From Umboniibacter marinipuniceus (GTDB taxonomy: Bacteria > Pseudomonadota > Gammaproteobacteria > Pseudomonadales > DSM-25080), in assembly GCF_003688415.1 (NCBI RefSeq), contig NZ_REFJ01000001.1, positions 710,405-774,404 on the forward strand: a stretch of DNA of 64,000 nucleotides, written 5' to 3'. The first letter of the stretch is position 1, and each line of letters starts with the position of its first letter. A program made the translations under genes and the position numbers. A model generated the notes under the pieces. That model made no database searches. It saw nothing but the letters and a program-made list of their open reading frames with translations, and had not been told where the DNA came from. Positions 1 through 64,000 of the stretch are shown here, piece by piece.

Positions 1-125
1 AGGAGTATCAAGAGATGTGGGCGGAGGGTGGTACTTTCGACTATTACCGTATTTATGGAGAAGTTATTCAGCTAGATCAAAATCTTCAAGTGATCGGCGC
101 GTCATACAAAGGGGCTAGGCATTGA
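1..125 (+). CDS. 3' end of an unrecognised gene (partial)
   Basis: An open frame runs from the window edge to a TGA at 123-125 and gives about 41 residues, with an aromatic-rich stretch (FDYYRIYGEVIQL) and a basic end. The codon pattern looks protein-like and no overlapping alternative is better. The start lies outside the window and I do not recognise the family. The following 99 bases to the convergent gene at 225 contain no obvious feature. Confidence 0.4.
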   Translation, partial: EYQEMWAEGGTFDYYRIYGEVIQLDQNLQVIGASYKGARH

Positions 126-224
126 TTGTTGTAGGTCAATTCGCACCCCTTGAATGGTAGCGGTGTATTTTCAGTGAAAAAATAGCTTTTTGGCAGACTT
201 AAAGTTTCAGCCAATTAACCCGAG

Positions 225-671
225 TTATCTAAACTGCCTTGGGTCAGTCTGAAACTCGGTTTCAACGAGTCTTTCAAGATAAGTGAAGCCTGCTACGCCT
301 CGAACTTCATCGAAGACTTCCTCAAAACCTTGCTTTGAAAGGTTCGACTTGATGCCTTCTTTCCAGCTCCGCCAGGTGGCATCGAGTATGCGGTTTTCTG
401 AACGAAGAAAAACCTGTTCGTTGGCTAAGTCTAGGTAGTTAAAGATGAGTTCGCGCACGTCTTCTCTTTCTTCTGGTTTAACCGGCTTACCTAATAGAAC
501 GTCCACAGGGATCTCCATGGTAAGCGCGCGATACTGCTGATCAAAGCTATCTTCGAATTCTGTTATCGATTGTGTTTGTGCGATTCGCAATTGACGACCT
601 GCTAGGAATACCCCGATAGCAGTAAGTATTGATCCAATCGCAGTAGCGACGGAGGAAATAATGTCCCACAT
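225..671 (-). CDS. Small membrane-anchored protein, unknown function
   Basis: 148 residues. The N-terminus (about residues 5-26, ISSVATAIGSILTAIGVFLAG) is a single hydrophobic helix, followed by an acidic, helical soluble part with no recognisable catalytic motif. This resembles the many small single-span proteins of about 150 residues in accessory regions whose C-terminal helical domain faces the cytoplasm. It lies on the same strand as the HD hydrolase and the Nudix regulator to its right, 55 bases after the HD gene, so co-transcription with them is possible. Function unknown. Confidence 0.6.
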   Translation of the reverse strand: MWDIISSVATAIGSILTAIGVFLAGRQLRIAQTQSITEFEDSFDQQYRALTMEIPVDVLLGKPVKPEEREDVRELIFNYLDLANEQVFLRSENRILDATWRSWKEGIKSNLSKQGFEEVFDEVRGVAGFTYLERLVETEFQTDPRQFR

Positions 672-726
672 GTTTCTAAAATCCTCATATTTCTTATTAT
701 TATGGTGCTCAGGTGTTAGCGTTGAC

Positions 727-1170
727 CTAGTTAATCACCTCAATCTCGTCCTTTAAGAACGCAATCTTGCGGTGATACTTCTTTGTTCGAGCGATGTCCT
801 TTTCAGTAGGCGAAGTGATTCGTGATAAATCGCTGTTGTGGCTTAGGTCAGCTAGTTTCACTATGCGTGCGTCCTCGTCGACCTTAATTGCATCAAAGTA
901 ACTCTGCTCATGAAATGGCTTGGGCTTGGTAACTAACTTTACAATCTCAGCAACTCGGCTTCCAAATTCACGCGCGATCTCGTCAATTTCAACAGCGGTG
1001 TCTTCGACGACATCGTGAAGTAGAGCGGCAATCTTTGCATCTTCAGATCCGCCCGCATGGCAGACATTCTCATAGACTTGTACTACATGCGACATATAAT
1101 CGGCGCCCGCCTTATCGACTTGCCCTTTGTGATGTTTAGTGGCGAATGCCTTGGCTCTTTCTATACTCAT
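727..1170 (-). CDS. HD-domain hydrolase related to (p)ppGpp hydrolases (SpoT HD / MESH1-like)
   Basis: 147 residues from the chosen ATG at 1170, which has GGAG about 11 bases upstream; an upstream in-frame TTG at 1194 overlaps that site and is less likely. The motifs seen are HKGQ near the start, then HVVQV, then LLHDVVEDT, the HD...HDxxED signature of the metal-dependent SpoT-type HD domain. Stand-alone proteins of this size hydrolyse the 3'-diphosphate of ppGpp or NADPH-like 2'/3'-phosphates (MESH1 is known to dephosphorylate NADPH). Next to NAD-related genes, a nucleotide or NADP phosphatase role is plausible but inferred. Confidence 0.75.
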   Translation of the reverse strand: MSIERAKAFATKHHKGQVDKAGADYMSHVVQVYENVCHAGGSEDAKIAALLHDVVEDTAVEIDEIAREFGSRVAEIVKLVTKPKPFHEQSYFDAIKVDEDARIVKLADLSHNSDLSRITSPTEKDIARTKKYHRKIAFLKDEIEVIN

Positions 1171-1296
1171 TTTTATTATCACTCCATAGATCAATGCTTA
1201 CTTTATTGATGTACAAGTCTGATTCGCTAAATGCCAATGACGCGCAACTCAAAATATAGAGAATCAACACTCTTATAAATTTCTCACTAGTCACGT

Positions 1297-2004
1297 TTAC
1301 ACACTCCTCACAAACTCAAACCCCATAGCCCCAGGCCTTAATCGATAATAAGCCGCCGGTCGTCCTCGACCGGAAGTCATGCCGCCCGTTTCTTCAAATT
1401 GTTCTGAATTCTCAACGCGCCGTCGAAAGGCTTTGGCCTCGAGCTTCTTGCCTAAAATCAGCTCGTGTACGTGCTGAAGCTCAGCAAGCGTAAAAGTCTC
1501 CCCAAGAAGCGCACATGGCACTAGAGAATAAGTGGCTCGGTTCTTTAATCGCTTAAGAGCACGTTCGATGATTTCTAGGTGATCAAATGCGAGCTGGAGT
1601 TCGCTAAGCGTTGTTACTGGAAACCAGTTGGCCGACGACACGTTTTCATCGGTAGGAACGCAACGTTGCTTCGAAATGAGCGCGGTAAACACTGTGGTAA
1701 TCGACCAGTCGCGAGGGTCGCGTTGGCTCGAGCCAAGGGTTTCGAGTTGCTCGATATAGTCGGGTTCTACACCCGCTTTTTCTCTTATCTTGCGAAGAGC
1801 CGTATCGTCGAGTGTAAGATCTTTCTGTAGGTCAACAAAACCACCCGGTAATCCCCAGTGACCTTTAAAGGGATGCTCAGCTCGCTGAACTAACAGTACC
1901 TCTAATCCGCCGTTAGCTACCGTGAATACCACATTATCGACGCTGAAGATCGGCTGATCAAAAGCAGTTTTATCGTACTGTTTTAGAAACTCACGTTCGT
2001 TCAT
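1297..2004 (-). CDS. NrtR-like Nudix-related transcriptional regulator
   Basis: 235 residues: an N-terminal Nudix domain (about 15-150) and a C-terminal winged-helix region (about 155-235, ending RPAAYYRLRP). The Nudix box is degenerate: the glycines are present at 54-55 (LPGGFVDL), but the REUxEE core reads R71-K-I-R-E75-K76-A-G78, so the second catalytic Glu is Lys. Loss of hydrolysis with retention of ADP-ribose sensing is characteristic of the NrtR family, repressors of NAD metabolism genes. The gene is divergent from the SPFH/NAD-kinase-like/DraG operon, with three palindromes between them, which supports a local repressor role. The ligand is inferred. Confidence 0.82.
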   Translation of the reverse strand: MNEREFLKQYDKTAFDQPIFSVDNVVFTVANGGLEVLLVQRAEHPFKGHWGLPGGFVDLQKDLTLDDTALRKIREKAGVEPDYIEQLETLGSSQRDPRDWSITTVFTALISKQRCVPTDENVSSANWFPVTTLSELQLAFDHLEIIERALKRLKNRATYSLVPCALLGETFTLAELQHVHELILGKKLEAKAFRRRVENSEQFEETGGMTSGRGRPAAYYRLRPGAMGFEFVRSV

Positions 2005-2050
2005 GATGGACTTTCTTTATTGAAGATATGAACAGACTAACACTATTTAT

Positions 2051-2121
2051 GGCTTATCGCCATTTACTGCTTGACATATATTGGCGTATAGCCTTTAATT
2101 TCGATAAAAGGGCTTAACGCC
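2051..2121 (+). promoter_or_regulatory. Promoter with three GGC-N5-GCC palindromic operators
   Basis: A sigma-70-type promoter is visible: TTGACA at 2071-2076, a 17-base spacer, TTTAAT at 2094-2099. Three 11-base near-palindromes surround it: GGCTTATCGCC at 2051-2061, GGCGTATAGCC at 2083-2093 (inside the spacer) and GGCTTAACGCC at 2111-2121 (just before the AAAGGAGG ribosome site at 2125-2132). Centres are 32 and 28 bases apart, about three helical turns. The placement fits repression by the divergent NrtR-like protein; that assignment is inferred. Confidence 0.75.
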
Positions 2122-2136
2122 AATAAAGGAGGCGGT

Positions 2137-3162
2137 ATGATTTTATTAAATTACTACAAAGCAGATCCAGCAACTCATGTACTAAAAGTTAAAAACGGTA
2201 AGAACGCAGCGAGTGGCCGAGGACTTAGTTTCTTTTATAACGCAGCAGTTACCTCGGTGGTGGCTATTCCGGTCAACGTGCAAGAAGCGCATTACATCTT
2301 TAGCCTACAAAGCCACGACTTTCAAAAGGTAGTTGTGCAAGGACAGCTCATTTTTAAAGTCGTCGATGCCGAACGTTTAGCAGAGGTAATGAACTTCACG
2401 CTAAAGCCGAACGGTGAGGCGTATGTGTCGGAAGACCCTTTGAAGCTCAATGACAAGGTAGTAAAGCCGTTTCAGCAAATTGCTCAAAAGCGAGTGATGG
2501 GACTTGAGCTAAAAGATGCGTTAAACATTGGCGCAGCGCTGCGCGATGAGGCTCTGGCCGCCTTAATATCGCACGAAGGATTACAGAACATCGGTATAGC
2601 GGTCACTGATTTAATCATAGATGACATCAAGCCAAATCAAGAAACTCAGCGAGCCCTTGAAGCCGAAGCGCGCGAGCTGTTGCTTCAAAAGGCGGATGAT
2701 GCAATTTATCGTCGTCGCAAAGCGGCCGTAGAGCAAGAAGGTACTATCAAAGACGCCGAGCTCGCGAACGAACTCGCAGTTCAATTAAAAGAACAAGAGA
2801 TCGCTCGTAACCAACTCGATAACGAGCAGCAACTCAGTCAGGCTAGAGCCGAGAACGACCAATTGGAGCTTGCGGCCAAAATCGATCTAGAGCGTGTCCG
2901 CAACGAGCAAGTTGAACTTGAAGCCGCCAACGATCATATCCGGGCTGACGTAAAAGCCTACAGTATTAAGGCACAATTAGAGGCAGCCGCGTCACTTCCA
3001 GCTGAGCAACTAAGAATGCTTGCACTTGCGAAGATGGGGCCTGGTGAGTTAATTGCCTCTGCGATAGAACAGCTCGCCATGAACGCCGACAAGGTTGGCA
3101 ACATCAACTTCTCTCCTGAGCTACTCAGCAGCCTTCAGCAAGCTCAAGGAACTGAAGCATGA
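2137..3162 (+). CDS. SPFH/Band-7 domain protein (stomatin/prohibitin superfamily)
   Basis: 341 residues. The first 160 or so form a Band-7/SPFH-like domain (pattern VQEAHYIFSLQSHDFQKVVVQGQLIFKVVD). About 180-270 is a long charged coiled coil rich in Glu/Gln/Arg (EQEIARNQLDNEQQ), followed by a short Ala/Leu tail. No N-terminal membrane helix is evident, unlike classic stomatins, so membrane attachment must be peripheral or absent. SPFH proteins form large ring or cage scaffolds that cluster client enzymes. Strong ribosome site AAAGGAGG; the stop overlaps the next start by four bases, so it is translationally coupled to the NAD-kinase-like gene. Confidence 0.8.
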   Translation: MILLNYYKADPATHVLKVKNGKNAASGRGLSFFYNAAVTSVVAIPVNVQEAHYIFSLQSHDFQKVVVQGQLIFKVVDAERLAEVMNFTLKPNGEAYVSEDPLKLNDKVVKPFQQIAQKRVMGLELKDALNIGAALRDEALAALISHEGLQNIGIAVTDLIIDDIKPNQETQRALEAEARELLLQKADDAIYRRRKAAVEQEGTIKDAELANELAVQLKEQEIARNQLDNEQQLSQARAENDQLELAAKIDLERVRNEQVELEAANDHIRADVKAYSIKAQLEAAASLPAEQLRMLALAKMGPGELIASAIEQLAMNADKVGNINFSPELLSSLQQAQGTEA

Positions 3163-4070
3163 AGCAGCGAGTGATCTTGGTGCACCGTAAAACGCGACTC
3201 GAGGAGTTAGTGTCGCGTTTTAATACGTGGAGCCAAGCGCGGTTTTATCTCGAGCACAGTGATGCCGATCCAGCTGACTACTTAGCTGAGCACGATTTAT
3301 ATAACGCGAAGTTGCAAGAAGCGATGGCAATTTCGGGGCAGTTCGCACCGATTCAAAAGCTAGAACGAAGTCTGCTCGCTGAATTTAAATTCCGCCGAGG
3401 AGATGTGATCGTGGTGGTCGGCCAGGATGGCTTAGTGGCAAACACCCTAAAGTATGCCCACGGTTTGCCAGTGTTGGGGGTTAATCCAGACCCTAGTCGA
3501 TGGGATGGCGTATTGCTTCGGTTTAAGCTAGCTGAGCTATCCAATATCTTGAGCGATACGCTTAACGCAAAGGTAATGTTCGACAGAGTTAGGTTAGCCG
3601 AGGCGTTAACTAATGACGGCCAACGAATGCTCGCCGTTAATGATTTATTCATCGGCCCAAAGTCACACGGATCGGCTCGTTATGAATTGAGCTGGGCAAA
3701 CCAGTCTGAAATACAAAGCTCCTCGGGCATTATCATCTCAACCGGATTTGGATCGACCGGTTGGTACACTTCGATCATGACCGGCGCGATGGCAATCACC
3801 GGGAAAGCTATTAGTCCCGATAAGTTGGCGCGTCCTTGGGATGCGAATCGGCTTTCATTCTGTGTTCGAGAGCCGTTCCCGAGTGTGTCGAGTTCGACTG
3901 AGATGGTATACGGTGAGATTCACGAACAAGCCGCTTTCAGTGTGGCCTCACTAATGCCCGAGTCCGGTGTGATCTTCTCAGATGGCATGGAGCAAGATGC
4001 TATCGCGTTTAACTCCGGTACGCGGGTTGAGGTACGGGTGGCGAGTGAAGAAGGGTTGATGGTGGCATGA
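3159..4070 (+). CDS. NAD-kinase-like protein (divergent)
   Basis: 303 residues. Two regions match the NAD kinase fold: VIVVVGQDGLVANTLKY near residue 85, in the place of the GGDGT(x)L motif, and IIISTGFGSTGWYTS near residue 200, corresponding to the ATPTGSTAY loop. The canonical first motif is altered to G-Q-D-G. The N-terminal 70 residues are not typical of NAD kinases. The overlap with SPFH upstream (ATGA) and the ADP-ribosylglycohydrolase downstream indicates one transcript. The likely substrate is NAD or an ADP-ribose derivative; whether it is an active kinase cannot be told from sequence. Confidence 0.7.
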   Translation: MKQRVILVHRKTRLEELVSRFNTWSQARFYLEHSDADPADYLAEHDLYNAKLQEAMAISGQFAPIQKLERSLLAEFKFRRGDVIVVVGQDGLVANTLKYAHGLPVLGVNPDPSRWDGVLLRFKLAELSNILSDTLNAKVMFDRVRLAEALTNDGQRMLAVNDLFIGPKSHGSARYELSWANQSEIQSSSGIIISTGFGSTGWYTSIMTGAMAITGKAISPDKLARPWDANRLSFCVREPFPSVSSSTEMVYGEIHEQAAFSVASLMPESGVIFSDGMEQDAIAFNSGTRVEVRVASEEGLMVA

Positions 4071-4996
4071 TGAAGAACAATCACAAGCACGATCGATTGG
4101 TTGGAGCCCTTGTCGGTTTGGCGGTCGGCGACGCGATAGGCACCACGCTCGAATTTAAACCGCCCGGAAGCTTTGATCCGATAACGGACATGATGGGTGG
4201 TGGCCCATTTCATTTGAGTAAAGGTGAATGGACTGATGACACCTCGATGGCATTGTGCCTTGCCGAGAGCTTGTTAACCTGTGAAGGTTTTAGCGCGAGC
4301 GACCAAATGAATCGATACTGCCGATGGCAGGACGAAGGCTATTTGAGCAGTAACGGAAGATGTTTCGATATCGGTATTACAGTCAGTAGCGCGCTTCGGC
4401 GTTTTCGCCGAAACCCTAGCCTCCCTTTTTGTGGAAGTTCAGATCCGTACTCGGCGGGTAACGGCGGACTAATGCGTCTTGCACCCGTAGTGATGTTTTT
4501 TGCTAACAATCCTGAACTGGCTGTTCAATATGCGATAGACAGTACTCGAACGACTCATGGCGCGAGCGCCTGTTTAGACGCGAGTGCGGATATGGCCGAG
4601 TTACTGCTTGGTCTATTTAACGCGATTTCGAAGGACGCGATCATGGAGCTTCTAGCTACTGCCGACGAACACGAGTATTGGGAAGAAATTAAGGCTGCTC
4701 CAAGATTACAATGGGCAAAGCTTGGTCTTCGAGGAACCGGATACGTTGTTGAAAGTTACAATGCGGCGCGGTTTTGTTTCTTTGTAACCGACAGCTTCGA
4801 GGACGCGGTGTTATTGGCGGCAAACCTAGGTGACGACGCTGATACAACGGCGGCGATCGTAGGGCAACTGGCGGGCGCTTTTTACGGCTTGAGTAACATT
4901 CCATCGCATTGGCGTGGGACGATTGCTAAATCAGAATACATACATAGGACAGCGGCGCGATTAGCGAGCCAGGGATTAGGAGAAAGTCATCGATGA
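4067..4996 (+). CDS. ADP-ribosylglycohydrolase (DraG/ARH family)
   Basis: 309 residues with the family signatures in order: GLAVGDAIGTTLEF near the N-terminus, WTDDTSMALCLAESLL (the Thr-Asp-Asp metal ligands) near residue 55, and LGDDADTTAAIVGQLAGAFYG near residue 250 (second metal-binding motif). The enzyme removes ADP-ribose from proteins or small acceptors using two magnesium ions, and all visible metal ligands are intact. It overlaps both neighbours by four bases. Its presence beside an NrtR-like repressor and an NAD-kinase-like protein points to turnover of ADP-ribosylation or ADP-ribose. The substrate is unknown. Confidence 0.88.
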   Translation: MMKNNHKHDRLVGALVGLAVGDAIGTTLEFKPPGSFDPITDMMGGGPFHLSKGEWTDDTSMALCLAESLLTCEGFSASDQMNRYCRWQDEGYLSSNGRCFDIGITVSSALRRFRRNPSLPFCGSSDPYSAGNGGLMRLAPVVMFFANNPELAVQYAIDSTRTTHGASACLDASADMAELLLGLFNAISKDAIMELLATADEHEYWEEIKAAPRLQWAKLGLRGTGYVVESYNAARFCFFVTDSFEDAVLLAANLGDDADTTAAIVGQLAGAFYGLSNIPSHWRGTIAKSEYIHRTAARLASQGLGESHR

Positions 4997-5808
4997 GCAG
5001 AGAAGCGGAAGTATCAAGTCATAAACTGATGAAGCTAAAGATATTAGTTGATATGGACGACACCATCGCCAATTACTCCGAGGCGTTTAGTCGTGCGAGG
5101 AGAGCCGTGCCAGGCATTCAGTATCCTCAAAGCCAAGTCGACTTCTTTAGAAATCTAGACCCGATCGCTGGGGCGGTGCGCTGTGTGGAAGAGCTCATCG
5201 AGGAGGGGCACGACGTTTGGTTTCTGACAGCGCCGTCGGTATACAATCCGTTGAGCTATATGGAAAAGCGCATTTGGATCGAGAAGCACTTTGGTTTGAA
5301 CATGGCGCATAAAATGATTATTGCTTACAACAAATCAATGATTGAAGGCGATGTTCTCATCGATGATGGTACTGTGCATGGGCAATGCGAGTTCAGAGGT
5401 ATTTGGCTGCGCTATGGCAGCTCGAGCTATGGCTCGTGGGATGAGTTGGTGAGGGAAGTGCGAGCGATATCCGTGGAGGGTGTCGAGCGATCGTCGAGTC
5501 ACGCTAAACGTGCCCACGATACCAAGCGGCGTTTCGCCTGTTGCCCGTTTTGCGGTGCCAGTGTGGAGTTCTGGTCGGCGTTTCCTTTTACGGCTTGTGA
5601 GAGCTGCGCTGAACGCGCGACGGATGAAAATGGCAGGTCGGTCGATTATTACAACACGCACATAAGTGGCGGGCTTGAGGGACGGTATAGTGATACCAAC
5701 GAAGTCTACTCGGCAGATTATTGCTTCATCGACGGGACGGAGTGTGTGGCGGTGGATACTCGCTTGGGTGGGCCGGCGATTTGTGTGTGCGTTGGAAAGC
5801 ACGCATGA
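4993..5808 (+). CDS. 5'(3')-deoxyribonucleotidase-like HAD phosphatase with C-terminal zinc ribbon
   Basis: 271 residues. The HAD motif I DMDDT at about residues 19-23 (ILVDMDDTIANY), the motif II-like FLTAPS and a motif III-like VLIDDGTVHG match bacterial 5'(3')-nucleotidases, which dephosphorylate nucleoside monophosphates. Beyond residue 175 is an extra segment with CPFCGA and CESC, a four-cysteine zinc ribbon, then an Asp/Tyr-rich tail. This tail is not part of usual family members. An alternative ATG at codon 13 is possible, but the ATGA overlap with the upstream gene favours the start given. It is the last gene of the coupled operon. Confidence 0.75.
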   Translation: MSREAEVSSHKLMKLKILVDMDDTIANYSEAFSRARRAVPGIQYPQSQVDFFRNLDPIAGAVRCVEELIEEGHDVWFLTAPSVYNPLSYMEKRIWIEKHFGLNMAHKMIIAYNKSMIEGDVLIDDGTVHGQCEFRGIWLRYGSSSYGSWDELVREVRAISVEGVERSSSHAKRAHDTKRRFACCPFCGASVEFWSAFPFTACESCAERATDENGRSVDYYNTHISGGLEGRYSDTNEVYSADYCFIDGTECVAVDTRLGGPAICVCVGKHA

Positions 5809-6042
5809 CATTTGCTTGGCTCGCAAGCCCAAAACCACGTCGTGACGCCAAAGGACCTAGGGAAAGTCGTTGGTATACTTTTACTCAATGCTAGCGTAAT
5901 ACGAGGATTGAATACCGTCCCAAAATACATAGATGTCATCGGCTTCCTCTAGCCTTTAGATACTTCGTTCGATACGCTAAGGGAATAATCAATAACAATT
6001 AGGATATCGAGCTGCGTCGTAACGTGCACAGCCCGTTTCAGG

Positions 6043-6666
6043 ATGTATCGAATCTCTAAACGCACGCAATCTAAAGCGATTAAAAGTCAGCTCGATCTCA
6101 ACGATTGGATGATGTTTTGTGTCGCAATGGCGTTGATGTTATTAACGTGGCTCTATTTTGTCGGCGTGGCCGTGTCGTGGGGGCGATGCGATTTCGGCGC
6201 TTGGTGGTTAGGGCGCAGTCACTACACCAGTCCCTTAGTAGTGCTTGAGACGATTTTTACGCTGATTTGTTTGGCCGTTGCGCTAAAGATGTTTATTTGT
6301 AAACGGGTGACGATTGTAAGGTTTTTAAGCATATTTACCGCGCTCTTTATGCTAGTAACTCTTCATGATTTGAGGGGTACGATTCAGTTTGATAATTGGA
6401 AGCATGATCGTGAAACAGCGGTCGGTATACCACCAATATCCTCGGAGTTATCAAGGTGGCTGATAAAACCTATTAAGAAAATACTGGTAGCGGAGATTCA
6501 GATGGGTCAGGGTCAGCGCCGGCATATCGATCCCGACTACGAGATCAAGCGCAAAATTCGCGAGCAGCTAATCTGCGAGCACCCGTTTTTCGACCCGTGG
6601 GAAACCTGGGAAGAGGAGCAACGTGATATTGAGGAACGGTTTCGAGCGCTACGCAAAGTAAACTAA
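6043..6666 (+). CDS. Three-span membrane protein, unknown function
   Basis: 207 residues. Three hydrophobic segments are seen at about 25-47 (MMFCVAMALMLLTWLYFVG), 67-88 (LVVLETIFTLICLAVALKMF) and 92-112 (VRFLSIFTALFMLVTL), followed by a charged cytoplasmic-type tail ending in Glu/Arg-rich sequence. No known domain recognised. It is separated from the NAD operon by 234 bases without an evident gene, so membership in that operon is uncertain. The ribosome site is weak. Confidence 0.55.
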   Translation: MYRISKRTQSKAIKSQLDLNDWMMFCVAMALMLLTWLYFVGVAVSWGRCDFGAWWLGRSHYTSPLVVLETIFTLICLAVALKMFICKRVTIVRFLSIFTALFMLVTLHDLRGTIQFDNWKHDRETAVGIPPISSELSRWLIKPIKKILVAEIQMGQGQRRHIDPDYEIKRKIREQLICEHPFFDPWETWEEEQRDIEERFRALRKVN

Positions 6667-6775
6667 ACGCTTAATAGGTACCCAAGGGCAGAGTCGTTCT
6701 CGAGGAGAATTTAAAGTTCAGGTTTTATCACTGACTCTAATTATTTCGTATAATTTAAGTAAGATTTTTAAGAAA

Positions 6776-6794
6776 GGCCTCTCCTCGAGAGGCC
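6776..6794 (-). terminator. Hairpin downstream of the GIY-YIG-like gene
   Basis: Perfect 8-bp stem GGCCTCTC / GAGAGGCC with a 3-base loop. Read on the minus strand it follows the stop of the gene at 6815 by about 20 bases and is followed by a T-rich stretch (TTTCTTAAAAA), so it fits an intrinsic terminator. It may also stop transcription from the left. Confidence 0.6.
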
Positions 6795-6814
6795 GATACT
6801 GATAGATAAAAATT

Positions 6815-8206
6815 TCACGCCGCGTGAGATGTTTTATCATCCGATAGCAGCTTTAGCACCGTCCCGCGTGCTTTGGTAGATCGGAGCTCCGACCCTTTTC
6901 GAACTCGGCCAACAAATTCCTCAGGGGCAAAACGCTGAAAATCGAAAGGCTCAGTTTCGCGTTTGATTCGTTGCTCGAGATTCTTCGCTGCCAGGGCGTT
7001 ATCACATACCTGGTAGCCGATTAATACGACGTCCTTAGTGTCACCCGAAAGCTGATCGAGATAGCTCCCGCGTTGCTGGATGATTCGCTTCAGATAATCT
7101 CGGCTGTCGTCTTCTCGCCAGTCGATCTTCGTATATCCAAACTTAATCAGCGGTACGTTAAAGTTTTCACTCAATACATACCGAAAGGCATATGCATACA
7201 CGACGTATTCGCTAGACGTTACATGAGCGAACTGATCGATGTTACGCAGTGACGGAACGCCAACTTCGTCGTTGCTAGGGTACACCTTAAGCTCTAAGTT
7301 TTGAGACACGTCCGTCAACGTTAGGCATTTCTTTTCCTTTCCTCGAACGGAATACACGAAATTGCCGGGAGTAAGCTCTTTGGCTCGAAGTGATAACCGT
7401 AGCCGCAGTTGCAGCGTTCGGCACTGAATCATCTTAAGTATCGAGTTCTCGCTGAGCTTCGTGCTTCGTAATGTATTCATTGAAGTGATCGCTTCGGGTG
7501 TATTCAAAAACATTAATTGAAGCGGAAAATATTCCATTTGTTTGTAGTTTGCCATGAACTGGGAGCGCCCCTTGGATGAATCATGGGGGCGAATCGATTG
7601 AATACTAAATACGCCCCACGGATCGACCTTTGAAAGCCGTTCGTTGGCTTCACGTTCAATCTCCGCGAAGTAGGCAGTCGTCAAATGTTGGCCACGAGGC
7701 GACTTCTGATTGCCGAGTTTTTTGATGCGTCTTATGGAATCTTTCTTGCCCGATTGAGCCCATTTAGTCCATTCGGGCTCGGAATCCGCAATGTCGACGA
7801 GTACATGCACAAAGTACTGGCGCTTCGATGCATCACGGGTAACCATTAATTCTTTAACTCTCTTATTTTTCTTTGCTGTTTTGCGAAGCTCGCATTCGAG
7901 TTCTATTCGGTAAGCCTCAACTGCACATGTGCAGGATTCGTCGCACAAGGGAAGCGCCTCTTTAACTTTAGTGATGGCTTCGCGACTAGCTCCGTTCCAG
8001 TGTCGTTGAATTGTTATGCCTAGGTGTTGAGCGGTAGCATGGAGCGATACACGTTCACCATTACGAGGGAGTGTCACGCCCAGAGCATAAAGTAGGTTAG
8101 TAGCATCGTTCGCAGCTTCGATATTCACTCCATTACCGAATGCCGCTTTTATTTCCGTTGCGATCAGTTGCTTAGTTTGTGGCAGAGTTTTAGTTAAACA
8201 AGTCAT
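6815..8206 (-). CDS. Large protein with a C-terminal GIY-YIG-like domain
   Basis: 463 residues. The C-terminal part (about 335-420) has the layout of a GIY-YIG nuclease of the Mug113/T5orf172 type: VVYAYAF at 335-341, IKFGYTK at 354-360, a basic RDYLKRI stretch and a candidate catalytic Glu near 411 (NLEQRIKRE). The remaining 330 residues are unrecognised; they contain CDESCTC near 88-94 and a Lys/Arg-rich region that could bind nucleic acid. It is a single transcription unit with its own terminator. Nuclease assignment is by motif only; a role in phage defence or DNA processing is an inference from location. Confidence 0.5.
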   Translation of the reverse strand: MTCLTKTLPQTKQLIATEIKAAFGNGVNIEAANDATNLLYALGVTLPRNGERVSLHATAQHLGITIQRHWNGASREAITKVKEALPLCDESCTCAVEAYRIELECELRKTAKKNKRVKELMVTRDASKRQYFVHVLVDIADSEPEWTKWAQSGKKDSIRRIKKLGNQKSPRGQHLTTAYFAEIEREANERLSKVDPWGVFSIQSIRPHDSSKGRSQFMANYKQMEYFPLQLMFLNTPEAITSMNTLRSTKLSENSILKMIQCRTLQLRLRLSLRAKELTPGNFVYSVRGKEKKCLTLTDVSQNLELKVYPSNDEVGVPSLRNIDQFAHVTSSEYVVYAYAFRYVLSENFNVPLIKFGYTKIDWREDDSRDYLKRIIQQRGSYLDQLSGDTKDVVLIGYQVCDNALAAKNLEQRIKRETEPFDFQRFAPEEFVGRVRKGSELRSTKARGTVLKLLSDDKTSHAA

Positions 8207-8350
8207 AGAAAAATCCTCTAAAAAAATGAATGCCGAACGCGAAATTGCGTGCAGTCAAATTAATCATCTCAGAGATCTGAAATATGCAAGTCGAGGAGCT
8301 GGCAGGACTGATCAGGTTTTTATACAACTCTCTAAAACGGTAGGTTTGAG

Positions 8351-8450
8351 AAAAGAGACGCTTTTTTATAAGGATAAGAGGGGCCTTGAAATAGCTGGTA
8401 TTGAGGGCCTCAAATCAAGTGCTGATTACTGTCAAAACCTGTCAAAAACG
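8351..8450. repeat. Copy A of a duplicated ~100-bp non-coding element
   Basis: The left edge is a 19-base sequence AAAAGAGACGCTTTTTTAT (8351-8369), identical to 12056-12074. The right edge is ACTGTCAAAACCTGTCAAA (8428-8446), similar to ACTGTCAAAATGTGTCAAA at 12132-12150. The interval between edges is 77 bases here and 76 in copy B, while the middle differs. An 83-codon open frame at 8226-8477 crosses it and is probably not a gene. Confidence 0.65.
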
Positions 8451-8540
8451 AGTGCTGTCAGGCCTATTGTGAATTGAATTACAGACAGGAAATCTATTGA
8501 GCTAGTGGAACAAAATTTTATTGATATAAATTAACGTTGT

Positions 8541-8575
8541 GTAATAAATTACGCAAAATTACATAAAAAATGTAA
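8541..8575 (+). promoter_or_regulatory. Two palindromes upstream of the HTH regulator
   Basis: GTAATAAATTAC at 8541-8552 is a perfect 12-base palindrome. TTACAT-AAAAA-ATGTAA at 8559-8575 is an inverted repeat with 6-base arms. Both sit in the AT-rich promoter region just before the regulator gene, the usual place for autoregulatory operators. The second resembles the operator-like site at 13646-13661. Confidence 0.5.
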
Positions 8576-8599
8576 TGATATAACGTTTGGGAGGCGGTA

Positions 8600-8689
8600 A
8601 TGTTGACCTTCAATATTTTAGATGAGAGTGAAAGTTATGAACAAGAAGTCAGACAGAGCCATAGTAAAGCACGCGATCAATGTATATAA
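8600..8689 (+). CDS. Possible 29-residue leader peptide overlapping the HTH gene
   Basis: The best Shine-Dalgarno sequence in this region (GGGAGGCGG, 8589-8597) precedes an ATG at 8600 that opens a 29-codon frame ending at 8689, out of frame with and overlapping the start of the HTH regulator. The regulator's own starts have weak ribosome sites, so translation may be coupled to this short frame. This rests only on the ribosome site and position. Confidence 0.3.
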   Translation: MLTFNILDESESYEQEVRQSHSKARDQCI

Positions 8690-9350
8690 AGCTCGAGGAA
8701 ACACTCAAAAGGACTTGGCTAAATTTTTAGATATTCCCGAGTCACGGCTCTCAGAATATGCTAAGGGTAAATTAAACCCTCCGTCAATGGTGACGAAAGC
8801 GATGATTGAAGAATGTGGTGCGCCTTCAAGAGAATGCGGTTGGTATATGACCGGGGAAATCTACGAGGGGCTTGCCGAGCTTAAAGATGCAGTCACGACA
8901 TCTAAGCCAGTTTCGAATTATGAGCTAGTGATTGAGGGCGAGAGTATCTTCAGGCTTAAAAGCTACGGCTGCTCGGCAGTAAGAAAATTGCTTCCTGCTT
9001 CATATGAGCTCGGTAAGCGGGCATTTATTGAAGTAAATATTTTTCGAACCAGTTCGTTCAAGCTCGCGACGAGGGTGGTAATTGCGCCCGACGAAAGCCC
9101 CGGCAATCACTACATCAAAAATGATTTTGATTTTCAGTCGAGCCAAGATGAGTGGTCGTTTGAGTACATATCGATTCCACCGGAGGGGAGTCGTGTTCTG
9201 GTAATGGAGTACGAACACGAATCTTTGTTTTTGGATGAGTTTCAAAGCCTATGTGGATGGTTGGGGCTACAAATTCCCGATAGTAATCAGTTAAAGAGAC
9301 AAATTGCAGCAGCCGGTGGTTTTCTTGGTGGCGCTAAGTACATCTCATAG
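8637..9350 (+). CDS. HTH (Cro/CI-type) regulator with unknown C-terminal domain
   Basis: 237 residues from the ATG at 8637; an in-frame ATG at 8622 lacks any ribosome site, while 8637 has GAGAG eight bases upstream. An N-terminal helix-turn-helix is visible (GNTQKDLAKFLDIPESRLSE, then YAKGK), of the kind that recognises operators as a dimer. The rest (about 80-237) has no recognised motif and may be a sensor domain. Two palindromes directly upstream suggest self-regulation. The next gene follows after 82 bases on the same strand. Confidence 0.65.
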   Translation: MNKKSDRAIVKHAINVYKARGNTQKDLAKFLDIPESRLSEYAKGKLNPPSMVTKAMIEECGAPSRECGWYMTGEIYEGLAELKDAVTTSKPVSNYELVIEGESIFRLKSYGCSAVRKLLPASYELGKRAFIEVNIFRTSSFKLATRVVIAPDESPGNHYIKNDFDFQSSQDEWSFEYISIPPEGSRVLVMEYEHESLFLDEFQSLCGWLGLQIPDSNQLKRQIAAAGGFLGGAKYIS

Positions 9351-9432
9351 CCCCAAGTTACCGAATTGATGGTGCGTGGCTTCTCACAGAGGAGCCACTC
9401 AAATGCCTGCAAAAAGATAATGGGATTATTAT

Positions 9433-10614
9433 ATGCCGATGCAACCTGAGCTATTGTTGGGCTGTCTGTCGAACGGAGATCTTAGACTCGACGCATCCGA
9501 CGCACTCGGATATCCCTGCGTAAATATCGTCAAGACCTGGTCAGATAGATTGGAGGTCTACAACGGGGCTGATGGAGACCAACCTAAAGAACAGGTATAT
9601 CTCTTTGATATCCCTATCTCATTAGAAATCTTGCAAAAAAACGTTTACGCCGAGTATTGGATTGAATCAATTCCGAAACCAATACTCAATAGCTGCTTGG
9701 AACTACCCTCGATACAGCTATTCGTTCTTCACTGTGTTGCCAATAGTAGGGATGCTGCAGACTTATTACTAAGTAATCCCGCTCTTTGTTACCTTTGGGC
9801 GTGGGTAAATTACTCGTATTTACAAAGCCGTCCAGGAGAAATAGATACCCTCTTGGATCAGCTTCACGCGAAACAACTGAATATACTGCGCCAAATTGCG
9901 CCGAGGGCACCCAAGGCTGCAGTTAAATTACTCAAGCGGCTAGATGTGGCTTCGATCGATCCATTTCGTCGTAACGCACTGCTCACGATCCTTCAAGATG
10001 CGACGTTGGTGTTGAAGCTGAGCCATCAACAGGCTCTTTGCTTTCCTAGTCTCTTAATTGCTGATCGCTACTCTTGGGCGGTGAATCAACGAGTTTTTGG
10101 CATATTGATTCGTCTTCAACGACAAGAACTACGTTTACTTGATGATGCGATTGCCATGAGCGATGGGCGAGCGATACAAGCTTTGGCGAGATGCGAGACA
10201 TGGCCAGAGGTTGTTGCCTGCCACGACCGTTGGGCAAGGGAGTGGAACCGTGGGCGCTTGTTCGAAGAGATGTTGCTCCGTGACGACCGTGGGATAGCTA
10301 TTGCTTTTCCACCCCCTCCAGTCGAGCCGACGAGTGACATCTGTTGGCTGGCGACACCTGACGAAGTGATGCAGGAAGGGAGGAATCTGCGTCACTGTAT
10401 ATCGTCATACGTGACGAAGGTCCAACGAGGGGAATATGCGGTATACCACCTGCGAGAACCCTATAACGTTACAATCGGGTTAAGGAGGTCTGCGTTGGGC
10501 TGGCAGTTGGACCAGATTCGAGGTGTATGCAATAGATCTCCGACCACTGAAGAACACTCGATAGTGGACGAGTGGCTTCGCGCGAAAGGTTTATCTTTAG
10601 TCTTCGACAACTAA
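9433..10614 (+). CDS. PcfJ-like protein
   Basis: 393 residues. The C-terminal region (about 300-390) carries the pattern LRHCISSYVTKVQRGEYAVY, then HLREPYNVTIGLR, then WQLDQIRGVCNRSP, which matches the PcfJ family signature (HC..Y...V..G, a Y.LR...P.T.. strand, Q..G..N). PcfJ proteins are found on conjugative plasmids, phages and islands; their molecular function is unknown. The N-terminal 300 residues are helical and unrecognised. It lies 82 bases after the HTH regulator on the same strand. Confidence 0.65.
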   Translation: MPMQPELLLGCLSNGDLRLDASDALGYPCVNIVKTWSDRLEVYNGADGDQPKEQVYLFDIPISLEILQKNVYAEYWIESIPKPILNSCLELPSIQLFVLHCVANSRDAADLLLSNPALCYLWAWVNYSYLQSRPGEIDTLLDQLHAKQLNILRQIAPRAPKAAVKLLKRLDVASIDPFRRNALLTILQDATLVLKLSHQQALCFPSLLIADRYSWAVNQRVFGILIRLQRQELRLLDDAIAMSDGRAIQALARCETWPEVVACHDRWAREWNRGRLFEEMLLRDDRGIAIAFPPPPVEPTSDICWLATPDEVMQEGRNLRHCISSYVTKVQRGEYAVYHLREPYNVTIGLRRSALGWQLDQIRGVCNRSPTTEEHSIVDEWLRAKGLSLVFDN

Positions 10615-10794
10615 ATGTGGGTAGCGAATGTTCCCTAGCCTGTAAGATCAAGCAAAGAATCAACGGGTACTATTCCATAAGTTACAGTTGGAATTCCGAA
10701 AACACCATTTAAACGCCCGTTTCCAAATACCTAAGTTCCCCCAGGTAGGTTGGTTGGTTGGTAGCCTCTAATTAACGTCAATATTGGTTATGGA

Positions 10795-10820
10795 TCAATT
10801 ATTTAATGATAAATAATTGA
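10795..10820. repeat. 10-bp inverted repeat in an AT-rich intergenic region
   Basis: TCAATTATTT and AAATAATTGA form a perfect 10-bp inverted repeat with a 6-base loop. It lies within the 232-base gap between the PcfJ-like gene and the gene at 10847, which also holds GGTTGGTTGGTTGG just upstream (10748-10761). It could be an operator for the downstream gene; it is too AT-rich to be a strong terminator. Confidence 0.5.
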
Positions 10821-10846
10821 TGCTACGATAATATTTCCCCCTCCAA

Positions 10847-11257
10847 ATGTTGAATAAATATCGAGGGTTTGTGACTACAAAATGTACATGTAATTCGTCC
10901 GGGGCTGTTAGTGTAAGGATCGCTTGTATTGAGTGTTCTAAGGTCATCAAGAAATTTTCGATAAAAAAGCCACTGAAAACGGTAGGGCTGAGTTTGGCGG
11001 CTATCTATGGCGGAAGTCAATTGATTGATTACGCCATATCAGATAATCGCTATCCACTCGAGATCGAGTATGCCGTTAGCAACGCCTGTATTAACTCTGC
11101 ACAAGCACGAATTAGCAATTTAGGTTATGAAACAAAACAGAGGGTTTGCCTTTGCGCGCTCGAAGAGGCCATGAATGAGATTTCTTATACTCGTTTTTTA
11201 GTCGACGAGGACGGTTTTTTAGATTCCTTGCAGTCAAAAATTGGAGAGTGTCGCTAG
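10847..11257 (+). CDS. Hypothetical protein with one weak hydrophobic helix
   Basis: 136 residues. The N-terminal region contains a Cys pair pattern (TKCTCNSS, then IACIEC) suggestive of a small metal-binding knuckle, then a moderately hydrophobic helix at about 45-62 (TVGLSLAAIYGGSQLIDYAI), then a helical tail with further cysteines. No Shine-Dalgarno is visible at the chosen ATG, so the start is uncertain. The frame is long for a chance frame in this AT-rich patch. Function unknown. Confidence 0.5.
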   Translation: MLNKYRGFVTTKCTCNSSGAVSVRIACIECSKVIKKFSIKKPLKTVGLSLAAIYGGSQLIDYAISDNRYPLEIEYAVSNACINSAQARISNLGYETKQRVCLCALEEAMNEISYTRFLVDEDGFLDSLQSKIGECR

Positions 11258-11277
11258 CTCGACTGAGCCGAGCTAGC
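11253..11277. terminator. 9-bp hairpin at the end of the 10847 gene
   Basis: GCTAGCTCG (11253-11261) pairs with CGAGCTAGC (11269-11277) across a 7-base loop. The stop codon of the upstream gene lies inside the left arm. There is no T-run on either side, so it may be a Rho-independent-like stop between two convergent genes or an mRNA-stabilising hairpin. Confidence 0.45.
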
Positions 11278-11283
11278 TGTCGA

Positions 11284-11415
11284 TTAATCTCCGAAGTAGT
11301 CGTCGTTGTTTGGGTTATGGTGGTCTGCCCAATCATCCATATTCGCTTCGTTATTGGGATTGTTGATATCGGACCAAAGATCTAGCTCGTCGTGACTCAT
11401 ATTGTCTGTGTTCAT
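11284..11415 (-). CDS. Small acidic Asn-Pro-Asn-Asn protein
   Basis: 43 residues, start ATG at 11415 with AAGGAGCT about eight bases upstream. The sequence is strongly acidic and contains the near-repeat NNPNNEANMDDWAD / HHNPNNDDYFGD. Small acidic proteins with an NPNN(D) core of this kind are widespread in proteobacterial genomes and islands, without known function. It follows the small basic gene at 11429-11578 by 13 bases, so the two are very likely co-transcribed. Confidence 0.6.
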   Translation of the reverse strand: MNTDNMSHDELDLWSDINNPNNEANMDDWADHHNPNNDDYFGD

Positions 11416-11428
11416 TTTAAGAGCTCCT

Positions 11429-11578
11429 TTACTTACTTTTTTGAGTAGCGGTGGTCGATTTATTCGCGGCGGCTTGAGCTCGAGACGGGAATGAGTTTTT
11501 AGCAATTTTCCCGTGGTTGGCCTTCGCCGCAGATGATTGAATTCGTGAAGCAGCGGCTTTATTCATTGTTTTACTCAT
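11429..11578 (-). CDS. Small basic Ala/Lys-rich protein (AASRIQSSAAKA motif)
   Basis: 49 residues, from ATG at 11578 (AAAGGA upstream) to TAA at 11429-11431. Its sequence has the pattern AAASRIQSSAAKANHG followed by FPSRAQAAAN, which I associate with short seed-maturation-like proteins often annotated in bacteria as conserved small proteins. The motif pattern, ribosome site and tight spacing to the acidic gene at 11284-11415 support it as real. Opposite charges of the two products make an interacting pair conceivable, but this is inference. Confidence 0.6.
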   Translation of the reverse strand: MSKTMNKAAASRIQSSAAKANHGKIAKNSFPSRAQAAANKSTTATQKSK

Positions 11579-11659
11579 AGGATAAATCCTTTATTGATTA
11601 GTGAAATGCATCCCCTCGTTAGGGGAGCAATTTGAAGGTAACAGAGGGTGTGGGGACGA

Positions 11660-11998
11660 ATGGGGACACGAGAACTTCAAGATGAAATTAGGACGCTGCT
11701 TTCACAAATTGGCAAGTCGCAGGTGTGGCTCGCTGGGGAGCTTTATTACGCAGGGAACCCTGGCCGAGATGATGACCTTGAATTTAAGAAGTATGTAGAA
11801 AGAGTTAAAAAACAATTGCAAAGGTCGGGAACGAAACCTGAGCTGCTAAATTACTACATTAAATTCATATCGAATCATGAAGACGTCAAAAATAGAGTCG
11901 GGGTTCTACCCCATTATGCATCAACACGATCACTTAGTAGTCGCATGGAGGAGAAGTTGAAGGCTTTCAGTAGCTCAATAGTAGTTGATGCAGAATGA
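11660..11998 (+). CDS. Hypothetical 112-residue protein
   Basis: Starts MGTRELQDEIRTLL; a GTG four codons upstream is also possible, but the purine-rich GGTGTGGGGA precedes the ATG well. The N-terminal part (LLSQIGKSQVWLAGELYYA) could form a helix-turn-helix; the rest is basic and helical with a Ser-rich end. No family recognised. It is divergent from the small basic gene at 11429-11578, with about 80 bases between, so a shared regulatory region is likely. Confidence 0.5.
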   Translation: MGTRELQDEIRTLLSQIGKSQVWLAGELYYAGNPGRDDDLEFKKYVERVKKQLQRSGTKPELLNYYIKFISNHEDVKNRVGVLPHYASTRSLSSRMEEKLKAFSSSIVVDAE

Positions 11999-12055
11999 GG
12001 GAGTTTACAGGTTTTTTTTGAAGCGCCTCATTGTTGTTCTCGGTGCTTACTTACA

Positions 12056-12155
12056 AAAAGAGACGCTTTTTTATTTAAGGTGAGAATGCACTGTTCTAGT
12101 GGCTTATAGCTAAGTGCCGACCTTCTCAATCACTGTCAAAATGTGTCAAAGAAGA
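12056..12155. repeat. Copy B of the duplicated ~100-bp non-coding element
   Basis: It begins with the 19-base AAAAGAGACGCTTTTTTAT (12056-12074), shared exactly with 8351-8369, and ends with ACTGTCAAAATGTGTCAAAG (12132-12151), like copy A. It lies in the roughly 220-base gap after the 11660-11998 gene. Both copies are also preceded, 40-50 bases upstream, by CAGGTTTTT (8313 and 12008), so the repeated unit may be nearer 140 bases. Confidence 0.65.
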
Positions 12156-12221
12156 ACGCACGCCAGTCCGAACAGGTATGCCCAGCCTCAAAGGCCAGGC
12201 AAGTACTTAAGTTAACGTTGA

Positions 12222-12422
12222 TTAAAGCTCGCTTGTAACTCGAATACGGAACAGTTTTTTGAGCGAGTTAGTTGGAATTGGCTCGAACTGAATTCGTCTT
12301 ACAGCGGTTAGTGAGAGATGCTCTAGTACACAAATAGCCGATCCGGATGCCTGAATGGTTTCAGCTTCATGCCCGTCTCGATTGAGAATACTGAAGTTGG
12401 CAGTTCCGACAGTCAGGGACAA
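12222..12422 (-). CDS. Small hypothetical protein (doubtful)
   Basis: 66 codons from a TTG at 12422. The composition is protein-like (HLSLTAVRRIQFEPIPTNSLKK), but the start is non-ATG, the ribosome site is weak and no family is recognised. It lies in a 500-base stretch between the duplicated element and the gene at 12523. Listed only so that the stretch is accounted for. Confidence 0.25.
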   Translation of the reverse strand: MSLTVGTANFSILNRDGHEAETIQASGSAICVLEHLSLTAVRRIQFEPIPTNSLKKLFRIRVTSEL

Positions 12423-12522
12423 TCTTTAGGCAATGCAGTTCGCAAAATGGTGAACGTCTTCTTATCGGCGTCGTCGAATTCCGCCTGTCAGTTGGTGCCG
12501 AACGATAATTCGAGATACTAGA

Positions 12523-12711
12523 TTGGCGTTTAACCGCTCGCACAGTTATTCGAAGCCAATAGAAATCGTAGAACACTCGATAGCGGACGCTCTATACGAA
12601 AGTGATCACTACGCTGTGTATGTTATGTACAGTGATGATTTTAACGCTAAATTCAAGTCGGAAGGTTCGGTTACTTACTTCACTCGGGAAGATTACTGGT
12701 TACGTTCCTAA
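12523..12711 (+). CDS. Small hypothetical protein (doubtful)
   Basis: 62 codons from a TTG at 12523, rich in Tyr, Ser and Asp (HYAVYVMYSDDFNAKF). The C-terminal half has a coding-like pattern, but there is no clear ribosome site. It is convergent with the WYL regulator, ending 20 bases from its stop. Family unknown. Confidence 0.3.
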   Translation: MAFNRSHSYSKPIEIVEHSIADALYESDHYAVYVMYSDDFNAKFKSEGSVTYFTREDYWLRS

Positions 12712-12730
12712 TTTTATGGTGAGCAAGGCG

Positions 12731-13621
12731 TTAGCTGTCAGAGTTCACAAGGACCGTACCAGTTGGCACTGGTAACCACCCAGCAATCTCCTCCAGATTC
12801 CCCACCTCAATCTGCTGCGATAATGGACTGTCGTTCTTCAGCTCAGGGTTAATGTTGTAGGCATCCAGTACGTACTTTATCAAAGCGGATCGAGTATCGA
12901 TGATCAGCTTTCCTTTGATCATTCCGTAGTCTTTTTCAATTACGGACTTCTGCTTCGTGGTAAGTCGTCTGTCAGCAATGATTTCTATAGAATTGCGTTG
13001 GCGCCAGGCCTGATCGCTGCTTTCGGTAAAGGACGCTTTGTCATTAATGTCGGGAATACCATGTACGCGGCTTAGCACGAAATCTCGGTAGTCCCGTGCC
13101 TTTTCGCAATACCCTCGAAAGTGCCAACGAATGGGGGTGCATACCAGCGAGTGAGGTGAAACAATTCGCTCGCTCATCTCACCTGAACTGAGTGAGGTGT
13201 AATTGATGTCCACGCGCTTCTTTTCACGTATCGCCTGAACAATCGGCTTGAGTATCTCGGGGTCGATATTGCGATTGGTCGGTTTGATCGAAACCGTACT
13301 TCGAAACCCCATGTCGATCTCTTCAAAGCTGGCCGAAATGTCGGAGCTACGCGCCAGCAGATGCAGGTATTCATCAGATGTGCCGACTGTTAATTCAGGT
13401 TGAAAGGTACTGCTAGGGACGTATCCTTTAGCGTGCTTGTCGTAGACGAGGTTGCCTGGCGCGATGCCCGCCAAGTAGCTGTTGATGTCTTTGGATGCTT
13501 GTTGACGGCTGATTCCAAAACCTTTAGTAAGGTGAGTGGTGGTTAACCGGCCTTCCCATTTCGCAATAATTTCGATCAGTCGGTACCTAAACAGAAGGTC
13601 CCACCTTAAAGGCCATCCCAT
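12731..13621 (-). CDS. WYL-domain transcriptional regulator (BrxR/CapW-like)
   Basis: 296 residues: an N-terminal winged helix-turn-helix (about 5-70, TTTHLTKGFGISRQQASKDI), a WYL domain (about 125-210, VDINYTSLSSGE, then PHSLVCTPIRWHFRGYCEKARDYRDFVLSRV) and a C-terminal WCX-like extension. This three-part layout is that of BrxR/CapW regulators, which repress phage-defence loci such as BREX and CBASS and respond to a ligand. The gene is divergent from the CoiA-like nuclease and upstream of the restriction operon, with a palindrome in the shared promoter. Regulation of the defence block is inferred. Confidence 0.8.
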   Translation of the reverse strand: MGWPLRWDLLFRYRLIEIIAKWEGRLTTTHLTKGFGISRQQASKDINSYLAGIAPGNLVYDKHAKGYVPSSTFQPELTVGTSDEYLHLLARSSDISASFEEIDMGFRSTVSIKPTNRNIDPEILKPIVQAIREKKRVDINYTSLSSGEMSERIVSPHSLVCTPIRWHFRGYCEKARDYRDFVLSRVHGIPDINDKASFTESSDQAWRQRNSIEIIADRRLTTKQKSVIEKDYGMIKGKLIIDTRSALIKYVLDAYNINPELKNDSPLSQQIEVGNLEEIAGWLPVPTGTVLVNSDS

Positions 13622-13645
13622 GAGTCATTCACCCGTCAATTAATC

Positions 13646-13676
13646 TTACATGTTTATGTAAACAGTATTTACATGT
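13646..13676. promoter_or_regulatory. Operator-like inverted repeat between the WYL regulator and CoiA-like gene
   Basis: TTACAT-GTTT-ATGTAA (13646-13661) is a perfect inverted repeat with 6-base arms, and TTACATGT recurs in direct orientation at 13669-13676. It is 25 to 55 bases upstream of the regulator start, the position expected for an autoregulated WYL-family operator controlling both directions. Confidence 0.6.
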
Positions 13677-13741
13677 CGTTATTGATGTCATATTTTCATT
13701 TCTCTTTGGAATGGTCAAGCGAAACACGGAGGTAGTCGACC

Positions 13742-15430
13742 ATGCTGATTCCCTTTGGAAAAAAAGATGGCGTGTTAGTTCACGTGAATAACGTCGAGAA
13801 CGGAGCCAGTTGTGGGTGCATTTGCCCTAACTGTGGTCGACCGCTTGTAGCGAAAAATCGAGGTAAAAAGAAACGTCAGCACTTTGCTCACGCTGTTGGA
13901 TTCGAGTGCAGTGACTACGACACCATGACGTATCTACATCAGTACGCGCAAGATCTAATCCTCGCCAAAGGAAGCGTGATGCTTCCGAGCTACGAGCAAC
14001 GCCCCGAGCTTAGTTTACTTGATGGGGGACGGATCTATGGCGATACAGTGGCTCGCAAAGCTCAGAGACATCAGTTCGATAGCGTGAAGCTGGAAGTATC
14101 CTGGAGTCAGTATCGAATTGATTGTGTCGGTACTACTGAAACGCGTGACCTGTTCATCGAAATCACCGTGACCCACGAAAACGAGTCAGAGAAGCTCGGC
14201 GCTTTCAAGCGCGAAGATGTACCTGCCATTGAGGTCGACCTTTCGCAGCTTCATAACTCGGATCGTTTGTACGACGACGAAGCAATAAACGCCGCGGTAT
14301 TTAATCCCGAGAACGGACAATGGCTTAATCACCCCAGAGCCGAAAACGAGTACGTTTCGAGGCTTGATGAGCTGAAGGCTGAGCAAGCTCGGCGCAATGA
14401 AGCCATTCGTAAGCAACAGGTCGAAGCTGAAAGGCAAAGAGAATTCAAACGAAAAGTGGCAGAAGCGGAACAGCGCCGTATTGATGCCGCAAGGCAGAAG
14501 CGCCGTGACGAACTCTCGGAGGAGCTCGAATGGCTCGATATGTTTAATTCTGGTGAAGAGATACAGCGGCTAAAGGCCATGCCGATAGATGAAGAGCTCG
14601 CTTCTAACTTGTCAGTTTCGGCACCTTGGCCCATTACAGGGATGCCGGTTAAAGGTAGCTGGATATTTGGTGTTCGGAATGAAGATTGGCAGCACGTGGT
14701 ATTGGACTTTTTAAATCTGCGAAGGAAGCCGGAGTTTTCGGCAAACGACGTCAAGCGTCACTTAGTCCGGACTGTTGGAATACACCCAGTAATGAAACGA
14801 CTTAATATCGCTAGATACGAAGCAAAAAAGCAGACTCGAAAACGCGGCAAAGATGACTCTTACGGAGCTTGGTACCTGTCTAAGGAAGAGAACCGAAAGA
14901 TCATCTCACCATTCGTTCCAGTTTCAGAGTACCTAAAGCACCTTGTATCAATGTCCATGATCGCGCGCCACGGTGAGAATTATTTACTTACTTCGAACTC
15001 GATGAAGAACAATGTAGACCAAATGTTGCGAGAAAGAGAAGAGAATGCAAAGAGGCTAGCACTCGAAGAGGAAAAGGACAGAGAGTTACTAGAGGAACAG
15101 CAAGAATTAGAGAGAGTAGGCAAGGGATTATATAAAGGTGAAATCGAGGAACGAGCTCGGCAGCTTGCGACGATTGATAACGAAATTTTCCAAGAAGAGC
15201 GGCAGGATGCGTGCCGTTGTGCTAATTGTTATTTCTTGGCGAGATCGATTCCTGCGGACTCAAAATGCGAATTTTGCGGTCAGTTCACTCTTACAGGGGA
15301 GCTAGAAGGTTTCGACTCATACAATCCGTCGCTATTTCATAAATATCGTTGTACGCAGGTTCCAAAGAAAAGTTTACGAGCCCTCAGCAGGGCTGACCTG
15401 CTGAGTAGATATCCGGAGCTATTTGAATAG
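13742..15430 (+). CDS. CoiA-like nuclease-family protein
   Basis: 562 residues. The N-terminus has CGCICPNCGRPL followed by KKKRQHFAH (about 26-55), the zinc-knuckle plus HFAH hallmark of CoiA-type proteins. It continues with a PD-(D/E)xK-like core (YRIDCVGTTETRDLFIEITVTHENESEKL, about 125-155). A charged coiled coil follows (about 205-265), then unrecognised sequence, and a C-terminal four-Cys zinc ribbon (CRCANC...CEFCG, about 497-520). CoiA proteins are linked to DNA processing during competence; paralogues in islands accompany defence genes. Good ribosome site (GGAGG) at 13730. Function here is inferred. Confidence 0.7.
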   Translation: MLIPFGKKDGVLVHVNNVENGASCGCICPNCGRPLVAKNRGKKKRQHFAHAVGFECSDYDTMTYLHQYAQDLILAKGSVMLPSYEQRPELSLLDGGRIYGDTVARKAQRHQFDSVKLEVSWSQYRIDCVGTTETRDLFIEITVTHENESEKLGAFKREDVPAIEVDLSQLHNSDRLYDDEAINAAVFNPENGQWLNHPRAENEYVSRLDELKAEQARRNEAIRKQQVEAERQREFKRKVAEAEQRRIDAARQKRRDELSEELEWLDMFNSGEEIQRLKAMPIDEELASNLSVSAPWPITGMPVKGSWIFGVRNEDWQHVVLDFLNLRRKPEFSANDVKRHLVRTVGIHPVMKRLNIARYEAKKQTRKRGKDDSYGAWYLSKEENRKIISPFVPVSEYLKHLVSMSMIARHGENYLLTSNSMKNNVDQMLREREENAKRLALEEEKDRELLEEQQELERVGKGLYKGEIEERARQLATIDNEIFQEERQDACRCANCYFLARSIPADSKCEFCGQFTLTGELEGFDSYNPSLFHKYRCTQVPKKSLRALSRADLLSRYPELFE

Positions 15431-15630
15431 GTTGAATTGTGAGGCGGCTTTCCGTGACTAGGCGTAAGCTAAACGGCAGGTCACTGCCATATTAGAAAGC
15501 AAGAGCAACTAAACACTCCGTTGGCACTTTGCTTCTTAACGCCTTTGAAGTTAGGGAGCGACATCTGAGCGACTTTTCGTTAGTCTTTAAGAATAGAATA
15601 ACAATCGAACTCTCAAGTAAAAGGACTTAC

Positions 15631-15831
15631 ATGAATCGAGACGACTTCAAACTCAATCGGAATTACTCCCGCTATCGCGCTGCTCGTCACTTAATAGGTA
15701 ACCAAAACAGGCATCAGGCCTATATAGCTGTCATTCGCGAGTTGCAAATATCATGGAGCACCACCGAGCGACCGATTGAGTTGCCGGAACGCTCACTAGT
15801 CGAATCGCAGAATTTTGAACTGCGAGAATGA
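15631..15831 (+). CDS. Small Arg/Asn-rich hypothetical protein
   Basis: 66 residues from ATG 15631, preceded by AAAAGGACTT, a good ribosome site. A longer reading from 15529 lacks one. The sequence starts MNRDDFKLNRNYSRYRAARHL and is basic, with no recognised domain. The next 196 bases to mcrB hold no gene; a TTAGC/AGCTAGC-rich segment near 15890 is visible but not interpretable. Confidence 0.45.
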   Translation: MNRDDFKLNRNYSRYRAARHLIGNQNRHQAYIAVIRELQISWSTTERPIELPERSLVESQNFELRE

Positions 15832-16027
15832 GCCTTAGGGTTTTAAGTCCACATCACGTATTCATTGTGAGATATCCCCTCGGATAAGCTAGCTCGAGCT
15901 TTCGTGGATGTTGGCCTGCTATGTAAAGAGAGTTAGTCTCGTCAGAATGAGTTGATGGACAGGGCAACTAGCGCTAGTCTGATGTGCTGAATTTTACTTT
16001 TTAGCTCTTCTAGAAGAAGGAAATTAC

Positions 16028-18289
16028 ATGTCCCGTTACTGCGGAAGTAAAGATACAACGTCTCAACTTAATGCCGCGCAAGATTGGTTGGCCCGTTGTA
16101 TATACCAAAGAAAGTCGATATTCACCGATGATGCTATTTGGACGCTAGAAAATTTTCGAGCCTTAGATGAGAATTTTACAAATAGTCTAGATGAGGGCGA
16201 TGGTAAATATATAGAAAAGCTTGAAGCCTGCTTGTCAGAAACGGAAGGTCCAGTTAAGAAGTTGGTAGCCGAAATGACCTGGTTTATGGTGCTGTGTCTT
16301 AGTAATGCAGGTGTCATTTCTAAGCGTAAAAGCATAATGAACATATGGGCTTGGTCCGGTGAAGAGCTCGATATGGATTCGCCGTACCTATCAGATCAAA
16401 CCCTAAAGGGTATTGGTAGCGGCGGCCCTAGTTATAATGTTAACCGCTGGCGTGAATTGATTTACTTTATTCAGTTGGTTATCCGTCTGTTTGAGTACGA
16501 AGGTGAGGTGAAAACGATTTTTTCTGATGCCTGGGGATGTGCTGAATGGGTCGATCAGTTGGATGGCTATGGGCATCGGCAATTTCGCTATATGCTGCTT
16601 TATCTGCTGTTTCCAGATGTATACGAACGTATATTTAGTCGCTCAGAGAGGCAAAAAATTGTCCGAGGGTTTCTAGGGAAAACTCCCAAAGAAATACGGA
16701 AAATGACAGAGCTTGATATTGATAAGGCCATCCATAAAATCCGTACCGAACAGGAAAGAGAGCTAGAAAGCGATAAACTTGACTTCTATATTTCACCGCT
16801 TAAAGACGGCTGGATTGATCCCAAGGTTAAAGTCACATTATATGATGAGGCGCCAGAGCTAGAGGTCGACTTAGAGAAAAGACAAGCAACACTGTCTAAC
16901 GGCCCGCTCAATAGCATTTTATACGGCCCTCCTGGGACGGGTAAAACATACCAAACTTTGAATAGGGTTCTACGCATACTTGATCCGAAATTCCTGGAGG
17001 AAAACATCGAGAGTAGAGAGCGTTTAAAAGAGCGCTATGAACAGCTCAAAGCAGAGGGTCGTGTAGACTTTGTCACATTCCACCAAAGCTATGGGTATGA
17101 GGAGTTTATTGAAGGCTTACGAGCAGATACCGATGACAAGGGCCAAATCAGCTATAGAATTGAAGACGGTACATTCAAGGCCATCTGTATTAAAGCTCAG
17201 GCAGGTGTGGTTAATAACGATACATTAGATGCTTGTGTAAAAGCCTTTATCGCAGATATTGACGATAAAGAGCGCATAAAACTGAAAACCTCCACTAGTC
17301 GCGATTTCTATGTCGAATATCACGGTCATACCACATTACGCGTATTTCCTGTTGACAGTAAAAACGAAGACAATACGCGTGGCTACCCCGTATCCATTCA
17401 AAGCATAAAAAACCTCTATCGCGGTATCAACGTTGATAAGTTTTATAACAAATCTTACGTTAAAGGTGTTCTCCAGTATTTAATTACCCATTATCAGCTA
17501 CCAGCAACCTATCAGGCAACGGACAACGCAACCGGTAATTATGTATTGGTAGTCGACGAAATCAATCGGGGCAACATTTCAAAAATATTTGGTGAGCTTA
17601 TAACGCTCATAGAGCCTTCAAAACGTCTTGGCGAAGAAGAGGCGCTGACCGTAAGCCTGCCTTATTCAAAAGATGAGTTCGGAGTACCTAATAATCTATA
17701 CTTGGTGGGCACCATGAATACCGCTGACCGCTCGTTGGCGATGATGGATACGGCCCTCCGTCGCCGCTTTGATTTTATTGAAATGATGCCAAAACCCGAT
17801 GTGTTAGATAATGCGGAAGTCAAAGGCTGTAATTTAGAAGAGTTACTCTCGATAATGAACCAGCGGATAGAATACCTCTATGATCGCGAACATACTTTGG
17901 GTCATGCCTTTTTTATTCCGGTAAAGCGCGCCTTAGAGGAAAGTGAAGAGGCGGCTTGGCTAGCCCTGCAAAATGTATTCAGGAATAAAGTACTTCCGTT
18001 ACTTGAAGAGTACTTCTTTGAGGACTGGAGCAAAATACGTCTGGTATTAGGCGATAACCAGAAAAAAGATCCACGCCTACAGTTTGTGCTAGAAGACAAA
18101 CTCACCGGCAATTTAGATGCCCTGTTCGGTCAGAGCTATCAGTCAGATGAGTACAGTGACGCTCAAATGGCTTACAGCATAAACACAAACGCTTTTAAAC
18201 GGCCTAGTGCCTACAGCCAAATCATCAGCGGTGGGGAGATAGAGGAAGTACCCACTCAGAGCGTCAGCGAGGCCACTGTTGAATCATGA
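16028..18289 (+). CDS. mcrB: McrB-like AAA+ GTPase of a modification-dependent restriction system
   Basis: 753 residues. The AAA+ core has Walker A GPPGTGKT at 300-307, HQSYGYEEFIEGLR, Walker B VVDEINRGNISKIFGEL, and the sensor region GTMNTADRSLAMMDTALRRRFDF, including the NTAD motif that in McrB confers GTP preference. A specificity region of about 130 residues is inserted between Walker A and Walker B (about 385-510). The N-terminal 260 residues are not the methyl-DNA-binding domain of E. coli McrB and probably read a different target. McrB hexamers power DNA translocation for McrC cleavage. Ribosome site AGAAGGAAA; its stop overlaps mcrC. Confidence 0.88.
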   Translation: MSRYCGSKDTTSQLNAAQDWLARCIYQRKSIFTDDAIWTLENFRALDENFTNSLDEGDGKYIEKLEACLSETEGPVKKLVAEMTWFMVLCLSNAGVISKRKSIMNIWAWSGEELDMDSPYLSDQTLKGIGSGGPSYNVNRWRELIYFIQLVIRLFEYEGEVKTIFSDAWGCAEWVDQLDGYGHRQFRYMLLYLLFPDVYERIFSRSERQKIVRGFLGKTPKEIRKMTELDIDKAIHKIRTEQERELESDKLDFYISPLKDGWIDPKVKVTLYDEAPELEVDLEKRQATLSNGPLNSILYGPPGTGKTYQTLNRVLRILDPKFLEENIESRERLKERYEQLKAEGRVDFVTFHQSYGYEEFIEGLRADTDDKGQISYRIEDGTFKAICIKAQAGVVNNDTLDACVKAFIADIDDKERIKLKTSTSRDFYVEYHGHTTLRVFPVDSKNEDNTRGYPVSIQSIKNLYRGINVDKFYNKSYVKGVLQYLITHYQLPATYQATDNATGNYVLVVDEINRGNISKIFGELITLIEPSKRLGEEEALTVSLPYSKDEFGVPNNLYLVGTMNTADRSLAMMDTALRRRFDFIEMMPKPDVLDNAEVKGCNLEELLSIMNQRIEYLYDREHTLGHAFFIPVKRALEESEEAAWLALQNVFRNKVLPLLEEYFFEDWSKIRLVLGDNQKKDPRLQFVLEDKLTGNLDALFGQSYQSDEYSDAQMAYSINTNAFKRPSAYSQIISGGEIEEVPTQSVSEATVES

Positions 18290-19674
18290 AGGCATATACG
18301 ATCTTTGAATACGGACATATTACTGCAAAACCTGCCACGTCAGCCGTTCAGGTTAGTCAGAAAGGTTTCCGTTATTTAGAGAATCTAGCTCTAGATAGCA
18401 CTAACGCCGAATCTGGTTTTCTGAAATTAACAAAAATTAGTGGGCAGCGGGCAATTCAAGTGCGTAACTATGTAGGCGTTTTACAATTACCCACCACAGA
18501 GCAACTAGAAATCTTGCCCAAAATTGCAAAACTTGCACCGGCTTATGGTGATGGCTTTGTCGGGCAAAGTGCATCTTCAATAGCGGCCTTTAGTGAGTCG
18601 CGTTCAGCACTACTTAATATGCTTAGGTCTTTGAAATACTTCCGTCATATTGCTTCAGCAGAGTCATCGCTGGCGACATCAAAGCTGCCGCTGTTAGATA
18701 TATTCATTTCCCAATTCTTAGCCTCAGTCAACCAGCTAATAAAGCGTGGTTTACGTTCAGAATACCTGTCACGTGAAGATAATGTACTATTTCTAAAGGG
18801 TAAATTACTGCCGAGTAAACAGTTAAAACACAACCTTGTTAATAAGCAACGTTTCTATGTAGAGCAGGACGAATACCTGAATGATCGCCCAATAAACCGT
18901 TTGATTCATACTGCTTTAAAAAAAGTGGCCGCCTATACCCACGTCAACAGTCAACAGAAACTATGCCGTGAATTAAGCTTCGCCTTTTCCGATGTGCCTA
19001 CCAGCAAAAATGTGAAGCAGGATTTTGCAGTCGTAAAAATGACACGTGGCATGGAGTATTACCGTCAACCACTAGCCTGGGCTAAGTTAATTCTCGAAGG
19101 ATTAAGCCCGATAGCGATGGCGGGTCAGGCCAAAGGCATTTCATTGTTGTTTCCCATGGAGGCGGTTTTTGAGGCCTACGTAGCAAGAGTTTTAGCGGAG
19201 CAACTGCCGGCCCCTTATCGTTTGAATGAGCAGGCAAAGGGGGAAACGCAACACCTTGTAAGTTTTGGTGATAAAAATTGGTTCCGCTTAAAACCCGACT
19301 TGTTAATCAAGCAAGGCAAGTCCACCGTGCTAGTTATGGATACCAAATGGAAGCTGCTAGATAGCCAGAAGAATAACGGCACGGATAAGTTAGGTTTATC
19401 ACAGGCCGATTTTTATCAGATGTTTGCCTATGGACATAAATACTTACAAGGGGCGGGGGATATCGTGCTTATCTACCCCGCTACAGCAACCTTTAGCCAG
19501 CCTATAGAGTCCTGTTTTCAATTTAATGAAGGGGCGGGTGGTTCAAACCTGCGTTTATGGGTGGTCCCTTTTGATGTGGCCACTCCAACACCAAACGTTG
19601 CGCGCATGATGTGGCCAACAGCACTTCATGGCTTTAGCCCGGTACATGGAAAAAGCACATTGCAAATGGCATAG
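18286..19674 (+). CDS. mcrC: McrC-like nuclease subunit
   Basis: 462 residues, ATGA overlap with mcrB. The C-terminal nuclease centre reads RLKPDLL near 337, then VMDTKWK with D352 and K354, i.e. the PD-(D/E)xK arrangement of McrC. The N-terminal region (IFEYGHITAK...) and the middle segment (QDEYLNDRPINRLIH) match the general McrC architecture of a stalk that inserts into the McrB ring plus the nuclease domain. In known McrBC systems McrC stimulates McrB GTPase and cuts DNA between modified sites. Catalytic residues look intact. A 56-base gap to the methyltransferase suggests the operon continues. Confidence 0.88.
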   Translation: MKAYTIFEYGHITAKPATSAVQVSQKGFRYLENLALDSTNAESGFLKLTKISGQRAIQVRNYVGVLQLPTTEQLEILPKIAKLAPAYGDGFVGQSASSIAAFSESRSALLNMLRSLKYFRHIASAESSLATSKLPLLDIFISQFLASVNQLIKRGLRSEYLSREDNVLFLKGKLLPSKQLKHNLVNKQRFYVEQDEYLNDRPINRLIHTALKKVAAYTHVNSQQKLCRELSFAFSDVPTSKNVKQDFAVVKMTRGMEYYRQPLAWAKLILEGLSPIAMAGQAKGISLLFPMEAVFEAYVARVLAEQLPAPYRLNEQAKGETQHLVSFGDKNWFRLKPDLLIKQGKSTVLVMDTKWKLLDSQKNNGTDKLGLSQADFYQMFAYGHKYLQGAGDIVLIYPATATFSQPIESCFQFNEGAGGSNLRLWVVPFDVATPTPNVARMMWPTALHGFSPVHGKSTLQMA

Positions 19675-19730
19675 CACGGGGCGCTCACCAGACTGTCGTC
19701 AACAACCAAGAATGAATGAGATCGTAGTTA

Positions 19731-22454
19731 ATGAATATCACTCAAATTGAAGAAAACGTAAGATCATTACTCAATAGCATGAGTTCAGGTGACATGGAAC
19801 AATCAGATTTTATCTATGAGTTGCTATTGGCCTATGGTCACCGCAAGCAGTCGGTCACTCGTTTGCGCTCAGGGGAGCGTAACCTTTCCGCCAAAGATAA
19901 TAGCCCTCGCCACGATGAAATTATCTGGAAGCGCCATCTGTACTTCAAGCAGGTAGAAGGCGACGCCCTGCACACTGAAATTGACCAGATGCGCAAAGAA
20001 AAGCTGGTCACTACCAATAAGATTCGTTTTGTTATTGTCACCAATTTTGATCAGCTCTTGGCGGTCGATACCAAAACATCTGATTCACTGGATATCAACC
20101 TAAACGAGCTACCCAAGCAGTTTGACTTCTTCCTGCCTTGGGCGGGTATGGAAAAGGCGGTTTACCAAGGTGAAAACCCTGCAGATATAAAAGCTGCGGA
20201 AAAAATGGCAAAGCTGTTTGACCTTATCAAGGGTGATAACTTTGATGAGTCGAATAAAGACGATACCGAGGCGCTACACAACCTCAATGTCTTCTTAACT
20301 CGCCTACTCTTCTGTTTCTTTGCTGAAGATACCGAGATCTTTGCTGACAACCAATTTAGCCGTGCTATCGAGTCTCATACTAAAGACGATGGTAGTGATC
20401 TACCGGATTACTTGAACCGTTTGTTCTCTGTTTTAAATACCGCCGATGGGTACCGTGGCGAGCTACCCGATTATCTAGCCAGCTTTCCGTATGTGAATGG
20501 CGGCTTATTTGCCGATGATATTCTATCACCAGTATTTTCTGCCAAGGCTCGCCGCATGCTAATCGAATGCGGAAGTGAGCTGGACTGGTCTGATATCAAT
20601 CCCGATATTTTCGGCTCGATGATTCAGGCCGTGGTTCATCCAGACCAGCGCGGCGGTATGGGTATGCACTATACCTCGGTTTCCAATATCATGAAGGTGA
20701 TTGAACCGCTGTTTTTGAATGACTTTTACGAAGAGCTGGAAAAAGTTGAGAATAGTGCGACCAAACTGCACAAGCTGCAACAGCGCTTAGGTGAAATTAA
20801 AATATTCGACCCTGCCTGTGGTTCCGGAAACTTCCTGATTATTGCCTATAAAGAACTGCGCAAGCTTGAGATGGAGGTACTGAAACGCCTGCAAGAATTG
20901 TATGATGAAAAGCAAGATCTTAAGTCAGGTGTAATGGCTCAGGTTATTCAGCCTTTTTCGGTTATTAAACTGTCTCAATTTTACGGCATTGAGCTGGATG
21001 ACTTTGCCCATGAGGTCGCCATATTGTCTTTGTGGTTGGCTGAGCATCAGATGAATGTGGAGTTTAAGACTGAGTTTGGTGAAGTGCTACCATCTTTGCC
21101 ATTGCAGAAAGGTGGCAGCATTATTTGTGCTAATGCCACTCGTATCGAGTGGACTGATGTATGCAGTAATAAAGGTGAAATTTACATTCTTGGTAATCCT
21201 CCTTACTTAGGTCATAGCCTGCAAAGTAAAGATCAAAAGAATGATATTGAATTTGTATTCCAGGGAACATCAAATTATAAGAAACAAGACTACATCTCAT
21301 GCTGGTTTTATAAGGCTGCTTACTTTATCAACAAGGAAAGTAGTTTTTCTTTTGTTACAACTAACTCTCTATGTCAAGGGGCTCAGGTTGAAATTCTATG
21401 GCCAAAGCTATATGAAGCTGGTGTAGAGATTGGTTTTGCACATAAGAGCTTTAAGTGGAGTAACAATGCAAGGAGAAATGCAGGAGTCATTTGTTCCATT
21501 ATTGGAATGAGGCATAGCGCTGATAAGGTTAAAAGAATCTATTATCAAGGGGTTTCGGTAATTGTTGGAAACATAAACTCATACCTTGTTGATAGCTTGG
21601 ATACGATAGTTGTTAAAGCAACGAGGCCAATATCAGATTTGCCGAAAATGACTTCAGGCAATAAGCCTTTGGATGGTGGTTATCTCGTTCTGAGTCCAGA
21701 GGAAAAGGAGTGTTTGTTGGAAGAAGCTCCTAATGCCTCAAAATTTGTTAGAAGATTTATTGGATCAAGTGAATATATACGAGGGAACGAGCGATGGTGT
21801 CTCTGGATTAGTGATGATGAACGATTGGATGCCGAATCTATAGACCAGTTAAAGAGACGTTTTGATAAAGTTCGTGAGGTTAGGCTTAATGGAGGGAATA
21901 ATGCAAGAAATAAAGCTGATTCTCCGCATAAATTTGAGTTTGCAAATGAACCTGATAAATCTCAGATTATCGTACCTAGAGTTTCTTCGGAGAGGCGTGA
22001 ATATATTCCGGTCGGTTATCTAGATAATAATGTTGTGATTGCGGATTCCGCTCAAGTTTTGTTTGATCCAGACCCATATGTGTTTAGTTTGATTAACTCA
22101 AAAATGCACATGGTTTGGGTGGATGTGACTGCTGGGCGTTTGAAGTCAGATTATCGCTACTCTTCGCAATATAGCTATCACACGTTTCCTGTTCCTACTT
22201 TAAGTGAGTCTGATAAGAACGAGCTAAAGATTAGCGCGATGAATATTTTGTCGGCTAGAGCTAATTATCCAGAGAAAACTCTTGCCAAACTGTATGACCC
22301 AAATGAAATGCCAAAAGGCTTACGTGCGGCTCACGAAGAAAATGACAGAATTGTAGATTCGATTTACCGAAAGAAAGAGTTTATAAATGACGACGAGCGG
22401 TTAGCTGTATTATTTGAGCTGTATAAAAAAATGACAGGAGGTCAAAATGCCTAA
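19731..22454 (+). CDS. MmeI-like class I N6-adenine DNA methyltransferase
   Basis: 907 residues. Motif I is at 359-366 (FDPACGSGNF) and the catalytic motif IV is NPPY at 489-492, the order and sequence of gamma-class N6-adenine methyltransferases. A target-recognition region follows (about 640-850), where YIRGNERWCLWI and VPRVSSERREYIPVG resemble MmeI/PglX/DrmMI-type enzymes. The N-terminal 300 residues are helical and lack a recognisable MmeI PD-(D/E)xK nuclease, so nuclease activity probably comes from the neighbours. The middle section from about 21220 to 22260 is more AT-rich than its flanks, as expected for an exchanged specificity region. It overlaps the helicase gene by eight bases. 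Confidence 0.8.
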   Translation: MNITQIEENVRSLLNSMSSGDMEQSDFIYELLLAYGHRKQSVTRLRSGERNLSAKDNSPRHDEIIWKRHLYFKQVEGDALHTEIDQMRKEKLVTTNKIRFVIVTNFDQLLAVDTKTSDSLDINLNELPKQFDFFLPWAGMEKAVYQGENPADIKAAEKMAKLFDLIKGDNFDESNKDDTEALHNLNVFLTRLLFCFFAEDTEIFADNQFSRAIESHTKDDGSDLPDYLNRLFSVLNTADGYRGELPDYLASFPYVNGGLFADDILSPVFSAKARRMLIECGSELDWSDINPDIFGSMIQAVVHPDQRGGMGMHYTSVSNIMKVIEPLFLNDFYEELEKVENSATKLHKLQQRLGEIKIFDPACGSGNFLIIAYKELRKLEMEVLKRLQELYDEKQDLKSGVMAQVIQPFSVIKLSQFYGIELDDFAHEVAILSLWLAEHQMNVEFKTEFGEVLPSLPLQKGGSIICANATRIEWTDVCSNKGEIYILGNPPYLGHSLQSKDQKNDIEFVFQGTSNYKKQDYISCWFYKAAYFINKESSFSFVTTNSLCQGAQVEILWPKLYEAGVEIGFAHKSFKWSNNARRNAGVICSIIGMRHSADKVKRIYYQGVSVIVGNINSYLVDSLDTIVVKATRPISDLPKMTSGNKPLDGGYLVLSPEEKECLLEEAPNASKFVRRFIGSSEYIRGNERWCLWISDDERLDAESIDQLKRRFDKVREVRLNGGNNARNKADSPHKFEFANEPDKSQIIVPRVSSERREYIPVGYLDNNVVIADSAQVLFDPDPYVFSLINSKMHMVWVDVTAGRLKSDYRYSSQYSYHTFPVPTLSESDKNELKISAMNILSARANYPEKTLAKLYDPNEMPKGLRAAHEENDRIVDSIYRKKEFINDDERLAVLFELYKKMTGGQNA

Positions 22455-24387
22455 CCTAATCGATGTCACCTACGCCCAAACCGGCGAAAGCACCTCCACC
22501 AATGACATGGGGATGAGGGCCATGCAGGCTCGCGCCTATGAAGCCAGAGATAACCAATACTTATTGATCAAAGCACCACCGGCTTCTGGTAAGTCTCGTG
22601 CCCTGATGTTTATTGCCTTGGATAAACTCTATAACCAGGGTGTAAAAAAAGCCATTGTGGCGGTGCCTGAGCGCTCTATTGGCGGCTCCTTCGGTAACGA
22701 GCCATTAAGCAAATATGGCTTCTTTAGAGACTGGGAGCTTGAAGAGAAAAACAACCTATGTATCCCAGGTGGCGATGGCAATAACAGCAAGGTTAAGGCG
22801 CTAAAAGAGTTTGTTAAGGGTGACGACAAAATTTTGGTTTGCACCCATGCCACCTTGCGTTTCGCCTGTGCCGAGCTAGAAGATTCCGACTTTGATAATG
22901 TCCTGTTAGCGATTGATGAGTTTCACCATGTCTCAGCCGATGGTGAAAACGTATTGGGTGAAACTCTGCGCTCATTAATGGCCAATAGCAGCGCCCACAT
23001 TGTTGCCATGACTGGCTCTTACTTCCGTGGTGATAGCGTACCGGTGCTTTTACCGGAAGATGAAGCTAAGTTTGCCAAGGTCACGTTTAACTATTACGAG
23101 CAGCTAAATGGCTACCAGTATTTGAAATCCCTAGGTATTGGCTATCACTTTTATCAGGGCCGCTATACAGATGCCATTGATGAGGTATTAGATACCGATA
23201 AGAAAACCATCATTCATATCCCTAGTGTCAACTCGGGTGAATCCACCAAAGATAAGTACGATGAGGTGGATGCCATTATCGACTCCATTGGTGACTTTGT
23301 TGCCAAAGATAGTGAGACCGGCGTGATCACCATTAAGCGTAAGGGGGATGGCAAGCTGATTAAGATGGCCGACCTGGTGCATGACGACGCCAAAGATCGC
23401 GACAAGATTGTGGAGTATCTGCGCAATATTGATAGCGTGGATGATATGGACGTGATTGTTGCCCTAGGTATGGCTAAAGAAGGGTTTGACTGGTCTTACT
23501 GCGAGCACTCGTTAACGGTGGGTTATCGAGGCTCCCTCACTGAGGTGATCCAGATTATCGGCCGCTGTACCCGTGACAGCGACAACAAGACCCACGCGCA
23601 GTTTACCAACCTGATTGCTCAGCCTGATGCAGCGGATGATCAGGTCAAGATTGCCGTTAACAATATGCTCAAAGCCATTACTTGCTCGTTATTGATGGAA
23701 CAGGTTCTGGCTCCTAACTTCAAGTTTAAAACCAAGCTACCTGACGATGGTGAGGCTACACCACCTGGCACCATGAAAGTGGGCGGCTTTAAAGAACCAA
23801 GCACCCAGCGCACTAAAGATATTGTTGAGCAAGACCTGGCCGATTTGAAAGCGGCTATTTTGCAAGATGAAAAAATCATCGCTGCATCAGCCGGTGCGGT
23901 TGATCCTGAGGTGGTGAATAAGGTTCTGATCCCCAAGATCATTCAAACTAAATACCCTGACTTAACCGCCGAAGAGTTGGAAGAAGTGCGCCAGCATGTG
24001 GTGGTGGATTCAGCCGTTAGTGCTGGTGAGATTAAGGAAGAAGGCGATAAGAAATTCATCAAGATGGCGGATAAATTCGTCAATATTGACGATTTGAATA
24101 TCGACTTGATTGACAGCATCAACTCGTTCCAAAAAGCGTTTGAAATCTTATCTAAATCGGTTACGACCAATGTACTGAAACTGATTCAGGAGTCCATTGA
24201 ATCCACTCGTATTAAAATGGATTTTGAAGAGGTGAAAATTCTCTGGCCCAAGGTCAATGCCTTTGTAAAAGAGAAAGGCCGCCAGCCTGATTTGAACGCG
24301 GCAGATTTGATTGAGCGCCGCCTCGCTGAGTGCATCATCTGGATTAAAGAGCAGAAGCGCCAGAAGGCTCAAGAGGCAAATGCATAA
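22447..24387 (+). CDS. SF2 DEAD/DEAH-type helicase-like ATPase
   Basis: 646 residues. Walker A PPASGKS at 44-50; Walker B AIDEFHH at 155-161 (DEFH box); MTGS motif III near 194; a second RecA domain with motif VI QIIGRCTRDS at 369-378. This is a complete SF2 ATPase. The C-terminal stretch (about 600-646, WPKVNAFVKEKGRQPD...ERRLAECI) resembles a small helicase-associated domain. It overlaps the methyltransferase (8 bases) and the nuclease (1 base). Role: probably DNA translocation in a restriction-like complex, as in type I/III/DISARM systems; that is inference from context. Confidence 0.78.
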   Translation: MPNLIDVTYAQTGESTSTNDMGMRAMQARAYEARDNQYLLIKAPPASGKSRALMFIALDKLYNQGVKKAIVAVPERSIGGSFGNEPLSKYGFFRDWELEEKNNLCIPGGDGNNSKVKALKEFVKGDDKILVCTHATLRFACAELEDSDFDNVLLAIDEFHHVSADGENVLGETLRSLMANSSAHIVAMTGSYFRGDSVPVLLPEDEAKFAKVTFNYYEQLNGYQYLKSLGIGYHFYQGRYTDAIDEVLDTDKKTIIHIPSVNSGESTKDKYDEVDAIIDSIGDFVAKDSETGVITIKRKGDGKLIKMADLVHDDAKDRDKIVEYLRNIDSVDDMDVIVALGMAKEGFDWSYCEHSLTVGYRGSLTEVIQIIGRCTRDSDNKTHAQFTNLIAQPDAADDQVKIAVNNMLKAITCSLLMEQVLAPNFKFKTKLPDDGEATPPGTMKVGGFKEPSTQRTKDIVEQDLADLKAAILQDEKIIAASAGAVDPEVVNKVLIPKIIQTKYPDLTAEELEEVRQHVVVDSAVSAGEIKEEGDKKFIKMADKFVNIDDLNIDLIDSINSFQKAFEILSKSVTTNVLKLIQESIESTRIKMDFEEVKILWPKVNAFVKEKGRQPDLNAADLIERRLAECIIWIKEQKRQKAQEANA

Positions 24388-25601
24388 TGGATTTGGATGA
24401 GTTTCTTGAATTTGCCACTGCCAATGATGAGCTGGGACTACTAACCGTAAAGGCGAAAACCTCCGCGCCTACAGCCGATGAGCACCTGTTAGCTAAATTC
24501 AATGAGATTAATGATTTTGTAACCGCTAAGGGCCGCGAGCCAGAGCCGGATATGGCCAATGTACCTGAGTACATGCTGAATCAACGGCTAAATGCCATTC
24601 GTGATAATGCAGAGCAATGTGCTGCGTTAAGCGAATTTGATGCACATGGTCTTCTGCCTGCTATAGCGCTAGAAGAGGTGGCTGAACCTGAAGCTGAATA
24701 TGCGGTAGTGACCGAGCCTAAAGAAATAGAATCTTTAGATGATATTTTTTCTGATGATGCTTTAGGGTTGTTAGATGATGGTGCTGAAAGTATCTTTACG
24801 ATGAAGCATGTCCCCCAGTCTATTGATATGCCTAGCAAGATTGCTAAGCGCAAGCGATGTAAAGATTTTGAGCAATACGAAGATCTATTTAAAGCTTGTC
24901 ATGCCGATCTAAAATCGGGTGAACGTGAGCAACATAAGTTCACCGGCGAGCAACAAATTCAGCAGGGCCAGTTCTTCGTTCTACACGGTGTCATGTGTTA
25001 TGTCGCTGATACGGAAGAGCGTGTTAAGAAGAATGGTAAGGTCAATGCCAAATTACACCTCATCTTTGAAAACGGCACAGAATCTAATATGTTACTGCGG
25101 TCGTTAGCTACTGAACTGTATAAAGATGAAACGGGCAGGCGGGTAATGCCTAAATCAGAGAATGCTTTGGATGGAATGTTAGGCATCAAAGAGGATGATC
25201 AGGCATCTGGCTACATCTATATTCTCCAATCTTTGAGTGTTAATCCTGAGATTAGCTCAATCCAAAATCTATATAAAATTGGTTATGCCAATACCTCTGT
25301 TGAAAAGCGCATTGCTAATGCGGCCAAAGAACCAACCTACTTGATGGCCCCTGTACATCATGTTTCGTCATATCAATGTTTCAATATGAATGCCCAGAAG
25401 TTCGAAAACCTTCTGCACACGTTTTTTGGTAAAGCTTGCTTAGATATTGAAGTTGCAGATTCGACTGGAAAGATGTGCAAGCCTAGAGAGTGGTTCATTG
25501 CTCCGCTGAAGGCTATTGAGATGGCTATTCTACTATTGACTAACGGCGAAATTGTTCATTACAGGTATGACTTGGTATCTGAGCAAGTTGTTGAAAGGTG
25601 A
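24387..25601 (+). CDS. GIY-YIG (T5orf172/Mug113-type) nuclease
   Basis: 404 residues. The nuclease domain is C-terminal: GYIYIL at 275-280, LYKIGYAN around 295-302, VEKRI near 308, and KFENLLHTFF with the likely catalytic Glu, then REWF. The N-terminus (about 30-75, FNEINDFVTAKGREPEPD, then MLNQRLNAIRDN) repeats the small domain at the C-terminus of the helicase upstream. A middle region, 90-165, is acidic and probably linker. As the last gene of the five-gene operon it is the presumed DNA-cutting subunit for the methyltransferase/helicase part. No known restriction enzyme name can be given. Confidence 0.78.
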   Translation: MDLDEFLEFATANDELGLLTVKAKTSAPTADEHLLAKFNEINDFVTAKGREPEPDMANVPEYMLNQRLNAIRDNAEQCAALSEFDAHGLLPAIALEEVAEPEAEYAVVTEPKEIESLDDIFSDDALGLLDDGAESIFTMKHVPQSIDMPSKIAKRKRCKDFEQYEDLFKACHADLKSGEREQHKFTGEQQIQQGQFFVLHGVMCYVADTEERVKKNGKVNAKLHLIFENGTESNMLLRSLATELYKDETGRRVMPKSENALDGMLGIKEDDQASGYIYILQSLSVNPEISSIQNLYKIGYANTSVEKRIANAAKEPTYLMAPVHHVSSYQCFNMNAQKFENLLHTFFGKACLDIEVADSTGKMCKPREWFIAPLKAIEMAILLLTNGEIVHYRYDLVSEQVVER

Positions 25602-25749
25602 CGTCTTAGAGTGTATTGGCTCATTGGCACTGCACTCACACGATATTCCTAGCAATAATTGCTCCTCTATCGCTTCATATTTGACGCGAGTAGTTGGGAA
25701 CGGACAGGCGGAGCTAAAGGACTCTCCTCGCCTATTAAAGTAGATTACA

Positions 25750-26076
25750 CTAGGGCCTACGCCACTCACCATCTTCCAAATCATCTTTCCACTGCCACCA
25801 TACCCCTCTTTCTTTAAGAATCTTTTCTATATGGCGGTAATATCGGTAGCGATAGGACGGCTTATACTCGGAACAGTACTCGGATAAAAACCAGATATAG
25901 TGCTTTTTCTTAACACCGAACCTGACCGAGTCGATACCCCAGTGATCGAGGATAGCCTCGTGAATACGGTCGGCAGCAAGGAGTTTGGCATGGATCGCTG
26001 TTCTCGATCCTGTCGCTAACGCTCGTCGAGCGATGGATTTTTGTTTTTTGATAAAATGAGTAATAGCGCCGCTCAT
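25750..26076 (-). CDS. Small helical protein of the AlpA-integrase module
   Basis: 108 residues, basic N-terminal half (KKQKSIARRALATGSRTAIHAKLLAADRIHEAI) and an aromatic C-terminal half (YIWFLSEYCSEYKPSYRYRYYRHIEKIL). The pattern resembles a SAM-like core-binding domain of tyrosine recombinases without the catalytic part. It overlaps the integrase gene by four bases and is its downstream partner. It probably assists recombination, but no function is documented that I can cite. Confidence 0.55.
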   Translation of the reverse strand: MSGAITHFIKKQKSIARRALATGSRTAIHAKLLAADRIHEAILDHWGIDSVRFGVKKKHYIWFLSEYCSEYKPSYRYRYYRHIEKILKERGVWWQWKDDLEDGEWRRP

Positions 26077-26966
26077 CTTTTCTTCCCCCGTAGAGTGCCT
26101 AAGTAAGAATTGGTTATTTGCCAGCGCGAGTGGCCCATTTCCTCTGAAAGGGCTAGTCGAATGGCGCGATCGTGCTCTTTGTTGTAGTTCTTGGGAACAG
26201 TGTCCGTGTTGATGGGTGCGAGGTGGCCAGCCGCGCGTTCAAACTTCGTAACTGCGAAGTAGGTACGTAAGTCGTGGATACAAGCAATCCCGTTTGATTT
26301 TAAGATGGGTTGTAGCTTCCGCTCACACAGCCGATAGAAATAGTCACTATTAGCATCCTCTCCTAATAAATTCCCCCGTTGGTTAGTCGCTAGAGGTAGG
26401 GCTTCTACTAGTACCTCCTCGATATCCTCAAGAGGTGTCACTAGGCGTTCGACTTCTCTAGACCTTCCGCCTTTAGTTCCGTGAATAACATCGACCCTAC
26501 CAATGGTTCGATATGAACGAAGCGACTCGCGGATTTCGAGTAAAATGGCTTCGCGTAGACGAAGCCCTAGAAGCGCACAAATCATCACTACACTGCCGAG
26601 ACGCGGCGATAGCTCGCCGGCCTCAAAAGCGGCTTTCCTTATGTTCGCGAGATTGAAACGTAAAGGACGAACCCTTACCCTCACGCGTTTTCGTTCGGAC
26701 GAGTCGGCTGGCGAAATAACGAGATCCTCTCGGCCTTTAAAGGCTAAAAAGCCGTTCGTGGACGAAAGGACGTTATGCGCGTAGGCAGTCGAGTACCATG
26801 ATAGTGAGCGCGAAAAGCGCTCAATATCTTCGCGTTCTATCTCCTCCAGGCTCAACTCTTCGGCGCTTAGAAAATCGACGAAGAGTTGGAGCCGAGTTTC
26901 GTCGGCTCGTAGCGTGGCGGCAGCCACAGGCAGCCGCCTGCGGCTCCCCAAAAACTCCTCAATCAT
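26073..26966 (-). CDS. Integrase-domain tyrosine recombinase (second recombinase of the island)
   Basis: 297 residues from the ATG at 26966, chosen because it overlaps the AlpA stop by eight bases (ATGATTGA); a start at 27062 would overlap AlpA by over 100 bases. Catalytic residues are visible: Arg in LLGLRLREAI, Lys in HGTKGGRSREV, His-x-x-Arg in IHDLRTYFA, and MGHSRWQITNSYLG with the second His and the nucleophilic Tyr. The N-terminal core-binding domain is present. It acts on an unknown site; being away from ssrA, it probably belongs to a different, nested element. Confidence 0.8.
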   Translation of the reverse strand: MIEEFLGSRRRLPVAAATLRADETRLQLFVDFLSAEELSLEEIEREDIERFSRSLSWYSTAYAHNVLSSTNGFLAFKGREDLVISPADSSERKRVRVRVRPLRFNLANIRKAAFEAGELSPRLGSVVMICALLGLRLREAILLEIRESLRSYRTIGRVDVIHGTKGGRSREVERLVTPLEDIEEVLVEALPLATNQRGNLLGEDANSDYFYRLCERKLQPILKSNGIACIHDLRTYFAVTKFERAAGHLAPINTDTVPKNYNKEHDRAIRLALSEEMGHSRWQITNSYLGTLRGKKR

Positions 26967-27150
26967 TCGCCGCCACCCAGGAAAGTAAATCCTCGTAGCG
27001 CCACATCGCGCAGGACTTGTAGGATCCGAACTTAAGCGGGGCCGGGAAAATTCCGCCGGCAACCCATCTATCTAACGTCGAAGTAGAGATCGAGAGTAGC
27101 GCCGCCACATGCGGTTTACGGAGTAAAAGTAGATCTTTATTTTTGTTCAT
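26959..27150 (-). CDS. AlpA-family excisionase-like regulator
   Basis: 63 residues from ATG 27150 (AGGG eight bases upstream), with a MerR-like helix-turn-helix: LLLLRKPHVAALLSISTSTLDRWVAGGIFPAPLKFG, then a Trp-containing strand. AlpA proteins control excision and expression of integrases in prophages and islands. The gene is directly upstream of, and translationally coupled to, the integrase at 26073-26966. Confidence 0.8.
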   Translation of the reverse strand: MNKNKDLLLLRKPHVAALLSISTSTLDRWVAGGIFPAPLKFGSYKSCAMWRYEDLLSWVAAND

Positions 27151-27159
27151 AAAAGTCAC

Positions 27160-27771
27160 CCTAAAAATTGATTTTTTAATTGAAAGAGTTCCGTTAAGGC
27201 CCGAACGCGTCTTCGTAGGTTTAGCGAGAGGAAGATTTTCGCGAACGCGGAAAGTCGTAACTAGCGCGTATTAGGTTGAGAAGGGGGGCTTGGTAAGATT
27301 AAGTCGATTCAAAAAGCTATCTCGACGCGAGACGCACGGAACTAAACATCTAGCGGGACTTTTCGAATTGGATTTTTCTTATGGGAAATCCCGAATCACT
27401 TCTATCGTCCGCCCAAGCGAAAAATCCAAAATGATGCGACTTCTAATAAAAAAAAGGACCTATCTTAAAGTAACAGGCAGGGGTGCCCGTCGTAAGTAGT
27501 AATAAATTTTTATAACTACTTTTATTTAACAGCGTAGCTCGAATAAGCCGTCGCTGTTTGAAAGAATAAATCAAATCGGTGTTATAAGACCTATACAGGC
27601 ACTATCTTCACGGACGTAATTTAAAGCTTTCTGGATTCGTACTAGTACTTTTAATACTAAACGTAATAATCTTCGGCTATCCCGAAGCGGCTTTATTTAA
27701 AAAGCGATTAGATGCTGACTTCAGCTCGCTCAGCTACGAGTTTATGACCAGTCTGGCCAGTATTAATATTT
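27160..27771. other. Non-coding 0.6-kb stretch between the two recombinase modules
   Basis: No convincing gene. A 69-codon, Arg/Lys-rich frame at 27290-27499 on the plus strand has no ribosome site and unnatural composition. Visible structure: an inverted repeat AACAGCG / CGCTGTT around 27529-27558 and AT-rich sequence around 27505-27530. The stretch may hold the promoter of the AlpA operon (near 27160-27190, AT-rich) and the former end of one of two joined elements. Confidence 0.4.
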
Positions 27772-28962
27772 TTACTCCATGTGATTGACCCCGTCAAGGA
27801 CTTTTTTGCCCCACGCGGCCATCATTGATCTTCGTTGTTCTAAGTAGTCACTTCGATTATATGCCCGGCGTACTTCGTTCTCATCAGCGTGTGCTAATGC
27901 TGCCTCAATCCAATCTGCGTTGAAACCTGCTTCGTTCAAGTAGGTCGAGGCAATCGATCTAAAACCATGGCTGACGAGTCTATCGCCCCAGCCCGCCCGT
28001 CGCACTACGGCGTTAACGGTCTGGCTGTTGATATGCTCGCGAGGGTGTTTTACGCCAAAAAAGACATATTCTGAAGCCTTGTGACGTTCGACTCCATCTA
28101 ATATATCCAATAAGTAACAGTTCAACGGTACTCTGTGCTCCCGCTTCATCTTCATCACTTCGGGTGGCAGAGTGAGTACCTTTCGGTCAAAATCAAACCA
28201 TTCCCATTCAACGCAAGCCGCCTCGGCTGGTCGTAGCATTGTCGCCAGCTGAAAGTAGAGTAATTGCTTCACGCGCGGATGGCATTGAGTTTTATCAATA
28301 TCTGCCAGGAAATCCGCCAGCGCTTCTGGCCGAATCGATCGCATAGCCGTCTTGGTTGGAGGCGGGAAAATCGCTGAAATCTCCGCGAGTCGGTTGTGTT
28401 CAATAACGCCGCTATTTACGGCATAGCGCATGATCTGATTGATGATTTGGATGACACGTTTAAGGGTTTCTAGCTTACCGTCGCGCTGAAGCTTCCTTAA
28501 CGAATTAATTGCCAGGGGTGCGTTAATCTCCGTAATTTGAATATTGCCAAGCGCCGGAAAGACATGCATTTCTAATCGTCGACGGATATCGACGAGGTGG
28601 TCGGCCGAAATACTATGTTGTTTAAAATCCATCCACTTAAGCGAGACATCTTTAAAGGTGTTAAGTGCTTCGAGCTCAGCAGCACGAGACTTTTTCGATT
28701 CAAGAACAACGTCAACGCCTTCGGCGACTCGCGCAAGAAAGTTACTAGCGGCCTGCCGGGCTTCGGCTAGACCAAGACTAGGAAAACCGCCTAGTCCGGC
28801 ACTTGATCTCCTTCCATCCGGACGTTTGTATTCTAATACCCAGTTGCGCGCACCGCTTGGGATGATGCGGAGGATTAATCCTCCGCCATCGCGTAACGTA
28901 TAGGCCTTCGCCTTGGGCTTTGCTGTCGATACTTCTCGATGTGTTAGTTTGAATTTTTTCAT
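27772..28962 (-). CDS. P4-type tyrosine integrase (ssrA-associated)
   Basis: 396 residues from ATG 28962 (AGGGAGC ten bases upstream). The N-terminal arm-binding domain of P4-like integrases is present (AYTLRDGGGLILRIIPSG, then WVLEYKRPDGRR, then GGFPSLGLAEAR, about 20-70), then a core-binding domain (about 100-190) and the catalytic domain with Arg in MLRPAEAACVEW, Lys in MKMKREHRVPL, His-x-x-Arg in VSHGFRSIAS, and LAHADENEVRRAYNRSDY. Catalytic residues are intact, so the enzyme may be functional. It inserts elements into tRNA/tmRNA 3' ends; the gene lies about 490 bases from the ssrA end, the usual layout. Confidence 0.92.
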   Translation of the reverse strand: MKKFKLTHREVSTAKPKAKAYTLRDGGGLILRIIPSGARNWVLEYKRPDGRRSSAGLGGFPSLGLAEARQAASNFLARVAEGVDVVLESKKSRAAELEALNTFKDVSLKWMDFKQHSISADHLVDIRRRLEMHVFPALGNIQITEINAPLAINSLRKLQRDGKLETLKRVIQIINQIMRYAVNSGVIEHNRLAEISAIFPPPTKTAMRSIRPEALADFLADIDKTQCHPRVKQLLYFQLATMLRPAEAACVEWEWFDFDRKVLTLPPEVMKMKREHRVPLNCYLLDILDGVERHKASEYVFFGVKHPREHINSQTVNAVVRRAGWGDRLVSHGFRSIASTYLNEAGFNADWIEAALAHADENEVRRAYNRSDYLEQRRSMMAAWGKKVLDGVNHME

Positions 28963-28965
28963 CAA

Positions 28966-29446
28966 TAATATGCTCCCTGCTGGCTAGTAAATTCGAACAC
29001 GTATGAGTACTTGTCAATACCCCAAAAAGCGGGTGAGTAGATAAAGTATGATTTGAGGAGAAATGAGGTGATTTGAGCAACCGACCGGTACGCCACGTAA
29101 TAGAATATTTTTCGAATGTGTGTAAAAACGCCGTTGCTTAGTATTGGTAAGGCCTGTGGCGATATGCTATCGGCTGATCTTGGTGGATATAACTTGGTTG
29201 AAAAGTGATCAGAGTCCCTCGGCGGCACATATTTACTGGCATAGCGAGAGTGGTGATTTGTGTAGGTTGTGTGTAACGCATGTGTGTATTTTGTGTGTAA
29301 AAAATAGCTGCGCTTAAATGAGCCAAGATGAGGAGATTTGAGCCAAGCTGACTTCGCAAAATGCACTAGAGCCCAGTGGTATCGGTGTTTTTGAGGTTTG
29401 ATTTGAGGAGATTTGAAGCGAGTTGACTCGCTTCGAAAGAAGAAAT
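28966..29446. repeat. Attachment-site region with direct repeats between integrase and ssrA
   Basis: No gene. Short repeats recur: TGATTTGAGGAGA at 29049-29061 and 29399-29411; GAGGAGATTTGA at 29330-29341 and 29405-29416, extended with mismatches to about 25 bases; further GATTTGAG-type units at 29070 and 29335; and several GTGTGTA(A) units at 29118-29125 and 29280-29300. Repeats of this kind are typical arm-type integrase binding sites. A perfect hairpin GAAGCGAG-TTGA-CTCGCTTC (29415-29434) lies 13 bases beyond the tmRNA 3' end and may terminate ssrA. Confidence 0.55.
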
Positions 29447-29830
29447 TGGTGGAGCCGGGGGGAGTTGAACCCCCGTCCGCCAGTACGCCATTTTCGGCTC
29501 TACATGCTTAGTCTCCCTCAATTAAGTTAACCGCAAACAGCCCGAGGGACAGGACGTTATTGGCGATCTTGATAAAAGTTTAGTAACGCAGCCTCAAGCA
29601 AACCTTGTTACGATCCAGTTCTATATGACAGTCAGCAGCGCGATACTGGCACCTTGCTGATGACCGATAGCGGGCGAACCGCTATTAAAGGTTTATGCAG
29701 CTAGTGCGTAACCTTCATAGTTAGAGTCGTTTGCAACTATAACAAATACAGCTTTGGATTAACGTGATTGGCTGTCATCACGGCATGCACCAGAAAACTT
29801 TGTTACCGTCGTCGAATCCAAGTCGGCCCC
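29447..29830 (-). ncRNA. ssrA: Transfer-messenger RNA (tmRNA), ssrA
   Basis: On the minus strand it starts GGGGCCGAC...GGATTCGACG (29830 downward) and ends GGTTCAACTCCCCCCGGCTCCACCA at 29447, with CCA encoded. The first seven bases pair with CGGCTCC near the end to form the acceptor stem. The tag-coding frame is at 29693-29734: GCA resume codon and residues ANDSNYEGYALAA, then TAA. About 384 bases, one piece. It rescues stalled ribosomes with SmpB, whose gene lies 5 kb away. A TATACT box on the minus strand (29853-29858) probably belongs to its promoter. Its 3' end is the island insertion site. Confidence 0.96.
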
Positions 29831-29920
29831 AAATGTTCTCTTGAACCCGCGCAGTATAGCTAATTGCTGTGCTAGGTGGAAGCGTTTAAGTAGGTGGCTT
29901 CTACTCAGAGGGAGGTTTAA

Positions 29921-30922
29921 TTAAGCCCACCACTTTCGTATTAGCCGCCACACTACAAACAGAAACAAGAGGGGGATTAGTAGGGTTTGTAGAAGGAAGA
30001 TCACTGTCAGATCAACCACGGAAACGGTAGTGGCTTGAAGGCTTTGATTCAAAGCATCCTCGTCACTCAAAAATGCCTCCAATTCCTGTGCTATTTGCTG
30101 CCAATTTCTATCGTGAGGATCTACTTCAGTACTAGGTGGCTCCCAGTTCCAATAGCCAATGGGATCTTCAGTAAAGGCCGGGCGAGTAGTGGCGGGATTT
30201 GGCAGCGTTGGGCTAGCGGGTGCAGGTGTTCCGTTGGCGTTCGTTGCCGGTGACGGAATATCGTTAGGCTGAGTGGACTCCACCGGCTCAATACTGGCTG
30301 AGGGTTGTGGCTCGGGTACTTTGTAGGTGTTGCTGATGCTGGTGAGTACGGCCTGACTTTGAATTAGCTCGTCATGTGAGGCAGAGCGAAACTCAGAGAG
30401 TAACAGCCAATCGGTTGCTTCACTTAATAGTAGGGTGGTGGGTACTATAAATCGTAAGGCAAAGGCGAACACCAACAGCTTTCTGGAGAACTCAAAGTGA
30501 TGCCTATATCGGGGCAGTAAACTAAAGGCCAATGCTATAGCCGCTAGGCTTAGTAATGCGTTGAAATATTTTCCTGAGGTGATTAGTAGCAATAGCTTCT
30601 GCATTCCAAGCGAAGCAAGTGCTAACAAACTCATCCAGGAGAAGCTTTCGATTAAGTCATTAAGGGGGTCTAGAAATTCACCTGGTTGAATAGCGAGCCC
30701 GGCAAATACACTCACGGATACGCTAATACTTTGCACCACTGAGATGGCACCGTTGATGAGCTTTGCGGTAGCAAAGATGCCAAAGGCGTCCAGCATGGTG
30801 ATATTAATAAGCGCGTGAGCCGCATCCGTAAACCATGGGGTCCAGGCTACCACGAGGGCTGCTACAAGAAATACTAGCCAACTGGCAATCTGTTGTTTGC
30901 TGAGTACTTTCTTGGATTCCAT
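29921..30922 (-). CDS. Multi-span membrane protein, unknown function
   Basis: 333 residues. Hydrophobic segments at about 10-32, 58-80, 95-112, 117-135, 147-170 and 305-328; between the fifth and sixth lies a Pro/Ser/Thr-rich loop of roughly 120 residues (PAPASPTLPNPATT). No catalytic motif seen. It follows the NagX-like gene by four bases on the same strand, so the two are co-transcribed. This is the first core gene beyond ssrA. Function unknown. Confidence 0.65.
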   Translation of the reverse strand: MESKKVLSKQQIASWLVFLVAALVVAWTPWFTDAAHALINITMLDAFGIFATAKLINGAISVVQSISVSVSVFAGLAIQPGEFLDPLNDLIESFSWMSLLALASLGMQKLLLLITSGKYFNALLSLAAIALAFSLLPRYRHHFEFSRKLLVFAFALRFIVPTTLLLSEATDWLLLSEFRSASHDELIQSQAVLTSISNTYKVPEPQPSASIEPVESTQPNDIPSPATNANGTPAPASPTLPNPATTRPAFTEDPIGYWNWEPPSTEVDPHDRNWQQIAQELEAFLSDEDALNQSLQATTVSVVDLTVIFLLQTLLIPLLFLFVVWRLIRKWWA

Positions 30923-30926
30923 GGTT

Positions 30927-32105
30927 TTAGACCTTTAAGAAGATGCCGCGCTTATACATTGCATGTATTGGCAGATAACACACTACGAGAAATACCAATG
31001 CAAACGCCAGCGACCCTGGCTTATCACCGAATGCGGGTTGGAATAGGGTGCTGTAGAGCCAGCCTTGAAGTGAGGTGTCAGCTACTGGAATCATGATCAG
31101 TAATCGGCTGAGTAGTGCCGCCAAGACATAGATGGCAATGGCGTTGGTACCGCAGACTACCAGTGGCGCTGACCAACCGCGGACTTCAAGTTGATCCAGA
31201 ATCAGCATAAAGGCGGCAGTAATCACCAAGCTCACCCCAGCGGTCACCAACACGAAACTCGGTGTCCAGAGGGTTTTGTTAATGGGGATTTGTTCGCTCA
31301 GAAAATCGCCTAGCACAAAGAGTACAATGCCTGACAGCGCTACCCAGAAAATACTGCTGGCCTCTTTGTTGATAAAGAATTTAGCGCATACGGCACCCAG
31401 CAGTGCGGTGCTGGTGGCACTTAAGGTGCTTAGTAGTCCTTCGGGGTCGTAGGCGAAGGGCACAATGAGATCAAAGTACACATGCTCCCTGCCCAGGAAG
31501 AAGTCATCAATAAAGGCCGCGAAGCTATTGCCGTGGGCCAAAGTGCCCGCCATATCCACACCCAACACGCTATAGGGTGCCAACATCATCATCGCCCAAT
31601 AGGCGGCACACAGTGCAGCCGCGCTAACTAACCAGCTTAGCGGTTTACTGTTGAGCACAATCACGGTGCAGAAAATATAAACAAGGGCAATCCGCTGCAA
31701 TACGCCCATGATTCGGATCTCTTCAACCTGAGACTCCCACCAGTTGAAGCCCTCTTGGCCAAAGGGATAGTAGAACACGGCAATGAGCAGCCCTAAACCA
31801 AATAGTTTGAGCGCGCGCGAAGCAATACTGGCATAAAGCTTTAGGTCTGGCGTTTTGGTATCTAAACCACTGGCTACTATGGACATGCCCATGATAAACA
31901 GGAAAGCCGGGAAGATCACGTCAGTGGGGGTCCAGCCATTCCAACTTGCGTGTAGCAAGGGCGCGTACACATGTCCCCAGTCCCCTGGGGTGTTGACCAC
32001 AATCATGGCAACCACTGCCAGTCCACGGAGGACATCAAGGCTTAATAGGCGATTAGAAGCGTATCGTCCAAAAACGGACTGAGTATAGTGGCTAACGGGA
32101 TTCAT
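30927..32105 (-). CDS. NagX/HGSNAT-like acyltransferase-family membrane protein
   Basis: 392 residues with 10 or so hydrophobic helices. The N-terminus has RLLSLDVLRGLAVVAMIVVNTPGDWGHVYAPLLHASWNGWTPTD split over residues 17-60, the conserved start of the heparan-alpha-glucosaminide N-acetyltransferase/NagX family (motif DVLRG, then H.xW.G.t..D). Bacterial members sit with chitin or N-acetylglucosamine utilisation genes and are thought to act on amino sugars in the inner membrane. No such genes are near here, so the substrate is unknown. Confidence 0.8.
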   Translation of the reverse strand: MNPVSHYTQSVFGRYASNRLLSLDVLRGLAVVAMIVVNTPGDWGHVYAPLLHASWNGWTPTDVIFPAFLFIMGMSIVASGLDTKTPDLKLYASIASRALKLFGLGLLIAVFYYPFGQEGFNWWESQVEEIRIMGVLQRIALVYIFCTVIVLNSKPLSWLVSAAALCAAYWAMMMLAPYSVLGVDMAGTLAHGNSFAAFIDDFFLGREHVYFDLIVPFAYDPEGLLSTLSATSTALLGAVCAKFFINKEASSIFWVALSGIVLFVLGDFLSEQIPINKTLWTPSFVLVTAGVSLVITAAFMLILDQLEVRGWSAPLVVCGTNAIAIYVLAALLSRLLIMIPVADTSLQGWLYSTLFQPAFGDKPGSLAFALVFLVVCYLPIHAMYKRGIFLKV

Positions 32106-32201
32106 ATTGAGCTCTCAAACTTTTCCTCTAGATTACCCCATGCCTAAGCACGGGTACAGCTTACCGGTGGGGTTTGAGGGAGCGTTTGAGAACTAGAGCC
32201 G

Positions 32202-33353
32202 TTAACGGAAAAGCTGATAGATGGTTTGTTGGAGTTCCTTGATATTGTTGAGGCGATTGCGAGTTAGTAAGGAATTTAAAAAGAGCTTAGCGTCCTTCAA
32301 GTTCATATTACAGCGGTGAGCGGCGCTCACCAGATCGCCGGATCGTACCAATTCACGGCAGAGTTCTGCCTCTTTGGGGGTTGAACGCAGGTTTTCTGTG
32401 ATATCAGAGGTTGTTAGTTCTGGAATAAGTTCGCCTTGGTAAAACTCAATTTGAGTAGCGTCTAGGTTTTGAAATTCAGCCCGTGAGACCAGTGCGAACA
32501 GTCCCTCCTGATTGGGTACGGGGACAACCCGCAGTGCATTAAGCTCCGATAACTCAGGCGTGCTCAAAGCAAGGTCCGAAGCCTGACGTAGGCTATCGCA
32601 AAAGTCTTGATCGCTGCATACTAGATGGCCCTTGTCGGTAGCACGAATCAGTTGCGAGCTTTGGCTAAATTCCGCAAAGCTCCGTGAGCTATACAGTAAT
32701 GATTGGTCTGAGTTTAATACTACACAGGGCTGAGTTTTCCCCTGAATGGCCTCGCCGTGAACGGATGACTTGGTGTCCGCGCCGTCTTCTAGCCAATAGG
32801 CGGTAAAACTCTGTTTAACTTTGACCGCTAAGCGCTCTAGTGATCTTACAACGTGAGCATCGAATTTAGCTTCTATGGCGCTGCGGGAGAAAATTAAAAT
32901 AGCGCGCAGGTCGTTACCAATATTGAAGGACATGGAACAATAGTCCGAAATATTAAGGCAAGACAAATAGGCTTTTTCTAGCCCTGAAGGCGCCTCTAAA
33001 CCCCGAAGTTCCAAAGACTGTGTGAGCGTTGAGACGTTTAGGCTGGCGTACTTTAGGGCGTCAGTGATGGGCTGAAAGCGGAACGCGCCGTAGGGCCAGC
33101 GATAAAGCCAATCGCGGATGCCCGATGCGTGGGTGTGCCAATGCTCTTTGATGCTGTTGCGATGTGTAGAGTAGGTGATTAAATCAACCTTAGATGCGCC
33201 GATTTCTTCACCAAATAAGGTGAGTCCCTGGATCATCTCCTCGGAATCAATCGCCTTACGCTGTAAGCGAAAGAGGAAGTCGTCCAGATTATCAAGATGA
33301 TTGAGCTCGTTATGACACAAGCCTTCATCAGGTGAAGGAGCAAACGTTACCAT
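32202..33353 (-). CDS. LuxR-like C-terminal HTH regulator
   Basis: 383 residues. The last 65 (STPKEAELCRELVRSG, then SAAHRCNMNLKDAKLFLNSLLTRNRLNNIKELQQTI) match the LuxR/GerE helix-turn-helix layout in diverged form. The first 320 residues have no clear domain; they may be a GAF/PAS-like sensor (VDLITYSTHRNSIKEHWHTHA). Likely a DNA-binding regulator sensing an unknown signal. It is a single gene, minus strand, with a 346-base non-coding stretch upstream that holds its promoter. Confidence 0.55.
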   Translation of the reverse strand: MVTFAPSPDEGLCHNELNHLDNLDDFLFRLQRKAIDSEEMIQGLTLFGEEIGASKVDLITYSTHRNSIKEHWHTHASGIRDWLYRWPYGAFRFQPITDALKYASLNVSTLTQSLELRGLEAPSGLEKAYLSCLNISDYCSMSFNIGNDLRAILIFSRSAIEAKFDAHVVRSLERLAVKVKQSFTAYWLEDGADTKSSVHGEAIQGKTQPCVVLNSDQSLLYSSRSFAEFSQSSQLIRATDKGHLVCSDQDFCDSLRQASDLALSTPELSELNALRVVPVPNQEGLFALVSRAEFQNLDATQIEFYQGELIPELTTSDITENLRSTPKEAELCRELVRSGDLVSAAHRCNMNLKDAKLFLNSLLTRNRLNNIKELQQTIYQLFR

Positions 33354-33504
33354 GAGTAGCTATTCCTTAGCGCAAACAGAACTCTTCTTGTCTTGTTGAA
33401 GTTGTCTAATCACTGACTACTTCTCAATACATTATGAGTTGGCGTTATTGTTCTTATTAATCGCATATTTTTTTCGAATTAATAAAAATATATCGCGTTA
33501 AAAA

Positions 33505-33520
33505 GTGTGATGCAAGTCAC
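33505..33520. promoter_or_regulatory. CRP/FNR-like palindrome TGTGA-N6-TCACA
   Basis: The sequence TGTGATGCAAGTCACA lies about 150 bases upstream of the LuxR-like gene (minus strand). Its arms TGTGA and TCACA are a perfect match to the E. coli CRP consensus with a 6-base spacer. Which regulator binds is inferred. Confidence 0.6.
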
Positions 33521-33643
33521 ATTTTTTTAGCTGAGTGATTAGAAATGTTGGAATTGGAGCGGGGGTGCTGTTTTTCTGCTTCGCATCGTCTAGCAAAGTG
33601 GTCTGTTAAGCAAGTGAGATAGCACAGTAGCTACGCCTAAAAC

Positions 33644-33673
33644 AGTAGCTAAGCCTATGTGCGCTTAGCTACT
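33644..33673 (-). terminator. Intrinsic terminator of the transporter gene
   Basis: An 11-bp perfect stem AGTAGCTAAGC / GCTTAGCTACT with an 8-base loop lies 26 bases after the stop of the minus-strand transporter. Read on that strand it is followed by GTTTTAGG. A further AGTAGCT copy at 33627 makes the area locally repetitive. Confidence 0.7.
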
Positions 33674-33699
33674 TTAGCGTTCTATTTAATAGAAGTGTC

Positions 33700-35058
33700 T
33701 TAGGAAAATAGTTTCTGAACGGTTGGGAACAACATAGTGATGATCAGCGCCGGGCAGACCACTTTAACGTACCATGGCCACACCTTGACGAACCAAGCAG
33801 ACTCACCGTCTGGGTGGCCTGCTGCAATGGCTTTCATCGCTTCATTGCGATTCCACAACCAGCCTGCGAAGATGCAGAAGGCTAGGCCAATTAGCGGCTC
33901 AAGGTAAACGGTAGCGAGGTCGGCGACAAAGCCGAACATGGTATCGAAGTTTAGTGCAATAAGAATGCTGAACGCTAAGATCGCGGTTCCCGTTGCGAAG
34001 GTGGCAATTTTACGTTCGATATTAAAGTGTTCACTTACGAAGCTAACGGGTACTTCTAGCATTGAGATTGACGAAGTTAATGCCGCAATGCTCATCAGTA
34101 GGAAAAAGGCGATAGCAACGAAGCTACCCGTGGCACCCATACCATCAAATACCGAAGGAAGCACGGCGAAGATAAGTCCTGGTCCTGCCGCTAACTCACC
34201 GGCCTCACTATAAATGGTGGTGCCGTACTCCTGCGCCACAAACATTGCGGGGATGATTAACAAGCCGGCAGTAAAGGCAATTCCCGTATCAATTAGCGTT
34301 AATGAGGCGCCAAGTCTTGGCAAGTTTTCTTTTTCACTAACGTAGGAGCCGTAGATCAGCATTGTCCCCACGCCAAGGCTCAAGGAGAAGAAGGCTTGTC
34401 CCATTGCGCTCAACAGTAGGTCGGGGTTAGTAATGCCCGAGAAATCAGGAACGAGGTACAACTTCAAGCCATCCATTGCGCCAGGTTGCATGAGCACGTA
34501 GATAATCAAAGCAATCAGAATAGTGATTAAGCTTGGCATAAGGCGCGTTGACCATTTCTCAATGCCGTCGCGCACACCACCTACAATGATCAACATAGTT
34601 AGGATGGAGAAAAGTATGGTGAAAATAATATCTCTACCGGGGCCCTGGGTGGTGAGCCACGTTCCGGTCTCGGTTGCGCCCGCTAGGGTTGCGATGGGCT
34701 CGATCATATGAGACATCATCCACCCGGCGAGGATGGCATAGAAGCTGAGGATTAAGCTGGCGGTTAATACGCCGGCTAAGCCTACGGTAGCGCCCACATA
34801 GTGGGCCGTCTTGCCGGTACTGACGCTGCCCAGCGCATCAACCACGTTGGCGCGTTTTGCGCGTCCGATGGTTAGCTCTGCCATGAGTGCCGGGTAGGCG
34901 AGTAAAAAAGCTAGCGCAAGATAAACAAGAACGAATGCGGCGCCGCCATTACTGGCCGTTTGAGTAGGAAATCCCCAGATATTGCCAAGTCCGACAGCTG
35001 AACCCGCTGCGGCCATAAGAAAGCCTAAACGTGATGAAAATTGACCCCGAGCAGCCAT
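33700..35058 (-). CDS. Sodium-dependent transporter (NSS/SNF family)
   Basis: 452 residues, about 11-12 hydrophobic helices. The N-terminal signature SRLGFLMAAAGSAVGLGNIWGFP matches NSS-family helix 1, which forms the sodium and substrate site (usual GNIWRFP here is GNIWGFP). It continues with GGAAFVLVYLALAFLLAYPALMAEL, typical of the second helix. Inner membrane; imports an amino acid or related amine with sodium; substrate unknown. It is transcribed alone after smpB with a clear terminator. Confidence 0.9.
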   Translation of the reverse strand: MAARGQFSSRLGFLMAAAGSAVGLGNIWGFPTQTASNGGAAFVLVYLALAFLLAYPALMAELTIGRAKRANVVDALGSVSTGKTAHYVGATVGLAGVLTASLILSFYAILAGWMMSHMIEPIATLAGATETGTWLTTQGPGRDIIFTILFSILTMLIIVGGVRDGIEKWSTRLMPSLITILIALIIYVLMQPGAMDGLKLYLVPDFSGITNPDLLLSAMGQAFFSLSLGVGTMLIYGSYVSEKENLPRLGASLTLIDTGIAFTAGLLIIPAMFVAQEYGTTIYSEAGELAAGPGLIFAVLPSVFDGMGATGSFVAIAFFLLMSIAALTSSISMLEVPVSFVSEHFNIERKIATFATGTAILAFSILIALNFDTMFGFVADLATVYLEPLIGLAFCIFAGWLWNRNEAMKAIAAGHPDGESAWFVKVWPWYVKVVCPALIITMLFPTVQKLFS

Positions 35059-35130
35059 ACAACAACCTCTAATTATTATTTTGTTACTACTCTAATGGAG
35101 CAGGCGGTGAAAAACTAGATCATCGTGCGC

Positions 35131-35607
35131 TTAGTTGGTTTCGCGCACCAAGCGTTGCTTCTGACGATCCCAATCGCGATCCTTCTGAGTTTCACGCTTA
35201 TCGTGTAGTTGCTTACCTTTCGCCAGACCAATTTCTACCTTAATAAGGTGAGCCTTCCAGTACATTGCCGTGCAAACAATGGTGTAGCCTTTTTGCTGAG
35301 CGGCGTCACGAAAACGCTCAATCTCTTTGCGATGCATCAGTAATTTGCGGACCCGATTCGGCTCAACAACAAAATGCGTGGACACCGTGTTTAGCGGGTT
35401 AAAGTGAGCGTTAAGCAGCACGGCTTCCCCATTGTGGAAGTCTACGTAGGTATCGGTCAGTTGGACCTTTCCTTCACGCGCACTTTTTACTTCCCAACCT
35501 TGGAGCGAGATACCCGCTTCTAGCTTGTCGGAAATGTGATAGTCGAACTTCGCACGGCGATTCTGTGCAATGGTTCCTGATTGTGCTTTGGGTTTCTTTT
35601 TTGCCAT
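35131..35607 (-). CDS. smpB: SmpB, tmRNA-binding protein
   Basis: 158 residues from ATG 35607; a longer frame from 35724 starts in unlikely sequence and is rejected because SmpB begins MAKK(K/x)P. Signatures: IAQNRRAKFDYHI, LEAGISLQGWEVKSAREG, LLMHRKEI, and the C-terminal basic tail KGKQLHDKRETQKDRDWDRQK that enters the ribosomal decoding centre. It binds tmRNA (ssrA at 29447-29830). It is divergent from ratA, the usual arrangement in gammaproteobacteria. Confidence 0.97.
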   Translation of the reverse strand: MAKKKPKAQSGTIAQNRRAKFDYHISDKLEAGISLQGWEVKSAREGKVQLTDTYVDFHNGEAVLLNAHFNPLNTVSTHFVVEPNRVRKLLMHRKEIERFRDAAQQKGYTIVCTAMYWKAHLIKVEIGLAKGKQLHDKRETQKDRDWDRQKQRLVRETN

Positions 35608-35771
35608 GGCTCGCATTTTAAACGCAGCGTTGAAAATAGCCAGAATTTTTCGCAGTGGATAGCCGTAGACGCAGGACGGACTTAATCGTTGGGCTATAAG
35701 GATATGCCTTCGTGATGGTCGCAATTGCTTGGAGGCATTGGTATGCTTTGCTAGCCTTAGGAACCTATGAG

Positions 35772-36215
35772 ATGACCATGCCCAAAATTGAACGCTCGGC
35801 GCTATTGCCTTACGCCGCTGACGACCTCTTCGAGCTCGTCAACCAAGTGGAAGACTACCCTCAGTATATGTCGGGCTGCGTAGGCGTGGATGTGCTGTCG
35901 CGCAGTGAGGATCATTTGGAGGCTCGGCTCCATTTAAGTAGGGCGGGAGTGAAGCAAAGTTTTACCACGCGTAACCAACTTATTAAACCAACTAAAATGG
36001 TGATGACGTTGGTAGATGGGCCGTTCAAGCAATTCTCGGGTGAGTGGACATTTTTGCCGCTGAATGAGACGGCGAGTAAGGTAAACTTGAATCTTGAGTT
36101 TGAAATGAATAGCGGTATTTTGCAGGCTGCTGCCTCTAAGCTATTTGAGTACACTGCAAATGAAATGTTGGACGCCCTCGTGAAGCGGGCAAATGAAAGG
36201 TTAGGAAAGTCATGA
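35772..36215 (+). CDS. ratA: RatA/YfjG-like START-domain protein
   Basis: 147 residues, starting at ATG 35772 (AGGAAC 8-13 bases upstream); an ATG six bases later (35778, MPKIERSAL) is also possible. The Pyk/START-like fold is evident in the pattern LPYAADDLFELVNQVEDYPQY and GPFKQFSGEWTF. Known in E. coli as RatA, reported to affect 50S/30S association, and related to coenzyme Q chaperones (COQ10). It overlaps the next gene by four bases and forms a unit with it. Confidence 0.9.
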   Translation: MTMPKIERSALLPYAADDLFELVNQVEDYPQYMSGCVGVDVLSRSEDHLEARLHLSRAGVKQSFTTRNQLIKPTKMVMTLVDGPFKQFSGEWTFLPLNETASKVNLNLEFEMNSGILQAAASKLFEYTANEMLDALVKRANERLGKS

Positions 36216-36517
36216 GCGATACAATCACCGTTGAGGTGGCGTATGCATTGCCGGATAAACAAACCATAAAGAGTTTGTCGGTACCTGTGGGCACCACAGC
36301 ATTAGCAGCGGTTGAGCTGTCCGGGATTACCAAGGAATACCCGCAGATCAATCTGCAAACGGATAAAATGGGAATTTTCAGTAAAGCCTTTAGTGCGAAA
36401 CAAGGCCCTGATGCCTATGAACTTAAAGCGGGGGATAGAGTTGAAATCTATCGTCCACTCATAGCTGACCCTAAAGAGGCGCGGCGTAAGCGTGCAGAGA
36501 AGAAGGCGGCTGAGTAG
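36212..36517 (+). CDS. rnfH: RnfH-family ubiquitin-like protein (RatB/YfjF)
   Basis: 101 residues. The small beta-grasp protein has the family pattern TVEVAYALPDKQTIKSLSVP at the start and GIFSKAF, then GDRVEIYRPLIADPKEARRKRA at the end. Widespread as the second gene after ratA; role unknown, sometimes linked to RnfH of electron transport complexes. An inverted repeat TCCGCCAT / ATGGCGGA (36518-36525 and 36541-36548) follows the stop and may act as a two-way terminator with bamE. Confidence 0.9.
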   Translation: MSDTITVEVAYALPDKQTIKSLSVPVGTTALAAVELSGITKEYPQINLQTDKMGIFSKAFSAKQGPDAYELKAGDRVEIYRPLIADPKEARRKRAEKKAAE

Positions 36518-36561
36518 TCCGCCATTCGCATTGATAGCGCATGGCGGAGTGCCTTAAAGCG

Positions 36562-36903
36562 TTATTCGTCAGAACTAATTTGTGCGTCTAGCTGACTGTC
36601 AATTTCTACTAGCAGGTCATTGTCGAACTTGAGGCTAAGGCGCTTGGTTCGAGTTACCTCATCCGCATCCTTAAGGCTCCAGAAATAATCCCAGCGATTC
36701 GCGTTGAAGGTATCCGCCACCAGTGGCGTGCCTAAAACGAAGCGAACCTGCGATTTGTCCATGCCTATCTCAAGTTGTTCAACTTTTTCCGCCGAAATGA
36801 CATTGCCTTGCTGGATGTCAATTTTGTACACCCGAAAGCGCGAGCAGCCGCTCACGGCTAATATGGTAGCGAGAGCTAGTACAATAAAGGTATACTTTTT
36901 CAT
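36562..36903 (-). CDS. bamE: BamE outer-membrane assembly lipoprotein
   Basis: 113 residues. Lipoprotein signal with lipobox LAVSGC (Cys20). The mature part has the BamE fold markers QQGNVISAEKVEQLEIGMDKSQVRFVLGTPLVAD and NRWDYFWS. BamE is part of the beta-barrel assembly machinery and stabilises the BamA-BamD complex in the outer membrane. It is divergent from fur across 79 bases, the conserved gammaproteobacterial arrangement. Confidence 0.95.
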   Translation of the reverse strand: MKKYTFIVLALATILAVSGCSRFRVYKIDIQQGNVISAEKVEQLEIGMDKSQVRFVLGTPLVADTFNANRWDYFWSLKDADEVTRTKRLSLKFDNDLLVEIDSQLDAQISSDE

Positions 36904-36982
36904 TATTCGGTTATCCAGTACTTCAAGTGAGTTGTGATAATACCTAAGCTAAAGCCAACATAGAAGAGCAAAAGGTCCATAA

Positions 36983-37390
36983 ATGCCTAGCGAAAATATC
37001 GAGTTAAAAAAAGCGGGTCTTAAAGTTACCCATCCCCGCGTTAGAATACTTCAAGTACTCGAAAGTTCCCCGAACCGTCATTTAAGTGCAGAAGATGTTT
37101 ATCAGCAACTCCGTGATGCGGGTGATGACGTTGGTATTGCAACGGTTTACAGGGTATTAACTCAGTTTGAACAGGCTGGCATGGTTCAGAAGCTAAACTT
37201 TGACGGTGGCCAATCAGTCTTCGAATTGGATGACGGTGATCACCATGATCATATGGTATGTGTGGATACTGGGAAGGTCATTGAATTTCACTCAGAGGAA
37301 ATTGAGCGACTACAGGAAGAAATTGCCGCCGCACACGGATACGAAATTAGTGATCACTCCTTGGTACTTTACGTCAAGCCAAAGAGCTAA
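36983..37390 (+). CDS. fur: Ferric uptake regulator Fur
   Basis: 135 residues. Winged helix (KKAGLKVTHPRVRILQVLE, then HLSAEDVYQQL, GIATVYRVLTQFEQAGMVQKL) and metal-binding core DDGDHHDHMVCVDTGKVIEF. The second structural Cys of E. coli Fur (CxxC) is Thr here, as in Pseudomonas Fur. It represses iron uptake genes when loaded with ferrous iron. Good ribosome site (AAGG). The AT-rich divergent promoter with TGTGATAATACC probably drives it. Confidence 0.96.
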   Translation: MPSENIELKKAGLKVTHPRVRILQVLESSPNRHLSAEDVYQQLRDAGDDVGIATVYRVLTQFEQAGMVQKLNFDGGQSVFELDDGDHHDHMVCVDTGKVIEFHSEEIERLQEEIAAAHGYEISDHSLVLYVKPKS

Positions 37391-37403
37391 CAACTCTTTG
37401 GCT
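37377..37403 (+). terminator. Hairpin at the end of fur
   Basis: AGCCAAAGAG (37377-37386) pairs with CTCTTTGGCT (37394-37403), a perfect 10-bp stem with a 7-base loop overlapping the fur stop codon. No long T-run follows. It lies between fur and the convergent recN. Confidence 0.6.
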
Positions 37404-37422
37404 CACTAGCGCTGGAAAGAAT

Positions 37423-39108
37423 TTAATGCATTAGCTCACTAAGGTCTTCGACCTCTTCGAGCAATGCACGAGCGTTCGCTCTTGTCTGTTCCTTCACTTC
37501 ACTACCGCCTAGCATTCTTGCTAACTCTTCGGTGCGCTCTTCCGGTGATAAATAACGAAGTGTTGAATGTGTGTTGCCTTTCTTGGTGGCTTTGGAAACG
37601 TGCCAATGATTATGCGACTGCGCGGCAACCTGCGGTTGGTGGGTCACACTCAGTACTTGAAGATTAACCCCTAATTTACGCATGAGCTGACCAATCTTCG
37701 AGGCAGTTGTTCCCCCCACACCAACATCGACCTCATCGAACAGGAGTGTTGGCACGGTTGCCACACTTGCCGTAACCACTGATATTGCCAGAGCGATACG
37801 GCTGAGTTCACCACCCGAGGCCACTTTATTAAGCGGTCCAAAGGGTTGCCCCACGTTGGTTTGTACCATGAAGTTAACGCTTTCAGTGCCGGTTGGTGAG
37901 AGATCGCTTAAGTTGGTTGGTTGCCATTCAACCTTGAGTTGCGCGCCATCCATAGCTAGTTCGCCGAAAAGTTTATTAACAGCGCTGCATAGCGTTTGTC
38001 CCGCTTTGACGCGTGCCTTAGCTAGCTTGTCTGCGGCGTGATAGTACTGATCTTCCAGTTCCGCCATTGCGCGCTGCAGCGTCTCAACTTGGGTATCTAT
38101 TCCCGAGAGTGCCAATAGCTCATCACTCAGTTCAAGGTGCAGCGACAGTAACGCCTCGGGCATCACTTTGTGCTTTCGTGCAACGGCATAAATTGATTCT
38201 AGGCGCTGAGTCACGGACTGAAGTGCCTCGGGGTTGTGTTCCACGTCACTGAGGTGTTGACGGAGCTCGGAAGTGGCTTCATCAGTATGAATCAATGCGG
38301 TATTGAGTAGCTCGATAGCCGATTCAGCGGCATTGGAGATAACGGGCATGGAAGTCAGGGCGTTGAGCGCGTTTTGTAGCTGGGTCCGAATGCCCTTATC
38401 GCGGTCAATTAAGGAACTCGCCTCCTCACCGGCAGTGATCAATGCCTGTGCGTGCGATAGCAGTTGCTGCTGTGCTTCCAGCGTTTCAATTTCACCCTCC
38501 GCTAACGCCAAGGCATCCAACTCAGACACTTGGTACTGGAGTAATTGCTTGCGAGCGATGCCTTCCTCTGGGTTGGCGGTTAGAAGTTTTAGCTCCTTCT
38601 TATACTTGCGCCATTCAGCCGCGTAACGAGCAACACTGGCTCTTTGGGTACTCAGTTGCCCAATCTCATCCACCAAGTTTAATTGATGGTTAGTATTGAG
38701 GAGTGCCTGATGGCCGTGTTGGCTATGGATTTCTGCCAAAAGGGGGGCGAGCTGCTTGAGCTGTGAGGCGGCAACAGGGCGACCATTTAAAAATGCTTTG
38801 CTGCGACCGTCTGCGGAGACCACACGGCGAAGAATACAGTGATCTTCATCCATGAGCTCATGGGCGTTTAGCCAATCAATAGCGGCTTGGTTTTCACGAA
38901 TGTCAAAGCAGGCCGAGATGTCAGCGCGCTTGGCGCCATGGCGCACATAGCCAGCGTCAGATCGGGCGCCAAGTGCTAGGCTGAGGGCGTCCAACATAAT
39001 GGATTTACCGGCGCCGGTTTCGCCTGTAATGACAGTGAGCCCTGGGCTAAATTCTAGATTGAGTGATTCGACCAAGGCGAATTGCGAGATAGATAGTTCA
39101 CTTAACAT
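37423..39108 (-). CDS. recN: DNA repair protein RecN
   Basis: 561 residues from ATG 39108 (MLSELSISQFALVESLNLEF); a longer frame to 39267 overlaps grpE and is rejected. Walker A GETGAGKS near residue 30, long coiled coils with central region, ABC signature KVASGGELSRIALAISVV, Walker B LLFDEVDVGVGG and a D-loop/His switch THQPQVAAQSHNHW. RecN is an SMC-like ATPase that gathers DNA ends during double-strand break repair. Two LexA boxes directly upstream show SOS control. Confidence 0.96.
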   Translation of the reverse strand: MLSELSISQFALVESLNLEFSPGLTVITGETGAGKSIMLDALSLALGARSDAGYVRHGAKRADISACFDIRENQAAIDWLNAHELMDEDHCILRRVVSADGRSKAFLNGRPVAASQLKQLAPLLAEIHSQHGHQALLNTNHQLNLVDEIGQLSTQRASVARYAAEWRKYKKELKLLTANPEEGIARKQLLQYQVSELDALALAEGEIETLEAQQQLLSHAQALITAGEEASSLIDRDKGIRTQLQNALNALTSMPVISNAAESAIELLNTALIHTDEATSELRQHLSDVEHNPEALQSVTQRLESIYAVARKHKVMPEALLSLHLELSDELLALSGIDTQVETLQRAMAELEDQYYHAADKLAKARVKAGQTLCSAVNKLFGELAMDGAQLKVEWQPTNLSDLSPTGTESVNFMVQTNVGQPFGPLNKVASGGELSRIALAISVVTASVATVPTLLFDEVDVGVGGTTASKIGQLMRKLGVNLQVLSVTHQPQVAAQSHNHWHVSKATKKGNTHSTLRYLSPEERTEELARMLGGSEVKEQTRANARALLEEVEDLSELMH

Positions 39109-39110
39109 AA

Positions 39111-39141
39111 CTGTGTTTCCATACAGTGTTTTTATATACAG
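39111..39141 (-). promoter_or_regulatory. Two overlapping LexA (SOS) boxes before recN
   Basis: CTGT-N8-ACAG at 39111-39126 (forward CTGTGTTTCCATACAG) is an exact match to the LexA box. The neighbouring GTGTTTTTATATACAG at 39126-39141 (minus strand CTGTATATAAAAACAC) matches with one base different. Both are within 35 bases of the recN start. Tandem LexA sites at recN are known from E. coli. Confidence 0.85.
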
Positions 39142-39236
39142 TATCCTGTTGGTGATTTTTTGGCAAGCGGGGCTTGAAAAATAATTTGTAGCATCCATAT
39201 AGCTAACATCGATAGGAAATTGCAACGGAGTAAATC

Positions 39237-39797
39237 GTGAGCGATAAAGATTTAGAGAATCAAGCACAGCAAGAAGCAGTCAACGAGGAAGTTGCTGCGG
39301 AGGAAAACATTGAGCTTTCCACTGAGCAAATGTTGGAAGCGCAGATTGAAACGCTGAGTGAAGAGGTTGGTCAGTTGAAAGACCAGATGCTTCGTGTTCA
39401 GGCAGAAGCGGCCAATATTCGCCGTCGTTCGGAGATTGATGTTCAGAACGCTCATAAGTACGGCCAGGAAAAGCTGGTTAAAGACCTTCTTCAGGTTGCC
39501 GATAACTTAGAGCGCGCGCTGAGCGCCATCGATGCCGATGACGAAGCGGTTAAGCCACTGGCTGAAGGGGTTGAATTAACCTTGAAGTCTTTCATTGATA
39601 ACTTGGCCAAGCACAAGGTTGAAGCGGTTAACCCAGTGGGCGAACCGTTTGACCCGAACCTACACCAGGCAATGACCATGGTGCCTAACCCGGATCTAGA
39701 GCCGAACACCGTTATGGATGTGATGCAGAAAGGCTACACCTTGCATGGACGTATCGTTCGCCCTGCAATGGTGGTTGTTTCAAAGGCAGCGGGTTAA
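39237..39797 (+). CDS. grpE: GrpE nucleotide exchange factor
   Basis: 186 residues, GTG start at 39237 with AACGGAG eight to fourteen bases upstream. The N-terminal acidic and coiled-coil part is followed by RRRSEIDVQNAHKYGQEKLVKDLLQVADNLERAL and the C-terminal beta domain (NPVGEPFDPNLHQAMTMVPN, then GYTLHGRIVRPAMVVVSK). GrpE releases ADP from DnaK. It is divergent from recN and in the same direction as dnaK and dnaJ. Confidence 0.97.
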   Translation: MSDKDLENQAQQEAVNEEVAAEENIELSTEQMLEAQIETLSEEVGQLKDQMLRVQAEAANIRRRSEIDVQNAHKYGQEKLVKDLLQVADNLERALSAIDADDEAVKPLAEGVELTLKSFIDNLAKHKVEAVNPVGEPFDPNLHQAMTMVPNPDLEPNTVMDVMQKGYTLHGRIVRPAMVVVSKAAG

Positions 39798-39817
39798 AAA
39801 AAAGATTCACATGAGGG

Positions 39818-39844
39818 TTGAAAAAGTTTTTCTAAACCCCATTT
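39818..39844 (+). promoter_or_regulatory. Sigma-32 (heat shock) promoter of dnaK
   Basis: TTGAAA at 39818-39823, 13-base spacer, CCCCATTT at 39837-39844: a close match to the E. coli sigma-32 consensus CTTGAAA/CCCCAT-T, 63 bases before the dnaK start. RpoH itself is not in the window. Confidence 0.85.
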
Positions 39845-39906
39845 AAGTTACATAGATTGATAAACGGTGTAGCAATACACCAACCGAAATTTGATTGGAG
39901 GCCACT

Positions 39907-41823
39907 ATGGGCAAAATCATTGGAATTGACTTAGGTACTACTAACTCTTGTGTTGCGGTAATGGAAGGCGACAAGGTTAAGGTAATTGAAAACGCTGAAG
40001 GCGACCGTACTACGCCATCTATTATTGGTTACGCTGAAGACGGCGAGACCTTAGTTGGTGCAGCGGCAAAGCGCCAGGCAGTAACTAATCCACACAACAC
40101 GGTTTACGCCATTAAGCGTCTGATCGGCCGTAAGTTTACGGATAACGAAGTTCAGAAGGATCTTAACCTAGTACCATTTGGTATCGTAGCGGCCGACAAC
40201 GGTGACGCATGGGTTGAAGTGAAAGGCGAAAAGCAAGCTCCGCCGCAGATTTCTGCTGAAGTGCTGAAGAAGATGAAGAAGTCAGCTGAAGACTACCTTG
40301 GTGAAAGCGTAACCGAAGCTGTGGTAACCGTTCCGGCTTACTTCAATGACTCACAGCGTCAAGCTACCAAAGATGCCGGTAAGATTGCTGGTCTTGAAGT
40401 GAAGCGTATCATCAACGAACCTACTGCGGCAGCAATGGCTTACGGCCTAGACAAAGCAAAGGGCGAGCGCAAAGTTGCGGTATACGACCTTGGTGGTGGT
40501 ACTTTCGATATCTCGATCATTGAAATTGATGAAGCCGATGGCGACATTCAGTTTGTTGTACTCTCTACTAACGGTGACACGCACCTAGGTGGTGAGGATT
40601 TCGATCTAGTGTTAATCAACTACTTGGCTGACGAGTTCAAGAACCAGTCTGGTATTGATCTGAAAGGTGACCCGCTAGCAATGCAGCGTTTGAAGGTTGC
40701 TGCTGAGAAAGCGAAAATTGAGTTGTCTTCTAGCTCACAAACTGAAGTCAACGAGCCGTACATCACTGCTGACGCAACGGGTCCTAAGCACTTGGTTGTT
40801 AAGTTGACTCGTTCAAAGCTTGAGTCACTGGTAGAGAAGCTTATCGAGCAGTCACTAGCGCCGGTTCGCCAAGCACTTGATGATGCAGATCTAAGCGTTT
40901 CTGAGATCGATGACGTTATCTTGGTTGGTGGTCAGACTCGTATGCCACTTGTTCAGGAGAAGGTAACTGCTTTCTTCGGCAAAGAGCCACGTAAAGATGT
41001 TAACCCTGACGAAGCAGTAGCAATGGGTGCTGCAATTCAAGGTGCGGTACTTTCTGGTGATGTTACCGACGTCCTGCTTTTGGACGTGACTCCACTATCG
41101 CTAGGTATTGAAACAATGGGCGGTGTTGCAACACCGTTGATTGAGAAGAACACTACGATTCCTACTAAGAAGTCGCAGGTTTTCTCAACGGCCGATGACA
41201 ACCAAACAGCGGTAACGATCCACGTTGTTCAGGGTGAGCGTAAGCAAGCTGTACAGAACAAGTCACTGGGACGTTTCGATTTGGCTGACATCCCGCCAGC
41301 ACCGCGTGGCATGCCACAGATTGAAGTAACTTTCGACATCGATGCAAACGGTATTCTTAACGTTAGCGCGAAAGACAAAGCAACCGGCAAAGAGCAGTCC
41401 ATTGTGATTAAAGCTTCGTCTGGTTTGAGCGATGAAGAGATTGAACAAATGGTCAAAGATGCGGAAGCTAACGCTGAAGCGGATAAGGCCTTCGAAGAAG
41501 TTGTTCAAGCACGTAATGCGCTTGAAGGTCTAACACACGCATCGAAGAAGACACTTGAAGAAGCCGGTGATAAGGCTACTGATGAAGAGAAAGCAGCTAT
41601 TGAAGCGGCGATCACTGAAGCAGAAGAAGCCGCCAAAGGCGACAACAAGGAAGCGATGGAAGCAGCAACTCAGAAGTTGACTGAAGCCACTTCAGGTCTG
41701 GCACAGAAGATGTACGCAGAGCAAGCTGAAGCCGAGCAAGGCCAGGCAAGCGACGCCACACAAGCTCAAGGCGACGACGTTGTTGACGCAGAGTTTGAAG
41801 AAGTGAAAGACGAAAAGAAGTAA
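39907..41823 (+). CDS. dnaK: Chaperone DnaK (Hsp70)
   Basis: 638 residues from ATG 39907 (TTGGAGGCC ribosome site); four further in-frame codons upstream are not needed. N-terminal [16 protein letters not shown], the ATPase phosphate loops ([25 protein letters not shown]), linker [15 protein letters not shown] and substrate-binding domain, ending with the acidic EEVKDEKK tail. Folds and protects proteins with GrpE and DnaJ. Transcribed from its sigma-32 promoter and followed by a hairpin before dnaJ. Confidence 0.98.
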
Positions 41824-41847
41824 GCGCCTAGGCGTGAGCTAAAGCAG

Positions 41848-41886
41848 GGCGCATCAAGAAGTTAAACTTTCTTGTTTGCGCCTTTT
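41848..41886 (+). terminator. Hairpin between dnaK and dnaJ
   Basis: GGCGCA (41848-41853) pairs with TGCGCC (41877-41882), and inside it CAAGAA pairs with TTCTTG; TTTT follows. It sits 24 bases after dnaK and before dnaJ, so it probably attenuates transcription or protects the dnaK message, giving dnaK more product than dnaJ. Confidence 0.6.
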
Positions 41887-41912
41887 GCGTTATTGGATAA
41901 AGGCAAAATTTG

Positions 41913-43031
41913 ATGTCAAAAACAGATTATTATGAAGTGCTTGGTGTAGGGCGCGACGCAACCGAGAAAGACCTAAAGCGAGCTTATCGTAAGGTTGCTG
42001 CGAAGTATCACCCGGATCGTAATCCCGATGACCCAAAAGCTGAAGAGAAGTTTAAAGAAGCTTCAGAGGCCTATGAAATCCTTTCCGACTCACAGAAGCG
42101 TGGCGCCTATGATCAATACGGTCATGCCGCGTTTGAACAGGGCGGTCAAGGTGGTGGCGGCTTCGGTGGCGGTGGCGCTGGATTCGGCGATATCTTCGGC
42201 GACGTCTTTGGTGATATTTTCGGTGGCGGTCGTCGTCAGCGTGGTCCACAGCCAGGGCGCGATCTTCAGTATAACCTTGAGCTAACGCTTGAAGAAGCGG
42301 TTCATGGTGTTAAGAAGACCATTAAGATTCCAACGGATGTAGACTGTGATACCTGTGATGGTTCAGGTTCAAAGGATGGCTCTAAGCCGGAGACCTGCGG
42401 TACCTGTAATGGGCATGGTCAGGTTCGTATGCAGCAGGGTATGTTTGCGGTTCAGCAAGCTTGTCCAAGCTGTCATGGCCGTGGCTCCGTCATTAAAGAT
42501 CCATGTTACTCATGCCGAGGAACGGGCCAGAAAGAAGTTGAGAAATCGCTTTCTGTTACCATTCCGGCCGGCGTTGATACGGGTGCGCGCGTTCGTCTAT
42601 CGGGAGAAGGTGAAGCCTCTCCAAATGGCGGCCCAACGGGTGATCTCTATGTTATGGTCCATGTTCGCGAGCATAAGATCTTTGAGCGCGATGGCAAGAA
42701 CCTCTACTGTAACGTTCCAGTAAGTATTGTTGATGCCGCCCTAGGTGGCGAGATTGAAGTACCTACTTTAGATGGTAAGGTTAAGCTTAAGATTCCATCG
42801 GAAACTCAGTCAGGTAAAATGTTCCGTCTCCGTGGTAAAGGTGTGGTAGACCTTCGTGGCGGATCGGCTGGTGACTTGATGTGTCGGATGCAGGTGGAAA
42901 CACCGGTTAAGCTCAACAAGGAGCAGGTTGAGATCTTGGAGGCGTTCCGGGATAGCTTGGAAGGTGATAAAAACTCACCGCGTAAAAAGAGCTGGTTTGA
43001 CGATGTGAAGAGTTTCTTCGCCGGCGAATAA
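41913..43031 (+). CDS. dnaJ: Chaperone DnaJ (Hsp40)
   Basis: 372 residues from ATG 41913. J domain with HPD (YHPDRN) near residue 33, Gly/Phe-rich linker, four zinc repeats [24 protein letters not shown] and CYSCRGTG (about 145-200) and the C-terminal domains. Stimulates DnaK ATPase and delivers substrates. Followed by a strong terminator. Confidence 0.97.
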
Positions 43032-43045
43032 GCCAACTAGAAAAG

Positions 43046-43072
43046 AGGATGCTATTTAGCATCCTTTTTTTT
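43046..43072 (+). terminator. Intrinsic terminator after dnaJ
   Basis: AGGATGCTA / TAGCATCCT perfect 9-bp stem with two-base loop followed by seven Ts. It lies 15 bases after the dnaJ stop. Confidence 0.92.
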
Positions 43073-43219
43073 GGCTGTAATTTGGGTGTGAGGAATTAAG
43101 CCCCTATGAATCCTAGCTAAGTTACTATTCCGCCTTGGTATAGGAGCTATAGGGGATCCATTTTTACCTAAGCTTGGTTTGGGTGTAGACTGCTAGCAAA
43201 TAGATAAAGAGCACGTATC

Positions 43220-44023
43220 ATGACAACAATTGCCATAGTAGGCGCAGGCGGTCGCATGGGCCGCGCCTTGATTAGCGCTGTGACCGAGAGCGCCGATATG
43301 AACCTAAGCGCAGCCACGGCACGAGCAGGCAGCTCGCTGTTGGGGGTGGATGCGGGTGAGTTAGCGGGCGTGGGTAAATTGGATGTCACGGTCGTAAGCT
43401 CGGACGAATTGGCGCACCAGCAGTTTGATGTGCTTATTGATTTTAGTCAGCCTGAACTCAGTCTTGAAAACCTAAGGGTCTGTGCTGAAATGAACGCGGC
43501 GGTAGTGCTGGGAACCACTGGTTTCAACCAGCAGCAGCGCGAACAAATCAACCACTTTGCGCAACGTATTCCCATTGTCTTTTCGGCTAATATGAGCGTT
43601 GGTGTGAACGTGGCTCATAAGCTACTCGCTATGGCCGCGCAGGCCATGGCGGATGACTACGACATTGAGATCCTAGAGGCGCACCACCGATTTAAGAAGG
43701 ATGCACCGTCTGGCACCGCATTGGCAATGGGAGAAGTGATTGCCGAGACCATTGGTCGTGACCTCAATGATGTGGCAATTTATGGCCGTGAGGGCTTCAC
43801 TGGTGAACGCGATAGCGAGACAATTGGATTTGCTACGGTTCGCGGCGGCGACGTAGTAGGCGATCATACGGTAATGTTTCTTGGCGATGGCGACCGTTTA
43901 GAGATAACCCATAAAGCGTCGAGTCGAAATACCTTTGCTAAGGGGGCGATAAAAGCAGCACGCTGGTTGCAAGGCCAGCCTAATGGCCTCTATTCCATGT
44001 CCAACGTGCTTGGTCTTAACTAA
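43220..44023 (+). CDS. dapB: 4-hydroxy-tetrahydrodipicolinate reductase
   Basis: 267 residues. NAD(P)H-binding GAGGRMGR near residue 8, LGTTGFN, and the catalytic and substrate region [16 protein letters not shown] (catalytic His pair plus Lys) near residue 155. Reduces hydroxytetrahydrodipicolinate in lysine and diaminopimelate synthesis. Single gene after the dnaJ terminator; length and motifs standard. Confidence 0.96.
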
Positions 44024-44032
44024 GCGCTTCAG

Positions 44033-44068
44033 CTAGCGCTAGCGGTTCTAATTACCCGCTGGCGCTAG
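44033..44068. terminator. Two-way hairpin between dapB and the DUF945 gene
   Basis: CTAGCGCTAGCGG (44033-44045) pairs with CCGCTGGCGCTAG (44056-44068), with one G-T pair, across a 10-base loop. It begins about 10 bases after the dapB stop and its right arm overlaps the end of the convergent gene. Confidence 0.6.
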
Positions 44069-45382
44069 CGGAATTCCATTGAGTAGCAAACTGCCTGCTT
44101 GTAACGAAAGCGGGCTTTCATATCCTTGAGAACCATCTCGGTTCAAAAAGCCAGCTTCGGCATACTGCTCGAAAAGCTGTTCAAGTTGCCTCCGGGCTCG
44201 CGCACTCTCAGTTTCAAAGGCGGCGGAGCTTGGCGTGATGAAAGACTGGCTGGTAATAGTCTGGATGTCCGCTAAATGTTTAATGAATGCTTCATTAATT
44301 GCCACATCTAGGTGCAATTCCAGCGGGTTCTCTGGCGTTGTGACGAGCTTTATTTCTCCCATAGCGTTTAGCTTTGCGGAACCTTGTTCTAGTGAGAGGG
44401 TTTCGATATAAAGCTGGGTGCCAGCTAAGGTCTCAAGCATTTGGCTTTGCCAGTCAGTTGGAGCTAATTGACCATCGTAAAGTGCTAGGGTCTGGAATGA
44501 CTGATAGGGAAAGTCAGCAAGCTTAAGGGCCTCTGTGAAATTACCCAGCGGCAGGTTGTTGAGCATCAAGCCGTCAGCGTGAACCAACCCAGTTCCGTGC
44601 ATGAAACCGTTGCTCACTACGCCAGAGAAGTCACTGTTAAAGGTGCTGAGGCCGCTGCGACGTTGGCCGTCGCTGTACCAAATATCTCCAGAGGTGAGTT
44701 GGCTGTGTGCTTCCGTAAGCAACCGGCCGTTGAAACTTAAACTACTTTGATAGTGAATGCCCTTCGCATAGGCACTTGCGCGGGTTCTATGATCCAGAAA
44801 CTCGAAGCCAGACCAGTTCAGTTGGTGTTGCTCGAAGCCCTGTTGCTCAATGGCAAATAGATAGTGGATGGGTGCGAAAGTGAGCGCGATATTATCCTCA
44901 ACAAAATTGACCCCAGGCGTTGATAGCTCCCCCGAGAGTGTTTGGCGAAAGCCTAAGGATAATTTACCTACAATTAGTTGGTTCCCAAATAGATCGAGGA
45001 GCTGCTGCTCAATAGTGTCTTCGGCGAAAGCGGGACAGTTGTTAGTGTCTTCAAAATTGATTTCGATACGAGCGCTGGCGGCGGTTAATTGAACCCAGTC
45101 AAGGGGGGTGTGACGAATGGAGGCCTCACCAGTAAAACACTGAATTAAGCTGGCCTTGCCGTCTTCGTGATACAGGCTGAAGCGATAGTGCGCGCCGAAA
45201 AATTGATCGGTACGTTGTGCCTGAAGCCGATGAGGATCTCCGTTAGCATGCGCAGTGACATTATGTTGGTTTACCAATGAGGTCATTTGCTCAGCGACCA
45301 GTTCGGCTATAAAACTATTTGCACTGTAAATTACGCCCACGGAAACAAATATGCCAAGGCTTAGGGCCAATAATTTCTTCAT
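44048..45382 (-). CDS. DUF945 (YdgA-like) family protein
   Basis: 444 residues. An N-terminal hydrophobic segment (about 3-22, LLALSLGIFVSVGVIYSA) anchors or exports the protein. The body is a beta-rich domain with the DUF945 layout, ending in LEQLFEQYAEAGFLNRDGSQG. Members are inner-membrane-anchored periplasmic proteins found across gammaproteobacteria; molecular role is not established. Single gene. Confidence 0.75.
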   Translation of the reverse strand: MKKLLALSLGIFVSVGVIYSANSFIAELVAEQMTSLVNQHNVTAHANGDPHRLQAQRTDQFFGAHYRFSLYHEDGKASLIQCFTGEASIRHTPLDWVQLTAASARIEINFEDTNNCPAFAEDTIEQQLLDLFGNQLIVGKLSLGFRQTLSGELSTPGVNFVEDNIALTFAPIHYLFAIEQQGFEQHQLNWSGFEFLDHRTRASAYAKGIHYQSSLSFNGRLLTEAHSQLTSGDIWYSDGQRRSGLSTFNSDFSGVVSNGFMHGTGLVHADGLMLNNLPLGNFTEALKLADFPYQSFQTLALYDGQLAPTDWQSQMLETLAGTQLYIETLSLEQGSAKLNAMGEIKLVTTPENPLELHLDVAINEAFIKHLADIQTITSQSFITPSSAAFETESARARRQLEQLFEQYAEAGFLNRDGSQGYESPLSLQAGSLLLNGIPLAPAGN

Positions 45383-45539
45383 TCGTCACTGCTGCTCACT
45401 GATAGTTGAAAATGGCATTCTATCCTAGGGGATTTTTTCTGCTACTTGGGGTTTACGGATAAAACCTAGGCAAAAAAAATACAAAATGTGACGTGGTTAA
45501 CTAAAATTTAAATGATCAATAATCATTTTAGGTGGGTGT

Positions 45540-46076
45540 ATGAAAGCTGTACTTATCATTTTTGTAGTATTCGCAATGGGTTGCGCAAATAAAGTGGATA
45601 TGGCAGCTAATCAAACGGCACAAATGGATTACGATTTCAGCCAGCGAGTAGATTTTTCCGCGGAGCTTCCTAACTTAGAGGGTCGTGAATCCTTCACTGA
45701 GTTCCGAACGGGCCTTGATGAAACTCAAAAGATAGCGTGGCTTGGCTTTCAGGTGGCGCGCTGTGAATCACTTTATGGTCAGACGGAGTTAGGTGAGCGC
45801 TGTGCACTCAATGAAGCACGAGTGTTACGTTTGTTCTCTATTCTTCCTATCGAGTTGATGTCTGAAGAACAGTTTCTGGTGACGCTTGAGGTCTACCAAT
45901 ATTATCAAAGCCTTCAGCTACGGCGTAGCGACTATTCGGTGGTCTATGTCAATTTTCCCGAGGAGCTCTCTTCGGCGAATCAACAGTTACTGCTGAGCCG
46001 AACGGCTTCACCTCTAGCGCTTTTCATTGTCGCCGTCCGAGACGTGTTAAATGAGGAAGATGACACGGTCTATTAG
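45540..46076 (+). CDS. Hypothetical lipoprotein
   Basis: 178 residues. Signal peptide with lipobox FAMGC (Cys at 15). The mature part is acidic and helical, with two Cys (VARCESLYGQTELGERCALNEARV) in the middle that could form a disulfide. No family recognised. Good start (GGTGGGTG upstream). The 130 bases between it and the amidohydrolase genes show no clear feature. Confidence 0.65.
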   Translation: MKAVLIIFVVFAMGCANKVDMAANQTAQMDYDFSQRVDFSAELPNLEGRESFTEFRTGLDETQKIAWLGFQVARCESLYGQTELGERCALNEARVLRLFSILPIELMSEEQFLVTLEVYQYYQSLQLRRSDYSVVYVNFPEELSSANQQLLLSRTASPLALFIVAVRDVLNEEDDTVY

Positions 46077-46205
46077 GCACTTTGCTCGGCCATTAAAAAA
46101 GGCGGTGATACCAAAGCTCTTGAAGAACTTTTAGGTAGTCAACGCCTTGTTAGACACCAGCTTTGCTCAGGCTTCAAAAAGCCTTAAGCAATCCGCTTTG
46201 AGCCA

Positions 46206-47453
46206 CTAGTTGTATGAGAATGGCTCGGCTTGATTGATATCAAAGTATCGTTTAGCTAGCGCTTCTTCACGCGTGGTCAGATCAACCTGCTCGCCATCAA
46301 TAATCACGGTGGTTGGAGCGCTGGTTAATTCAAGCGGATCACCACTCCAAATGACCACATCAGCGGTCTGACCGATTTCCATGGTCGCAGAGTAAGCTCC
46401 CCCGAAAATATCGACTGGGTTAACCGTTAGCGCATCCACGGCGCTCTCCCAAGGTAAGCCATGTGCCACCGCCAATCCGGCGGCCTGGGTCAACGTTTGA
46501 CCAGTGTATGGCTCGCCATTGTAAAAAGCGATAGTCACCCCGGCCGCATTGAGCAATGCCGCGTTATCTAGGCGAGCTGCGCGCTGGTCGAAGCCATAGG
46601 GAAGATTAAGATATGGATCGACTAAGACGGCGATGTCAGCCGCAGCCAGTTCGTCAGCAACGCGCCAAGCTTCGGCACCACCACGAATAACGGCTTTAAG
46701 GTTATGGCGCTCCGCAAAGTCCATCACAAGACGCAGATCGCTCATGCGATTTGCATCGAAGACCAGCGGTACATCGCCACTAATTACCGCCTGAAGTGCT
46801 TCTAAGCTGTCCAACGAGAGTACATAGCTACCCGCATTACTGTAGCGATCACGTGGGTTGTTGGCATAGTGCTTAGCGTCAGCCATGACACGCTCAAGAT
46901 TGACCCAGAGCGCCGCTCGCGTACCGCCAGAAACGTCTTTACCAAATTCTTCAACATCCACGAACTGGGCAATGTCAGCAGCGGTGACGATGTCATCGCC
47001 ATAAGTCTTGATAGCAGCAGCTTGGCCTAAGAAGACCTTGCTTCCTCCGCCTGGCGCAACAACCGCTCTAGTAAAACCAAAGCGATAAGCTAGCGGGAGA
47101 CGAGTAGAGTCTGGGTTGATGGCATACTGCATAGAGGTAGCCGCACCAGATTCATCTGAGTAGGCGTCTACCGTGCTAGATTCAGCACTGACTTCCACTG
47201 AACCCCAGTTCACGGCGGTACCCACTAGCCCTGGTGTTACGTATTGGCCAGCGGCATCAATTACGGCGGTTCCCGCCGGGATATTCACGCCATTACCGAT
47301 GGCGACAATTTCGTCACCGCGGATCAGAATGGTTGCGTTTTCTAGTGTGCCTTGCGCGGATTGTGTAACGGCCTTCGCGTTGATAATGGCAATGTTATCG
47401 GCCATTGCTACGTTGCTAGCAATTAGGGCTAGTGCCAGAGTTGAACGGATCAT
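46206..47453 (-). CDS. Amidohydrolase-family protein lacking the metal-binding HxH motif
   Basis: 415 residues with a signal peptide (MIRSTLALALIASNVAMADN). The composite-domain strands typical of amidohydrolases are present (VIDAAGQYVTPGLVGTAVNWG near residue 75, then DVVIWSGDPLELTS near the end), but where metal-dependent members have TPG(L/I)(I/V)DxHxH there is TPGLVGTAVNWG. The first metal ligands are therefore missing and the protein may be inactive or act without that metal. It overlaps the HxH-bearing paralogue upstream by four bases, so they are one operon and may form a complex. Confidence 0.82.
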   Translation of the reverse strand: MIRSTLALALIASNVAMADNIAIINAKAVTQSAQGTLENATILIRGDEIVAIGNGVNIPAGTAVIDAAGQYVTPGLVGTAVNWGSVEVSAESSTVDAYSDESGAATSMQYAINPDSTRLPLAYRFGFTRAVVAPGGGSKVFLGQAAAIKTYGDDIVTAADIAQFVDVEEFGKDVSGGTRAALWVNLERVMADAKHYANNPRDRYSNAGSYVLSLDSLEALQAVISGDVPLVFDANRMSDLRLVMDFAERHNLKAVIRGGAEAWRVADELAAADIAVLVDPYLNLPYGFDQRAARLDNAALLNAAGVTIAFYNGEPYTGQTLTQAAGLAVAHGLPWESAVDALTVNPVDIFGGAYSATMEIGQTADVVIWSGDPLELTSAPTTVIIDGEQVDLTTREEALAKRYFDINQAEPFSYN

Positions 47454-48853
47454 TGGGCATCCTCCAAGGCAGGTTGTGCGACTTCGAAATCAGCGGTCTG
47501 CTGATTCGCTTCGTCAAAACGGTCGTAGCGCATTGCGCCGTCAATAAAGACCTGGTCGGCAAGTGTGTAAACGGAGAATGGGTTACCACTCCAAATTACC
47601 ACGTCCGCGTTTTTACCCGCTTCCAGCGAGCCAGTTACCTGCTCAAGGCCGAGTGATTTAGCCGGGTTGTAACTCAACCAGCGCCAGGCGTGCTCGATAG
47701 AGATATCCATGCCATGGCGGTTACCGGCTGCCATCGCCTTAGCGGCCTCATGATTAAGGCGCTGAATGCCCATGTCATCATCCGAGTGAACAATGGCATC
47801 TGCACCGGCTTTGTCCATTAATGCAATGTTTGAAAGCGATGCGTCATAGGCTTCCATTTTGAATCCCCACCAATCAGCCCAAAGCGCACCGGCGATGTTG
47901 TTTTCAGCAAGGAGGTCAGCAATTTTGTAGGCCTCAACACCATGGTGGAAGGCGGTGATCTGGTAATCAAATTCTTTGGAAAGGTCGATCATGATCGACA
48001 TTTCTTCGGCGGTGTAGCAGTGGTTGTGAATGCGAATATCACCGGCTAATACCCCAGCGAGCGTCTCTAGCTGGAGGTCTCGAGAAGGTTCATCGCCACC
48101 GTTGGCAGCGTAGTCGTCCCAAGTTGCTTTGTAATCCTGCGCGGCTAACCAGGCGTTACGGTATCCTTCGACGTTGCCCATACGGGTCATGGGGCCACCG
48201 CGGTTGCCGTAGACACGTTTAGGGTTCTCACCACAGGCCATCTTCAAGCCGTAAGGCGCGTCAGGAAATTTCATTTCCATAACATTACGACCAATGATTG
48301 GCTTCAAGACCACGCTTCGGCCACCAAAAAGGTTGGCAGAGCCAGGAAGGATCTGCAGTGCTGTAACACCACCTGCGATAGCCCGCGTGAAACCAGGATC
48401 CTGTGGGTGAACCGAATGCTCAGTCCAAACACCCGCGGTGTTGGGTGACGTCATTTCGTTACCGTCTTGAGATGAGTCAACCGATGGCGCAGGGTAGTTA
48501 CCAAGATGACTGTGTACGTCAATGATTCCAGGGGTTACCCAGCGACCTTCAGCGTTGATGATCTGAGTGCCCTCATCCGCGGTAAGGTCAGTGCCAATGG
48601 CAACGATCTTACCGTTACTAAGTAGCACGCTGGTGTCCTCGGAAAGACCGCCTAGGCCGTCGAGTACCGTTGCATTGGTAATCAATACAGGCGCTGATTC
48701 GGGTGCAACGTACTGGCTAGGGAATGCATCAAGACGAGCGAAGTCGGCTTTTGCCTGAGAATCGCCAGTAGAACCGGCAGTTTGAGAGGCATTGTCACAG
48801 GCAGTAATAGAAGCTGCTGCGGCGATGGCCAGGAAAAGGGTACTAACTTTCAT
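47450..48853 (-). CDS. Amidohydrolase (exported lipoprotein-type, metal-binding motif intact)
   Basis: 467 residues. Signal peptide with lipobox SITAC (Cys19). It carries VTPGIIDVHSHLGNY (HxH), IHNHCYTAEEM with further His, FHHGVEAYK and VHSDDDMGIQRLNHEA, matching the usual amidohydrolase metal ligands; C-terminal KNADVVIWSGNPFSVYT. Similar to imidazolonepropionase-like or dihydroorotase-like periplasmic enzymes; the substrate cannot be deduced. First gene of a two-gene operon with the HxH-less paralogue. Confidence 0.85.
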   Translation of the reverse strand: MKVSTLFLAIAAAASITACDNASQTAGSTGDSQAKADFARLDAFPSQYVAPESAPVLITNATVLDGLGGLSEDTSVLLSNGKIVAIGTDLTADEGTQIINAEGRWVTPGIIDVHSHLGNYPAPSVDSSQDGNEMTSPNTAGVWTEHSVHPQDPGFTRAIAGGVTALQILPGSANLFGGRSVVLKPIIGRNVMEMKFPDAPYGLKMACGENPKRVYGNRGGPMTRMGNVEGYRNAWLAAQDYKATWDDYAANGGDEPSRDLQLETLAGVLAGDIRIHNHCYTAEEMSIMIDLSKEFDYQITAFHHGVEAYKIADLLAENNIAGALWADWWGFKMEAYDASLSNIALMDKAGADAIVHSDDDMGIQRLNHEAAKAMAAGNRHGMDISIEHAWRWLSYNPAKSLGLEQVTGSLEAGKNADVVIWSGNPFSVYTLADQVFIDGAMRYDRFDEANQQTADFEVAQPALEDAQ

Positions 48854-49178
48854 TGGTTAGAGCTCCTTAGAATGAGTGTGTGGGTTTGGGCGCACGTTAA
48901 TCAGTTTTTATCGCGCTCAAACGATGTCTAAACCGCGATTGAAGTTAACAGAAATCGAGCTGTTCGTCATCCGTATAAGCCTCGAAGGTGGCATTAATTA
49001 CCGCTATCAAGGATAGTCAAAGCATTGGCTCGTGTTGAGATTTTTTCTGCTAGTGGGTACACTGAAATACTAATTTAGGCTCGGTCACCTGTTGTGATAG
49101 CGGTAGTATTGTGGCCAATATAATCACCATATAAGGTCATTAGGATCGCGGTGTCGAAAATAGCTTGCGGAGTGAACA
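48854..49178. other. Intergenic stretch between divergent genes
   Basis: No gene is visible. It must hold the promoters of the amidohydrolase operon (leftward) and of the Tat repeat gene (rightward). No clear palindrome or known operator was recognised. Confidence 0.5.
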
Positions 49179-50009
49179 ATGAAACGAAATCTAACGCGTA
49201 GATCTTTCCTAGGTCTTGTTACCGGAGCCGTAGCAACCACTGCAATCTCCGTCACTCCAAAGGCTAAAGCGGCTACTGATAGCGATCCTAGCGACGGCGT
49301 GGGGGAAGGTGTCACGGGCATCACCGATTCGGACACCGGTTCAAGCGCAGATAGATCAAATCGTGGTCGAGGAAATCAAACCGGTTGTACTGATTCTGAT
49401 ACGGGCAAGAATTCCGATGACGCCAATAATGGTCGCCACTGTGAAACGACGTCTGGCTGTACGGATTCTGATACGGGCAAGCATTCCGATGACGCGGGTA
49501 ACGGCCGTAACTGCCAGTCGCAATCAGGTTGTACTGACTCGGACACTGGTAGCAACTCCGATGACGCGGGTAATGGCCGTAACTGCCAGTCGCAATCAGG
49601 TTGTACTGACTCGGACACTGGTAGCAACTCCGATGACGCGGGCAATGGCCGTAACTGCCAATCAGGTTGCACTGATTCAGATACTGGCAGCAACTCCGAT
49701 GACGCGGGCAATGGCCGTAACTGCCAGTCGCAATCAGGCTGCACAGATTCAGACACTGGCAGTAACTCCGATGACGCGGGTAATGGCCGTAGCTGCCAAT
49801 CAGGTTGTACTGACTCGGACACTGGCAACAACTCCGATGACGCGGGCAATGGCCGTAACTGCCAATCAGGCTGTAGCGATTCAGACACGGGAAGCAGTGC
49901 GGATTCCGTTGGTAATGGCCGAAGCTGTTCAGGCGGAGAGATTGAGCAAGGTTGTACTGACAGCGATCCCAATGACGATGCAGGCGACGGCCGCTGCTCA
50001 ACCTTCTAG
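49179..50009 (+). CDS. Tat-exported Cys/Asp-rich tandem-repeat protein
   Basis: 276 residues. The N-terminus has a twin-arginine signal (RNLTRRSFLGLVTGAVATTA) and a likely cleavage near residue 31. The remainder is nine Cys-bracketed repeats of 22-24 residues (consensus CTDSDTGSNSDDAGNGRNCQSG), preceded by two degenerate units without Cys and ending CSTF. The D-x-D-x-G-x-N-x-D run looks like a calcium-binding loop, and the paired Cys could form disulfides. There is no catalytic domain. A terminator follows, then a JmjC-type oxygenase gene. No known family could be named. Confidence 0.85.
   Translation: MKRNLTRRSFLGLVTGAVATTAISVTPKAKAATDSDPSDGVGEGVTGITDSDTGSSADRSNRGRGNQTGCTDSDTGKNSDDANNGRHCETTSGCTDSDTGKHSDDAGNGRNCQSQSGCTDSDTGSNSDDAGNGRNCQSQSGCTDSDTGSNSDDAGNGRNCQSGCTDSDTGSNSDDAGNGRNCQSQSGCTDSDTGSNSDDAGNGRSCQSGCTDSDTGNNSDDAGNGRNCQSGCSDSDTGSSADSVGNGRSCSGGEIEQGCTDSDPNDDAGDGRCSTF
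49386..49997 (+). repeat. Nine tandem coding repeats of 63-72 bases
   Basis: Repeat units encode CTDSDTGxxSDDAGNGRxC plus a 3-5 residue linker (QSG or QSQSG). Units 3 to 6 are nearly identical at DNA level, while the first and last two are diverged, suggesting recent expansion of the middle. The unequal linkers suggest unit gain or loss by recombination, so repeat number should vary between strains. Confidence 0.9.
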
Positions 50010-50030
50010 TAGGCCCGATATTTAATAAGA

Positions 50031-50080
50031 GGGGATAGCGATTGAGACCGTAACGGTGTCTAGCGCTGATCCCCTTTTTT
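50031..50080 (+). terminator. Intrinsic terminator after the repeat gene
   Basis: GGGGATAGCG (50031-50040) pairs with CGCT(G)ATCCCC (50064-50074) with a single bulged base, followed by TTTTTT. It separates the repeat gene from the JmjC gene, so the two are likely to be transcribed separately or with read-through. Confidence 0.8.
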
Positions 50081-50118
50081 ATCACCGCTCCAAATAACTC
50101 ACACTACAGGTTTAATTC

Positions 50119-51321
50119 ATGGTCGCTAACACCAGTTCAGTCTTCAACAGCCTTTTCCCTAACGCGAAAGACCTTGAAGGCTTTCTCTCTGGAAAGTATC
50201 AAGCTGAACACCAGCGATTTATTGCCTCTGAGGCAAGTCTCAGCGCGCTGAATGCGGTCTTAGATATTGCCACGCTGGATGAATTACTGGCCAATGCACA
50301 AATGCCAGCATCTTCGATTGATATGGCTAGAGCAGATCGGCGAATGAAACGTGCTGAGTTCTGTTACGACAATGGCACAATTGATCTACGTGCGGTGATT
50401 CGTGAATACCGTGCTGGGGCAACCTTAATCCTCTCTCAGCTTCATGAAGCCGATACCAAGTTGGCGGATCTCTGTCGTCAGTTTGAGGCGGTCTTTAATT
50501 GCCATGTGCAAACCAATATCTATCTAACGCCACCAGGCTATCAGGGTTTTCGACCTCACTTTGACGCCCACGATGTCTTCGTTATGCAGGTTTCGGGCTC
50601 GAAGGCATGGAAGCTCTATGATCATCCAGTGAAATTGGCCTATCGTGGCGAACGATTTAATTCAAACGTACATAAACCCGGTGAGTTAACGGAAGAATTC
50701 ACCATGGATGCGGGGGAAACCATCTATATCCCCAAGGGTGTAATGCACGATGCTTCGAACAATGGCGACGAGCCGTCACTGCACATCACGCTTGGACTGA
50801 TTACTAAGAATTGGGCCGATTTAGTGATTGAGGCCGTTTCCGAGGTGGCGGTGAAGCATCCAGAATTTCGCCAGGCGTTACCGCCTCATTTCGCTACCGA
50901 GGGCTTTGATGATACGGAAGCGAAAGCTCACTTTAAAACCTTGATTGATATTATCGCTAAAGAAGCCAATTTGGAGCACGCATTGGATTACTTTGCGGGC
51001 GATTTTATTCAGCGACAAAAACCGGATATTCGAGGTGGACTGCTGGATGCCGTCTTTGCGCCAGATAAGGTGAAACCATCGCAACACTACAAGCTTCGTG
51101 ACAACTATCTGGCGCAGTATTTTGAAGACGGGGATCGGCTAACATTGGTATCGCCCGGTGGTCATATGCATTTTGAGCTATCTGCGAGTGCCGCCCTAGA
51201 CGAGGTGCTTCGCAGCGAGCAATTTGTAGCCTCGGACCTTCCGGGTTTAGCCGAGGAAGAGCAGTATGCATTGGTGGCGAAGCTAGCCGCGGCCAGTGTG
51301 ATTCAACTGGTTGAGGAATAA
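50119..51321 (+). CDS. JmjC/cupin-type Fe(II)/2-oxoglutarate oxygenase (ROXA-like)
   Basis: 400 residues. The iron-binding triad is visible: H147 and D149 in RPHFDAHDVFVMQV and H210 in IPKGVMHDASN, followed by a C-terminal winged-helix-like region. Similar to bacterial ribosomal oxygenases (YcfD/ROXA), which hydroxylate a ribosomal protein Arg or His, but the gene here sits beside a repeat protein rich in Asp/Asn. Candidate substrate is that neighbour, which is inference only. Good start (TTTAATTC then ATG), end convergent with hemB. Confidence 0.85.
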   Translation: MVANTSSVFNSLFPNAKDLEGFLSGKYQAEHQRFIASEASLSALNAVLDIATLDELLANAQMPASSIDMARADRRMKRAEFCYDNGTIDLRAVIREYRAGATLILSQLHEADTKLADLCRQFEAVFNCHVQTNIYLTPPGYQGFRPHFDAHDVFVMQVSGSKAWKLYDHPVKLAYRGERFNSNVHKPGELTEEFTMDAGETIYIPKGVMHDASNNGDEPSLHITLGLITKNWADLVIEAVSEVAVKHPEFRQALPPHFATEGFDDTEAKAHFKTLIDIIAKEANLEHALDYFAGDFIQRQKPDIRGGLLDAVFAPDKVKPSQHYKLRDNYLAQYFEDGDRLTLVSPGGHMHFELSASAALDEVLRSEQFVASDLPGLAEEEQYALVAKLAAASVIQLVEE

Positions 51322-51331
51322 AGGCCAGAAC

Positions 51332-51373
51332 GCTCGCGGTTCAAGCGCCGTCCTGGGCGATTCATCCGCGAGC
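51332..51373. terminator. GC-rich hairpin between the oxygenase gene and hemB
   Basis: GCTCGCGG (51332-51339) and CCGCGAGC (51366-51373), 8-bp perfect stem around a 26-base loop that itself contains GCGCCGTCCTGGGCG. Located in the 70-base gap between convergent genes; no T-run. Confidence 0.5.
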
Positions 51374-51390
51374 ACACGCTAAGCCCTAGT

Positions 51391-53680
<2,290 letters not shown>

Positions 53681-53800
53681 AAAAATCCTAAAACGAGTAA
53701 GAAACGTGAGTTAATAGTTAGCATTATCGCCTGTAAAAACCTGCTTTGCTAGCCGAGTTTATAAGTGCCAGATTTAGTGCGATGGGCATTGCCTTCAGCG

Positions 53801-54229
53801 CTAAAAGGGCTTTATGACAGCTAGAAATATAATGGCGATTAGCGCCAATACGGGTGCTTCATTAAAGAAACGAAAGAACACGTGATTACGCTGGTTTTTA
53901 TCGGCGGCAAACTGCTTAATGAAGTAGCCGCAGCTGAAGTGATAAATAACGAGTAATGATACTAACAGCAGCTTAGCATGAACCCATCCCTGTTGAAGCC
54001 AGGCGGGGTTCACCATCAACATAGCAATGCCGAACACCAGTGTGGCAATCATTGATGGCGTACCGATGCCGCGATAGAGTTTGCGCTCCATAATCTTAAA
54101 CCGCTCTCTGCCCACTTCGTCTTCCGCCGCGGCGTGATAAACGAACAAACGTGGTAGGTAAAACAGCACTGCAAACCAACAAACCATGGCGATGAGGTGC
54201 AACGCTTTGTAACTTAAATAAGCCGTCAC
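53801..54229 (-). CDS. hemJ: HemJ-type protoporphyrinogen IX oxidase
   Basis: 142 residues, four hydrophobic helices. Conserved HemJ/UPF0093 markers: ALHLIAMVCWFAVLFYLPRLFVYHA near the N-terminus (with the heme-ligand His), ERKLYRGIGTPSMIATLVFG, and WVHAKLLLVSLLVIYHFSCGYF. It oxidises protoporphyrinogen, replacing HemG/HemY. It follows the ClC gene by two bases. An inverted repeat TTTAGTGC / GCGCTAAA (53771-53801) follows its stop and probably acts as a terminator. Confidence 0.9.
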   Translation of the reverse strand: MTAYLSYKALHLIAMVCWFAVLFYLPRLFVYHAAAEDEVGRERFKIMERKLYRGIGTPSMIATLVFGIAMLMVNPAWLQQGWVHAKLLLVSLLVIYHFSCGYFIKQFAADKNQRNHVFFRFFNEAPVLALIAIIFLAVIKPF

Positions 54230-54231
54230 GA

Positions 54232-55938
54232 CTATTCCTTAAATTTAGATTCGATGCCAGATTTAGTGATGATACCAAGCACTTCGCCACGCAGCTTACC
54301 GTGCAAGCGGCGAACGAGTGCGATGTCGGCATCATGCTTTTTCATTCCCTTGAGGATATCCCAAGCGGAGGCGGTAATGTTAGTGTTCACAATATTCTGT
54401 TTTGGTAAGGCTGAACTGATGTCCGATTGACCATCATGTTTTTCCAGCAGTGGTTCAAATAGATTACGGCGCATCACATGAATAGGTTCACCGGCGAGCG
54501 TCATGACAATCCACTTTGGTTTATCTTCGCTAAATTGTTGTAGCAGGGTTGCGGAATGGTTCTCGTCGCGAAAATCCTCCAGCCGAATTGAGCTGCATTT
54601 ACGTGACATCACCCGGCTTGCCGGCGTAGCCAGTGCCCACCTTCGCCAAGGTGTCTGTTCTTTGGCGGGGCGCTCGAATACACCGGGTTGTTTAAGTACT
54701 TCGCGGCAAACAATATTGGCTACCACAATGGAGGCCATGGTTGGCATGAGTACATCGGGTGCGTAGGTCAGTTCGAGTACGGCGGTCAAGGCGGATAAGG
54801 GGGCATTGAGAACCGCGCTCATCACCGTGCCCATAAAAATAATTACATAGCTTGAAACCGCAATATCGGCGCCGCCACCACTCAACTGCTCAAGAATGCC
54901 GCCGAGGCAGGCACCAATAAACAGGGTGGACGCTATAAGTCCGCCGGGCATCCCTAAGCCAGTAACCAACGGCGTTAGCAGTAACTTTCCAAGTAATAAA
55001 CCAACCAGCAGGGCAATAGGTAAGAAGCCATCAAGGTTGGCTTGCACCACGTCATAACCTACACCCGTCACCTGAGGGTAAAAGTAGACCACCGCAGCGG
55101 TGATGAGTCCGATGAAGGTGAAGCGAGCGATAGGTGTGTAATGGTGATATTCGCGTGCTCGCCGATGAATTGCGACGAAAGCGGCTGAGATAATCCCCGC
55201 CAAAATGGCCCCGAGGAGTAACCAAAGGGTATCGTCCATTTCTACGCTGGTTAGGACGGGAACCAGAAATGCCGGATCGTCACCGTACACAAGCCGAGAT
55301 AGTGCGGTGGCTGAAGTAGCCGCGACAATGATGGGGAATAGACCCGCGGCCGTATATTCCATGAGAATCACTTCCATAGCGAAAATGACCCCCGCGATTG
55401 GCGTATTAAATGACGCACCAATGGCTGCCGCCACACCACACCCAGCAAGTAAGCGAAGTTGGGGTGACGATAGCATAAGCCAGCGGCCAATCCCGGCGCT
55501 GGTGGCGGCCCCGAGATGAACCGCAGGACCTTCTCGGCCTACTGCTTGACCACTTGCGATGGCAGCGGCACCACCGAATAATTGTACGAAGGTGTTGCGC
55601 CAGCTAAACACGCCGCCACGATGCGCGAGGGTTTCTAATACATAGCCAACGCTGACCTTTTGGGCATCTTTCGGCACAAAATGGAACACCAGCCCAATCA
55701 ATATGGCACCAATTAATGGGATCAACGCGGCGATTTCGCGGCTGTATTCGGCGAAGTGCGTGTCCGTGTTGTTGCTAATTAACAGTGAATAGTCGACTAA
55801 ACTTCGAAAGGCAATGATAATAGCGGCAGAGGCTATACCGCTGATGAGGCCAAATATTAAAAGCTGAGGCCACGATTGAACATCTCGTAATCGAGCGCTC
55901 ATTCGTGTGAAAAAGCTTAAAATATTAGCGGTGCTCAC
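54232..55938 (-). CDS. ClC-family chloride channel/antiporter with C-terminal CBS-like domain
   Basis: 568 residues. ClC motifs: VGREGPAVHLGAATSAGIG near residue 125-145, GASFNTPIAGVIFAMEV, LGMPGGLIASTLFIGACLGG. About 11-12 hydrophobic helices, then a C-terminal cytoplasmic extension (about 440-568) of CBS type (VLGIITKSGIES). Moves chloride across the inner membrane, either as channel or as H+/Cl- exchanger; the type cannot be told. Its gene directly precedes hemJ (two-base gap). Confidence 0.92.
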   Translation of the reverse strand: MSTANILSFFTRMSARLRDVQSWPQLLIFGLISGIASAAIIIAFRSLVDYSLLISNNTDTHFAEYSREIAALIPLIGAILIGLVFHFVPKDAQKVSVGYVLETLAHRGGVFSWRNTFVQLFGGAAAIASGQAVGREGPAVHLGAATSAGIGRWLMLSSPQLRLLAGCGVAAAIGASFNTPIAGVIFAMEVILMEYTAAGLFPIIVAATSATALSRLVYGDDPAFLVPVLTSVEMDDTLWLLLGAILAGIISAAFVAIHRRAREYHHYTPIARFTFIGLITAAVVYFYPQVTGVGYDVVQANLDGFLPIALLVGLLLGKLLLTPLVTGLGMPGGLIASTLFIGACLGGILEQLSGGGADIAVSSYVIIFMGTVMSAVLNAPLSALTAVLELTYAPDVLMPTMASIVVANIVCREVLKQPGVFERPAKEQTPWRRWALATPASRVMSRKCSSIRLEDFRDENHSATLLQQFSEDKPKWIVMTLAGEPIHVMRRNLFEPLLEKHDGQSDISSALPKQNIVNTNITASAWDILKGMKKHDADIALVRRLHGKLRGEVLGIITKSGIESKFKE

Positions 55939-56022
55939 GTTATGATAGGACTCATTAAAATTAATCTCCCCTGATTATAAAGGGTAGCTTACAAATAAGA
56001 AGCGAAATATTTCGAGGTTGCT

Positions 56023-57051
56023 GTGCTTAAAGTTGGAATTGTAGGTGCTACGGGATACACCGGAGCTGAATTATTAAGAATTCTATCAAACCACAATGGG
56101 GTTCAAGTTGTACTGATCACCTCCAGAGCAGAGCAAGGTAAGCCCGTAGCGGAGCTTTATCCCAATCTCCGCCAGCACTGCGATCTGGTTTTTGAAGCTC
56201 CCACCGCGGAAAAAATTAGCTTACTGGATGTTGTTTTCTTCGCTACACCACATGGGGTTGCACAGTCCATGATGACGGACATCGCCAAACACGATGTAGT
56301 GGTCATTGATCTCTCAGCGGACTTTCGTATTCGCGATCAGGCGGTTTGGGAACAGTGGTACCAGCAACCGCATGGTGCGCCAGCACTTATAAAAGAGGCA
56401 GTCTATGGCCTCCCTGAATTCAATCGTAAAGATATTCGTACGGCAGATATTATTGCCTGTCCGGGGTGCTATCCAACGTCCGTGCAGTTGGGGCTGAAGC
56501 CACTTCTAGAGCAGGGTGCTATTGAACTGGACAATATTATTGTCAATGCGGCGTCCGGTGTCACCGGTGCAGGGCGCAGTGCAAAGGTAGCGAACCTCTT
56601 CACGGAAGTTCATGACTCATTCAAAGCCTACGGAAGCACCGGACACCGCCATCTTCCCGAAATTAAGCAGGGCTTGTCGGATATGGCTGGCGAGTATGTT
56701 GACCTGACCTTCGTGCCTCATTTACTGCCCATGGCGCGCGGTATTCACGCGACTATTTACGTGCGTCTAACTCGTCAAATTGATGTTCAGAAGGTGTACA
56801 GTGAGGCTTACGCGGATGAGCCTTTCGTTGATGTTCTTCCCGCGGGAAGCCACCCTGAGACTCGTTCAGTTAAAGGCACCAATACCTGTCGACTTGCGGT
56901 AAACAGGGCGCCCGAAGGAAACACCTTGGTTGTCATGTCGGTCATTGATAATCTTTGCAAAGGCGCTGCGGGACAGGCAATTCAGTGTATGAATATTCGT
57001 TTTGGCCTTCCTGAAAATGAGGGGCTGGAAGCTGCAGCTCTGATGCCGTAG
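56023..57051 (+). CDS. argC: N-acetyl-gamma-glutamyl-phosphate reductase
   Basis: 342 residues, GTG start at 56023. NADP-binding [17 protein letters not shown] at the N-terminus, catalytic Cys in [17 protein letters not shown], and substrate region [11 protein letters not shown]. Third step of arginine synthesis. First gene of a rightward cluster with the coiled-coil membrane protein, bactofilin and erpA. Confidence 0.97.
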
Positions 57052-57061
57052 GACACTGACA

Positions 57062-57766
57062 GTGATCAAACGAAATAGAAAGCCTTTCAAGCCCTTAGTG
57101 ACTGCTCGCTCGCTCAAGGCTGAGGTGGGGCGGTATATAGTGTATTTAGTCATTATTTCAGCGTGTCTGATGTTGGCTTTCTTTACCGGCTACCAGACCT
57201 CAGATGCCGCGCTGACTCAGTCGCAACAACACGTGGCGACCTTGACAACAACCTTAGAGCAACAGCAGGCTAAATTGCAGGTAGCCCAGGAGCGCGCTGC
57301 GGCGGCTAGTTTAGCTAGGTCAGTGGCCGAGTCAGCCAATCAGCAATCACGTGAGGAAATGGTTAAGCTTCAGGCTGAGGTTTCAGAGCTATCGCAGTTG
57401 GTCAATTATTATCGCAGTCTCATGGATTCCAGCAGTAATTCCGGGGTGAACTTCGGTAACGCTGAGCTTCGGCCCGCCTTAGATGGCTCGTGGACGCTAT
57501 CGGCGATGGTGCACCAAGTGGCTACCCAGCATCAAGTTGTTCGTGGCGAACTGGTAGCTCATCTTGTGAGTACCAACGAGGAGGGGGTGTATGAACGAGC
57601 CGAAATTGGTAGGATTAATCTGAGTTTTCGATATTTCCAACGCTATGTCACGGAAATTCAGCTACCGGATGGTATGGTAGCGAAAGAAGTAGAATTAAGC
57701 TTGATGGTCCGTGGCGAGGAGCCTAAATTGCTCTCCGTTGAATGGCCTGTAGTCATCGAGGAATAA
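57062..57766 (+). CDS. Membrane-anchored coiled-coil protein (DUF6776-like)
   Basis: 234 residues, GTG start. One hydrophobic segment at about 25-45 (YIVYLVIISACLMLAFFTGY), then a Gln/Ala/Glu-rich coiled coil (about 52-115), then a beta-rich C-terminal domain. Found between argC and a bactofilin gene in related gammaproteobacteria; the function is unknown, possibly envelope or cytoskeleton linked. The start lies 10 bases after argC. Confidence 0.75.
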   Translation: MIKRNRKPFKPLVTARSLKAEVGRYIVYLVIISACLMLAFFTGYQTSDAALTQSQQHVATLTTTLEQQQAKLQVAQERAAAASLARSVAESANQQSREEMVKLQAEVSELSQLVNYYRSLMDSSSNSGVNFGNAELRPALDGSWTLSAMVHQVATQHQVVRGELVAHLVSTNEEGVYERAEIGRINLSFRYFQRYVTEIQLPDGMVAKEVELSLMVRGEEPKLLSVEWPVVIEE

Positions 57767-57771
57767 ATATA

Positions 57772-58197
57772 ATGAGAATGAGAAAACAAAAGAGTGCCTC
57801 GCACGTTACGCTAATTGCTCAGGGGACTGAGATTAAGGGTGATATCGAGTTTGCCGGAGCAGTGCAAGTTGAAGGGAAGGTAAAAGGCAGCTTGCGCGCC
57901 ACTAATGCGGACACCGCATCGGTGATGATCGTCAAAGGTGCTGAAGTCGTGGGTGATATCACGGCTCCTGAAGTGATGATTAATGGTCAGGTTCGTGGCG
58001 ATGTTTACGCCTCAGTTCGGGTAGAATTAGCACCAGACGCGCGCATCGAAGGGGATGTACGTTATCGGATGCTAGAAATGCTTGGCGGCGCCCAGATTAA
58101 TGGTTCGCTGATTCATGAGGAGCATCAAGGTCAGCTGCCGGCCCCGGCCGCTAAAGCGAGCGATGAAGCACAAAAAGACGACTCGATAGCGGAATAA
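57772..58197 (+). CDS. Bactofilin
   Basis: 141 residues from ATG 57772 (GAGGAATA upstream). The core is the bactofilin beta-helix with repeated G-x-I/V-x-G-D-I-type turns (GTEIKGDIEFAGAVQVEGKVKGSL, then GAEVVGDITAPEVMINGQVRGDVYA, then DARIEGDVRYRMLEM). Bactofilins polymerise into cytoskeletal filaments in the cytoplasm, often at the membrane. Follows the coiled-coil gene immediately. The C-terminal tail is Ala/Glu/Asp-rich. Confidence 0.92.
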   Translation: MRMRKQKSASHVTLIAQGTEIKGDIEFAGAVQVEGKVKGSLRATNADTASVMIVKGAEVVGDITAPEVMINGQVRGDVYASVRVELAPDARIEGDVRYRMLEMLGGAQINGSLIHEEHQGQLPAPAAKASDEAQKDDSIAE

Positions 58198-58265
58198 ACT
58201 TAGTTGACTAAAATACTAGGTTATGTCCATAATCGCCGTCCACAAAACTTGTTGAGAGACGATGT

Positions 58266-58619
58266 ATGTCTGTTGCTGAAACCTTCGAACCTACACCACT
58301 AATCGTTACGGATAATACCGTTGCGAAAGTGCGCGAGCTTGTTGAAGAAGAAGGTAATCCTGATCTGAAACTGCGGGTTTTTGTAACGGGCGGCGGCTGC
58401 TCCGGTTTCCAATATGGTTTCTCTTTCGATGAGGCGGTAGAAGAGGATGATACGCCAATTGAGGTGGGCGGCGTAACGGTTGTCTTGGACGCTATGTCTT
58501 ACCCCTACTTGGTAGGCTCTATTGTGGATTACGAAGAGGGTCTTCAGGGTTCTCGATTTGTGGTGAACAACCCACTGGCAACGGCGACCTGCGGTTGCGG
58601 CGCGAGCTTCTCCATATAG
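58266..58619 (+). CDS. erpA: Iron-sulfur cluster insertion protein ErpA
   Basis: 117 residues. A-type carrier with the three conserved cysteines: one in [11 protein letters not shown] and two in TCGCGASF at the C-terminus. Transfers Fe-S clusters to target enzymes. Two ATGs lie four bases apart (58262 and 58266); only 58266 is in frame. Transcribed with, or just after, the bactofilin. Confidence 0.96.
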
Positions 58620-58966
58620 CATGATGGTGTAAGCGCACGTGTTCGCGTTGCTAGCCCCTATTCATCCTGAGTGATTACGTCCTAAACTGCTAACCCGTTG
58701 ATTCTAATGGGTTTTAGTTGTGATAATCGACGTAAGATCAATTTTGCGGTACCTCTTAGGCACCACATTTCAGACCCTGTGCGGTACCTGTGTTCTAGCG
58801 TCGATTGTATAGGGGCGCAAAATTAAATCAATCTTGGTGAAGGCAGTGTAGTTCTATGATCGGATAGTGGGTCAGTGAACAATGGATAGTATAAGCGCTT
58901 CTTTGTGAAGCGCATTTGAATGGCATTGTCGTTCAGCCTGGTTGCAAACGACCGTCTCTAAAGTGT
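58620..58966. repeat. Intergenic stretch with direct and inverted repeats
   Basis: No gene. TGCGGTACCT occurs twice (58745-58754 and 58780-58789). Inverted pairs surround them: AATCGACG (58725-58732) with CGTCGATT (58799-58806), and ATTTTGCG (58741-58748) with CGCAAAAT (58816-58823). Nested repeats of this type could form a cruciform or mark the edge of a decayed element; the flanking remnants of mobile elements make this plausible. Confidence 0.5.
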
Positions 58967-60025
58967 TCAGAAATGAATGTTTAATACTGTGCAACCTGTT
59001 TCGTCCTGTGCGCCCCGGTATTTATCTCTTCTGCAAAAATCGAGGATGATTCGATTTTCGAAATCGACTCGATAGAACCACTCGGTATCAACATGTTGCC
59101 TGATACGTTGCGGATTGTTCAGTTGGTAACCATTGTAAAGTGCAAACCAAACATGTTGATCAAGTGCCATGAGGTTTTCGAAGTCGTAGACGACATTCTC
59201 TTCACCGTTAGTACCTGGGTCAGAGATATTATCGCCGCCGCAGTTGTAGGCAGTTCCAGGGACGTACGCCATTCGCTGCAAATCCATATTCCACCGAAGA
59301 TTAACGCGACTTCCATCGGGAAAATAATAAGAATTAGTTGAATACGATGCCAGCATCTCAGGGTTTGCCAAAATACCAACTACCTGTAAGTTGGAAATAG
59401 CACCTACCGCAGAGGATATAATGGCATCACCGTATCCAGAGATATTAAGTGACATGTCCGTCTCGACTTTACTTCTTATGCTCGAATTGGTGAGGAAATT
59501 ATACGCATTCCAAGAATTTGGGTTTCGTACGTCTCCGCGGTGGTCTACTGTGCCCGGTTCAGCAGTTGCGTCAATACCTGTACAAACACCGTAGCCGTAG
59601 CCGGATGTCGGCGCAAGGGTGTAGATGTTGGGAGTTGTATAGGTGTATGCAGCGCTTTCGTCAGCGACAAATGAACCGTCCACAAGAAAAAAAGCGGGTA
59701 AGTTAGAAAAAAAATCGACGAAGGGGCCGTAAGCATTTTTATAGGCCGCGAGTGCGTTGTTCTGCTCTTGAGTCCATTCTACAGGCACGACAGAACCACC
59801 AAAGAGTCGCCGATATTTATACATCTCGAAATTTACGGCATCAATTACTATGACGAATCCGTAATACGGCGCTTCTGCGTTTGCTTTATTCGTGACTTGA
59901 AGAGGAGAGCAGTCGTCACAATTAACGTATGCAGTTGTTAAATCCACGGAGCCTATTCTAGCGTGGGCACACGAAATTACACAGAAGGAAATTAAAGATA
60001 CAGCTAAAGATTGCAGTTTATTCAT
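58967..60025 (-). CDS. Secreted protein of unknown function
   Basis: 352 residues. Signal peptide MNKLQSLAVSLISFCVISCAHA with probable cleavage at AHA, or a lipobox-like VISC. The mature part is rich in Asn/Tyr/Asp, with six Cys (CDDCS, CTGID, YNCGG, FCRRD, GCTVL) suggesting disulfides, and no known catalytic motif. A strongly exported, slowly diverging pattern with no close homologue I can name. It lies between erpA and IS/intron remnants, a location consistent with acquired DNA. Confidence 0.6.
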   Translation of the reverse strand: MNKLQSLAVSLISFCVISCAHARIGSVDLTTAYVNCDDCSPLQVTNKANAEAPYYGFVIVIDAVNFEMYKYRRLFGGSVVPVEWTQEQNNALAAYKNAYGPFVDFFSNLPAFFLVDGSFVADESAAYTYTTPNIYTLAPTSGYGYGVCTGIDATAEPGTVDHRGDVRNPNSWNAYNFLTNSSIRSKVETDMSLNISGYGDAIISSAVGAISNLQVVGILANPEMLASYSTNSYYFPDGSRVNLRWNMDLQRMAYVPGTAYNCGGDNISDPGTNGEENVVYDFENLMALDQHVWFALYNGYQLNNPQRIRQHVDTEWFYRVDFENRIILDFCRRDKYRGAQDETGCTVLNIHF

Positions 60026-60194
60026 AATCCAATAAGTCCTTTTATTAAAAAATATGTCCTGCCATGAGATGGTAGTGCTAACTTATGTTTAGTTCAAATG
60101 AAAGAATATCAGGTCTGTAATACAAAAATTGTCTCGGTACCATGATGTAAGGGCTTAAATATTAAAATTCACAACAATCCAGCCATACTCACAT

Positions 60195-60655
60195 CTACAC
60201 TGACCGCATCAGGATACAACGCTTGCAACTCTGCATACGCATCGTCGATGAGTGCGCCGTCGTTTCGATCAGACTGTAGAGCAGCGCTGAAGATTGTGCA
60301 CCACGCACTGAATTCGAGAATAACCAGTTCTGGCGGCCGATCACAAACGGACGAATCGCATTCTCAGCCGCATTATTGTTGATGGGCCAGTCGCCGTTTT
60401 CAATGTAGCACGTCGCGAGCTCCCAGTACTTGAGTGCATAGGCCAGGGCCTCACCCAACTTGCTCTTATGGAGTACCTTCGGTGTGGTCTTCTCGAGCCA
60501 AGCCTTGATGCCCTGAATCACTGGCGGTGATTCCTGTTGGCGCACACCGTAGCGTTCGTCACTGCTCAATCCTTTCGCTTTGGCTTCGATAGCGTAAAGT
60601 TTTTTCAGTTGACTAACCATGTATTGTGCCCGGTTGGTGCCTGGCTTCTTATCCT
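60195..60655 (-). pseudogene. IS66-family transposase remnant (C-terminal part)
   Basis: The frame gives KKLYAIEAKAKGLSSDERYGVRQQ and INNNAAENAIRPFVIGRQNWLFSNSVRGAQSSALLYSLIET, the recognisable C-terminal part of IS66 transposases (AENAIRP..IGRKNWLF.....GA..SA..YSL.ET). The N-terminal two thirds are missing and the 3' end leaves the family pattern after SLIETT, probably because of a frameshift, continuing in another frame as IDDAYAELQALYPDAVSV. Broken, so non-functional. Confidence 0.8.
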
Positions 60656-61069
60656 TATCTAAAACGGGTTGAAACGTTCGACTTCTTGGGTTTTACCCGC
60701 TACATGGGACGAATGCGAAATGGTGAATACACGGTAATGAGAAAGACCATGCGTAAACGGGTTTACGGATCGATCAAGCGAATAAGAATGGAACTGAGGA
60801 GGAGACTTCACGAAAACCCTCATAAAACAGGGAAATGGTTGAAGTCAGTGGTTCAGGGCCATATCAACTACTATGGCGTACCGTTTAATAGTAGGGCGCT
60901 TAGTCTATTTGTTGAAGAGGTTAAGAAGAGTTGGCTCAAATCGCTAAGACGAAGAAGCCAGCGACACCGACTTAACTGGGACAGGTTTGACCCCGTGGTT
61001 CGCTATTGGATTCCCTCACCGAGAATAGTGCACTTACATCCCAATCAACGCTTTTACGTTAAGACCTGA
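60656..61069 (+). pseudogene. Group II intron reverse transcriptase/maturase, C-terminal fragment
   Basis: The reading frame has KRVETFDFLGFTRYMGR near its start, then RKTMRKRVYGSIKRI, KWLKSVVQGHINYYGVPFNS and RRRSQRHRLNWDRF...WIPSPRIVHLHPNQRF, the finger/thumb-maturase and endonuclease-proximal region of bacterial group II intron proteins. The N-terminal reverse transcriptase domain is lacking; the frame begins abruptly at the IS66 junction. It lies upstream of an intron domain V, as in an intact intron. Confidence 0.85.
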
Positions 61070-61074
61070 GGTAG

Positions 61075-61150
61075 GAGCCGTATACGTTAGTAGCGTACGT
61101 ACGGATCTGTGCGGGGGGTGGCCAGTAATGGCCATTCCTACCGTTCCCGA
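61075..61150 (+). ncRNA. Group II intron domains V-VI (3' end of a truncated intron)
   Basis: GAGCCGTATACG...CGTACGTACGGATC (61075-61107) has the pairing and sequence of domain V (GAGCCGTA/TACGGATC stem). It is followed by GGGTGGCCAGTAATGGCCATTCCTACC, a hairpin suited to domain VI with a bulged A. The intron's 5' half and most of the RT are absent, so splicing is not expected. The exact 3' splice junction was not determined. Confidence 0.7.
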
Positions 61151-61222
61151 TTCTATTGGTGTGTCTTCGTGTGCGTAAATTCTAAACGAATGCTTGATGT
61201 GTCACCAATTTGAGGCTACTGA

Positions 61223-62323
61223 TTATCCCGCGGGATAGATTCCACCTAGAATAACGTTGTCTTGCGCCCCCGTTACACTCGAGCAATTGCCTGGCAACGA
61301 CGCCAAACAACGCTGCGCAAGCCAAGCAAAAACCAGCGCTTCCATAAAGTCGGGGTCAATGCCAATTTGTCCCGTATTGCGGATCACCGCCGAACTATTC
61401 GTCTTCGTCAAAGCGTGTTTCAACCCCTGTATCACGCTGTCATTCTTTACCCCGCCGCCAAATACCCAGATGTCTTGAATTTGAGGTAATACTGAGAGCG
61501 CTGAAGCGATGCTCTGAACAGTGAGTTCAGTAGCTGTGGCGACAGCATCCTCCGGGCTAAGCGCTACGCCGTGTTGACCCAACCAATCGAGGTTGAAATA
61601 CTCGGGGCCCGTACTCTTCGGCGCTGGGCGCTTAAAGTAAGGATCTTCAAGCAGTACCCTCAAAGACCCGGAGTGAACTTCGCCACGTTGCGCGATATCA
61701 CCATTGCGGTCGAACTCGGAATCGAAATACTTCTGGCAGAGATGATTGATAAGAATGTTGGCTGGACCCGTGTCATAGCCAACAAGGCGATGATGCTCAT
61801 CTCGAAAAGCAATATTAGCAATACCGCCAAGGTTTAGCGTTAGCCAACTATTGCCTTGGAATAACTCACCATGGAAAGCTGGAACTAGCGGCGCCCCCTG
61901 ACCTCCAGCGGCTATGTCTTTACTTCTAAAGTCGGCGACAACCGTGATACCAGTATGATGCGCCAGCGTACTTGGGCAGCCAATCTGTAGGCTAAATGGC
62001 GTGCTGGCATTTGGACGATGGCGAATAGTCTGGCCATGGCTGCCAATGGCGGTGATCTCTGCGGCGGAAAGTTGCTGCTCGGCGATCAGCTGTTGAATGC
62101 ACTCGGCGGCAAATTCGCTCCAGTGAATGGCCGCTGTGGCCATCGATTCAAGATGATTGTCCTGTTCGGATGCCAGCGCAGAGAGTTGTTTTGCTAACGG
62201 TGCAGGAAAGCTATAGGTCTGGGCGAATTCAATGGCCCATTTAGACGGCGTTTCAAAGGTGGCACAAACAACATCGAGCCCATCCAGGCTAGTACCTGAC
62301 ATGAGCCCAATGAAACGTTTCAC
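61223..62323 (-). CDS. anmK: Anhydro-N-acetylmuramic acid kinase
   Basis: 366 residues. Starts MKRFIGLMSGTSLDGLDVV, the phosphate-binding signature of AnmK, then GSHGQTIRHRP, LNLGGIANIAF, GYDTGPANILINHLCQKYF and VFGGGVKND. Phosphorylates and opens anhydro-N-acetylmuramic acid from cell-wall turnover. It overlaps the M23 peptidase gene upstream by four bases, forming a peptidoglycan recycling/remodelling operon. Confidence 0.96.
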   Translation of the reverse strand: MKRFIGLMSGTSLDGLDVVCATFETPSKWAIEFAQTYSFPAPLAKQLSALASEQDNHLESMATAAIHWSEFAAECIQQLIAEQQLSAAEITAIGSHGQTIRHRPNASTPFSLQIGCPSTLAHHTGITVVADFRSKDIAAGGQGAPLVPAFHGELFQGNSWLTLNLGGIANIAFRDEHHRLVGYDTGPANILINHLCQKYFDSEFDRNGDIAQRGEVHSGSLRVLLEDPYFKRPAPKSTGPEYFNLDWLGQHGVALSPEDAVATATELTVQSIASALSVLPQIQDIWVFGGGVKNDSVIQGLKHALTKTNSSAVIRNTGQIGIDPDFMEALVFAWLAQRCLASLPGNCSSVTGAQDNVILGGIYPAG

Positions 62324-63840
62324 GGCGCTACCGCAACTTGTTGTTCGACCGCTGCGCCGTCCTGAAGCAGGGCAAGCAAGCCAGCTGTTTGCAGTCTAAA
62401 ACGTTCAAATTCGTCGGCGCCAATTGGTTCTGCTTCGGGCAGGTCTACGGTGACGGGATTACGCACTACGCCGTTGACATAGAATTCATAGTGTAGGTGA
62501 GGGCCACTGGCTAAGCCGGATGAACCAACGTAGCCAATTACCTGTCCCTGTCTAACGCGCGAGCCCTCGCGAATCCCTCGCGCAAAACGGCTCTGGTGGG
62601 CATACAGTGTTTTGTAGGTTTCGCCATGCTGAATGATGATGACATTACCCCAGCCGCCTTTAACGCCGGCGAAACTAACACGGCCATCGCCGGCTGAGCG
62701 AATGGGCGTGCCACGATCCGCTGCGTAGTCAACGCCCTTGTGAGCGCGGATAGTATGCAGAATGGGATGACGGCGATTAAGGTTGAAATGTGAGCTAATT
62801 CTACGGAAGTCGACTGGTGTGCGCAGGAAAGCCTTGCGCATACTTCGGCCATCGGGCGCATGATAAGCGGTATCGCCATTGGTATCTGTGTAACGCACTG
62901 CTTGAAGGTGGCGCCCTCGATTGTCGAAGCTCGCGGCGACGATATCGCCGTCACCAATAAATTCACCATCCAGATATAGCTTCTCGTACACTACTTTAAA
63001 TTGATCGTTCTCACGAATATCTAGGGCAAAATCGATATCCCAACCGAATATATTGGCAAGTTCCATGGTCAAGCGGTCGGAGATGCCCACCCGCGTTGCA
63101 GCGAGGAACAAGGAGTTGCTAATAGTTGCCGAGGCGCTTTCATAACGAATGTCTGGCTGAAGTGTTACCAGCTCAACATCGTAGCTTTCCGTATCCGTTG
63201 GGCTAACCGTGGCCATTAAGTAATTCAGCTGATCATAGATTAGCTTCACTTGCATGACGTGCCCGTCTTGAATGTCGAACCACAGTTCTTGGCCAACATT
63301 CAAATCGGTAAACTGATTGATCTCGCCACCCTGATTAGTGAATAGGTAAACGTCTCTATCGGAGAGGTTTGCCCGGTAAAAAAGCTTTGATAGGTTATCG
63401 CCGTCTTCTACGCTAAATCGCTGCCATGAATCGGGTGCCGCTTCCACAGGAGGTGTGCCGATAGGATTGTTTTCGGCCGCTTCGTCATTGAGCTCACTAG
63501 GCGAATTTTCGCGCTCCGTGCTGCTGTCAGTGGTTTCAGTGATAGTAGCCGGTGACGAGTCAGTGCCAGAGCCTGGCTGGATAACAATGGTGCGCATGCT
63601 TCCGTCGTTACTGCTATCGGGCGCTGAGTCAGGCCAATTGAACAGTAATCCTACAACGAGCAAACAGCTGAAGATAACCCAGAATCGTTTTGGGTCAAGA
63701 CGGTAGGCAGCTTGAATTCTCTGCCAGTAAATGGTGTTGAAAGCGTGCTTCGCGCGCGCAAATAATGACGGACCAGTACGGCTTGATTTGGACCGTTGTT
63801 TATTGCGAACAGCCTGCGGACGGCGCTTCTTTGTTGTCAT
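62320..63840 (-). CDS. M23 family metallopeptidase (MepM-like endopeptidase)
   Basis: 506 residues. One membrane segment (about 52-70, FWVIFSCLLVVGLLFNWP), an OapA/LysM-like region (FSVEDGDNLSKLFYRANLSDRDVYL), and a C-terminal M23 LytM domain with HKGVDYAADRGTPIRSAGDG (HxxxD) and HLHYEFYVNG (HxH). All zinc ligands are present. Acts in the periplasm on peptidoglycan cross-links. Upstream of anmK, as in Pseudomonas. Confidence 0.94.
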   Translation of the reverse strand: MTTKKRRPQAVRNKQRSKSSRTGPSLFARAKHAFNTIYWQRIQAAYRLDPKRFWVIFSCLLVVGLLFNWPDSAPDSSNDGSMRTIVIQPGSGTDSSPATITETTDSSTERENSPSELNDEAAENNPIGTPPVEAAPDSWQRFSVEDGDNLSKLFYRANLSDRDVYLFTNQGGEINQFTDLNVGQELWFDIQDGHVMQVKLIYDQLNYLMATVSPTDTESYDVELVTLQPDIRYESASATISNSLFLAATRVGISDRLTMELANIFGWDIDFALDIRENDQFKVVYEKLYLDGEFIGDGDIVAASFDNRGRHLQAVRYTDTNGDTAYHAPDGRSMRKAFLRTPVDFRRISSHFNLNRRHPILHTIRAHKGVDYAADRGTPIRSAGDGRVSFAGVKGGWGNVIIIQHGETYKTLYAHQSRFARGIREGSRVRQGQVIGYVGSSGLASGPHLHYEFYVNGVVRNPVTVDLPEAEPIGADEFERFRLQTAGLLALLQDGAAVEQQVAVAP

Positions 63841-63974
63841 GTTTGCCTCAGATACTTCTTTTTCTAACCGTTTATATCAAAACTTGGCGCGTAACCCTAG
63901 TAATGGCTTGTAATTAAATGCATATACGGTATGTTTGCAAGCTTGAAATTGAACGATTAGGTAACACAATCCCC

Positions 63975-64000
63975 ATGTCAAATCCAAGCAATGCTCTCTT
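63975..64000 (+). CDS. Start of a divergent gene, probably tyrS (partial)
   Basis: ATG at 63975 opens a frame (MSNPSNAL...) that runs off the window. In related gammaproteobacteria the anmK-M23 pair is divergent from tyrosyl-tRNA synthetase, so tyrS is the likely identity, but only eight codons are visible. The ribosome site is weak. Inference from gene order. Confidence 0.3.

Follow-up and report, generated by a model that had tools for sequence, protein, structure and literature searches.

McrBC is a GTP-driven Type IV restriction enzyme that cuts DNA carrying a foreign, typically cytosine, modification. A census of these enzymes found McrBC of the NxxD branch beside restriction-modification genes such as hsd, and reported that associations of McrBC with methyltransferases recur (PMC11090510). 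The dnmA-yeeB-yeeC cluster, described in B. subtilis, encodes an m6A methyltransferase for GACGAG, then a helicase and then a T5orf172 protein, in an order that is conserved in many bacteria (PMC9973331). The observation that DnmA lacks a nuclease motif is credited there to Morgan et al. (PMC9973331). In B. subtilis, methylation by DnmA has been observed; loss of yeeB or yeeC there left the sensitivity to three phages unchanged, and the authors call the cluster a relic (PMC9973331). The role of the module in defence is disputed, no phenotype having been found in B. subtilis and deletions of dnmA and yeeB having altered phage sensitivity in V. crassostreae (PMC9973331).

Gene content of the locus

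The window analysed here is a 64,000-nucleotide stretch of the genome of Umboniibacter marinipuniceus. The earlier note on this DNA had described five same-strand ORFs that overlap by 4, 8 and 1 bases apart from one 56-base gap, and had assigned their products to McrB, McrC, an MmeI-like methyltransferase, an SF2 helicase and a GIY-YIG nuclease. The ORF coordinates confirm this layout, and the family assignments hold in Pfam, PADLOC and NCBIfam scans. The features of the operon and of the adjoining island are the following:

16028–18289, + strand: mcrB, AAA+ GTPase, 753 aa (ORF call, PF07728, PRK11331)
18286–19674, + strand: mcrC, nuclease partner of McrB, 462 aa (PF10117, 320 bits)
19731–22454, + strand: dnmA-like MmeI-family adenine methyltransferase, 907 aa (all five MmeI Pfam domains)
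22447–24387, + strand: yeeB-like SF2 helicase/translocase, 646 aa (PF00270/PF00271/PF04851)
24387–25601, + strand: yeeC-like GIY-YIG (T5orf172) nuclease, 404 aa (T5orf172, MUG113)
19731–25601, + strand: three-gene unit dnmA-yeeB-yeeC, which moves as a block (DNA similarity to locus L017)
21153–22394, + strand: swapped specificity half of dnmA, about residues 475–888 (DNA comparison to L017)
26073–27062, − strand: tyrosine recombinase adjoining the operon (island context)
27772–28965, − strand: P4-type integrase adjoining ssrA (island context)
29447–29830, − strand: tmRNA gene ssrA, a likely integration hotspot

The 56-base gap lies directly 5′ of the methyltransferase gene, at the mcrC-dnmA junction. 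No terminator-like site was found in it, which is compatible with a single transcript.

The first two genes encode an McrB-type AAA+ GTPase of the NxxD type followed by McrC, and they constitute a Type IV McrBC. The P-loop (GPPGTGKT), Walker B motif (VVDEINRG) and signature (MNTADRS) of McrB are intact, and the PD-DxK nuclease residues of McrC (D338, D352 and K354) are each conserved in more than 90% of family members. In its NxxD GTPase, in the conserved D/D/K of McrC and in having an adenine restriction-modification system at its side, like the Type I hsd genes in E. coli, the pair resembles the NxxD branch of McrBC; it differs in that the neighbour is DnmA-YeeB-YeeC, not hsdRMS, and in that the N-terminal stretch of about 290 aa of its McrB is without Pfam match (PMC11090510). 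For residues 1–290 no PDB sequence match was found either and no modified-base-binding domain of the DUF3578 type was recognised; the region is also present in several other McrB proteins. A prophage or viral origin of this McrBC was rejected, as scans of viral contigs gave no relatives. Just 5′ of mcrB (12731–15430), a gene for a WYL-domain regulator diverges from one whose 562-aa product has a weak CoiA N-terminal match; WYL genes lie close to McrBC in loci L130 and L133 too.

The last three genes belong to the published dnmA(yeeA)-yeeB-yeeC cluster, and novelty of the trio is not supported (PMC9973331). On the same strand, the SF2 helicase gene lies directly 3′ of the methyltransferase gene, and the T5orf172/GIY-YIG gene is third. 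The locus shares with the B. subtilis cluster and its relatives the three families and their order, a methyltransferase without nuclease motif and a link to defence islands, whereas McrBC directly 5′, another target-recognition half and an island adjacent to ssrA set it apart (PMC9973331; PMC7261158). No named PADLOC or NCBIfam system was obtained for the trio, the helicase and GIY-YIG genes giving weak cross-hits only.

A helicase-alignment scan of genome contigs gave at least 555 confirmed relatives. Of these, 80 loci, drawn from many phyla, were retained; together with 11 from the class, they make up the 91 annotated helicase loci, and rates taken from them are estimates. An MmeI-like methyltransferase gene is present in 81 of the 91 helicase loci listed and a GIY-YIG gene in 89. 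Among these loci the trio occurs across many phyla and is widespread without McrBC; on plasmids, 263 records have a helicase match. The listed modules vary internally: an insertion of 0.5–4.4 kb separates dnmA from yeeB in 39 of 81, including in L079 a RhuM-family gene, and by analogy these insertions resemble cargo genes within hsd operons. In L040 the order deviates, with the helicase and GIY-YIG genes 5′ of the methyltransferase gene.

Nuclease loss, target recognition and the YeeB-YeeC pair

The window methyltransferase matches PADLOC REase_MTase_IIG with 1034 bits. Its NPPY motif and its target-recognition and C-terminal domains are present, and it is predicted to be an adenine methyltransferase. 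That it comes without a nuclease of its own, as the earlier note had put it, proved correct: the PD-ExK motif is absent, the site reading HLYFKQVEG in the window as against LLIEHKSRG in stand-alone enzymes. Within the class, the ID-x(8)-hEhK motif is kept in 19 of 19 stand-alone MmeI-like proteins and in none of the 10 readable YeeB-linked proteins (Fisher p 5e-8); in the wider set, PD-ExK is missing from all 73 readable module copies. The protein thus lacks the N-terminal PD-ExK in the same chain that defines single-chain Type IIL (MmeI) enzymes. Homology to a fused-nuclease MmeI-like enzyme runs over the full-length methyltransferase and target-recognition parts (638 bits over residues 93–903); the differences are the missing PD-ExK and the separate helicase and GIY-YIG proteins that follow.

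Among the loci listed, the closest relative of the trio is L017, from the Cellvibrionales. Between positions 21153 and 22394 the window has no DNA similarity to it, while both flanks are 78–80% identical. Per 50 residues, DnmA is 74–96% identical to its L017 counterpart up to about residue 450 and 30–60% identical beyond it; YeeB and YeeC are kept throughout, at 74–98% in 50-residue blocks. The same pattern is found more widely. Over 2276 pairs, identity of the target-recognition domain (TRD) correlates with helicase identity at r 0.39, compared with r 0.83 for the methyltransferase core and 0.85 for the GIY-YIG protein. Helicases are 85–96% identical in 14 disjoint pairs, and in all 14 of these the target-recognition identity is only 37–51%, with its trough at residues 600–750; in seven otherwise dissimilar pairs the TRD is at least as similar as the core. 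Judged from these comparisons, the target-recognition half is exchanged among otherwise near-identical modules, and rapid divergence instead of exchange could lie behind part of the low target-recognition identity. As the TRD is nearly uncoupled from the helicase, YeeB and YeeC must either take their target from DnmA or ignore sequence.

YeeB has intact helicase motifs I, II and VI (APPASGKS, DEFHH and QIIGRCTR). YeeC is composed of an N-terminal motif, a small central barrel and a GIY-YIG domain, the active-site residues of which (Y278, K297/G299, R308 and E340) are invariant in 42 relatives. A helix-GRxP-helix motif is common to the C-terminus of YeeB (595–642) and the N-terminus of YeeC (35–80). 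The pair was aligned by hhalign with a probability of 95.4% (E 1.9e-8); in the controls, other YeeB and YeeC windows remained below 1% and DnmA windows reached at most 18%. It is plausible from the alignment that the motif serves as a dock between YeeB and YeeC; it may also be a common DNA-binding or helical element and not a dock.

In Foldseek, the predicted model of YeeB gave its best E-value with the Type ISP enzyme LlaBIII (E 4e-10), HsdR of EcoR124I also scoring high. Upon VIA-align of the same model, RIG-I-like and DEAD-box proteins ranked equal or higher; since LlaBIII was not singled out, we do not claim YeeB as specifically Type ISP, and at the level of the model it is the general SF2 core that matches. 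The predicted fold of YeeC 268–404 came closest to Slx1, a GIY-YIG nuclease (Z 6.3, rmsd 4.7 over 100 residues); in Foldseek, YeeC had no match below E 0.001. The trio is like Type ISP (LlaBIII) and Type I HsdR enzymes in combining an adenine methyltransferase and TRD with an SF2 translocase. It differs from them in that its nuclease is GIY-YIG and theirs PD-ExK, and in being distributed over three proteins: the nuclease, helicase, methyltransferase and TRD that Type ISP joins in a single chain are here encoded by three separate ORFs. Nor were Pfam domains of HsdM, HsdS or HsdR, as in Type I hsdRMS systems, found in the five window proteins.

McrBC and the trio in the ssrA island

Both modules sit head to tail and in one orientation in a variable mobile island beside ssrA. 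In a same-genus genome, synteny ends at position 29321, just beyond ssrA, and the sequence differs leftwards from there; neither McrBC nor the trio was found in either of the two same-genus genomes. A second copy of the ssrA end, which would be a candidate boundary repeat, was not detected elsewhere in the genome with up to 3 mismatches allowed. Between the operon and ssrA (25750–29366), two mutually unrelated tyrosine recombinases are encoded on the minus strand. Further to the left in the window (2137–5808), four genes with 4-base overlaps encode an SPFH/Band 7 protein, an unknown protein, an ADP-ribosylglycohydrolase and an NT5C-type nucleotidase; they resemble an operon for the handling of ADP-ribose or nucleotides, possibly with a link to defence.

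The earlier note had proposed that the five proteins might form one complex. Nucleotide similarity to L017 extends from 19731, the exact ATG of dnmA, to 25591. Since it starts at this ATG, McrBC lies outside the mobile unit, and the trio is modular apart from it; the idea of one complex was not borne out. Profile searches with McrB and McrC over all 91 helicase loci detected McrBC beside the module in only one other listed locus, Lutibacter L079, where it lies 3′ of the GIY-YIG gene, in the opposite order, about 300 bp away, and belongs to a more distant subtype. McrBC was found 5′ of dnmA in none of the 60 listed module loci with at least 4 kb of readable upstream sequence; in a few loci the contig stops too soon for this side to be read.

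The reverse comparison comprised 42 McrBC loci: plasmids and the first genome searches contributed 22, a phylum search the other 20. None of the 42 contains DnmA-YeeB-YeeC. The nearest relatives of the window McrBC are solitary or adjoin Type I hsd genes. Marinomonas has an mcrBC-hsdMSR arrangement, L213 and L218 have the order hsdM-hsdS-mcrB-mcrC, and in L219 hsdM is also 5′ of mcrBC. In the last three loci, mcrBC is part of a same-strand row of hsdM, hsdS, mcrB, mcrC and a gene for a protein of about 1120 aa without Pfam match, to which L213 and L218 add a protein of 1790–2070 aa; such rows are probably a mixed operon of Type I, Type IV and other defence genes. Among the 91 helicase loci listed and the 42 McrBC loci, the five-gene order was seen in the window alone, an outcome that the earlier note had named as refuting its proposal. 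A single five-gene system was rejected on this uniqueness and on the similarity block without McrBC.

That all five genes are nevertheless one selected system, with McrBC as nuclease arm or back-up of the trio, we regard as very improbable. Common strand, tight spacing and a terminator-free mcrC-dnmA gap favour it, as do the second McrBC near a module in Lutibacter and the recurrent McrBC-methyltransferase associations of the census (PMC11090510); the Lutibacter McrBC, however, is a more distantly related subtype that lies downstream and apart from the module, McrBC falls outside the block of DNA similarity, and the readable upstream regions are devoid of it. Co-occurrence points both ways. 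The order was surveyed over 205 genomes: 13 have the helicase, 10 have McrC and 3 have both, where 0.6 would be expected (p 0.02). This excess speaks for a link and also fits general defence-gene clustering; the two further genomes that have both carry McrC and YeeB on separate contigs. There is likewise very little likelihood that the modules are coupled as a five-protein unit in which McrBC would hit escape phages that modify their DNA, or would be recruited to DNA handled by YeeB. Given the rarity of the pairing, the position of McrBC outside the mobile unit and its solitary or hsd-adjacent relatives, the combination has the look of an "immigration control region" that arose by chance at the ssrA hotspot. 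The pairing is ordinary defence-island stacking, rare and local, and the integration hotspot explains why the two modules are neighbours.

Proposed activity of the trio

We consider it probable that the locus consists of two independent, stacked modules, a Type IV McrBC and a three-protein, m6A restriction-modification-like DnmA-YeeB-YeeC. The best reading of the trio is a split restriction-modification machine, similar to Type ISP and Type I, beside an independent Type IV enzyme. DnmA would recognise an asymmetric site through its TRD and methylate self DNA; at an unmethylated site, it would mark or load the translocase YeeB, and YeeC, docked on YeeB via the shared terminal motif, would cut in place of the dead N-terminal domain of DnmA. 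McrBC is known to read a cytosine mark, not m6A, and because the two marks differ McrBC and the trio should coexist. Protection by McrBC would be additive to that by the trio, not cooperative; the layered defence suggested by the earlier note is upheld as plausible.

Two other accounts of the trio, both unlikely in our judgement and to the same degree, have to be weighed. The trio might be a decayed restriction system in which DnmA is left as an orphan methyltransferase regulating host genes, as was proposed for B. subtilis, where an effect on gene expression accompanies the lack of a phage phenotype (PMC9973331). Against decay, the active-site residues of helicase and GIY-YIG nuclease are intact and invariant over 41–42 relatives, and the conservation of YeeB and YeeC relative to L017 (74–98%) while the target-recognition half was replaced is not what an orphan regulator would favour; the shifts in phage sensitivity upon deletion of dnmA and yeeB in V. 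crassostreae also speak against it (PMC9973331). Alternatively, the trio might act by BREX-like exclusion, methylation marking self and YeeB/YeeC blocking replication without target-linked cutting. BREX and DISARM also join a large adenine methyltransferase with ATPases or helicases, the window methyltransferase gives weak PADLOC cross-hits to PglX and DrmMI, and phage genomes show no depletion of DnmA sites (PMC9973331). The intact GIY-YIG active site of YeeC argues against such exclusion, and no pglZ, brxC, drmA or drmB was found by Pfam, PADLOC and NCBIfam among ten proteins in and around the operon.

The trio, not its pairing with McrBC, is hence the interesting part of this locus: its members come from many phyla, yet the single test published, in B. 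subtilis, detected no defence against phages. Consistent nuclease loss, TRD exchange and a motif common to helicase and nuclease together argue, at the level of sequence, that DnmA-YeeB-YeeC is a live, specificity-diversifying restriction system, a reading that can be tested by the swap of one domain.
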